36,499 nucleotides of DNA from the NCBI GenBank assembly GCA_024679535.1, contig JAIBDF010000018.1, positions 1-36,499 of the forward strand, given 5' to 3'. A program made the position numbers and the translations under genes. This document shows, in pieces, positions 1-36,499 of this stretch. The notes under the pieces are model-generated. The model did not search any database. It saw only the letters and a list, made by a program, of their open reading frames with translations, and was not told where the DNA came from. The first letter of the stretch is position 1, and each line of letters starts with the position of its first letter. Origin of the DNA: Chromatiales bacterium. GTDB lineage: Bacteria; Pseudomonadota; Gammaproteobacteria; Steroidobacterales; Woeseiaceae.

Positions 1-24
1 ATTCAACGAAACTGGATGCAATTA

Positions 25-648
25 ATGAAATATTTCAAGTACATGCCTATTGCGGCTCTGTTGTTCAATACTGCTTGCGCCTCGACGACAAAAGACGAAG
101 ACGCCTCCGCCAAAGCAGAAATTTCTGCCATGGAACAAGAAGCCACTTTGGACCGACCATCGTTTTCTGCCAGTCAGTCTATGATGGTCTCAGCTGTTGT
201 GGAGGCCATTAATCACGAAACTCGAGTTGTCACGGTGCGCAAACCGGATGGCGAAGAAATCACTTTTACGGCCAGTGAGGAAGCTCGCAATCTAGATCAG
301 GTAAAAGTAGGTGATGTCCTCATTGCCGAATACGTTGAATCTGTGTCCATAGACGTCATGGCAAATGATGGCCTGGAACCGGACGCTGCCGAGATTACCG
401 CGATGACCCGCACCGAGGAAGGTGAAATGCCCGGATTCGCAGCGATGGATACGTCTGTAGTTGTCGCCACCGTTGAGGAAATCAACGTGGAGATGAATAC
501 GTTCAAATTAAAAGGACCCGATGGCACTGTCAGTGAATACGTAGCCCGGAACCCTGACAACCTGACTCGGGCGGTTGTCGGTGACCTGGTCATAATCACT
601 GTTACTGAAGCTGTCGCAATTGCAGTTGAGCCTCAGCCTGCTAATTAG
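25..648 (+). CDS. Exported protein with a duplicated beta-rich domain, possible lipoprotein
   Basis: I do not recognise a named family. The product is about 207 aa. It opens with a signal sequence (MKYFKYMPIAALLFNTAC) ending at a Cys that could be lipidated, although the residue three before the Cys is Asn, which is poor for a lipobox. After a charged linker come two copies of one domain, at roughly residues 54-111 and 144-201. Each has the pattern V-E-x-I-N, a PDG turn, N-L-x-x-x-x-V-G-D and a closing V-x-E-x-V strand. This looks like a duplicated small beta barrel, but the fold is inferred. I prefer ATG 25 over ATG 16 because the signal sequence starts there and a GGA lies about 9 nt upstream. 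It converges with the DUF885 gene and nothing upstream is visible. The function is unknown. Confidence 0.75.
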   Translation: MKYFKYMPIAALLFNTACASTTKDEDASAKAEISAMEQEATLDRPSFSASQSMMVSAVVEAINHETRVVTVRKPDGEEITFTASEEARNLDQVKVGDVLIAEYVESVSIDVMANDGLEPDAAEITAMTRTEEGEMPGFAAMDTSVVVATVEEINVEMNTFKLKGPDGTVSEYVARNPDNLTRAVVGDLVIITVTEAVAIAVEPQPAN

Positions 649-676
649 ATTAGGTCGCCACGGCAACGACGGCGCG

Positions 677-2515
677 CTATGGCGTTGCGAGTTGCTCAGC
701 TATCCAGTTGTCTACAACGTCGTCCAGTAGCGCGAGCGGAACACCACCACTGGTCAACACGACCCGGTGAAACGCCCTCAGGTCAAACTGGGCTCCCAGC
801 TGATCCTGGGCGCGTTGTCGGGCATCCAGAATATGCAGCATACCGACCAGATACGCTGTCGCCTGCCCGGGTACGACGCTGTAGCGCCCAGCCGCACCTT
901 CAGACGCACCGCGGCTCGCGCCCAGGTTGTCCATATTGAACTGCACGGCCTGCTCGAACGACCAGCCCATACTATGAATACCCGTATCCATCACCAGCCG
1001 GGCGGCTCGTAGCGCTTCGAACTGGAGCCGACCCAGGTTGCCGTAGGGATCGTTCGCGTACCAACCCAACTCATACGCCAAGCGCTCGGCGTACAAGGCC
1101 CAGCCTTCGACGAAAGCTGTGAACCGCACCGTCTTACGGAACGAAGGGCCGGCAGCTTGCTCCATCGCTATTGCGATTTGCGTGTGATGCCCGGGAACGG
1201 CCTCGTGGTACGTCAGGGAAGGCATCGAGAACCAGGGCTCATCGTGGACAGTGCCCGCATAGAACGCGCCCGGGCGGGTACCGTCAAAGGACGGCCCGAT
1301 ATAAAAGCCACCGAACTCATCATCGGCGACGACGACATTCGAGGATGGAAATATATCGAAGGCCTGGTCAAGCTCCTGTTCCGCCGCCTGGATAATTGCT
1401 TCGTAAGTGGCTTTCACATCAGCGGCCGGGATCACTCCACCGTCCGCCTCAACGCGCGCATAGAGTTGTGCCCGCGTCTCGTCTCGCGGGTAGCCGAGCT
1501 GATCGAAAATCAACCGCATCTCGGCATGAATGCGCTGCAATTCGTCGAGTCCAAGCTGGTGAATCTCGGCAGCCGTCAGATCCGTCGTCGTATGGTGGCG
1601 CAGCATGTAATTGTAGTAGTCGTTGCCGCGGGAATACTGCCCGACGCCAATCCCTGAGGGAGCGCGCGCCCGCAGGTTTTGCAATGCGGCCCGCAGCTCC
1701 CGGTACGCCGGATAGATGCTTTGCCTTACTGTGTCCCGAGCACCGATGCGCAGCGCCGTGCGATCATCGAGGGTGAGTTCTGGAATATCCTCGAGCGCCG
1801 CTACGAAGTGATCATAGAACGAAACACCTTCGGCGGTAATTGGCCCATCAGCTATTGCGTGCATGCGCGCTATCGCCGCATCCATTGTAATCGCCGGCTC
1901 GATGATGCCAGCACCACTTTGCAGATTCAGATAGTCGATGACCTGCCGGAACTTCCTGACAACGCCGCCCAATCGTGTGAGGTAATCCTCGGCATCCTGG
2001 CGCGTGGCCAGTGGGTGGATATCCAGAAAGAAACGTTCCGTATCGCTCTGCACCCCGTGGAAATTATAGGTTGCAATAAAATCGTAATAGATAAAATCGA
2101 GGCCATCTGCGCGGTCCTGCAAATACCACTCATAAAAGTCATAACTGAGCTTGTCATCATCCGACAGCAGATCCCTGTCGAAACTACGCAATACGTCGAG
2201 CGCAACCTGAACCATCGCGTAGGTGTCGCGCGTGTAGTCGTCCGACAGATTATCGAGGACCGGAGTATCAAGCGGGTAGACGCTGCTCAGGGCGTTCCAG
2301 ACAATCGACTCGGGCGATCGGTAGGTAAGCGCCTCCAGTGACTTGTCGTAGTACTCGGTTAGACTCAGGCCAGCCAGATCGCTTTGCAGCACCTCAGCGG
2401 GCGACGGTTGAGCTACAGGTGTTGGTCGGGGTGGAATGGCACCTATGTCTCCACCCGGTCCTCCACACGACGCAATGGCCAACATCGCCAACAATGCGAA
2501 TACCGGCTTTCTCAT
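677..2515 (-). CDS. DUF885 family lipoprotein, putative zinc metallopeptidase
   Basis: The product is about 612 aa and matches the DUF885 family, whose members are thought to be zinc peptidases. The N-terminus is a lipoprotein signal (MRKPVFALLAMLAIASC) with lipobox I-A-S-C, so it should be anchored in the envelope facing the periplasm. The family metal motif is visible as YHEAVPGHHTQ, an HExxxGHH arrangement in the last third, followed by FVEGWALYAE, which should supply a further Glu ligand. The start at 2515 is chosen because GGAAG lies 8 nt upstream and the lipoprotein signal begins there; a longer reading to 2563 would bury it. The length is normal for the family. A role in scavenging peptides fits the neighbouring amino-acid enzymes, but the substrate is unknown. 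It is a single gene on the minus strand, downstream of merR. Confidence 0.88.
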   Translation of the reverse strand: MRKPVFALLAMLAIASCGGPGGDIGAIPPRPTPVAQPSPAEVLQSDLAGLSLTEYYDKSLEALTYRSPESIVWNALSSVYPLDTPVLDNLSDDYTRDTYAMVQVALDVLRSFDRDLLSDDDKLSYDFYEWYLQDRADGLDFIYYDFIATYNFHGVQSDTERFFLDIHPLATRQDAEDYLTRLGGVVRKFRQVIDYLNLQSGAGIIEPAITMDAAIARMHAIADGPITAEGVSFYDHFVAALEDIPELTLDDRTALRIGARDTVRQSIYPAYRELRAALQNLRARAPSGIGVGQYSRGNDYYNYMLRHHTTTDLTAAEIHQLGLDELQRIHAEMRLIFDQLGYPRDETRAQLYARVEADGGVIPAADVKATYEAIIQAAEQELDQAFDIFPSSNVVVADDEFGGFYIGPSFDGTRPGAFYAGTVHDEPWFSMPSLTYHEAVPGHHTQIAIAMEQAAGPSFRKTVRFTAFVEGWALYAERLAYELGWYANDPYGNLGRLQFEALRAARLVMDTGIHSMGWSFEQAVQFNMDNLGASRGASEGAAGRYSVVPGQATAYLVGMLHILDARQRAQDQLGAQFDLRAFHRVVLTSGGVPLALLDDVVDNWIAEQLATP

Positions 2516-2607
2516 TCTTGTTCTTCCCAGACCATGCTGTGTTATTGCAGACCGCAACCACAACCGAATGTTCCCAGTAGACTCGGTCAGGCGGCCTAAA
2601 TACTAGT

Positions 2608-2620
2608 GGCGCGCAGCGCC
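2608..2620 (-). terminator. Small GC hairpin downstream of the merR-type gene
   Basis: GGCGC and GCGCC arms with a 3-nt loop lie 20 nt past the stop of the regulator at 2641. There is no clear T-run on the minus strand, so this is at best a weak terminator. Confidence 0.25.
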
Positions 2621-2640
2621 GCATGCAATCGGAAGACTCG

Positions 2641-3630
2641 TTATTTTGAAGCCAGGTCTAAATTGATGCCTTCCACCGCGGCGAGGTGCTCGATCGCGTC
2701 TTCGATGGTCGATCGCGCAGCGCCAACCTTGCTCCAGAGAAATTTGTGCAGTTCCACATCCGCCGGTGTCGGACTTTCGCAACCAGCCAGGTATTCCTCC
2801 AAGGCACATAAGCTGAGGACGATATCTACGAGATTCCTCTGACATTGGCATCTAGCCCCGGGAGCGGCCAAGGCCATCGCGGCCAGTGATTCATGCGAAA
2901 ATCGTGGCGGTGCGGATGTGTCATCAGTCGCGCCATGGGCGACACGCTGGACGCTATGATTGGCGGCATCCGTCCGAGCCAGAACCAGGGTCGCCAGCAC
3001 CTGGCTCATGTACGACATTTCGGCCGGTGCGCGCAGCACCTCGATTTTTGCCGTACGTAGCGACTCGACATGCTCCCTGGCACCAAACCGGTATACGACC
3101 AATGCAGCCGGCACACGCAGCCGTCGCATTATCTGGGGTATCTGTGATGCTGTGTCCCTCAAAACCGCCGGACACTCAATTAGCACCACGTCGGCTGGAG
3201 ACTCTGCAAGCAGACTCCGCAGCTCGGCTTCATCGTCGGCCGCGGCGACAACATGGACGGGCGGCAATTGTTTATCGTCGAGCTGAATCATGGCGGCAAG
3301 GCCAGCACCCAGAACAGCGACACGCAGTGGCACCGTTGGCGCGCTCGGTTTGCCTGCCGCAGTCATACGGCTGTAACGTTCCTCAAGTTCGTCAGTAGGA
3401 AGGGACGCAATGCGGCCTATCGACAGACCCTTTTCGGCGAGGCAGCTGATCAGAATCAGCCGTTGGACATCCGCGTCGCTGTAGAGCCGATTCCCGCCAT
3501 CGAGCCGGTGAGGCGTCACCGCCCCATACCGTTGTTCCCACTTGCGAATCGTATGGACAGAAAGCCCCGTAAGCCGAGCAACGGCACTAATTTTCAGCAT
3601 CTGGCCTGTATCTTGGCCTATTTTTTCCAT
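2641..3630 (-). CDS. MerR family regulator with a degenerate B12-binding-like domain and a Cys-containing C-terminal domain
   Basis: The product is 329 aa. Residues 12-80 are a MerR winged helix (ISAVARLTGLSVHTIRKWEQRYG, residues 14-36, then GNRLYSDADVQRL), of the WEQRYG type seen in CarA/LitR regulators rather than metal-sensing CueR/MerR. Residues 102-220 form a Rossmann-like alternating region where CarH-type proteins bind cobalamin. The DxHxxG histidine motif is absent, so B12 light sensing is unlikely. The last 75 residues hold Cys261, Cys263, Cys275 and Cys284 (RCQCQ, LCALEEY, AGCES). A similar C-terminal domain occurs in other MerR proteins, as I recall. The start is well supported: GGAGGAG lies 7 nt upstream of ATG. 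It is divergent from the multicopper oxidase across 467 bp and may control that operon. Confidence 0.88.
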   Translation of the reverse strand: MEKIGQDTGQMLKISAVARLTGLSVHTIRKWEQRYGAVTPHRLDGGNRLYSDADVQRLILISCLAEKGLSIGRIASLPTDELEERYSRMTAAGKPSAPTVPLRVAVLGAGLAAMIQLDDKQLPPVHVVAAADDEAELRSLLAESPADVVLIECPAVLRDTASQIPQIMRRLRVPAALVVYRFGAREHVESLRTAKIEVLRAPAEMSYMSQVLATLVLARTDAANHSVQRVAHGATDDTSAPPRFSHESLAAMALAAPGARCQCQRNLVDIVLSLCALEEYLAGCESPTPADVELHKFLWSKVGAARSTIEDAIEHLAAVEGINLDLASK

Positions 3631-3861
3631 TTCACACTCCTCCGCAGGCGTGTCGCGAGCCGGTCAGAGTTTAGACACTTGTAGGACATCCGTCCACCAG
3701 CGCAAACCAAGGCCTTTGGCTTCGTCATGCACCGGGCCTGGACCCCTCAGACAGCCCCAAAGCCGCGCCAGCTAGCCGTTGCAGCTCTATCATAGCCCTT
3801 ACAATAAGCGCGTGTTTTTATCAATACGCCGCCGCAAAACCCAATCGAAAGATGAGTTATC

Positions 3862-3876
3862 TACTAATCGTTAGTA
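3862..3876. promoter_or_regulatory. Palindrome, possible MerR operator
   Basis: TACTAA-TCG-TTAGTA is a perfect palindrome with 6-bp arms. A second, overlapping inverted pair (TAGTAT at 3872-3877 and ATACTA at 3890-3895) follows. MerR-type regulators bind palindromes in their own divergent promoter regions, so this is a reasonable operator candidate. It is inference only. Confidence 0.4.
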
Positions 3877-3954
3877 TAGGTTTTATTAGATACTATCCAG
3901 CCTTTTGTCTAGGTGACATCTTATGTCTAAGCATTTAAATTAGCGTTCAAGCCA

Positions 3955-3979
3955 GTTGTCGGACCCTTTCCTCGACAAC
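3955..3979. repeat. Inverted repeat GTTGTCG / CGACAAC
   Basis: Perfect 7-bp arms at 3955-3961 and 3973-3979 are separated by 11 nt, about 120 bp upstream of the multicopper oxidase. It could be an operator or an RNA hairpin in the leader. Confidence 0.4.
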
Positions 3980-4023
3980 ACTTCGACATCCGGTCGATGA
4001 ATAAAAATATAGGTTAACGAGAC

Positions 4024-4072
4024 AGTCAGCCACGCACTTCGGCTTCGCAGCTCTAGACACGGGGTGCTGACT
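4024..4072 (+). promoter_or_regulatory. Leader stem-loop just upstream of the multicopper oxidase
   Basis: AGTCAGC (4024-4030) pairs perfectly with GCTGACT (4066-4072), closing a 35-nt internal region. The stem ends about 8 nt before the AAGGGG ribosome binding site at 4080. If transcribed, it would form a hairpin next to the ribosome site. No known riboswitch is recognised. Confidence 0.35.
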
Positions 4073-4097
4073 ACGCTCCAAAGGGGTACGAGTTCAC

Positions 4098-6905
4098 ATG
4101 AATACGGTTTCCAATCCAAATAGCGGACGCACGCTGAGTAAACGGAAAATCATCGGGCTGCGCGGTAGCACCCGGCTGTTCCTTTTGGTGGCGCTGGGCA
4201 CCAGCCTGCTGGCCGCGGCCGCGACACTCGACAATTTCGGCCCGCCACCTGCCGGAGATCCGTCCGCCCATACGGGCCCCATCATTAGTGAGTCGCTTGC
4301 CGGGGACCTTGTGGACAAGCCACCGGTGTACAAGGGAGCGATAGAAGGCGGCCCCACGGGCACCGCGGCCGACCAAAGTTTGACGGGGTCGATTCCCGAG
4401 GACGATCTGTCGGGCGGAGGAAAATATAATATTCCGACGAATAGCAAGCCAAGTCCGCTCTTCGGCGCAAAACCCTTTACGCAGCAAATACTGCGCTTCG
4501 AGGAGTTCGGTACCGAACCCCTTGATCCTGCTGGCCCCACTCCGACATTGTCCTTCCCTGGCCCCTCGGTCGGACCTTTGCCCGCGCAGGACCCATCGGA
4601 TTTGGCCAAAAGCAGTCCGGATCCTGCCGCGATTGAGGCTTTCCTTGCGGAGCCCGGCATCGCCCCGTTCCCGACGGAGTTTTCAAACGTCGCGGAACAA
4701 AACCCCTGGAAGGCGACGATCGAAGCGTATCTCGGCCGCCCGCTGAATGATCCTCCTGCAGAAGGCCGGCCACCCGGACAGGGTTGGGCACATCAGCGGT
4801 GGAACGAATTCTATCCGGTGCAATACTACGAGACGGCTCAGGTCGGCGCGCGGGTTAACGGCGGGTTCCGCGACAAGCGGCAGCGCCATGGCTATGCCGT
4901 CGGTGAGTGGGCGCCCGGCGGTTTGTACAACAACACTACTGGCTCGCCGGGCAATGCGGGCACGACAGCAGGTATCGGGATTCGCTTCCACCCCGACATG
5001 CCGACTCAGGAGCACAAGACCTTATGGACCTTTGATGGGACTCTGCCACCTAAACTACTGAACGTTCGCTATGGTCAGCCGATGCTCACGCGTCATTACA
5101 ACGCGCTGCCCATTGACGTCACGGCAAACCGAGGCTTCGGCATGCATACGTTGACGACGCATGAGCATAATGGTCACTCTCCGGCCGAGAGTGACGGGTT
5201 TGCCGGTGCCTTCTTCTTTCCGGGACAGTTCTACGATTACCGTTGGCCAATTACGCTGGCAGGCTACGATTCCATTAACACCGACGCCTCAGATCCTCGC
5301 GCCGCGTTTCCATGCGAGCCCGGCGAGACTCTGTTCGTAAATGACGCCAACCCGGGGCTTAAGACCTGCGAGAACGGCACCATTAAAATACGAGGCGACT
5401 GGCGCCAAACCATGAGCACGCACTGGTTCCACGATCACATGATCGATTTCACTGCCCCGAACGTCTACAAGGGCAATGCTGCGATGATGAATTACTACAG
5501 CGCTATTGACCGTGGCAACGAGGCAATCGACGACGGCGTGAACCTGCGCCTGCCGAGCGGCTCGGCCCTGTCGTGGGGAAACCGGGATTACGATGTCAAC
5601 CTGTTGCTTGCGGGCAAGGCCTGGGATAAGGACGGGCAGCTGTGGTTCAACATTTTTAACAAGAACGGGTTCCTGGGTGACCAGTTCCTGGTCAACTGGC
5701 TCTACAAGCCCTATATGGAAGTGCGTGAACGGCGTTACCGCTTCCGCATCCTGAACGGTTCCGTGTCCCGTTATTTGAAGGTCGCTCTGGTTCAGGAGGT
5801 GCAGGGACGGACGAAGGGTGAAATTCGTGGCCGCCGGGGACAGAAAGTCTCGTGGAACAGAATTCCTTTCCATATGGTTGCCAACGACGGCAACATCATG
5901 GAGCACGCGATCCCCTTCGATGGAAAGCACGATCTTGATGGTGATGGCAATGCCGCTGAACACAAGGGAATGCTCCCGGTACAGGCGATCGCCGAGCGAC
6001 ATGACATCGTTGTGGACTTTGCTGCTCATGGCCTGAAGCCTGGCGACAAGCTGTATTTCGTGAACGTGCTTGAGCACAAGGACGGCAAAGTCGTCGAGGG
6101 AAGTGTGTCTCTGGGCGCCGTGCTTCGCGAGACCTATAAGGCCGAGCTCGAATTCAAGGACGGACAACCGGACGAATGGGTCGACGGTGACCCTGTGGTC
6201 GGCAAGTTTCTGGAATTTCGAATACAGCCCTACGACGGCATCGATCAGAGCATGAATCCGGCCGAGTATGAGCCGGGCGGTAAGAAGATGATTCCGCTCG
6301 TATTCAATCGTGACGATAAGGCACAAATGGCGGAGCTGGAAAATGCGCGGCATCGTACCTTCAAGTTTGGCCGATCCTCGGGCACCGACTCAGCGCCGTG
6401 GACCATCAAGACAGATGGCGGTGATGCTTACACTGCAGATACCCGCCGACTGAGCGTGGCCCCGCAACTGGCCAATGGTCCCACCGACGCAGGGTTTGCA
6501 GGGGACGGAACCACTGAAATCTGGAGACTTGAGACCGGCGGTGGTTGGAGCCACCCGATTCACATCCACTTTGAAGAAGGGATCATTCTCTATCAGGACG
6601 GCGAAGCCCCGCCAGCCTGGCACCGCTGGGCACGCAAGGATGTGTTCCGTATCGGTCCTGAGGAAGAAGCTGCACGAGACATGGATATCTATTACCAGTT
6701 CCGGGAGTTCGCGGGTAGCTATGTGGAGCATTGTCACAATACCCAGCATGAGGATCATGCGATGTTGCTGCGCTGGGACATCGAACAGCCTGGGCAGGTG
6801 CAGTTAATGCCTGCACCGATCCCCACCTGGGATGGCGTCAAGTATGTCGACAGTATCGCGTTGCCTACTTTCAGAAGCGGAGATGGCTTTGGTCTGCAGG
6901 ACTAA
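4098..6905 (+). CDS. Large exported multicopper oxidase
   Basis: The product is 935 aa, longer than classic laccases (about 500 aa). All four copper motifs are present: H355-E-H357, HWFHDH at 442-447, HPIHIH at 819-824, and HCHNTQHEDHAM at 878-889. The last gives Cys879 as the type 1 ligand and Met889 as its axial ligand. A hydrophobic stretch near residues 29-41 after basic residues is a signal peptide. Residues 45-240 are a Pro/Gly-rich extension without recognisable motifs, and a large insert lies between the second and third copper motifs. AAGGGG about 12 nt upstream supports ATG 4098. Such enzymes oxidise Mn(II), Fe(II), Cu(I) or phenols outside the cytoplasm; which substrate applies here is not visible. 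It heads an operon with a SCO-cytochrome c protein 31 nt downstream, which may load copper. Confidence 0.93.
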   Translation: MNTVSNPNSGRTLSKRKIIGLRGSTRLFLLVALGTSLLAAAATLDNFGPPPAGDPSAHTGPIISESLAGDLVDKPPVYKGAIEGGPTGTAADQSLTGSIPEDDLSGGGKYNIPTNSKPSPLFGAKPFTQQILRFEEFGTEPLDPAGPTPTLSFPGPSVGPLPAQDPSDLAKSSPDPAAIEAFLAEPGIAPFPTEFSNVAEQNPWKATIEAYLGRPLNDPPAEGRPPGQGWAHQRWNEFYPVQYYETAQVGARVNGGFRDKRQRHGYAVGEWAPGGLYNNTTGSPGNAGTTAGIGIRFHPDMPTQEHKTLWTFDGTLPPKLLNVRYGQPMLTRHYNALPIDVTANRGFGMHTLTTHEHNGHSPAESDGFAGAFFFPGQFYDYRWPITLAGYDSINTDASDPRAAFPCEPGETLFVNDANPGLKTCENGTIKIRGDWRQTMSTHWFHDHMIDFTAPNVYKGNAAMMNYYSAIDRGNEAIDDGVNLRLPSGSALSWGNRDYDVNLLLAGKAWDKDGQLWFNIFNKNGFLGDQFLVNWLYKPYMEVRERRYRFRILNGSVSRYLKVALVQEVQGRTKGEIRGRRGQKVSWNRIPFHMVANDGNIMEHAIPFDGKHDLDGDGNAAEHKGMLPVQAIAERHDIVVDFAAHGLKPGDKLYFVNVLEHKDGKVVEGSVSLGAVLRETYKAELEFKDGQPDEWVDGDPVVGKFLEFRIQPYDGIDQSMNPAEYEPGGKKMIPLVFNRDDKAQMAELENARHRTFKFGRSSGTDSAPWTIKTDGGDAYTADTRRLSVAPQLANGPTDAGFAGDGTTEIWRLETGGGWSHPIHIHFEEGIILYQDGEAPPAWHRWARKDVFRIGPEEEAARDMDIYYQFREFAGSYVEHCHNTQHEDHAMLLRWDIEQPGQVQLMPAPIPTWDGVKYVDSIALPTFRSGDGFGLQD

Positions 6906-6936
6906 TCGCCAATCCGGTTGCATTGGAGAAAGAAGG

Positions 6937-8007
6937 ATGAGGATTGAAATGAAATCCAGCTTCTCGGACTTGTGGCAGGTCGGCAGGCAGATGTTGTGCT
7001 TCGCAATTTTGGCAACGGGGTTCGTAATCAGCTTTGCGGTCCCGAGTCATGCCAGCAGCGCAGGTGATGTTTGGGGTGCCGATTACTTCCCCAATTACGA
7101 ACTGCAGGCACACACTGGCGAAACGCTTCGGTTTTTTGACGACGTTATAAAAGACAAGGTGGTCGCGGTGAATTTCATCTTCACCACGTGCAAAGACGTC
7201 TGCCCAATGGAAACCGCACGCATGGTGTCCGTGTACAAGATCATGGGAGATCGAGTGGGTTCAGACGTTTTTTTCTACTCGATAACGATCGATCCGGAAA
7301 ACGACACGGTGGATGTACTGCGTGACTATGCGGAACGCTTTGGTGTGGATGGAGAGAATTGGAAGTTCCTGACGGGTAAGAAAGAAGAGATTGACGCAAT
7401 TCGAGAGAAGTTCGGTCTGTATGGTGATCCCCTCGAAGAGCAGGACCTTTCAAATCACAATATCAATCTGATGCTCGGCAACCAGGCGACGGGACACTGG
7501 GTACGGCGCTCGCCGTTCGAGAATCCGTACATTTTGTCGAACCAGCTAGGCGCCTGGCTGCATGGCTACAAAGAAGCGGGTGAGCATGTGCAAAACGACT
7601 ATGCATCCGCGCCGAAACTTCGCCAGATTTCCAGCGGGGAGATGATGTTTCGGGATCGCTGCGCCTCTTGTCACGACATTAGTGGGGGCCTTGCGCCGGG
7701 CCGCAATGCCCGGCCCCTGGGCCCGGATCTGTATGGCGTAACACTGCGGCGGGAAGACGCCTGGCTGCGCCGCTGGCTGGCCGAGCCCGATAAAATGGTG
7801 GCGTCTGGCGATCCCGTCGCGGTGGCTTTAAATGCCCAGTGGGAAATCGTCATGCCGAATTTCCGGCTCGACGATGGCGAGATTGATGACCTGATCAATT
7901 ACATGGCGGGGGAGACTACTCGCATCGAGCAGCGTTACGCTGCCGCCGTTGAGGAAAAAGAACACGATATGCATGACCACTCGTCACATCAACATGGCGA
8001 GCATTGA
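6937..8007 (+). CDS. SCO1/SenC copper chaperone fused to cytochrome c
   Basis: The product is 356 aa. Residues 17-40 form a signal peptide or membrane anchor. Residues 45-215 are a SCO thioredoxin-like domain with the copper motif FTTCKDVCP (Cys85, Cys89) and the partner His at SNHN (His174). Residues 233-325 are a class I cytochrome c domain with haem motif CASCH (242-246) and a candidate axial Met in MPNF (Met307). The C-terminal tail is His-rich (HDMHDHSSHQHGEH) and could bind copper. I chose ATG 6937 because GGAG sits 8 nt upstream; an in-frame reading from 6832 would overlap the oxidase gene. It follows the multicopper oxidase by 31 nt, so a role in metallating that oxidase or passing its electrons on is likely, though unproven. 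Confidence 0.93.
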   Translation: MRIEMKSSFSDLWQVGRQMLCFAILATGFVISFAVPSHASSAGDVWGADYFPNYELQAHTGETLRFFDDVIKDKVVAVNFIFTTCKDVCPMETARMVSVYKIMGDRVGSDVFFYSITIDPENDTVDVLRDYAERFGVDGENWKFLTGKKEEIDAIREKFGLYGDPLEEQDLSNHNINLMLGNQATGHWVRRSPFENPYILSNQLGAWLHGYKEAGEHVQNDYASAPKLRQISSGEMMFRDRCASCHDISGGLAPGRNARPLGPDLYGVTLRREDAWLRRWLAEPDKMVASGDPVAVALNAQWEIVMPNFRLDDGEIDDLINYMAGETTRIEQRYAAAVEEKEHDMHDHSSHQHGEH

Positions 8008-8075
8008 TCTGTAAAGAGAGCAGAACTTCGCCAATATTCAAATTGATTTGAGATTGAACAACCAGGAACCAGATT

Positions 8076-8525
8076 ATGGCCCAACACAAACTACTACTCG
8101 GGACCGCCGCAATTGCCATCGCTCTGTCTGGCATCGCAACTTCAAGAGCTGACAGCATCCTTGTATGCGACAACACAAACAACGCCAGCGAAATGCTAGC
8201 TGTGCGCTATATTCATTCACCTACGCGTGCATTGTTTGATATCAGTTTCAAAGCCCCAGCGAATAAAAGCCTGGAGGCCCGGCAGGAACTCGAAGTACGC
8301 GTCGACGGTTACGTGGTTGGCTACGCCACTCTGGCAGCCAGGGCTGACGGCAGCTTCGGTGCGAGTGTGTCGTTCGATTCCTATGCGAATACCGGCCAGG
8401 CTCTGGACGCAACGACGGTAGCATTTCCGCCCATGTGGCCAGGACTACTGCCACCGGCATCCGTCGGTCTTGGTGTGGGCTCGCGGGTCATGATTGGCAG
8501 CCTCGGCTGCACGCTGGAGGAATAA
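8076..8525 (+). CDS. Small secreted protein of unknown function
   Basis: The product is 149 aa. Residues 1-25 are a clear signal peptide (KLLLGTAAIAIALSGIATSRA), after which the mature protein would start near DSILVC. Two cysteines remain in the mature part (Cys31 and Cys145), so one disulphide could join the two ends. The body is rich in beta-prone residues, with VRVDGYVVGYATL in the middle. AGGA about 8 nt upstream supports ATG 8076. It follows the SCO-cytochrome c gene by 68 nt and probably belongs to the same operon. I recognise no family. Confidence 0.72.
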   Translation: MAQHKLLLGTAAIAIALSGIATSRADSILVCDNTNNASEMLAVRYIHSPTRALFDISFKAPANKSLEARQELEVRVDGYVVGYATLAARADGSFGASVSFDSYANTGQALDATTVAFPPMWPGLLPPASVGLGVGSRVMIGSLGCTLEE

Positions 8526-8527
8526 GC

Positions 8528-8560
8528 GCAGCGAGCAAGCCAAGCTGCCCCGATCGCTGC
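8528..8560. terminator. Hairpin between two convergent genes
   Basis: GCAGCGA (8528-8534) and TCGCTGC (8554-8560) are perfect 7-bp arms in the 36-bp gap between the convergent stops at 8525 and 8562. On the plus strand the stem is followed by ATTATTCTT. It probably works as a terminator for the copper operon, although the loop of 19 nt is long. Confidence 0.45.
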
Positions 8561-8561
8561 A

Positions 8562-10181
8562 TTATTCTTGAGGTCGAGGACCCATAGAACGCAGCACCCG
8601 TCCCGGCCGAACGCCGCTCATTTTTTTGTCAAGCAAAACCGCTTCACCGTTGATAAATACGTGATACATACCTTCAGCATATTGGTGAGGGTTCGCAAAC
8701 GTAGCCTTGTCAATGATCTCATCCGGATGGAACACGGCAACATCAGCGATCGCGCCGACTTCGAGCCTTCCACGGTCCGTCATGTTAATTCGGTCCGCAG
8801 GCATTCGTGTCATCTTATAAATCGCGGTGGTCAACGGCAGGTGCTGTCGCTCACGCACGAAGTCTCCGAGTACCCTTGCGAACGTGCCGTAATTGCGCGG
8901 ATGAGGCCGTAGGTTCCCGGGTGCCATAACACCGCCGTCCGATGCGATCATCGTTGTCGGATGCAGCATGATCCGGTCGACATCCTCCATTGACATGGCA
9001 TGGTACACGCAGCTGCACCCTCCTGCGTATTGCAGATCCATGATGAGTTCAGCCGCATTTTCGATGTTGACAACGATCTCACGCTGCCGCAGCACGTCCG
9101 CAAGATTCAGGCCATTCAGCGATGGGTCCCAGGCACAGTTCGCCAGCGCAACCTTTGCAGGATCATTTCCGCCGCGCTCATTGACCATCGAATAGATGAC
9201 GCCCTGCTTGATCTTCGCGCGCTGCTCGGGATCATCAAGACGTGCTTTTAGGGCTTTGTTTCCTCCGTCGAGGCTCCAGCGCGGGAATACCGCCGGTAGC
9301 CCCGTCGACGACGCCGGATACGGGTACTGATCGCTCGATACATCCACGCCTCGCTCAATGGCGGCATCGACAAGCGCCAACGCCTCAGTCGACCGACCCC
9401 ACATCGGGGCTCCCATGACCTTGTGATGAGTGATTTGTGCGGGAATATCCGCCTCCTCTCCGATACGAATCGTTTCCCTGATCGAATCCAGCAGGCCGAG
9501 CGCTTCATTACGCATGTGGCTGATGTAGATTCCGCCATAGGGTTTCACGACTTTGGCAAGTTCGATGACCTCCTCCGCCGGCGCGAAGCTTCCCGGCGCG
9601 TATAACAGACCCGAAGACAGGCCAAACGCACCGCTGTCCATCGCTTTCCGGACCTCGGCACGCATTTCTTCAAGTTCGTCATCGGTAGCTATTCGGTCTT
9701 CACGGCCGACGACCGTCGCGCGAATGGTCCCGTGCCCGACAAAGGAGCCATAATTAACCGTAGCCGGACTCGCCTCGAGTTTCTGAAAATCATTCTCGAT
9801 GGGCAGCGGAGACGAACCGTCCGGACCGCCAATAACAGTGGTGACGCCCTGCCTGATCAGGTTTTCTGCATCGGGCCAGAGATAGATGCCGCTGCGCGCA
9901 GCGTTCGGACGAATAGCATGGTTATGGATATCGATGATGCCAGGCATGACCGCGAGCCCACTGACGTCGATGCGCTGGTCGGCCGGGTGACCGTCAAGAT
10001 TCCCGATCGCGACGATGCGATCGCCCTCGATGCCGACATCGGCAACTATCGGCGACTCGTCAAGACCGCTGAAGACAGTGCCGCCGACGAGCACGATATC
10101 GATACTCTCCTGAACAGGACTCGTCTCGCCACCACACGCGCCAAGAAGCGTGGTTGCCAGGATTAAGCTAAACCAGCGCAT
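8562..10181 (-). CDS. N-acyl-D-amino-acid deacylase family lipoprotein (amidohydrolase superfamily)
   Basis: The product is 539 aa. It starts with a lipoprotein signal (MRWFSLILATTLLGAC, lipobox L-G-A-C), so it acts in the periplasm or on the outer membrane. The amidohydrolase barrel is clear: the HxH metal motif in DIHNHAI, YISHMRNE and QITHHKVMG carrying metal-binding His residues, and IASDGGV with the catalytic Asp. The end (GRLEVGAIADVAVFHPDEI) is typical of D-aminoacylases. One oddity: the segment after QGVTT that carries a zinc-ligand Cys (GNCG) in the Alcaligenes D-aminoacylase reads GGPDG here, with no Cys. Family members release D-amino acids from N-acyl-D-amino acids. The gene overlaps the end of the upstream transporter gene by 14 bp, so the two are co-transcribed and probably translationally coupled. 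Confidence 0.88.
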   Translation of the reverse strand: MRWFSLILATTLLGACGGETSPVQESIDIVLVGGTVFSGLDESPIVADVGIEGDRIVAIGNLDGHPADQRIDVSGLAVMPGIIDIHNHAIRPNAARSGIYLWPDAENLIRQGVTTVIGGPDGSSPLPIENDFQKLEASPATVNYGSFVGHGTIRATVVGREDRIATDDELEEMRAEVRKAMDSGAFGLSSGLLYAPGSFAPAEEVIELAKVVKPYGGIYISHMRNEALGLLDSIRETIRIGEEADIPAQITHHKVMGAPMWGRSTEALALVDAAIERGVDVSSDQYPYPASSTGLPAVFPRWSLDGGNKALKARLDDPEQRAKIKQGVIYSMVNERGGNDPAKVALANCAWDPSLNGLNLADVLRQREIVVNIENAAELIMDLQYAGGCSCVYHAMSMEDVDRIMLHPTTMIASDGGVMAPGNLRPHPRNYGTFARVLGDFVRERQHLPLTTAIYKMTRMPADRINMTDRGRLEVGAIADVAVFHPDEIIDKATFANPHQYAEGMYHVFINGEAVLLDKKMSGVRPGRVLRSMGPRPQE

Positions 10182-11676
10182 TCGGGGCTACGTACAGCGC
10201 AATGATGGTGACAATTACGATGCTGATCAGATTCAAAACCAGGCCTGCGCGAACCATTTGCGGAATCGTAATCTGGCCCGTCGCAAACACAATTGCGTTC
10301 GGCGGCGTTGCAACCGGCAGCATAAATGCACAGCTCGCGGCAATGGTAATCGGGACGGTCAGAAACAGGGGCGGAATGCCGGCCTGAATAGCGATTGCGC
10401 CCATAACAGGAAGCAATGTAGCGGTCGTCGCCAGGTTGCTCGTCAACTCGGTAAGAAAAATCACGAGCGCGACCGCTGCGATGACGAGAACCGCCAGACC
10501 AAATGCATTGAGCGGGGCAAGACTCTCACCAAGCCAGAGTGCCAACCCGGTATTCGAGACAGCGGCTGCAAGGCTAAGACCGCCACCGAACAAAATCAGC
10601 ACTCCCCAGGGCAGGCGAATAGCGTCATGCCAAGTCATGAGCTGCGGCTGCGTCACGTTGCCGCTTGGCAGCATGAACAGCAAAACACCTGCCGTCATGA
10701 CGATGCCCGCATCGGAGATGCCGCTGATACCAGCCAGCTCGGTGAGCGGTCGGCGCAACATCCACGAGATAATGACGAATCCAAAAATGATGGCAACGCG
10801 TTTCTCCGGCGTTGTTATCGGTCCCATCTCTTCGCGCAGCTCGTGCAGATGCCGGCTTACGGCCTCGCTCGCCGGAACATTGACCGGATGCAGGAAACGC
10901 GTCAACACGAACCAGGCTACTGGCAGCATCACCACCGTCACCGGAATTCCCACCGTCATCCAGCGCGCAAAACTGATCTCGATGTTGTAATTCTCGGCGA
11001 GATAACCGATCAGGAGCGCGTTAGGCGGCGTACCAACCAGGGTCGCAAGACCGCCAATACTGGCTGAATATGCGAGGCCAAGCAGCATGGCAATCTGGAA
11101 GTCGGCGCGACTCTTGTCAGACAGGTCAGATACGTTATCGCGGATCACGGCGATCACGGAAAGAACGATTGGCAACAGCATCATTGTTGTCGACGTATTT
11201 GTCATCCACATGCTGAGCATCGCACACACGAACATGAAGCCTGCAATCAGGCGCCTTCCATCCGTACCTGTCTTGTCGAGGATCGCCAGCGCAATCCTTC
11301 GATGCAGGTTCCAGCGTTCGAGGGCCAGGGCCATCAAAAATCCGCCGAGGAACAGGTAGATAATAGGATTGGCGTACGGCGCCGCCGCATCCCTAAGACT
11401 GGAGATACCAAGAGGCTCAAAGATCACGATGGGCAGAAAAGCCGTAACGGGAACCGGTATCGCTTCCGTTGCCCACCAGATAGCCATCCACAACCCCACG
11501 GCGGCGGTGCGCCACGCTTCGGCATTCATCGCACTCTGCCATTGTTCAGTTGCAAGCATCAGGGCAAACACGACCGGCCCGAGGATGCGGCCCACCATCT
11601 GGTAGGTCTCAAGGTCCCGGTTTACAGAGGGTTCCGCCGATTTGGGTGAAGTGATCACGTCAAATATTTCGGGCAC
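10168..11676 (-). CDS. DASS (SLC13) family sodium-coupled carboxylate transporter
   Basis: The product is up to 502 aa with about 11-12 hydrophobic segments, so it is an inner-membrane carrier. The two SNT-type signatures of the divalent anion:Na+ symporter family appear as MTNTSTTMMLLP and LTSNLATTATLLP in the two halves, and the end (PVATPPNAIVFATGQI) is also typical. Family members import succinate, fumarate, malate, citrate or related compounds. The start is uncertain: the longest reading begins with GTG at 11676, exactly at the foot of a strong hairpin and without a ribosome site. GTG 11658 and ATG 11598 are alternatives that keep all membrane segments. It lies 46 bp downstream of the TonB receptor gene and overlaps the deacylase gene, which suggests a single uptake-and-degradation operon. 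Confidence 0.92.
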   Translation of the reverse strand: MPEIFDVITSPKSAEPSVNRDLETYQMVGRILGPVVFALMLATEQWQSAMNAEAWRTAAVGLWMAIWWATEAIPVPVTAFLPIVIFEPLGISSLRDAAAPYANPIIYLFLGGFLMALALERWNLHRRIALAILDKTGTDGRRLIAGFMFVCAMLSMWMTNTSTTMMLLPIVLSVIAVIRDNVSDLSDKSRADFQIAMLLGLAYSASIGGLATLVGTPPNALLIGYLAENYNIEISFARWMTVGIPVTVVMLPVAWFVLTRFLHPVNVPASEAVSRHLHELREEMGPITTPEKRVAIIFGFVIISWMLRRPLTELAGISGISDAGIVMTAGVLLFMLPSGNVTQPQLMTWHDAIRLPWGVLILFGGGLSLAAAVSNTGLALWLGESLAPLNAFGLAVLVIAAVALVIFLTELTSNLATTATLLPVMGAIAIQAGIPPLFLTVPITIAASCAFMLPVATPPNAIVFATGQITIPQMVRAGLVLNLISIVIVTIIALYVAPNALV

Positions 11677-11713
11677 CGGACGGCAGGGGACCCTTTGGTC
11701 CCCTGCCGTCCGG
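11676..11713 (-). promoter_or_regulatory. Perfect 17-bp intercistronic hairpin
   Basis: Arms at 11676-11692 and 11697-11713 are exact reverse complements with a 4-nt loop (plus strand CTTT). The hairpin lies between the TonB receptor stop and the transporter start. No T-run follows on the minus strand, so it is more likely an mRNA-stabilising or attenuating element than a full terminator. It would also cover the GTG 11676 start of the transporter. Confidence 0.7.
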
Positions 11714-11722
11714 TAGCGTCAA

Positions 11723-14719
11723 CTAGAAGTCCAGTCTTAGATCCAGATAGAACGACCGACCGAAGTCTCGATGCATATCCGAGAAGTAGCCGAAACGGTT
11801 ACTCGAAAGCGGTGCCCGTTCGTCAGTGACATTGACGATACCAAAGCGCACCCTGGCGCCGATGTCGGAAAAGGCATCGAACTGATAGTCGACCGACATG
11901 TTATAGGTCGTCATCGGTTCGAGAATCCACTGCGAACCGTCGCTGCCGAGCCCAGGTCGGGTCTCAATGGCATCAGAGAGCTTCGTGCCACTTACAGAGG
12001 CGCCCCAGTCACCCTTGCGCCATTTCACATGCGCCGTATGCTTCCAGGTCGGATTTCCATTTATGCGCTTCAGATCGGCGAAACCGGCAATCGAGATCTC
12101 AGGTGGTAGCACCCCTGCCTCCTGTGCTGCAAGGAGCTCAAGAGCCGGACCGCTGGGCACCTGCGTGTAATCGTCCAGCCGCGCGCCAACGTAGCGGAGG
12201 TCCCACTCGCCGAACCGCGAATCGATCGTGTAGTAGAGCCCTATATCGTGACCCTTGACTTTGCGGGTATCGAGATTCGCATACTGGTCATTAACACGAA
12301 CCGCGAGACCAACCGGGCAAATTCCTGCGTCAATGAACAACTGTTCTTCGGGCGAACCAGGGTCAGGAATATCGCCACGCACGACGGCCGTGTTGCCTGT
12401 GCAATCCGAGGGGCCACCTTCGATCAGGCGCAGCAAATCGAGAGCCGTGTGGTTATCCTCACCGAACAGACCGATCGTCTTCTCTTTCTCGATAGACCAC
12501 CAGTCAATCGTGACGGTGAAGTTATCCGTGACATCCCAGACGATGCCAATGGATGTGTTCTCGGATTCCTCTGGTACGAGCTCCTGACTACCGCCGGCTG
12601 CGCGCTGGACACCGAACGAGCAGTCATACAGGTCTTCATTCGGATCGACAAAATAACAGACCCAGTCGTCGACGGTGTTAGACCGGGCGACGCCACTCTC
12701 ATTGACCGTAACGAGGTTGGGGACCCGATAAGCCTCGGACCAGGAACCGCGAATCAACAGCGGATCTACGGGACGCCAACCCAAGGCGATCTTTCCGACC
12801 GTCGTATTGCCTACATCAGAGAAATCCTCGTAGCGCAGCGCAACCTGGGCATCCAGCCTTTCGTGCAGAGGGATCTGGAATTCGGTGAACGCCGAAAACA
12901 CATCGCGGCTGCCAGAGCTATCCAGCGTCGGACTCGAATTCATCACGTCGGAAACGATTGGGAAGCCGTTGCCAGCATTATCGACAAACTGAATTGTGCC
13001 ATCGAGGCGCGGATCGCGATCATCGAAGAACGACTCCTCACGCCACTCGATACCGGCGAGGAACCCGACCGGCCCGGCCCACATGTCGAACAGTTCAGCG
13101 TTCGACATCTTAAAATCGATCAGTTTGAGCTCAGTCTCGTTAATTCGATAAACATCGATCAACGCTCGGTCAATGTTGGTATCTCTTGCAGCACTGAACG
13201 CGTTGTATCCCGCCGGAGTCGGATCGTTCAGCGCTTCCTGCATGAGCGTATTCGAGATGCGATTCTTCGTGATGTCCTCTTTCTCGGCGCGCGACCAAAG
13301 CACCGCGCTTTCCCAATCCCAGTCACCGAGTGCCCCGCGGAGACCAGTCAGGAAACGATAAGTTTCACCATCGTTGTATACCGCGCGTGGCGCGTCGATC
13401 CAGCCGTAGTTGTCGATTTCGAGCTCGAGCCCCTCAACCGGAACATCCGTGCCTATGATCGTATCGGGCAGACGTGCTGTCGTACCAACTGCACCGAGGG
13501 GATTCCAGTAGGCATCCGCTGCAATTCGATACTTGGCCACTGCGCTCAGGCGAGTCGAACGATGGCGCTGCGTGAACGTATCCGAGATATACGCTGAAAA
13601 CTCGGTGAAACTCTCCAGTCCATTACCAAAGTCATGATTCAGGAATACGAACACATTGGTGCGCTTCAGGTCCGATAATAGATCGCGGTCCGTATTGAGG
13701 TTGTGGCGATAGATCGGATTGCCGTCGGCTGCGAAACAGACATTCGGATACTGATCGTCAAAAAACTCGCAGTTTTCGCTGTCGAGCGGGTATGTATTGA
13801 ATTCACCCGCTGAGTCCCAGAAATCGAACGGATCATCGAATCCGGAAACACTGGCTCGTATATCGTACTGGCCATACTCGGAGTTGGTACTCGAACGTCG
13901 GAATGACGTATCACCCTCGAACGGAGAGCCCTCTGGAATCAGTCGACGAAAATCATCGTCTGCCCATTTCTCGTCATCCTGCGAATTGACCGGATCACGA
14001 TCGTAGTAGCTACCAAACACGCTCAGGTTAGTACGACCGTCGTTAAACGACTTGCCCCACTCCATCGTGATTTTGAAATCGTTACGTGGCAGGTTGTCCC
14101 AAGCGCCGTAGCGAGCGCGCAGACTGAGACCGTCGAAGTCAGTCTTGAGAACGTAATTGACAACGCCGGCAACCGCATCAGCACCGTAAATGGCCGATGC
14201 ACCGTCGCGCAGCACTTCGACGCGTTCGAGACCATAAACGGGAAGCGTTTGGGAGTTGACCGTGTTCACCGGTACAAAACTACCGCCCGACAGTTCGGTC
14301 TGATAAGTCGCAGAGTTAACCATGCGTCGGCCGTTAAGAAGAACGAGCGTATTCCCGGTGCCGAGATTACGAAGGTTGTAGGCCCCCATGTCGCCCCTGG
14401 CCGAGTTAACACCGCCACTGATATTCTCCGCTTCACTTAAGAAGTTCTGGCCTTGTTCCGCCATGTACTCAAGCAGTTCATCGCCAGAATCGACACCCAG
14501 GTCCGCGATGTCCCTGGCGGTTACCACGGATACGGCCAGAGCATCGCGAATGTCTGCGCCTTTTATCTGCGACCCGACTGTGACGATCTCCTCAATGGTC
14601 TCATCGTCTTCATTTTCCTGAGCAAAAACCGTTCCGCTCACGAAAGGTAAAACGAGTCCGCTGAAGACAATTAAACTCAGGCGGCCGCGACAACGCGGAA
14701 TTTTGATCTCAAATGACAT
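11723..14719 (-). CDS. TonB-dependent outer-membrane receptor
   Basis: The product is about 998 aa. A signal peptide ends at VFAQ, followed by an acidic stretch and a TonB box-like EEIVTVGSQI. The plug domain (roughly residues 35-190) shows GAYNLRNLGTGNTLVLLNGRR and VEVLRDGASAIYGADAVAGVVNYV. The remainder is a 22-strand-type barrel ending in the aromatic C-terminus FYLDLRLDF. There is no N-terminal STN signalling domain. I chose ATG 14719 because GGGGAG lies just upstream; a reading from 14767 is possible but lacks a ribosome site. The receptor class imports siderophores, glycans, peptides and other ligands. Being upstream of the transporter and deacylase genes suggests an organic acid or N-acyl amino acid ligand, which is inference. 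It is divergent from the LysR gene. Confidence 0.93.
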   Translation of the reverse strand: MSFEIKIPRCRGRLSLIVFSGLVLPFVSGTVFAQENEDDETIEEIVTVGSQIKGADIRDALAVSVVTARDIADLGVDSGDELLEYMAEQGQNFLSEAENISGGVNSARGDMGAYNLRNLGTGNTLVLLNGRRMVNSATYQTELSGGSFVPVNTVNSQTLPVYGLERVEVLRDGASAIYGADAVAGVVNYVLKTDFDGLSLRARYGAWDNLPRNDFKITMEWGKSFNDGRTNLSVFGSYYDRDPVNSQDDEKWADDDFRRLIPEGSPFEGDTSFRRSSTNSEYGQYDIRASVSGFDDPFDFWDSAGEFNTYPLDSENCEFFDDQYPNVCFAADGNPIYRHNLNTDRDLLSDLKRTNVFVFLNHDFGNGLESFTEFSAYISDTFTQRHRSTRLSAVAKYRIAADAYWNPLGAVGTTARLPDTIIGTDVPVEGLELEIDNYGWIDAPRAVYNDGETYRFLTGLRGALGDWDWESAVLWSRAEKEDITKNRISNTLMQEALNDPTPAGYNAFSAARDTNIDRALIDVYRINETELKLIDFKMSNAELFDMWAGPVGFLAGIEWREESFFDDRDPRLDGTIQFVDNAGNGFPIVSDVMNSSPTLDSSGSRDVFSAFTEFQIPLHERLDAQVALRYEDFSDVGNTTVGKIALGWRPVDPLLIRGSWSEAYRVPNLVTVNESGVARSNTVDDWVCYFVDPNEDLYDCSFGVQRAAGGSQELVPEESENTSIGIVWDVTDNFTVTIDWWSIEKEKTIGLFGEDNHTALDLLRLIEGGPSDCTGNTAVVRGDIPDPGSPEEQLFIDAGICPVGLAVRVNDQYANLDTRKVKGHDIGLYYTIDSRFGEWDLRYVGARLDDYTQVPSGPALELLAAQEAGVLPPEISIAGFADLKRINGNPTWKHTAHVKWRKGDWGASVSGTKLSDAIETRPGLGSDGSQWILEPMTTYNMSVDYQFDAFSDIGARVRFGIVNVTDERAPLSSNRFGYFSDMHRDFGRSFYLDLRLDF

Positions 14720-14871
14720 GTTTTCTCCCCTGCTCTTGCCAGATTTTGATGCCGGCGAATGAAGCAATTTTGCTTATACCCGCTGTTTTAACGCGCGGAC
14801 AGCCACTAATCCGCCACTTCTTTCCTACGCTAACAACCCCGGACGGCTCTGACCAATCGCTTCACTTGGCC

Positions 14872-14896
14872 TAATCATAGACGGAGGTTATGATTA
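14872..14896. promoter_or_regulatory. Palindrome in the TonB/LysR divergent region, LysR-type box
   Basis: TAATCATA (14872-14879) and TATGATTA (14889-14896) are perfect 8-bp inverted arms with a 9-nt spacer. The inner part fits the T-N11-A rule for LysR-type regulators (T14878, A14890). The centre lies about 83 bp upstream of the LysR start and 165 bp from the TonB receptor start, so it could serve both promoters. Confidence 0.6.
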
Positions 14897-14966
14897 CGTG
14901 GGCTTGCAGCACCCTTTTTAGGGGGTGTATGGGCTGATACATAACCGCGAGCTATGGGGGAAGGCT

Positions 14967-15866
14967 ATGCGCCTGCGGCAAATCGAGGTGTTTCACGCGA
15001 TCTACACCAGTGGATCGATGACCAACGCCGCCAAACTACTGCACGTCTCTCAGCCTTCTGTCAGCAAAGTCCTGGCCCACGCCGAGCAGCAACTAGGATA
15101 CGCGCTCTTTGACCGCGTCAAGGGCAAGCTCGTGGCAACGCCAGAGGCCGATCGGCTCTTTGGCCTTGTTTCCAATGTGTTCGAACACGTTGAGCGCCTG
15201 CGGCACGTCTCAGAGAATCTACGTGCATCCAGTGCCGGAAAAATTCGTATCGCGGCAACACCGGCGTTCGGCGTCGAACTTTTGCCAGCCGCCGTCAGCA
15301 GTTATCTCCGCAAGTACTCCGACACGGTGTTCGAAATTGAGACATTGCACCACGACCAAATTGCTGCGGCGCTGCTCGACTCGCGAATTGATATCGGGCT
15401 TGCATTTGACTCGGTACCCGTCCCCGGACTGGCAACCGATTCACTCACGAAAGCCGAGTTTGTAATCATCACTCATCCGGATATCGATTTGGGCGGTGAC
15501 CGAATCTCAATCGAAGCACTGGCTGACTTGCCTTTCATAGGACTGAGCAGCCGTGGCCCGCTCGGTCAGCTTCTGACGACCTATCTTGAGAAGTCCGACG
15601 TGCGGCTGAACATGACCGTTCTCACCGAGACCTACCATATTGCCAAAGCACTCGTCGCGAAAGGCAGCGGCGTTTCAATTGTCGACTCAATTACCGCTCA
15701 CTCAACCGAATCCGAGAACGTGAGGCACTGGTCGCTCGACCCGCCGCTTGGTTATTCGATAGACGTTCTGCGCGCGGACAGCATGCCGCTGTCAGTGCTT
15801 TGCCGGCGCTTCGTTGGACATTTGCAAGTGGTTATCGAAAAGCATCTAGGTAATCGCATGGCATAG
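14967..15866 (+). CDS. LysR-type transcriptional regulator
   Basis: The product is 299 aa, the normal family length. The N-terminal winged helix is classic (RLRQIEVFHAIYTSGSMTNA, then LLHVSQPSVSKVLAHAE and LFDRVKGKLVATPEA). The rest is a periplasmic-binding-like effector domain starting near KIRIAATPAFG. I chose ATG 14967 because GGGGGAAGG lies directly upstream and the family N-terminus begins there; reading from 14925 adds 14 extra residues. It stands between the divergent TonB/transporter/deacylase operon and the D-amino-acid dehydrogenase gene, 93 bp upstream of the latter. It most likely regulates one or both, with a substrate of this pathway as effector. The N-terminus resembles regulators of amino-acid catabolism, but I cannot name an orthologue. 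Confidence 0.93.
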   Translation: MRLRQIEVFHAIYTSGSMTNAAKLLHVSQPSVSKVLAHAEQQLGYALFDRVKGKLVATPEADRLFGLVSNVFEHVERLRHVSENLRASSAGKIRIAATPAFGVELLPAAVSSYLRKYSDTVFEIETLHHDQIAAALLDSRIDIGLAFDSVPVPGLATDSLTKAEFVIITHPDIDLGGDRISIEALADLPFIGLSSRGPLGQLLTTYLEKSDVRLNMTVLTETYHIAKALVAKGSGVSIVDSITAHSTESENVRHWSLDPPLGYSIDVLRADSMPLSVLCRRFVGHLQVVIEKHLGNRMA

Positions 15867-15959
15867 TTCGCGGTTATGGGCTACCTAAAAATAGACATTG
15901 GTCGCGCGCTAAATTTCGCCTGTAACATCCAATAGATGTAGTCGAATTCAGAGTTTCCA

Positions 15960-17192
15960 ATGCATGTAGTTGTGCTGGGCGCGGGCGTCGTCGGAATTAC
16001 GACAGCCTACTTCCTTACAAAGGCGGGACACGAGGTCACCGTAATTGACCGCGATGCGGATGTCGCCAATGCATGCAGCTATGGTAACGGCGCACAGCTC
16101 AGTTACAGCTATGTTGACGCGATGGCGAGCGCGGCTTTTCTTCTCAAGACGCCCGGTTTGCTGGCGGGATTTGATCGCGCAATTCGGGTCCGGCCCCCGC
16201 TAACCATCGAGTTTTTGCGCTGGAGCCTTGGCTTTGCGACGGAATGCACAAAGAAAAAAGCGATTGCGAATACGTTGGCTAATCTGGAACTCGCGCAGCG
16301 CTCCAAAGAACTGCTGCGCGATTTGCGGCGCGAATTACCGGGAGAGTTCGGTCATCGGATTGCCGGAAAGCTCGTACTTCTCAGCAAAGGCAGCGACCTT
16401 GAAGCTGCACGGCAGACCGCGAAACTCAAAACCCGCCTCGGGTGTCCCGCCAGCGTGATCTCGCTTGACCACGCTTGCGAGATAGAACCTGCCATCGCCC
16501 GAATGTTGGGGCCATACGCCGGCGCCGTCTATTCGCCGCAAGACGAGGTCGGCGACTCAGCAGCATTTTCCCGTGAACTGGCCAATTATCTGAGCCGCCA
16601 GGGCACATGTCATTTTGCGCTGAATACAACAGTAGACGACCTGCTTGTGGAACAGGGTGCGCTGCGCGCGGTCGCAACCAATCGCGATCACATCGATGCC
16701 GATGCCGTCGTGGTCAGTCTTGGAGCCTGGAGTTCGACCCTTCTCAACTTGTTAGGCGTCCACCTCCCCATCTATCCCGTACGGGGTTACAGCGTCACAC
16801 TACCACTTGGCGAACATCCCTCCTCTGCGAGCGTCACCGACTTTGGCCGGCGTCTTGTCATTAGCAGGATTGATGACCAGATTCGTATTGCAGGATTTGC
16901 CGACTTTGTCGGCTTTCGCTCGTCACATGACGAACGGCGCATCGACGACTTGCTGAACGCCGCAAAATCCAGTGCGCCTGCGGTCGCAGACTACCAATCG
17001 AGGAACAATCAGGCTTGGGGCGGTTTCCGACCATTGACGCCCAATGGCCGCCCAATCGTCGGCGCAACACCGATCCGAGGCATTTATCTGAACACCGGAC
17101 ACGGCTCCTTTGGGTGGACGCTGGCGTGCGCGACTGCAGAACAGGTCGCCGCCCTGGTCCAAGGCGAACCCACGGCCGCAATTGCCGCCTAG
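15960..17192 (+). CDS. FAD-dependent D-amino-acid dehydrogenase, DadA-like
   Basis: The product is 410 aa, close to DadA (about 430 aa). The FAD-binding motif stands at the extreme N-terminus (VVVLGAGVVGITTAYFL), followed by the VIDRDADVANACSYGNGAQL segment typical of DadA. The C-terminal motif WGGFRPLTPNGRPIVG and the final GHGSFGWTLACATAEQVAAL are also family hallmarks. These membrane-associated enzymes oxidise D-amino acids to 2-oxo acids and ammonia and feed electrons to quinone. The start codon lacks a strong ribosome site, but starting elsewhere would break the nucleotide motif. It follows the LysR gene by 93 bp. Its stop codon shares the palindrome CTAG (17189-17192) with the stop of the convergent FecR gene. 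Glycine or sarcosine oxidase-like activity is an alternative, less likely. Confidence 0.88.
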   Translation: MHVVVLGAGVVGITTAYFLTKAGHEVTVIDRDADVANACSYGNGAQLSYSYVDAMASAAFLLKTPGLLAGFDRAIRVRPPLTIEFLRWSLGFATECTKKKAIANTLANLELAQRSKELLRDLRRELPGEFGHRIAGKLVLLSKGSDLEAARQTAKLKTRLGCPASVISLDHACEIEPAIARMLGPYAGAVYSPQDEVGDSAAFSRELANYLSRQGTCHFALNTTVDDLLVEQGALRAVATNRDHIDADAVVVSLGAWSSTLLNLLGVHLPIYPVRGYSVTLPLGEHPSSASVTDFGRRLVISRIDDQIRIAGFADFVGFRSSHDERRIDDLLNAAKSSAPAVADYQSRNNQAWGGFRPLTPNGRPIVGATPIRGIYLNTGHGSFGWTLACATAEQVAALVQGEPTAAIAA

Positions 17193-18250
17193 GGACTTCG
17201 CAATAGTAGCCAGTTCGCATTCTGATCGTCGATCAGGATGCCGTACTTCGCACCCAATTTCTCAAGGAAAACACGTGCGTCCCCTGTCTCAAAACGACCG
17301 CTGATGCGCATTCCGCTTAGTTCGCTGTCGGCAACGTGAATCGAGACGTGCATGTAGCGGCGCATTTCCTCAACGACCGCATGTAGCGGCTGGTCCTCAA
17401 AAATAACGACGCCTTTGCGCCAGGAAAGACGTTTCCGAAATTCTTCGGTTCCCAGGGATTTCTGACGGTAACTAGAGCCGGATACCTCCAGCCACTCGCC
17501 CGCATCCAGTAATGCGGTTCCGGGCGCAAAGGTGACCCCAATATCATTGTCATATTCGGTAAGCGGCGCCGGCTGGTCCCTTGTAGCGACGGCCACCGTG
17601 CCCTCAATTACAGACACCTCGAGTACGTTACCACTGAGATCGACGCCAAACCGCGTGCCCAACGCTGTGATCGAGCCGAGATCGGTCACGACCACGAACG
17701 GCCGTGGATCTTCTGCAACGTGAAATACCGCCTCGCCTTGCTGCAAGCGTATATGGCGCTTCTGATCGTCAATAACCACATCCATTTCCGTGCGCGCATT
17801 CAGTTCGAGCACAGAGCCATCGGTAAGCACCAATGCCCGCGACTCACCGATATCCGTTTCGAAGGTCTCGACGGTGGGACTGAGCACAAAATGGGCGGCA
17901 ATCCCCAATGCAACTATGGCCATGGCGATTCCGGCGGACCAATCGCGTCGTGGCGCAGGCGAGTTTTTATGTGCGGTATTTTCGACAGTCGGTGCGGCCG
18001 AGGCCAGGGTCACCACATTATCCGCCTGCAACAGCGGCTCGATATCCGATAGTGTTTTCAATCGCGCCCAGACTTCGGAAAGCTCCTCAAAAGCCCAGCG
18101 ATGCGTCGGATCCTCATCGAGCCAGCGCGCAAACGAGATACGGTCCGCAATGTTGCAGCGTTCCGAATCGAGCAGTGCCAGCCACGCGGCGGCATCGTCC
18201 GCCACAACCTCGGAGATATTCTGATCAAGCCAATCGGGGAGTCGCGTCAT
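17189..18250 (-). CDS. FecR-type anti-sigma factor
   Basis: The product is 353 aa. Residues 17-65 are the cytoplasmic FecR N-terminal domain (AWLALLDSE, FARWLDEDPTHRWAFEEL). One transmembrane helix follows at about 107-128 (AGIAMAIVALGIAAHFVL), then the periplasmic FecR domain (GESRALVLTDGSVLELNART, LQQGEAVFHV, VIEGTVAV). A C-terminal STN-like domain (FEDQPLHAVVEEMRRYM, RISGRFETGDARVFLEKL) closes the protein. It would hold the adjacent sigma factor inactive until a periplasmic cue arrives. Start and sigma-factor stop overlap as ATGA (18247-18250), which indicates translational coupling. No receptor with a matching N-terminal signalling domain is adjacent. Confidence 0.92.
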   Translation of the reverse strand: MTRLPDWLDQNISEVVADDAAAWLALLDSERCNIADRISFARWLDEDPTHRWAFEELSEVWARLKTLSDIEPLLQADNVVTLASAAPTVENTAHKNSPAPRRDWSAGIAMAIVALGIAAHFVLSPTVETFETDIGESRALVLTDGSVLELNARTEMDVVIDDQKRHIRLQQGEAVFHVAEDPRPFVVVTDLGSITALGTRFGVDLSGNVLEVSVIEGTVAVATRDQPAPLTEYDNDIGVTFAPGTALLDAGEWLEVSGSSYRQKSLGTEEFRKRLSWRKGVVIFEDQPLHAVVEEMRRYMHVSIHVADSELSGMRISGRFETGDARVFLEKLGAKYGILIDDQNANWLLLRSP

Positions 18251-18831
18251 GATGCGGCTCCAGCATCCTGCCGCGGCTCTGGCAGGTCGTTTTCTTTGTC
18301 CTCAGCTTCAGTTCTTGCTCGAATCTCGCTCCTGCAAAAACGAAGCCCTTTGGCCAGATGTTTTTCGACCGTGCTTTCGGCAATGCCCAGTCGCTCGCTG
18401 ATCGCGCGCTGACTGAGTCCCTGGATCCAACGCAACACAAACACATCGCGACATTTCGGTGGCAAGGAGTTGATTATCAGCATCAGAGAATTGAGTTTCT
18501 GGCTTTTGCTGACCATCTGCTCCGCGCTCGAACGTTCGCCTCGCAATTCTTCGGCCACTGACACCGCGGTCATAGAGTGTCTGATGACGGCTTCGTGCCG
18601 CAGGCGGCTAATTGCAAGATTGCGCGCAGTCGTGAACAGCAGCGCTTCCGGGGAATGACCACCGCTGCGCTCTTTGCTGAGCGCTACGAATACCCTTAGA
18701 TAGGCATCCTGCATGATGCCCTGAACATCGTCAGGCGAAGATACGTACTTCGCGATGTAACCGCCCAGACCCCTTTTAGTTGTCTCGACAAATTCATCAA
18801 ACCAGTCGTTTTCTTTATTCAAATCTGGCAA
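18247..18831 (-). CDS. ECF sigma factor, FecI-like
   Basis: The product is 194 aa. Region 2 is visible at about residues 18-80 (VQGIMQDAYLRVFVAL, LLFTTARNLAISRLR) and region 4 at about 120-170 (LPPKCRDVFVLRWIQGLSQR, then AISERLGIAESTVEKHLAKG). The start is TTG 18831, with GGAG 7 nt upstream and no better ATG. The gene overlaps the end of the lyase gene by 17 bp and the FecR gene by 4 bp, so all three form one coupled operon. It should direct RNA polymerase to promoters needed when the FecR partner is signalled. Its targets cannot be told from the sequence; the lyase operon itself is an obvious candidate. Confidence 0.92.
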   Translation of the reverse strand: MPDLNKENDWFDEFVETTKRGLGGYIAKYVSSPDDVQGIMQDAYLRVFVALSKERSGGHSPEALLFTTARNLAISRLRHEAVIRHSMTAVSVAEELRGERSSAEQMVSKSQKLNSLMLIINSLPPKCRDVFVLRWIQGLSQRAISERLGIAESTVEKHLAKGLRFCRSEIRARTEAEDKENDLPEPRQDAGAAS

Positions 18832-20272
18832 ACGCCTGCTCCAACGCAGACCCGGAGTGTTGCAAGTGCTGGCGTGTCACGTCAAGCCAGGTCGAATCCG
18901 AACTCAATGAGTCGGCGTGCGTGCGCAACATTTTTCGTACCTCAATTTCTTGCGGTCCGCCCATCCCCCGGCGCGCGCGCACCATGGCAATCGGATCCAT
19001 GGCCTCCCGCACTAACGCAACCGCCAAAGGCATTTCCACGCCAGTAGATTCTTCGTACACGCGCAATAATTCCGCGTCGGTCAGGTCCTTGGGGCGCTTG
19101 CCCCGTGCCCTGCCATACGTCGTCAACTCAGACGCATAGTGATGTCCAATGCGAAACGGCACGTCGGCACGTCGCAGCAGCACGTCAGCCACTTCGGTCA
19201 TGGTCGAGTAGTCGATTTCGACTTCCTCTAAGGCGCGCATGGGGTCTACGATCAGGCTGTTCATGACTTTTACGTAGGCCGCGAACATGCGCTGCGCTTT
19301 AGTTGCTACTTCGGCTGCCTGATCACGCGGCCGGTAGTCATTCATGCCGGAATTTGTGTTGTGCGCAATGAGCGTCACGGCATGAGCATCACTCACTACG
19401 CCTGTTGCAAGCAACCGCACTGCATCGATCGGTCTGGGGTTGCGTTTCTGCGGCATGATACTGCTCACACCAGTTATGTCTTCAGCCAATGTCAGCCACG
19501 GCTTCGGATTGTGATATTGCGTATGCAGATTCTGCATCAGCTGTCCCACTGTTATCGCCGAAATCGACAACGCATTTGCAAATTCGATTTTCGAGTCAAC
19601 TGATGAAACGAGGTTTGCGTCGTATGAATTTACGATCGGCGCATCAAAGCCAAGCAGCGTAGCGAGCCGCTCGCGATTGATAGCAAACCCGGATGTACCC
19701 AGTGCCGCTGCACCGAGCGGGCTGCGGTTCAGGCGCGCATAAACTTCCCGGAGGCGCACGGCGTCGCGTTCAAATGCTGCTGAGAATGCCAGCAGGTAAT
19801 GCGCGAGCGTCGTAGGCTGTGCCTGCACACCGTGGGTATAGGCGGGAATAATTGTATGGACATGCTGCTCGGCCAACGCCAGCAATGCGCGGCGTGCAGC
19901 CAGCAGAGCCTCATATGATCCCAGCAAATCTTCCCGCAAACCCATGCGACGATATGTCGAGCCTATGTCCTGGCGACTGCGGCCCGTATGCAGGCGCGAG
20001 GCTTCGGGACCGGTGACCTCGATCAGGCGAGCCTCGAAGTCGAGGTAGTTCGCCGACCGTGCGGACCCCTCCCGAGCCTGTTCCTTAATGACTTTGGCAA
20101 TGCCTCCCGCAATCAACCCGGCAAGATCGGCGGGAATAATACGCTCTTCGGCAAGCATGACCAGCGAGGCTTTATTAATTTCACCAAGATGGTGAAAATC
20201 ATCGTGAGCATCGGCGTAGACGGCCGCCGACCCGGCAATCATCACGCTCGTCAAAGCTGTCAAATACCGCAA
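18815..20272 (-). CDS. Exported argininosuccinate-lyase-like enzyme (aspartase/fumarase superfamily)
   Basis: The product is 485 aa. The catalytic landmarks of argininosuccinate lyase are kept: HTGRSRQD at 95-102, YTHGVQAQP at 145-153 with the catalytic Thr-His pair, PLGAAALGTSGFAINRERL at 185-203, and the mobile-loop signature SSIMPQKRNP at 270-279. Unlike ArgH it begins with a Sec-type signal peptide (MRYLTALTSVMIAGSAAVYA, cut near ADA-HDD), so it should act in the periplasm. The start is TTG 20272 with GAGGA about 8 nt upstream; there is no in-frame ATG between it and the preceding stop. Family enzymes split N-succinyl-type C-N bonds to fumarate and an amine. Argininosuccinate is unlikely outside the cell; EDDS-lyase-like substrates (N-substituted aspartates) are plausible. 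It leads an operon with sigma and FecR genes. Confidence 0.88.
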   Translation of the reverse strand: MRYLTALTSVMIAGSAAVYADAHDDFHHLGEINKASLVMLAEERIIPADLAGLIAGGIAKVIKEQAREGSARSANYLDFEARLIEVTGPEASRLHTGRSRQDIGSTYRRMGLREDLLGSYEALLAARRALLALAEQHVHTIIPAYTHGVQAQPTTLAHYLLAFSAAFERDAVRLREVYARLNRSPLGAAALGTSGFAINRERLATLLGFDAPIVNSYDANLVSSVDSKIEFANALSISAITVGQLMQNLHTQYHNPKPWLTLAEDITGVSSIMPQKRNPRPIDAVRLLATGVVSDAHAVTLIAHNTNSGMNDYRPRDQAAEVATKAQRMFAAYVKVMNSLIVDPMRALEEVEIDYSTMTEVADVLLRRADVPFRIGHHYASELTTYGRARGKRPKDLTDAELLRVYEESTGVEMPLAVALVREAMDPIAMVRARRGMGGPQEIEVRKMLRTHADSLSSDSTWLDVTRQHLQHSGSALEQAFARFE

Positions 20273-20342
20273 GAATTTATCCTCATGCCGAACTGTTACA
20301 AGAACGTGTAAGAAGCATCAAATCCTCTAGTCACGCCAGATT

Positions 20343-20423
20343 ACCTGACAGATCCTGCCTCAACCAGGTCCGCCACACACTATCCAGCCGAGACCAGCCG
20401 CCCGGGTTACAACCCTGTCAGGT
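20343..20423. repeat. Widely spaced 9-bp inverted repeat
   Basis: ACCTGACAG (20343-20351) and CTGTCAGGT (20415-20423) are exact inverted copies 63 bp apart, between the lyase gene and the decayed DUF1254/DUF1214 gene. It may be a remnant of a terminator or of a rearrangement; no transposase is nearby. Confidence 0.35.
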
Positions 20424-20425
20424 CG

Positions 20426-20800
20426 TCAGTTGCAGGGTTTCTCGGGTATGTTGTCAAGGTCCGGCTTGTAATACCGCATGACGAAGTAGTATGGCTCTTT
20501 GGCAATGACGGGCATCCAGTAGGTTCCATCTTTGGGCTGCGCGCTATAACGAGTGACGGACCAAAACAGCTCAACACCTTCAGGTTCGTAAGCGAATACA
20601 AACACCTCCGTTTGAAGAGGTCCATGTTTTGTGGATAGACGTCGTGTGTGTCGAGCGTGAAGTGAATCGGGTCTTCAATGACCAACGTCGGGTTGCTGCT
20701 AGCAGCGGTCAGCTTTATCTTCTCTTGAACTGCATGTACGTTCGGCAGATCGTCTGGGGTCTTAACTTGCGCAAGCACGAACAGATGCGGGTAGTCACCC
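20426..20800 (-). pseudogene. Remnant of a DUF1254/DUF1214 protein gene
   Basis: Two minus-strand reading frames each hold part of one family. From about 20796 to 20700, YPHLFVLAQVKTPDDLPNVH followed by AVQEKIKLTAAS matches the end of DUF1254 domains. From about 20610 to the TGA at 20426, VELFWSVTRYSAQPKDGTYW and EPYYFVMRYYKPDLDNI match the C-terminus of DUF1214. The frame changes near 20610, and the roughly 150 residues that normally separate the two parts are missing. The gene has therefore lost both ends and its middle. A live protein of this family would be exported and of unclear function. Family assignment is by recalled motif similarity. Confidence 0.6.
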
Positions 20801-21051
20801 GGCGACTCGATGCCATGCGCGTGGCGCGGCAACTGGAGCCCGGCAGCGGGCGCTCGACCACGGGCCTGATCCAGAATCTCATCCGTTTGCATCGGTATGA
20901 CGAGGCGTTGGCAGAGATTGAGGCGCTCGATGACCGTCGCTACTGGTTGGCATTCAATGGGTTGATGCTCAATGTGCGGGAGCACGGGGACCTGCATCGC
21001 CTGGCGACGGAAACAGAGATCCTTGCCGACGAGAGCAGAAGCTGCCGTTAA
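20773..21051 (+). pseudogene. Possible TPR-protein fragment
   Basis: The plus-strand frame reads ARQLEPGSGRSTTGLIQNLI, then RLHRYDEALAEIEALDDRRY, which has the helix pattern of tetratricopeptide repeats (LEPGS, YDEALAEIEAL). It begins about where the decayed minus-strand DUF1254 segment starts, has no clear ribosome site and no complete domain. It may be a remnant joined by rearrangement, or chance. Nothing else is seen between here and 21140. Confidence 0.3.
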
Positions 21052-21140
21052 ATGTGTACGGCGGGGACTGGAAATACCAAGCGGCGTCATGCCGTTTCTC
21101 GAGCCCGCCGGCCCGTCGGAGACGATGGTTTTGTGTGCGA

Positions 21141-22781
21141 TTAGCCAAGCAGCGACGCGTTTACGTCACGGTCAACGACACCGTCGATGGCAAAGTAGGC
21201 CGACTGGATCGCGCCCTCTTGCCAACCCTGCAAAAGGCTGAGGTGCTCCCCAGCAAAGAATATGTTGTCGTCTGCGGCCAGCAGGACCGATGCATCCGAC
21301 GTACCCCACCCGCCCATTTGAAACGGGACCTTGCTCCACGCAATGCTTATCCCGTGCATCGCCAATCCTGTCATCTGCGCGTGCACATTGGATGCCTGCG
21401 CAAGCGTCGTATCGATACGTTGTTGCGGCCCCAGTCCGGTAAATGCGGCGCCCGACGGCCCGTCGAAAATATAGGCGCCGATGATGATGCCATTGGTCCG
21501 GTGGAACCCGTAGTTTGGATACCAGATCTGAGTTATGTCCTGGTCCGTCCAGCTGATTCCGCCGTATATATTATGGTCTTGCTCCCAAAAACGCGGCGAC
21601 TGGAATGCAATGCGCACGGCCGATGAATACTGAAACCCCGCGACTTCAGCCTGATGTGCGGCCGAAAAGTTGTTCGCTATCGTGGCGAGTACGGGTGCCG
21701 GAATCGTCACTACGCAGTAGTCGGCATCCATCGTTGTCGGCGTACCAAATCGATCAGCGTAAACAACACGCGCACCATTTTCCGTTTTCCGAATCTCCGT
21801 GACGACGGCCTGGTACACAATGTTATTGACGACCTGTGCTTCGAACGCCCGAGCGACGCGATCCATACCGCCGACCGGCTGCAACATGGTTGGCTGCTGA
21901 TCAAAGCCCTGCGAAAACGACAGTCGGAACTCCCAGAAAAAGTCGGTCACTATTTGTTGCAGTTGCCGGGGTGACAACAGCTCGCCCCGTTGCCTGCTGC
22001 CGACGTTCTCCTGACCAGGAAAACCTGCGCGCGGCGTTGCAGCGTAGTTATTGTTGATGTCGAGGTCGCCATACTGTTGCAGCATCGCCAGGATGTTGGC
22101 TTTGTCAGTAGCCGTAAGTTCCCCATCCAGTGCATTCTGACTGATAGCTGTTGACAGCAGCTCTGCGATGCCACCACGCGTATCGGCGATGAGTCGCCTT
22201 GCGACCTGTGGCTGCCCGCCAAACGCATTGGGCGAATGTAGCCAGGCACCTCGATTGTCATTAGTAAACGTTTCGAGTTCGACACCGAAATCACGGCAAT
22301 ATCCCAGCAGAAACTCGTGGTGTTGCGCAATGCGCGACGGACCGGCGTTGAAGTAAAGATCGTCATCGACGTCAAACTGGCAGGTCTGCATCGAGTCGAT
22401 CTCGTCAACGACGTCGCCGGAACGAATTGTCCTGACTCGGCCTCCGGCAGAAGTCTGGGCCTCGAGAATTGTGCAGCTATAGCCCAGCCGGGTCATTTCG
22501 AGTGCCGTCGTCATCCCGGCGATGCCAGCACCGAGAATCACTACGGATTTTCCAGCACCAATATTGGGTGGCCAGTCACCAGGCCGTGGTGACATTGAAG
22601 GTTGTGACGGCGGAGGTATCGTTGGCCGAGCCGGAGGCGACGCTGCTGACGATGAACCGCATGCAGAGACAGCCGTACCGATCCCCATCGCGAGCATCGT
22701 GCGCAACATGGCAGAACCGCCGACAGCTTTGCCGACAGCAGTCAGAAATTCCCGTCGCGCTATTCCAGATTTCTTACTCAT
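21141..22781 (-). CDS. Flavin amine oxidase with Tat-type lipoprotein signal
   Basis: The product is 546 aa. The N-terminus has twin arginines (ARREFL, Arg9-Arg10), a hydrophobic stretch and a lipobox A-V-S-A-C41, followed by a Ser/Pro-rich linker. It thus looks like a folded, flavin-loaded protein exported by Tat and lipid-anchored. The FAD motif is VVILGAGIAGMTTALEM (residues 80-96) and the second flavin signature is SAGGRVRT. The C-terminus has NIFFAGEHLSLLQGWQEGAI, typical of monoamine/L-amino-acid oxidases and tryptophan 2-monooxygenase relatives. The reaction would be oxidative deamination of an amine or amino acid, giving peroxide and ammonia. The ribosome site at 22781 is weak. It stands alone between a decayed gene and a divergent TPR gene. 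The substrate is unknown. Confidence 0.9.
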   Translation of the reverse strand: MSKKSGIARREFLTAVGKAVGGSAMLRTMLAMGIGTAVSACGSSSAASPPARPTIPPPSQPSMSPRPGDWPPNIGAGKSVVILGAGIAGMTTALEMTRLGYSCTILEAQTSAGGRVRTIRSGDVVDEIDSMQTCQFDVDDDLYFNAGPSRIAQHHEFLLGYCRDFGVELETFTNDNRGAWLHSPNAFGGQPQVARRLIADTRGGIAELLSTAISQNALDGELTATDKANILAMLQQYGDLDINNNYAATPRAGFPGQENVGSRQRGELLSPRQLQQIVTDFFWEFRLSFSQGFDQQPTMLQPVGGMDRVARAFEAQVVNNIVYQAVVTEIRKTENGARVVYADRFGTPTTMDADYCVVTIPAPVLATIANNFSAAHQAEVAGFQYSSAVRIAFQSPRFWEQDHNIYGGISWTDQDITQIWYPNYGFHRTNGIIIGAYIFDGPSGAAFTGLGPQQRIDTTLAQASNVHAQMTGLAMHGISIAWSKVPFQMGGWGTSDASVLLAADDNIFFAGEHLSLLQGWQEGAIQSAYFAIDGVVDRDVNASLLG

Positions 22782-23004
22782 CTATGTGGCTGCTACCGCC
22801 GGCGTCAGACTTATGAGACAGCATAATGCTGACGAAATTCCCACAAATACAGTATTCAGTCAGCACCTGTGGCGTCAATGAGAGGACCTGGGAAGGTAGG
22901 ACTGGCGCTTCGCGGTGCCGCCGACCATTCGTGAAACCACGACAACACGATGTCCGCACGAATCCCGATTCAGCGGTAGGTTCTACTTATGACATACTCA
23001 ACGC

Positions 23005-24831
23005 ATGCGAAATTTTTATTCCGAACTCAAACGCCGCAATGTCGTCAAGGTAGGTGCGGCGTATGTGATCCTGGTCTGGCTTATCGCACAGGTCGCCGAG
23101 CTTGCGCTAGACAGCTTCGACGCACCGAGCTGGGTCATAAAAACGATTCTGCTGTTGTCGGCGCTCGGGTTACCGCTAGCACTTATTTTTGCCTGGGTTT
23201 TCGAACTCACGCCAGAGGGCATCAAGCGAGAGAAAGATATTGAGTTCGGTGAGTCCGACGTTGTCCAGACCGGACGTAAGCTGAGTTACGTTATCGCCGC
23301 TGCCGCCGTGCTCGCCGTGGGTTTTTTCATTTGGAACGAGCGTGATGGCAGCGAGGTGCCGCTTGCTGAATTCTCGGAGTCGAGCGAGGATCGGTCGGTT
23401 GCCATACTGCCTTTCGTCAACATGTCACCAGACCCCGCACAGGAATATTTCTCGGATGGCATCACTGAGGAGATCATCAACGCGGTCGTAAAAATTCCCG
23501 GCCTCTCGGTACCGGCACGCACGTCGGTTTTTGCATTCAGGGATCATCGCGGCGACGTCCGCGAAATCGGCGCCAGCCTCGACGTGGCGCATGTTCTGGA
23601 AGGCAGCGTGCGTTCGCAGGGGGACCAGGTACGCATTACGGCGCAGTTGATCAAGGTAGATGACGGGTTTCACCTGTGGTCCGAGACCTTCGATCGAAAG
23701 CTCGAAAATATATTCGCGGTGCAGGAAGAAATTGCCGCCGCAATCGCCGAAGCATTGGTCGGCGAGCTTGGCACCACCGTCGAAACCGTGCCAAACCAGA
23801 CCCGGAACATGGCGGCCTACGATACATACCTTAAAGGACGTGCTGCACTACGGAATCGTCAATCCGAGGCCGTCACTTTGCTCGAACAGGCGACTATAGC
23901 CGATCCGGATTTTGCCCCGGCATGGGCCGCGCTGGCGATTGCATATCAATCCGTTCTCGAAAATTATCAGAAGGGAATTAATACCGCGCGCAAAGCGCTG
24001 GCACTCGACGCAAACAATGTGGATGCACTGAATGCTATGGGGGCGGCGCTTCGACAACATCGCCGATGGCAGGAGGCCGAGAAATATTTCGACAAAGCGC
24101 TGACCATTGACCCTAATTCAGCCGAACTTCTGGAAGACTATGCGGAGTTCCTGAGTCTCGTCGGACGAACCAGGGAAGCGCTCATAATCACGCGCCGCGG
24201 CATGGACATTGATTCTCGTCTTATGCCGCTGGTGTGGGCGCACCTGGATGCGCTGACCGCCAATGGATATCACGATGAAGCGCGTCAATTGGCGCAGGAA
24301 GTTTTGGACTCGGACAAATCCCTTGACCGATACGTGGCAGTGACGTACTTGCTGCCGGTTCTGCTGAACCCGGCCCTGAGTCCCTCGCAAATCACCGCCG
24401 CGGTTCCGAGTTCATATGCCGATGGAACGCCATTGATGGTCATAGATATGAATAGAGCTGTGGCAAAAGTTATTGAAGGTTCGCAGGATGCGGAAACCAT
24501 CGAGGCACTCAAATCATACTATCCGATGATGGATATTCAGTCCCGCGAGGCTGCCCAATACCAATCCTCGTATCTTGATTCGCTACCTGCCCGATCCGCG
24601 CTCGTGCTTGCGAAAGAGTTGGACTACGTCATCGAGCACGACATTTGGTGGGCGCTACAGATCGATCTCTTTCCGCATGAATTCAACTGGACCCCGTTTT
24701 TTGCCGATATCAGAACGCACCCGCGATTTGGCGAATACCTCGAGGCCGCGCAAATTGTTGCATATTGGGATACGACCAGTTGGCCGGACTGGTGCAAGCG
24801 CGGTGTGGACGGAAGAGTAAACTGCCGGTGA
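23005..24831 (+). CDS. Membrane-anchored TPR protein with FlgO/adenylate-cyclase-associated domain
   Basis: The product is 608 aa. The N-terminal module (MRNFYSELKRRNVVKVG, hydrophobic helices near 17-33 and 47-65, then FAWVFELTPEGIKREKD) and a further helix near 90-108 form a membrane anchor. Such modules occur in large paralogous families in Woeseia-like gammaproteobacteria. Residues 130-255 (VAILPFVNMSPDPAQEYFSD, then GITEEIINAV, VLEGSVRSQGDQVRITAQLI, FDRKLENIFAVQEEIA) match the domain often linked to adenylate cyclases or winged-helix regulators. Residues 270-420 are TPR repeats (PDFAPAWAALAIAYQSV, DPNSAELLEDYAEFLSLVG). No catalytic or DNA-binding domain is present, so it may be a scaffold or sensor. 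The ribosome site is weak. It is divergent from the amine oxidase gene across 223 bp. Confidence 0.88.
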   Translation: MRNFYSELKRRNVVKVGAAYVILVWLIAQVAELALDSFDAPSWVIKTILLLSALGLPLALIFAWVFELTPEGIKREKDIEFGESDVVQTGRKLSYVIAAAAVLAVGFFIWNERDGSEVPLAEFSESSEDRSVAILPFVNMSPDPAQEYFSDGITEEIINAVVKIPGLSVPARTSVFAFRDHRGDVREIGASLDVAHVLEGSVRSQGDQVRITAQLIKVDDGFHLWSETFDRKLENIFAVQEEIAAAIAEALVGELGTTVETVPNQTRNMAAYDTYLKGRAALRNRQSEAVTLLEQATIADPDFAPAWAALAIAYQSVLENYQKGINTARKALALDANNVDALNAMGAALRQHRRWQEAEKYFDKALTIDPNSAELLEDYAEFLSLVGRTREALIITRRGMDIDSRLMPLVWAHLDALTANGYHDEARQLAQEVLDSDKSLDRYVAVTYLLPVLLNPALSPSQITAAVPSSYADGTPLMVIDMNRAVAKVIEGSQDAETIEALKSYYPMMDIQSREAAQYQSSYLDSLPARSALVLAKELDYVIEHDIWWALQIDLFPHEFNWTPFFADIRTHPRFGEYLEAAQIVAYWDTTSWPDWCKRGVDGRVNCR

Positions 24832-24844
24832 GAGCTTCTCGCTT

Positions 24845-24975
24845 TCATGGACTGGAAGGCGCGGATTTCCTGGTCGATTTCACGGTCTTCCGCTTTCGTG
24901 AACTGGAGGACGCGGGTTTCCTGGTCGATTTCACGGTCTTTTTCTTTCGTGGACTGGAGGGCGGGGATTTCTCGA
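24845..24975. repeat. Imperfect 51-bp tandem repeat, about 2.5 copies
   Basis: GGTCGATTTCACGGTCT recurs at 24872 and 24923, and the GACTGGA/AACTGGA block recurs near 24849, 24900 and 24951, giving a 51-bp period that encodes the 17-residue lysine-rich unit. Copies differ by several substitutions. Confidence 0.8.
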
Positions 24976-25186
24976 GCGATTTCGCTATCTTCGCCAGCTT
25001 TTCCTCGATCGATTCGCCGAGTTGGATCAACCGCTCCATGTGTTGAAGCAGTTCTGACGGCACCGACGGAGCGTTAGCCGCCTCCCCGGGAGGAAATACC
25101 AAGGCCGGCATGGCGGCGGTCTCATCGAGATCTGTCACGTCCTCATCGGCAACAGCACTGAGTGTTCGTGCGGGAATAACTTTCAT
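24845..25186 (-). CDS. Small protein with coiled-coil segment and lysine/serine repeat tail
   Basis: The product is about 113 aa; I recognise no family. Residues 1-45 are acidic with Ala/Pro. Residues 46-72 (LLQHMERLIQLGESIEEKLA) form a probable amphipathic helix or coiled coil. The last 40 residues are a basic low-complexity tail with a tandem 17-residue unit (RKKKTVKSTRKPAS, then RKRKTVKSTRKSAPS). The tail recalls the DNA-binding tails of histone H1-like proteins and AlgP, which is composition only. I prefer ATG 25186 because AGGTGG lies 8 nt upstream; GTG 25198 is also in frame. Its stop lies 14 bp from the stop of the convergent TPR gene. Confidence 0.65.
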   Translation of the reverse strand: MKVIPARTLSAVADEDVTDLDETAAMPALVFPPGEAANAPSVPSELLQHMERLIQLGESIEEKLAKIAKSLEKSPPSSPRKKKTVKSTRKPASSSSRKRKTVKSTRKSAPSSP

Positions 25187-25453
25187 GTCAATTTCCACCT
25201 GCTTTCGATTTTAGTTGCACCAGGTTCTGTTCCGGCATTGGCAAAAATCGTCTTCGATACATTAGGCAGAACCCAATTTCAAAAACTTGTTGTCATTAGA
25301 TCAGATGCTGCTAAGCGCTTCTTTGATGCAGGTCACAGCTGGGTCAATTGCGATGTCGGAAAAACCAGCCGTTATCTGGCGACCTTAGTGATGGTATTTG
25401 CGGCGGACTGCGCCCTGGACAATTTGCTTCTGAAGTGAGAAGAACTACCGCCG

Positions 25454-26158
25454 CTAGTTAACGTAAAACACGTGATCACCGATCATGGCGACCTTTGTCA
25501 TGTAGTCCTTCCAGTAAGGCTTACTGTATACCGCATGATAGTGTGTCACGCCTTGCAGCTCGGCGTGGCCAGAACCGTTAATCGCTGCAGAGGCAATCAA
25601 TATGGCTTTATCCCATGCTCTCTTTTCTTTCGGCGTATCCGACTGACCATCCCAATACCATGAGAACTGTTTGTGGTCGTAAACCACTTCGCAGACATCA
25701 TCTGGATAGCGCGGATCGTAGGACCGGTTCATTGTCACCTGCGCCACGGCGAGCTGACCTGCAATATTTTGATTGCGCGCCTCCCAGTAAATGTTGAGTG
25801 CCAGACACACCATCGGACCGTCCGGTATTACTCCTTGCGGCAATCTGGAAGGAGCGTCCTCACTCCTGACAGGTGTTGACGATCCCGAGGTTGCAACCGC
25901 AGCCAAACTGGGGCGAGAATCGTCATAATAATCCGCCCGCTCTGGCATGCAATCCTGCATGCCGCGAGTAATGGCTGGACGATCAGGCAAGCAATTCGAG
26001 CCGAAGGCCCCGGGCTGCTGCACGGAAGACAGAGCGCCCTTTGACAATGCGGAACCGACCCCCACAAGCGTTACAAGGGGAAGTACCATGAAGACCTTCT
26101 TCCAGCGGCCGGTTTTTGTTTTCGTGTTCTTGGGCACCTGTCCCTGGACCTTGTCCAT
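25454..26158 (-). CDS. SleB-like cell wall hydrolase
   Basis: The product is about 234 aa. A basic N-terminus and one hydrophobic helix near 18-38 (FMVLPLVTLVGVGSAL) anchor or export it. A linker with Cys pairs leads to the C-terminal Hydrolase_2/SleB domain of about 125 residues. That domain shows CLALNIYWEARNQNIAGQLA with the catalytic Glu, VTMNRSYDPRYPDDVCEVVY, QFSWYWDG and VTHYHAVYSKPYWKD. Such enzymes are lytic transglycosylases or amidases acting on peptidoglycan. I favour ATG 26158 because GGAG sits 6 nt before it; ATG 26176 is also in frame with GGGAG only 3 nt away. The upstream intergenic region has a CRP-type site about 150 bp away. It is divergent from the pga operon. Confidence 0.88.
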   Translation of the reverse strand: MDKVQGQVPKNTKTKTGRWKKVFMVLPLVTLVGVGSALSKGALSSVQQPGAFGSNCLPDRPAITRGMQDCMPERADYYDDSRPSLAAVATSGSSTPVRSEDAPSRLPQGVIPDGPMVCLALNIYWEARNQNIAGQLAVAQVTMNRSYDPRYPDDVCEVVYDHKQFSWYWDGQSDTPKEKRAWDKAILIASAAINGSGHAELQGVTHYHAVYSKPYWKDYMTKVAMIGDHVFYVN

Positions 26159-26315
26159 GAGCCTCTCCGAATCCATTCGCTCCCACTAATCCAATGTGTT
26201 GTTCCATGAACCCAACCAATGATCGAAGCTTTGCACAGTCGGTTTTAGCGAGCGGTGGACTCCTACATAATGAAGAGGGGACTTCAAAAACGGTGATACG
26301 AAGCACCAGAAAAAG

Positions 26316-26331
26316 TGTGAATCAGTTCACA
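26316..26331. promoter_or_regulatory. CRP/Vfr/Clp-type binding site, exact TGTGA-N6-TCACA
   Basis: TGTGA (26316-26320) and TCACA (26327-26331) with 6 nt between match the CRP half-sites exactly. The palindrome extends to 11-bp perfect arms (26311-26321 and 26326-26336). It lies about 158-165 bp upstream of the divergent cell wall hydrolase start and about 430 bp upstream of pgaA. Confidence 0.65.
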
Positions 26332-26565
26332 CTTTTCTGCCACAAGCGGATTTTCAGGCTCGATAATTACAGAGGTTTTGAACGCCCGCTGCGAAAATTT
26401 GAATGCTTGATACTCAAATCGGCAGATGCCTGCCGTGCCATTCGGTAGCAAGCTCGTAAGCATGACCCGTCCTGAGCACTCTGCTTTCGGCAAGTTGGCT
26501 GCTGACAAACGCACCGACTTTCAAATTCATGTAACCCCCAACATTCTTCCCGCAGATGAGTGAGA

Positions 26566-26606
26566 AATGGCCCTGGAATGGCCGGATTGTGCCGCCTAAT
26601 GGCCGG
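26566..26606. repeat. Three helically spaced AATGGCC direct repeats
   Basis: AATGGCC occurs at 26566, 26577 and 26598, spaced by 11 and 21 bp; the last two extend to AATGGCCGG. The spacing is near one and two DNA turns, as in tandem sites for OmpR/PhoB-type regulators. They sit directly upstream of the second CRP-type site. Confidence 0.5.
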
Positions 26607-26610
26607 GTTA

Positions 26611-26626
26611 TGTGAAGCAGATCACA
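26611..26626. promoter_or_regulatory. Second CRP/Vfr/Clp-type binding site, exact TGTGA-N6-TCACA
   Basis: TGTGA (26611-26615), AGCAGA, TCACA (26622-26626), followed by TTT, is very close to the E. coli CRP consensus. Its centre is about 139 bp upstream of the pgaA start, a position fitting activation of a pga promoter further down. In xanthomonads the same sequence is bound by the c-di-GMP-responsive Clp. Confidence 0.7.
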
Positions 26627-26756
26627 TTTCAGCGTAATAGATATCGCGGTATGTGTCGCATGCCCACGCGAGGCCCTGCGTTGAAACCTTAGAATCTCCC
26701 TATTAATCGTTAAGTATCGACAACCCCCCGCCAAGCGGGAGGAGTGCTGTTGGACA

Positions 26757-29195
26757 ATGTTGAAATGTTGGTTCATGTCAATGAAGCGTAGCTTCGCGCT
26801 TGCAATGCTGATCTGGGCAGGCATCAGTCTGCCTATCGCTGCAACATCGGCAACCAATGCGCCGGTTGAAAGCCATGCGCGAGCAATCGAGCTGGCTCGC
26901 GCCGGGGCGCTCGACGAATCGCTCGAACTCATTGAAGAGCTGCGTAGCGCAGATCCGGAAAACCTCCAGTTGCGCTATGACGAAATCGTTGTCCTGGGAT
27001 GGGCCGACCGGGACGAGGAAGCCACTGCTGCAGCGAAGGGGATTGACACTGCGAACACCCCTGGCTACGTACTCCATTCCTTGGCCAAGTCCTCCCGTAA
27101 CCTGGGCCAGTTTGAGTCTGCAGTCGCATGGTACGCGCTACTGTTGGCGCGGAGCGATCGCGATATCGAAGCCCGCATCGGGCTTGCGATGGCCTATGCG
27201 GATGCGAAGCGCTTCGCGGACGCCCGGAGTGTGCTCGGTGCGCACCCCGATCCGGAACAACATCATGTTCGGCTGAACCTCGCTGAAGGCTATATTCTTG
27301 AACGCCAGGGCCGTTTCACAGAGGCGCTGGCGCGCTACCAAGATATACTTGAGATCGAGCCCGGTAACCGCCCTGCACTGCGAGCGATGGTATTGCTCCT
27401 ACGCTCCATCTTGTTGCCGCGAGAGGCGCTGGCGCTGGCGCGTCGACACCCGGGTCTCGCCAGCGACGACGAGATTGTACAGCTGGAGGCCGACATCGCC
27501 GCGTTGCGAATCCGATTTGGCGCACAGTCCTCTTATCCGGCAACCCAAAGATTCAGCGGCACCGACAGTGCCCTTTCGGATCTCGATCAATTACTGGCGA
27601 ACAGCGAGCTCTCGCCGACAGTTCGGCAGCGCCTGCGGTACGACCGGGTAGTTGCACTCACTGATCGGCTACGTGCGGGTGAGGCCATCGCGGAATTCGA
27701 GACAAACCTGGCACAAGCCGACGATCCTCCCGATTATGTACTTAAAGCAGTAAGTCGTGCATATCTGTACGAGCGTAAACCGGAGTTGGCCCGCCATTAC
27801 CTGGAAAAAGCGCTGGAACTAGATCCGCAAAACGTCGACATTAAGTTTCGGCTGTTTTACGTCTATACCGACCTCCAAGAGCACGATCTCGCGTTACGCC
27901 TTGCTGAGACGCTGGTGCAAGACCTGCCTCCTGTCCAGCAAATACCAGATACGGACATAGTCCGGGGTTCTGAGGAATACCTGCGTGCTGCCGTGATGGT
28001 CGGCCTTGCGTCTGCGTACGCCGATCAGTTGGCAGACTCGCAGCAACATTTCGAGCACCTCTCGACAGCGTTACCCCACAATACCGATATTCGGCAGGAA
28101 CTTGCCAACGTTTATCGCTGGCGGGGCTGGACCGACCGTGCGCTATTCGAGTATGCGCAAGTACTCGCAGTCGAGCCGGGGCTTATCTCCGCACGCGTCG
28201 GCCGCGCCCATACTCAGCTCGACAATCACGACTACGCTAGCGTCGACCTGGAACTTCAGTACCTCAAAAAACGCTATCCATTCGAGCCCGCGGTTACTGC
28301 CCTTGAAAAACGCTGGATCGATCACAATCGGCAAGAGCTTGAGGTCGAAACTAGAGTCGGTCGAAGCAGTGGTGAAACATTCGGTCAGGATCAATACCAG
28401 ATCGATGCCACCTGGTACTCACAGCCACTCGCTTACCGCTACCGGGCTTTTGTCACGTCACACAACGCATTTGCCGAATTTCCGGAAGGCCAGGAACGCC
28501 GCAACCGCATCGGCGCCGGTGTTGAATATCGGCACAAGCGTTGGCTGACGGCCGTGCAGCTTTCAGATGGTGTCGGCGGTGGCGATCTTGGTCTGCGTGG
28601 TTCGATCGACTATCGCATCAACGACTACGTCAAGGTCGGCGGACGGCTGGAAACTGACAGCGATTCGATGCCGCTTCGCGGCGAACGAGCGGGCGTGAGC
28701 AGCGATCTCCTGGGACTGAATGCCGCTTATGCGCGAGACGAATCAGCAGCTGTCGAAGCCGGCCTGGTACTTCAGGATTTTAGTGACGGCAATGCATCGC
28801 GTTCAATGTACGTAAACGGCAGGAAACGCGTCGTCAATCGAGCCGAATACAAGTTATCGCTACTGGGCGATATCTACGCAAGCAGCAGCGACAAAGACGA
28901 TGTGCCTTACTTTAGCCCCAAGAGCAGTTTCAGCTGGAACGTTGGAGTAAGTAACGACTGGCTCATTTACCGCCGCTATGACTTCGGGCTGTCGCACAAG
29001 CTAACCGGACGACTTGGACAGGTGGACCAGTCCAGCTTCGGCACAGACTCCACCTGGTCACTAGAGTACCTGTTCCACTATGATTTCGACTCGCGCTGGG
29101 GGGGATTCATTGGGCTCAACCGGAACAGTAACGTGTATGACGGCACGCGCGAATACGCCACCTACGTTTTCGGCGGACTTCGAGGACGTTTCTGA
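26757..29195 (+). CDS. pgaA: PgaA, poly-beta-1,6-N-acetylglucosamine outer-membrane export porin
   Basis: The product is 812 aa, the family size. A signal peptide (MKRSFALAMLIWAGISLPIA, residues 9-28) leads into a periplasmic TPR superhelix of about 500 residues (AIELARAGALDESLELIEEL, YILERQGRFTEALARYQDIL, YLEKALELDPQNVDIKFRLF). The C-terminal 290 residues form an outer-membrane beta barrel ending in the aromatic FGGLRGRF. It lets de-N-acetylated PNAG leave the cell. I kept ATG 26757; GGGAGGAG lies about 13 nt upstream, a little far, and ATG 26781 is a possible start at the signal peptide. Its stop and the pgaB start overlap by one base (TGATG). It heads a compact pgaABCD operon behind two CRP-type sites. 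Confidence 0.92.
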   Translation: MLKCWFMSMKRSFALAMLIWAGISLPIAATSATNAPVESHARAIELARAGALDESLELIEELRSADPENLQLRYDEIVVLGWADRDEEATAAAKGIDTANTPGYVLHSLAKSSRNLGQFESAVAWYALLLARSDRDIEARIGLAMAYADAKRFADARSVLGAHPDPEQHHVRLNLAEGYILERQGRFTEALARYQDILEIEPGNRPALRAMVLLLRSILLPREALALARRHPGLASDDEIVQLEADIAALRIRFGAQSSYPATQRFSGTDSALSDLDQLLANSELSPTVRQRLRYDRVVALTDRLRAGEAIAEFETNLAQADDPPDYVLKAVSRAYLYERKPELARHYLEKALELDPQNVDIKFRLFYVYTDLQEHDLALRLAETLVQDLPPVQQIPDTDIVRGSEEYLRAAVMVGLASAYADQLADSQQHFEHLSTALPHNTDIRQELANVYRWRGWTDRALFEYAQVLAVEPGLISARVGRAHTQLDNHDYASVDLELQYLKKRYPFEPAVTALEKRWIDHNRQELEVETRVGRSSGETFGQDQYQIDATWYSQPLAYRYRAFVTSHNAFAEFPEGQERRNRIGAGVEYRHKRWLTAVQLSDGVGGGDLGLRGSIDYRINDYVKVGGRLETDSDSMPLRGERAGVSSDLLGLNAAYARDESAAVEAGLVLQDFSDGNASRSMYVNGRKRVVNRAEYKLSLLGDIYASSSDKDDVPYFSPKSSFSWNVGVSNDWLIYRRYDFGLSHKLTGRLGQVDQSSFGTDSTWSLEYLFHYDFDSRWGGFIGLNRNSNVYDGTREYATYVFGGLRGRF

Positions 29196-31120
29196 TGCGC
29201 GGGTCAGTTCTTCTACTGTTGTTCTTGGCAATGTCGGCCCTGGCAGAAGAGCCCTCGCTTCGCGTCATTTCGTATCACGATATTCGCGACGACGTAGCCG
29301 GTTCCTTTGACTCCGATCAGTATGCCGTATCCACGGGCAACTTGATCACGCAGTTTTCATGGTTACGGGAGCACGGTTTTCAGCCTGTCAGCATCGATGA
29401 GATTCTAGCCGCTGCTGACAATGGACCACCGCTCCCCGACCGTGCTGTTTTGCTGACTTTTGATGACGGCCTCGAAAGCTTCTATACCAAGGTCTATCCT
29501 TTGCTCAGGCTCTTCCAGTATCCCGCCGTCGTCAGCGTTGTCACGAGCTGGATCGAATCCGACACGATTGTTCCTTATGACGGCAGGGACCGTTCCGGCG
29601 ACGACTTTCTGACTTGGAAGCAGATCGTCGAGATGCAGGCGTCTGGTCTCGTCGAAATAGCATCACACAGCCACGACCTGCACCACGGTATTATCGGTAA
29701 TCCACAGGACAATTTATTGCCGGCGGCAGTCACTCGCTTCTATGACGGCAAAAGTTATGAGTCAGACCCGCAGTACCGCGAACGCATCGAGACGGATCTT
29801 GCGCTGAGCGCCAACATCATCAAGACGCGAACGGGCCGTGCGCCACGCGTTATTACCTGGCCGTACGGTGCGTTCAACGAGGAGCTTGCCACGGTTGCGC
29901 GAGCTTTGGGCATGACCATCAGCCTTACGCTCGAACCGGAGGCGTCCGTGCGCGACGGCACGATGCATGTCAACCGATACCTGGCAGTATCCAATCCTTC
30001 GCTCGACATTTTTAGCGCCGAATTGATGCTCGATCAACCGCCGGAAATAGTGCGAGTCGCTCAAGTTGATCTCGACTACGTCTATGATGCAAATCCGCAG
30101 CAGCAGGAAGCCAATCTTGATCGGTTACTCGACCGCATCAAGGCACTGGAGATAAGCCATGTATTCCTACAGGCTTTCGCCGACCCCGACGGTGACGGCG
30201 GTGCCGATGCCTTGTACTTCCCAAATCGACACCTGCCGGTTCGGGCCGACCTGTTTGGGCGCGTTGCCTGGCAGCTGAAAACACGCGCCAACGTACGCGT
30301 ATATGCGTGGTTGCCAATGCTGAGCTTTGTTGGCGGCTCGTTTGAACCTGACTGGCGCACCGTGGAGTACCGGGATGGAACTTTTGCACCAGACCTGCAC
30401 TCGGAACCGCGGCTGTCGCCGTTTAATGCGGAAGCGACTGCGCACATCATGGAGGTCTACGAGGACCTCGCCAAACACGCGCGCTTCGAGGGACTCCTGT
30501 TTCACGACGATGGTCGCCTCAATGAATTTGAGGACTTTAGCGATGCGGCCATCGCAATCTACCGCGATACTTTCGGCCCTGACATTACGCCGGACAAGCT
30601 ATTGGACGATCCGGCATTGAAAGAACAATGGGCGCAGCTGAAATCGCGAACGCTGCTCGAACTCAGCCGCACGTTAGCCAATACTGTCCGACGCTATCAT
30701 CCTGGCCTGAAAACGGTGCGAAACCTGTTTGCCAGCGCCCTGCTAGACGAGCAGAGCCTGCATTACCTGGCGCAGGACTTTGACCAATACCTCGAGACCT
30801 ACGATTATGCTGCGCTAATGGCCATGCCCTGGCTGGAGGCTGCCGAGGACGAGCACCGCTTCTACGAACAACTCGTTGCGGCAGTGCGTGACCGGAAAGG
30901 CGGGTTCGAGCGCACGATCTTCGAGTTGCAGACGGTCAACTGGCGGCAATCGAGCCCGATCGACAGCCAACACCTTCGGCAAACTATGCGGTGGCTGCAA
31001 TCGCTGGGCGTCCGCCACCTCGGCTACTACCCCGACGATTTCATCGGTGGCCATCCGAGCTTGGAAGACCTTCGTTATGGCATGTCCCTCGCAGACAGTT
31101 ACGGCGAGGTGCAGCCATGA
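29195..31120 (+). CDS. pgaB: PgaB, PNAG de-N-acetylase and glycoside hydrolase
   Basis: The product is 641 aa. Residues 1-17 are a signal peptide (LLLLFLAMSALA) cut by signal peptidase I; no lipobox Cys is present, whereas E. coli PgaB is a lipoprotein. Residues 20-270 form the CE4 deacetylase domain with TFDDG (88-92) and the metal His pair at SHSHDLHHG (His158, His163, spaced as in E. coli). Residues 285-640 match the C-terminal GH153 domain, with the acidic motif FHDDGRLNEFED near residue 436. The enzyme removes some acetyl groups from periplasmic PNAG so that it can pass through PgaA, and can cut the polymer. The start is fixed by the TGATG overlap with pgaA. Confidence 0.94.
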   Translation: MRGSVLLLLFLAMSALAEEPSLRVISYHDIRDDVAGSFDSDQYAVSTGNLITQFSWLREHGFQPVSIDEILAAADNGPPLPDRAVLLTFDDGLESFYTKVYPLLRLFQYPAVVSVVTSWIESDTIVPYDGRDRSGDDFLTWKQIVEMQASGLVEIASHSHDLHHGIIGNPQDNLLPAAVTRFYDGKSYESDPQYRERIETDLALSANIIKTRTGRAPRVITWPYGAFNEELATVARALGMTISLTLEPEASVRDGTMHVNRYLAVSNPSLDIFSAELMLDQPPEIVRVAQVDLDYVYDANPQQQEANLDRLLDRIKALEISHVFLQAFADPDGDGGADALYFPNRHLPVRADLFGRVAWQLKTRANVRVYAWLPMLSFVGGSFEPDWRTVEYRDGTFAPDLHSEPRLSPFNAEATAHIMEVYEDLAKHARFEGLLFHDDGRLNEFEDFSDAAIAIYRDTFGPDITPDKLLDDPALKEQWAQLKSRTLLELSRTLANTVRRYHPGLKTVRNLFASALLDEQSLHYLAQDFDQYLETYDYAALMAMPWLEAAEDEHRFYEQLVAAVRDRKGGFERTIFELQTVNWRQSSPIDSQHLRQTMRWLQSLGVRHLGYYPDDFIGGHPSLEDLRYGMSLADSYGEVQP

Positions 31121-32391
31121 CGCTTTCGAAGATCGTCCACCTTCTATTCGACTTTGCTTTTTACTATCCGTTCTTCATGGCTTACCTGTGGATGACGGGC
31201 GCCATCTATTACTTCTTCTATCGCGAAAAGGTTGAAAAAAGAGCAGTCAACGACCCACCGCCGCTCCCAGAAACACCAGGCGTCACCTTCATCGTGCCCT
31301 GTCATGATGAAGGCCCAAACGTCCGTGAAACGATTGGCGCACTTCTCGACCAAGCGTATCCGAACTTCGAGGTCGTAGCTGTCAACGATGCGAGCAACGA
31401 CGAAACGGGGCAATTACTCGACGAAATGGCCATGCTGGAAGACCGGCTCCGCGTGATTCACTTCGAAACCAATCAGGGTAAGGCAATGGGCCTGCGCGCC
31501 GCGGCGATAGCTGCAGAAAACGAAATACTCGTCTGCATTGACGGAGACGCCATTTTGGACACTCACGCTGCACATTGGCTCGTGTGGCACTTCGTCAACG
31601 GACCGCGGGTGGGAGCTGTCACGGGCAACCCGCGCGTACGCAATCGCTCGACATTACTCGGAAAAATTCAGGCCGGTGAGTTTTCGTCGATTATCGGTCT
31701 GATCAAGCGTGCTCAACGTATTTACGGCCGTGTTTTTACCGTGTCCGGCGTGGTCGCCGCCTTCCGCCGCTCGGCGCTGCAGAAGGTAGGCTACTGGAAT
31801 CTCGACATGGTCACCGAGGACATTGACATCAGTTGGTCTCTCCAGTTGCACCAGTGGGATGTCCGCTATGAGCCGAATGCGTTGTGCTTCATTCTCATGC
31901 CGGAAACCTTCAAGGGCCTCTGGTCGCAGCGGCTGCGGTGGGCCCAGGGAGGCGTCGAGGTGCTTATTCGGCACTTTCGTCAACTTCTGACCTGGCGCAA
32001 CCGGCGAATGTGGATCGTCTGCGTTGAACTCGTTGTCAGCACATTTTGGGCTTACACCATAGTCTTCGTGTACTCCGTTTGGCTGATTGGACAATTTTTC
32101 ACATTGCCGCCGCCGCTCGCGGTAAGCGCAGTCCTGCCCGGATGGGCCGGTGTACTATTGGGCAGCACCTGCCTGCTGCAATTTCTGATCAGCCTGATCA
32201 TCGACAGCCGATACGAATCCAAGACGCTCGCCCGCTACTACTACTGGATGATCTGGTATCCAATGGTCTACTGGTCGATTCAGGCGGCGGCCAGTTGCGT
32301 GGCACTTCCTAAAGCATTACGCAAACGTCGTGGCAAGCGTGCGGTCTGGGTCAGTCCGGACCGCGGTTTCCGCCCTGAAGCGGAGGACTGA
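31117..32391 (+). CDS. pgaC: PgaC, PNAG synthase (family 2 glycosyltransferase)
   Basis: The product is 424 aa, close to E. coli PgaC (441 aa). N-terminal membrane helix (FYYPFFMAYLWMTGAIYYFF), then the GT2 domain: VTFIVPCHDEGPNVRETI, VVAVNDASND, CIDGDA for the UDP/metal Asp residues, TEDIDISW with the catalytic ED, and QRLRWAQGG as the Q-x-x-R-W motif. Three or so C-terminal helices complete the channel. It polymerises UDP-GlcNAc into PNAG across the inner membrane together with PgaD. The start at 31117 is fixed by an ATGA overlap with the pgaB stop; a longer in-frame reading to 30991 lies inside pgaB. Confidence 0.95.
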   Translation: MTLSKIVHLLFDFAFYYPFFMAYLWMTGAIYYFFYREKVEKRAVNDPPPLPETPGVTFIVPCHDEGPNVRETIGALLDQAYPNFEVVAVNDASNDETGQLLDEMAMLEDRLRVIHFETNQGKAMGLRAAAIAAENEILVCIDGDAILDTHAAHWLVWHFVNGPRVGAVTGNPRVRNRSTLLGKIQAGEFSSIIGLIKRAQRIYGRVFTVSGVVAAFRRSALQKVGYWNLDMVTEDIDISWSLQLHQWDVRYEPNALCFILMPETFKGLWSQRLRWAQGGVEVLIRHFRQLLTWRNRRMWIVCVELVVSTFWAYTIVFVYSVWLIGQFFTLPPPLAVSAVLPGWAGVLLGSTCLLQFLISLIIDSRYESKTLARYYYWMIWYPMVYWSIQAAASCVALPKALRKRRGKRAVWVSPDRGFRPEAED

Positions 32392-32392
32392 C

Positions 32393-32959
32393 TTGGCCGC
32401 GAAGGAAAAACAAGTTCTGATCGACTCGCCGGAACTCCTGTCCCGCCGGCACCGCATCACGGATGCCCTGATAACGGGCCTTATGTGGGTCCTGTACTCT
32501 TACCTATGGGCGCCGTTAATCAGCCTGGTGGCGTGGTTGCTGGGTTTTGAGTTCGCCTACAATGTCATGGTTCGTGCTGGCGGTCTCGAGAGATTGAAAG
32601 AGGTAATCTGGTTCTATTTGATCGTCGTGGCCTCAATTTTTGTCGTGGTCGCAGGCTGGTCTATGCTGAATCGCCGCCGTTTCGCTCGCCGCGATCGGCG
32701 CAGGGCAGTCGAACCTGTATCGGATCAGGAAATTGCCGCTTACTTTGGCATCCAGGACGAGCAGCTGGCAGCTCTGCGACTATCTCGTGTTTCTCGGGTC
32801 AGAGTGAGTGATGAAGGTCAGATCGAATCTGTGAAAATACAGGTTCTCAGCGCGGAACAGGTATCAACGCGGCCGGTTGGGCCACAAGGAGCGGTCACTG
32901 AGAATGAATCCGACGATAATGATGACGAAAATGACCTTAGGATTCAGGTAACTCCCTGA
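32393..32959 (+). CDS. pgaD: PgaD-like partner of the PNAG synthase
   Basis: The product is 188 aa, longer than E. coli PgaD (137 aa). Two membrane helices (about 26-52 and 71-93) are separated by a short loop, as in PgaD, with a basic segment (RRRFARRDRRR) behind the second. In E. coli PgaC and PgaD jointly bind c-di-GMP. The C-terminal 90 residues include YFGIQDEQLAALRLSR and an acidic, Asn/Asp-rich end (NESDDNDDEND). I chose TTG 32393, just after the pgaC stop, because GGAGG lies 6-7 nt upstream; a longer reading to 32330 would overlap pgaC and lacks a site. Assignment rests on position, topology and partial similarity. Confidence 0.82.
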   Translation: MAAKEKQVLIDSPELLSRRHRITDALITGLMWVLYSYLWAPLISLVAWLLGFEFAYNVMVRAGGLERLKEVIWFYLIVVASIFVVVAGWSMLNRRRFARRDRRRAVEPVSDQEIAAYFGIQDEQLAALRLSRVSRVRVSDEGQIESVKIQVLSAEQVSTRPVGPQGAVTENESDDNDDENDLRIQVTP

Positions 32960-33072
32960 AGCGAAGAAGTAACCGAGACCGGCCACACCGGCTAGCAAAG
33001 CGATGCCGACGAGAGCACCAAAGAAGGGCGCGAGGCTCTCCTTAAGTCTCCACCGTTTTCGTTGCGCAATTA
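32864..33072 (-). other. Out-of-frame two-helix membrane segment behind the kinase gene
   Basis: Directly past the kinase stop, another minus-strand frame stays open to the TGA at 32864 and reads KRWRLKESLAPFFGALVGIA, then LLAGVAGLGYFFASG, SYLNPK and VIFVIIIVGFILS. This is a basic flank and two hydrophobic helices. It has no ATG, GTG or TTG at its beginning, although a frameshift to it inside the last 26 codons of the kinase would add it as a tail. The second helix overlaps the 3' end of pgaD, where the antisense of Asp/Glu codons is hydrophobic by nature, so only the first helix is independent evidence. Confidence 0.4.
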
Positions 33073-34416
33073 TGGCACTGCGAGATCTTGAATCCGTTCT
33101 TCGCCGCTCCTCCTTCGTTCCTGGTGATGCATTCCGGTTGCATCATCGTGGCGTCCATTGTTACGCCGCTCCTCAAAATACGGCAGGCGATGGACACCCG
33201 TCGCACTGCCGAATTGATAGTCGATACTATCGATTAGTTCCTGGGCCGTGCTGAAACGCAGGTCGCGGTTACCGGCCAGTGTCTTATCGACGATGGGCTG
33301 GTAGTGCTCAAGTGCCTCACCCATACGAGGTGCAGCCAAGTCGTTACTTGCCAGGCGGATTTCTTCAAACGATCTACCCGGGTAAGGCACGTCACCGGTA
33401 AAGATCCGGAACCAAAGTGCGCCGAAGCTATATATATCACTGCGCACATCGAGCGATTCGCCGCGCATCTGTTCCGGGCTCATAAAATATGGCGACCCCA
33501 TCGAGTAGCTCGCACCTTCTTGATACCGGGCGGCGACGATTCGTTTGCTAATGCCAAAATCGATCAGAACCGGGGCACCATCGGCACGAATCATCACATT
33601 GTTCGGCTTAAGGTCGAGATGCAGGAAGCCGGCTTCATGGATAGCCCGCAACGATTCGGCCACGCGTCGGAGATGGGAAACACGGCTTGCTCTTCGACCC
33701 GAGACGGCAAATACATCCTTAATCGTACCCCGCGGAAAGTATTCGAGCGCCATGTAGGCGTAATTGTCTTTTTCGCCATATTCATAGGCTTGGGCGACGT
33801 ATTCACCACCGAGCTTACGCAGCGTTTCATATTCCTGACGAAGCATAAGATGATGTTCGAAACCCTTGTTGTTTGTTACGAGTTCGCAGATTTTCAGAGC
33901 GACGTCCCGACCTGCGCGATCGTCGTACGCACGGTAAATGGTCGCGTTGTATGTGCCCACGAGCGGTTCACAAATTGTATAGCCGGGAATATCCGGGGCT
34001 CCGTCCCGGGCCTTTTCTGACCGCTCTAGCTGTCGCTGCGCGATCCCGCCGAACCTTTCGAGTATCGATGAAGACGAGACCTCGCTGGCCGCCAAGAAGG
34101 TCGCAGCGCCAAGTGCCGTCGACTGCGCCGATCGCATCGCCTTTGGGTCGTTGCTGACGATGACGATCTCGGGATGAACATCAAGTTTGAGGATGCGCAT
34201 CAGAAAGATACCGATTGTGAGCTCGGCTGCCTTTTTAAAGCCCAACTGGACGATAATCAGCTGATAACGCGTTACCTGCATACGATCCAGGTACATCGGA
34301 GCATTGACCACTCGCGAGTACTCGAGCATCATCTTCGGCCACTGCATGGTCACATGGTGTCCGAGCCATTCCCTTAAGTTCAGATCGTCCGTAATAATTA
34401 GGGCGCACCGCTTCAT
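33070..34416 (-). CDS. Ser/Thr protein kinase with N-terminal pseudo-receiver domain
   Basis: The product is 448 aa. Residues 1-120 have the alternating pattern of a response-regulator receiver (CALIITDDLNLREWL, YQLIIVQLGF, PEIVIVSNDP), but the phosphoacceptor Asp position reads Q-L, so phosphorylation is unlikely. Residues 145-410 are a Hanks-type kinase: VALKIC with Lys175, QEYETL with a helix C Glu near 195, HLDLKPNN at 266-273 (HLD instead of HRD), IDFGIS with Asp286, and MSPEQ. The glycine loop is degenerate (PLVGTYNATIYRA). The catalytic Lys, Asp and Asp remain, so activity is plausible. The start has AAGGA 7 nt upstream. It converges with pgaD and has a sigma-54-type promoter candidate upstream. 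Its partners are unknown. Confidence 0.9.
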   Translation of the reverse strand: MKRCALIITDDLNLREWLGHHVTMQWPKMMLEYSRVVNAPMYLDRMQVTRYQLIIVQLGFKKAAELTIGIFLMRILKLDVHPEIVIVSNDPKAMRSAQSTALGAATFLAASEVSSSSILERFGGIAQRQLERSEKARDGAPDIPGYTICEPLVGTYNATIYRAYDDRAGRDVALKICELVTNNKGFEHHLMLRQEYETLRKLGGEYVAQAYEYGEKDNYAYMALEYFPRGTIKDVFAVSGRRASRVSHLRRVAESLRAIHEAGFLHLDLKPNNVMIRADGAPVLIDFGISKRIVAARYQEGASYSMGSPYFMSPEQMRGESLDVRSDIYSFGALWFRIFTGDVPYPGRSFEEIRLASNDLAAPRMGEALEHYQPIVDKTLAGNRDLRFSTAQELIDSIDYQFGSATGVHRLPYFEERRNNGRHDDATGMHHQERRRSGEERIQDLAVP

Positions 34417-34923
34417 AATCGCGTCCTTCCCTCCGTCCCTGTAGTCTGCGCGTTCCGCGCGGTTGCACTTGATTGCTTCACGTAATTAAAAGCAAATTCT
34501 ATGCCAGACTTAAGACGATGATGTTGAAATGCCTTTTCTGCAAAGGTTTGAGCGTGGCTCATGCCGGGGCTCTTCGGCAAATTAGTGCACTCGTATTTTT
34601 TCTGTAAAATTAATCGACTGGCGATGATTCTTATGGTGAATTCCAACAGATTATTGTCAACGAAAACTCTGTGTGGGCCGCCAGAACGCCTCTGACGACG
34701 TACCGTGGTGTGTGATACGGCCTAATTCTGTAATCTAATCCGACACCAGCGATCTGCTGCCCGCCCGCATTGGACCAGGCGATTCGACATAATCTTTGCG
34801 GCATGGCGATAAGGTCCGATTCAGCTTCCGGCGTCAGTTCGTAGATCCAGCCAAAGTGCTAAGCTACGCATTGCTTGTCCTTACCGTTGCCAGGCCTTCT
34901 ACCGTTTTCTTCAGGATCAGATA
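34417..34923. other. Intergenic region upstream of the kinase and the secreted protein
   Basis: These 507 bp separate two divergent genes. Beyond the sigma-54 candidate, a minus-strand frame from 34858 to 34631 stays open between stops and contains FGWIYELTPE, similar to FAWVFELTPE in the membrane TPR protein at 23005. It has no suitable start and little other similarity, so it may be a gene remnant or chance. No RNA gene was recognised. Confidence 0.45.
34491..34506 (-). promoter_or_regulatory. Sigma-54 (-24/-12) promoter candidate for the kinase
   Basis: The minus strand reads TGGCATAGAATTTGCT, which fits TGGCAC-N5-TTGCW with the invariant GG and GC at the right spacing. A transcript would start about 65 nt before the kinase start codon. 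No enhancer-binding site was recognised. Confidence 0.5.
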
Positions 34924-35523
34924 ATGTTGCTGCGCCAGACTCTGATTGTCCTCGTGATCGCTCTGCTTCTCTGCCCCGGAACGGGTCGCGCCGAGGAATA
35001 CCGACCTTCCAGTTACGATGAGTGCATTACCGACTCCATGCGGGGCGTCGGCAGTGATGTCGCCGCGCGCGCAATAATCGCCAGTTGCAGGAATCAATTT
35101 CCGGCGACGGTGCCAATCGAGACATCGCAGGCCGACAGCGTCGCGTCGCAGCCAGCACCAGAACAGCCAGTGGAGGCAGCCCAGCGGCCCGAGCAGACAG
35201 CGCCGGGAACGAGTCGTAGCTTGACCTCCGGGGAACTGCAAAACCTGAAATCGTCGGCTTTTATTTTTGCTGGTTCCTACCGCGTTACGATACAGAACAA
35301 AAACGAGCACCTGACCGTCACCGAGGTGACCGTCGCGGTCTGGAATGCGTCGAAATCGGATCTGCGCCGCAGCTACACCCTGCCCATCACGGTACCACCG
35401 CATGGCACAGGCCTGGTGACTTTCAAAGATGTGGACCCCAACCCGCACAGCGATTCGACGTGGAGCGATGGCTCGGACGACCAGTGGAGCATTGTTGCCG
35501 GAATTGGGAGAGACCCGACCTAG
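34924..35523 (+). CDS. Secreted protein with two-part architecture, function unknown
   Basis: The product is 199 aa. Residues 1-23 are a signal peptide (TLIVLVIALLLCPGTGRA). Residues 31-60 (YDECITDSMRGVGSDVAARA, then IIASCRNQFP) form a helical pair with two Cys, a motif I recall from other exported proteins of unknown function. A Pro/Gln/Ala-rich linker (62-98) joins it to a beta-rich C-terminal domain (FAGSYRVTIQNKNEHLTVTE, then VTVAVW and LPITVPPHGTGLVTF). AGGA 8 nt upstream supports ATG 34924. A long minus-strand frame covers the same bases, but this strand has the signal peptide and ribosome site. It is followed after 135 bp by the 4Fe-4S gene. Confidence 0.75.
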   Translation: MLLRQTLIVLVIALLLCPGTGRAEEYRPSSYDECITDSMRGVGSDVAARAIIASCRNQFPATVPIETSQADSVASQPAPEQPVEAAQRPEQTAPGTSRSLTSGELQNLKSSAFIFAGSYRVTIQNKNEHLTVTEVTVAVWNASKSDLRRSYTLPITVPPHGTGLVTFKDVDPNPHSDSTWSDGSDDQWSIVAGIGRDPT

Positions 35524-35658
35524 GGCTGAGGATCGAACAGCGGCCGAAGTCCTCAATCCACTTGGCAAAAAAAAGCAGCCTGATATGCGCAATTTCCCAT
35601 ATACCCACATGCCCTGATTCTGGCGTACAGTAAAATCGCTGCCAGAGGGTTTTAAGAC

Positions 35659-36499
35659 GTGGCCCATACCACACTAAAGACAAGTTACTCCGCCCTGACC
35701 GACAGGCTCAACCGTTTTCCGCAGGGCGCACCTCCTTCCGATCTTCTGTTCGAGATTTTGTCGATGCTGTTCAGTGAGGAAGAAGCCGGCCTGGTTTCAC
35801 TGATGCCAATCAAACCCTTTACGGCGAAAAAAGCCAGCCGTATCTGGAAGAAAAACCTCACCGCAACGCGGAACATACTGGATGGGTTGGCCGACAGGGC
35901 CATCCTGGTTGATTTCGAGCAGAACGGTGAAATAACGTATGCCCTGCCGCCACCGATGGCCGGTTTCTTTGAGTTCTCACTGATGCGTGTCCGCGATGAC
36001 ATTGATCAAAAAGTACTAAGCGAGCTATTTCATCAGTATTTGAATGTAGAGGAGGATTTTATCAGGGAGCTGTTTACCCGTGGTGAAACGCAGTTGGGGC
36101 GAACCTTCGTACAGGAACCCGCTTTATCCAATGAAAATGCGCTGCATGTGCTGGATTATGAACGGGCCAGCGAAGTGATCGAAACCGCAAGCCATATTGG
36201 TGTGGGACGCTGTTACTGCCGGCACAAAATGGAACATATGGGCAAGGCCTGTTCTGCACCACAGGATATTTGCATGACCTTCAACACCACCGCGTCCTCG
36301 CTTACAAGACATGGTTCTGCGCGTGCCATCGACGAAAAGGAATGTCACGACTTGTTGCAAGAGGCCTATGACAACAACCTGGTGCAGTTCGGCGAGAATG
36401 TACGCGAGAGTGTGAATTTTATTTGCAATTGCTGTGGCTGCTGTTGTGAGGCAATGATCGCCGCGCGTCGTTTTGCCATTCTCAACCCAGTGCACACGA
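35659..36499 (+). CDS. Cysteine-rich 4Fe-4S protein, truncated by the window end
   Basis: At least 280 residues are present and the frame is open at the right edge. The start is GTG 35659 with GAGGG 9 nt upstream. The first 130 residues look like a helical domain with winged-helix character (LFEILSMLFSEEEAGLVSLM). The second part has clustered cysteines: GRCYCRHKMEHMGKAC (Cys185, 187, 198), DICMTF (Cys205), and CNCCGCCC at 256-263. I recall this arrangement from a widespread family of ferredoxin-like proteins that continue into a standard ferredoxin domain with CxxCxxC repeats, which would lie beyond the window. Its role is probably electron transfer; the partner is unknown. Confidence 0.85.
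   Translation, partial: MAHTTLKTSYSALTDRLNRFPQGAPPSDLLFEILSMLFSEEEAGLVSLMPIKPFTAKKASRIWKKNLTATRNILDGLADRAILVDFEQNGEITYALPPPMAGFFEFSLMRVRDDIDQKVLSELFHQYLNVEEDFIRELFTRGETQLGRTFVQEPALSNENALHVLDYERASEVIETASHIGVGRCYCRHKMEHMGKACSAPQDICMTFNTTASSLTRHGSARAIDEKECHDLLQEAYDNNLVQFGENVRESVNFICNCCGCCCEAMIAARRFAILNPVHT

Follow-up and report, generated by a model that had tools for sequence, protein, structure and literature searches.

A relative of argininosuccinate and EDDS lyases with a signal-like N-terminus in a proposed TonB-fed periplasmic catabolic system

Introduction

Argininosuccinate lyase (ArgH) and its relatives are usually regarded as cytosolic enzymes. The closest solved relative of the enzyme described here is the EDDS lyase of Chelativorans sp. 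BNC1 (PDB 6g3d), whose reported pocket residues include R112, N113, Q159, N288, D290 and Y320 (PMC12363623). A catabolic role has been described for the lyase-class-I enzymes termed 2SL, which release fumarate from N-acetyl-2-succinocysteine (PMC9706529). An argininosuccinate-lyase-like protein has also been reported in a putative siderophore cluster, which is unrelated to the present system (PMC8719888). Among the titles and abstract starts of the open-licence literature on periplasmic, secreted or exported argininosuccinate lyase and on TonB/FecR, we found no recognisable description of a system like the one below, a result that proves little; the main text of a paper on the Woeseiaceae (PMC12175321) contains neither "argininosuccinate" nor "lyase".

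We analysed a 36,499-nt stretch of DNA, referred to as the window (contig JAIBDF010000018.1 of a Chromatiales bacterium, family Woeseiaceae). The original prediction for this locus was of an exported ArgH-type lyase acting on another substrate, for example an EDDS-like one, and controlled by surface signalling. That interpretation holds in part: the enzyme is of an exported type, it is not ArgH, and EDDS lyase is its closest solved relative, but it is not EDDS lyase itself and FecA-type signalling is not supported. The prediction also took in only part of a larger system, to which belong a TonB-dependent receptor, a DASS symporter, a D-aminoacylase-like lipoprotein, an M14 carboxypeptidase and a shared promoter. 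Judged from the sequences, this is probably a TonB-fed periplasmic catabolic system in which the lyase would release fumarate from an N- or S-succino compound and the symporter would import that fumarate.

Results

A lyase with a signal-like N-terminus in a sigma factor operon

The features of the locus are collected in Table 1. The lyase ORF has AGGA 7 nt upstream of its start codon and matches the Pfam families Lyase_1 (3.1e-30) and ASL_C2 (5.9e-9). The protein carries the signature loop SSxMPxKxNP and the fold of the aspartase/fumarase superfamily, to which it belongs, and it appears to be sent outside the cytoplasm. Its N-terminus reads LRYLTALTSVMIAGSAAVYADA-HDDF, in which an Arg and a hydrophobic core are followed by ADA, an Ala-x-Ala-like site, ahead of the conserved HDDF; the positive residue, core and cleavage-like site together make up a candidate signal peptide. 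The lyase ORF shares 17 nt with the sigma factor gene, and the FecR and sigma factor genes overlap in the sequence ATGA. Because the genes overlap, lyase, sigma factor and FecR very likely share one transcript. The ArgH-type lyase with a signal-peptide-like start, in an operon with its own ECF sigma factor and FecR, that was first noted here is thus confirmed by the loop (SSIMPQKRNP), the signal-like N-terminus and the overlapping genes.

Table 1. Features of the window that bear on the lyase system
Feature	Position	Strand	Basis or remark
D-aminoacylase-like amidohydrolase	8562..10181	-	Profile matches, structure search; lipoprotein-like N-terminus (LLGAC, by eye)
DASS (SLC13-type) sodium-coupled anion symporter, probably for dicarboxylates	10168..11676	-	Profile matches, motifs
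TonB-dependent receptor, plug and barrel, no STN	11723..14719	-	Likely ATG at 14719, inside an ORF from 14767
Candidate ECF promoter before the receptor	14788..14815	-	GGCGGATTA-N11-CGCGTTAA
LysR-type regulator adjoining the DadA-like gene	14925..15866	+	Profile matches
DadA-like FAD D-amino-acid dehydrogenase	15960..17192	+	Profile matches
FecR-type sigma regulator, one predicted membrane segment	17189..18250	-	Profile matches
ECF sigma factor	18247..18831	-	Profile matches
Exported-type ArgH/EDDS-lyase-like lyase	18815..20272	-	485 aa; TTG start; signal-peptide-like N-terminus
Candidate ECF promoter before the lyase, weaker match	20301..20328	-	AGAGGATTT-N11-CACGTTCT; score 15.6

A flavin amine oxidase gene (Amino_oxidase; 21141-22781) lies on the lyase's strand and upstream of it; its product has an exported-looking N-terminus by eye. 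Elsewhere in the window we noted, also by eye, genes of a pgaABCD-like poly-N-acetylglucosamine cluster (26757-32959) and a large multicopper-oxidase-like protein followed by an SCO1/cytochrome-c-like fusion (4098-8007).

Exported-type lyases form a single clade

In a maximum-likelihood tree of 45 proteins, from which the partial lyase of locus L050 was left out, 28 exported-type lyases (that of the window and 27 relatives) form a single clade with support of 100/100, and both EDDS lyase and ArgH fall outside it. Subgroup A, the window type, has seven rows (support 92/90), from the window, L018, L019, L010, L017, L023 and L024. Subgroup F comprises six M14-fused rows (100/100) and is sister to A (96/95). 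Subgroup B has three rows (100/99), and subgroup C has 12 (100/100), with plasmid and genome members that include Agrobacterium fabrum, Cupriavidus metallidurans, Caballeronia and Paracoccus. The nearest cousins outside the clade, with weak support (85/85), are D_L051, D_L052 and several plasmid "argH" genes. The tree program warned of long branches, all listed ones being outside the exported clade. The six other subgroup A lyases are 61-71% identical to the window lyase in the alignment, so its features are not due to chance, and SSIMPQKRNP is invariant across the ten A and B rows.

Homologues are found in 10 of 107 genomes at family level (E 1e-60), 18 of 196 at order level (E 1e-90; including three weaker matches, two placed outside the clade and one unplaced), five of 398 in a phylum sample (E 1e-90) and one of 369 in a class sample (E 1e-60), this last being the window's own genome. 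At E 1e-20 there are 239 matching plasmid records; the best 14 of these (36-40% identity) are set apart by score from an argH-like rest, and eight of the 14 were compared. Five of seven annotated plasmid records with a clade member name it "argininosuccinate lyase", another uses "lyase family protein" and the last has no gene listed there, so the role of the clade lyases is probably mislabelled.

Signal-like N-termini recur across the clade. Measured as the best Kyte-Doolittle mean over 11 N-terminal residues, the hydrophobic core reaches at least 1.64 in 21 of 22 non-fused members; the window lyase, at 1.77, stands near the low end of the clade values. Only L067 departs from this: it was read from its annotated start, which is short, and a hydrophobic stretch appears when translation is taken to begin earlier. 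By the same measure, none of 16 lyases outside the clade exceeds 1.15. Some start codons were chosen by us, including L017, L022 and L023 (no ATG start), and EDDS lyase, available as residues 40-486 only, was left out of the comparison. For the six fused members the test was applied to the excised lyase domain; by eye, their full-length proteins open with hydrophobic residues belonging to the M14 portion.

The lyase is not a true ArgH

The top NCBIfam match of the window lyase is argH, which favours a reading of it as a cytosolic ArgH paralogue whose hydrophobic N-terminus is no signal. We consider this highly improbable. The lyase scores 232.8 bits against the argH equivalog (TIGR00838), below the cut-off of 279.5, and the same genome has another argH, on contig C52, that scores 310.4 bits, over the cut-off, and is flanked by arginine-type genes by eye. 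In the tree the three ArgH rows form their own clade (98/98), separate from the exported one, and the signal-like N-termini recur in diverged homologues. The pocket differs as well: RND and NPD, present in all three ArgH rows, read RQD and NPR in the window lyase. ArgH identity is rejected on the score, the clade, the pocket and the other argH. A third argH-model match in the genome, on C140, falls in an ORF that resembles class II fumarase by eye. Genes over the argH cut-off are present in seven of the eight genomes checked; the eighth (G076) has partial matches only, on C33 and C73, which may be fragments of a single gene. The original prediction is upheld here: the enzyme is no true ArgH by score, clade and pocket, and the separate argH that it looked for exists. 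Judged on sequence, the lyase neither groups within ArgH without a signal nor pairs a cytoplasmic N-terminus with a genome devoid of another argH.

Pocket residues set the lyase apart from EDDS lyase

The best solved sequence matches of the window lyase are 6rx8, the D290M/Y320M variant of EDDS lyase (2.3e-56), and 6g3d (4e-56). Its predicted model (pLDDT 84.4, from a 10-row alignment) likewise has EDDS lyase as best fold match (Z 39.9, rmsd 3.4 over 465 residues); the native EDDS lyase entry gives Z 38.6, and ArgH and delta-crystallin give Z 37.4 and below. The EDDS-like substrate first suggested agrees with this kinship in sequence and fold, but the pocket indicates that the enzyme is not EDDS lyase itself. 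In the alignment of 45 rows, with positions in EDDS lyase numbering, R112 and N288 are retained in the window lyase, and N113 is replaced by Q, Q159 by H and D290 by R in all 13 A and F rows. EDDS lyase proper is rejected on these three replacements. The R at position 290 is confined to these 13 rows among the 45, the H at 159 is also found in ArgH, and a residue other than Asn at 113 is seen in XcbC, XcbD, L072 and L078 as well, four rows from outside the clade. The replacement of D290 by R suggests a leaving group with a negative charge nearby, a carboxylate rather than an amine.

The stretches GRSRQD, YTHGV, PQKRNPR and AHNT(N/M)(S/T)GMxDYR are common to all 13 A and F rows, and ArgH has a K-D-x-Q-type stretch at the position of the last. 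The F rows have Thr in place of EDDS-lyase Ser281, the second Ser of the loop. The alignment is unsure near Y320, since this residue falls on a gap in subgroup A. The pocket of subgroup C reads GRS(S/R)QD, YTNGV, NPG and AHN, and subgroup B keeps RND and has NPS. Around L072, on a Variovorax plasmid (1-11410), "argH" has an MmgE/PrpD gene and an Asp/Glu racemase for neighbours, a cluster that may be of an iminodisuccinate type.

Two members of the superfamily that NCBIfam names as coenzyme M enzymes, XcbC and XcbD, share the non-Asn residue at 113, which would fit another superfamily elimination in which fumarate is not the product. For the window lyase such a reaction is quite unlikely, as it retains the SSIMPQK loop and the His, where XcbC has KIMPQK and a Tyr at 159, and both Xcb proteins branch outside the exported clade.

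Transport and amide-cleaving genes accompany the lyase

Loci were compared through homologues of the window's genes and of other chosen genes at E 1e-10. A receptor homologous to that of the window is found in six of seven A loci (not L024), five of six F loci (not L049) and L050. The DASS symporter, whose MWMTNTST and TSNLATT we take to be SLC13-type motifs, is present in all six A loci that extend far enough, and the D-aminoacylase-like protein in five of six (not L017). Within subgroup A, orthologues of the DadA-like and LysR-type genes (58% and 72% identical) occur in L019 only.

Peptidase and acylase genes recur as well. Beside the A operon, on the opposite strand, an M14 carboxypeptidase gene lies in four of the five loci where this stretch is visible, the L019 and L010 stretches ending before the position. 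It is absent from the window, and the window's own genome (assembly 95% complete) has no homologue at E 1e-3, which weakens M14 as an obligate partner. In all six F loci (L046, L047, L048, L049, L058 and L059, six of the seven genomes found with that family) M14 is fused to the lyase in proteins of about 880-910 aa that keep the M14 zinc and carboxylate motifs. The best solved relatives of M14 are bacterial M14 and cytosolic-carboxypeptidase-like enzymes. Two S45 acylase genes lie upstream of the fusion in five of six F loci (not L058), and for one S45 protein the best solved relative is D-succinylase, followed by penicillin and glutaryl-7-ACA acylases. L050 has two GGTs, the partial lyase gene, the receptor and an M19 dipeptidase. 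Three different gene sets thus pair the lyase with amide-cleaving enzymes, and we propose an amide or peptide-like carrier chiefly for this reason.

The stretches compared for subgroups B (three) and C (12) contain no homologue of the receptor, DASS, sigma factor or FecR. Since subgroup C members occur there without receptor or DASS, a lyase of this clade does not always require the system. Seven annotated C records show no recurring operon partner by eye; four other C loci were judged from ORF lists, and L062 came without annotation.

Several further neighbours were noted. A gene with a glutamate-synthase FMN domain and, by eye, a Rieske-like start stands directly before the lyase in L018 (7271-11252), L019 (11790-15771) and L010 (2401-3381), preceded by ABC-transporter genes in two of the three. 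Sulfatase-like and molybdopterin-type oxidase-like genes lie near the lyase in L020 and L021 of subgroup B, by eye, which makes for another setting. A cysteine-desulfurase-like gene precedes the lyase in L017 (6849-8132; TIGR01976, scanned in L017), and L024 has one there that is 71% identical (8298-9581).

Candidate substrates

The release of fumarate from a substrate other than argininosuccinate, as originally proposed, fits the neighbouring DASS symporter; the class of substrate is a matter of interpretation. One special case of the preferred succino-compound reading is C-N elimination from an N-(1,2-dicarboxyethyl) amino acid or metallophore, possibly of a D-amino acid and iminodisuccinate- or EDDS-like. 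Iminodisuccinate C-N lyase yields D-aspartate. We hold this case to be a serious possibility, if short of an even chance. EDDS lyase is the nearest solved relative, and the D-aminoacylase-like lipoprotein, the S45 acylase nearest D-succinylase (the one searched) and the DadA-like oxidases all point to D-amino acids; the R at position 290 suggests a carboxylate rather than an amine on the leaving group. The pocket residues, however, are unlike those of EDDS lyase, and a TonB receptor for such small chelates is only putative.

The other special case, which we think rather unlikely, is an S-adduct such as S-(2-succino)glutathione or S-(2-succino)cysteine, which an N-side hydrolase and a C-side peptidase would trim before C-S elimination by the lyase into fumarate and a thiol. 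It would account for L050, where the two GGTs adjoin the lyase and, with the M19 dipeptidase, make up a set that we take to resemble glutathione-conjugate breakdown, and for the cysteine-desulfurase-like genes upstream in L017 and L024. The set with GGT and M19 is seen in one locus only, however, and the D-amino-acid theme of the other loci is left unexplained. A precedent for the chemistry exists in 2SL, which releases fumarate from N-acetyl-2SC (PMC9706529), the likeness to 2SL being drawn from its published description. A search with the PRK06705 profile at E 1e-75 matched none of 229 genomes.

Sigma factor, FecR and candidate promoters

Homologues of the sigma factor and FecR (E 1e-10) are present in five of seven A loci (not L018 or L010) and in none of the F, B or C loci compared. 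The conservation that the original prediction set out to check is uneven: signal-like N-termini recur among homologues, but the linkage to sigma factor and FecR is limited to these five among the loci compared. The ECF sigma factor adjoins FecR, as in FecI/FecR/FecA systems. None of the seven linked TonB receptors scanned (window, L046, L018, L019, L017, L023 and L050) has an STN domain, and the one STN match that the window's own genome yields falls within an ORF resembling PilQ by eye. Since the receptor has no STN domain, FecA-type signalling via the adjacent receptor, the surface-type control envisaged at first, is not supported.

A motif, (A/G)GCGG(A/G)TT-N-CGCGTT, was found by eye and then searched across all compared loci. 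It precedes the receptor in all four loci that have both sigma factor and receptor, and a tighter pattern matched only those receptor sites and L006, a copy of L023. A matrix built from the four receptor sites was tested on lyase upstream regions, outside its training, with 500 shuffles each. Sites were found upstream of the lyase in four of five sigma-bearing loci, with scores of 15.6 (window), 17.8 (L017), 17.5 (L023) and 16.2 (L024), equalled by 0, 0, 0 and 2 of 500 shuffles, respectively. There was no match upstream of the L019 lyase (487 of 500 shuffles as high), none in two sigma-less loci (lyase 233 and 44, receptor 402 and 35 of 500) and none upstream of the L024 DASS gene (128 of 500). 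Scattered scores of 10-17 occur elsewhere in the stretches, including 16.1 at window 20571(-) and 16.9 at L018 3251, so that the lyase site alone is unconvincing; what convinces is its position and recurrence. Genome-wide, the strict pattern occurs three times in the window's own genome (G000) versus two for the reversed control, and given this closeness we claim no further regulon members.

Discussion

The candidate export signal, the kept loop, the clade, the pocket, the linkage, the M14-lyase fusion and the promoter motif are all read from sequence; the reaction, the substrate, the order of steps and the inducer we infer from them. An amide or peptide-like compound bearing a succino group would enter the periplasm through the receptor, and exported amide hydrolases would trim it there. 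In the window this role may fall to the D-aminoacylase-like lipoprotein, and in relatives to the M14 carboxypeptidase, the S45 acylases, and GGT or the M19 dipeptidase. The exported lyase would then eliminate fumarate from an N- (or S-) 1,2-dicarboxyethyl group, as superfamily chemistry and the kept loop suggest, and the DASS symporter would import the freed fumarate. The freed amine or D-amino acid could be used inside the cell, a DadA-like oxidase being encoded in two loci. The ECF sigma factor and FecR would drive their own lyase operon and the receptor-DASS-amidohydrolase operon through the shared candidate promoter.

More tentatively, and with somewhat less than even confidence, we propose that these loci represent a previously unrecognised extracytoplasmic "de-succination" pathway that would combine import by a dedicated TonB receptor, trimming at two ends in the periplasm, stripping of fumarate and DASS uptake, under ECF control in some lineages. 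Candidate substrates would be fumarate adducts of glutathione or N-succino D-amino-acid compounds, and one lineage fuses the lyase to the trimming carboxypeptidase. If this is true, some bacteria would have a way to use fumarate adducts. It would further supply substrates to test, make available to biocatalysis a C-N or C-S lyase whose pocket is distinct, and add a compact ECF regulon for which a promoter is predicted. A well-supported clade of an enzyme family usually thought of as cytosolic here appears to have moved outside the cytoplasm.

Compared with known systems, the window lyase has the domain architecture, the loop and the YTH histidine of ArgH (TIGR00838), but it scores below the cut-off, is of an exported type, has RQD for RND and NPR for NPD, and belongs to a separate clade. 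With EDDS lyase (Chelativorans sp. BNC1, 6g3d) it shares the SSIMPQK loop, R112 and the top sequence and fold match, whereas EDDS lyase lies outside the exported clade and differs at N113, Q159 and D290, where the window lyase has Q, H and R. D-aminoacylase and N-acyl-D-glutamate deacylase (1rjp, 1m7j and 3gip) are among the closest solved relatives of the operon's amidohydrolase, which differs in being lipoprotein-like. The 2SL enzymes of Enterococcus italicus and Dickeya dadantii, compared here by description, are likewise of lyase class I, release fumarate from a succino adduct and belong to a catabolic gene set, but the yxe set described for them has an ABC transporter, an acetyltransferase and a deacetylase (PMC9706529). 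Finally, the locus resembles the FecI/FecR/FecA iron systems in its ECF sigma factor, its one-segment FecR and its TonB receptor with a shared candidate promoter, and departs from them in that the receptor is without STN and the cargo is a catabolic operon.
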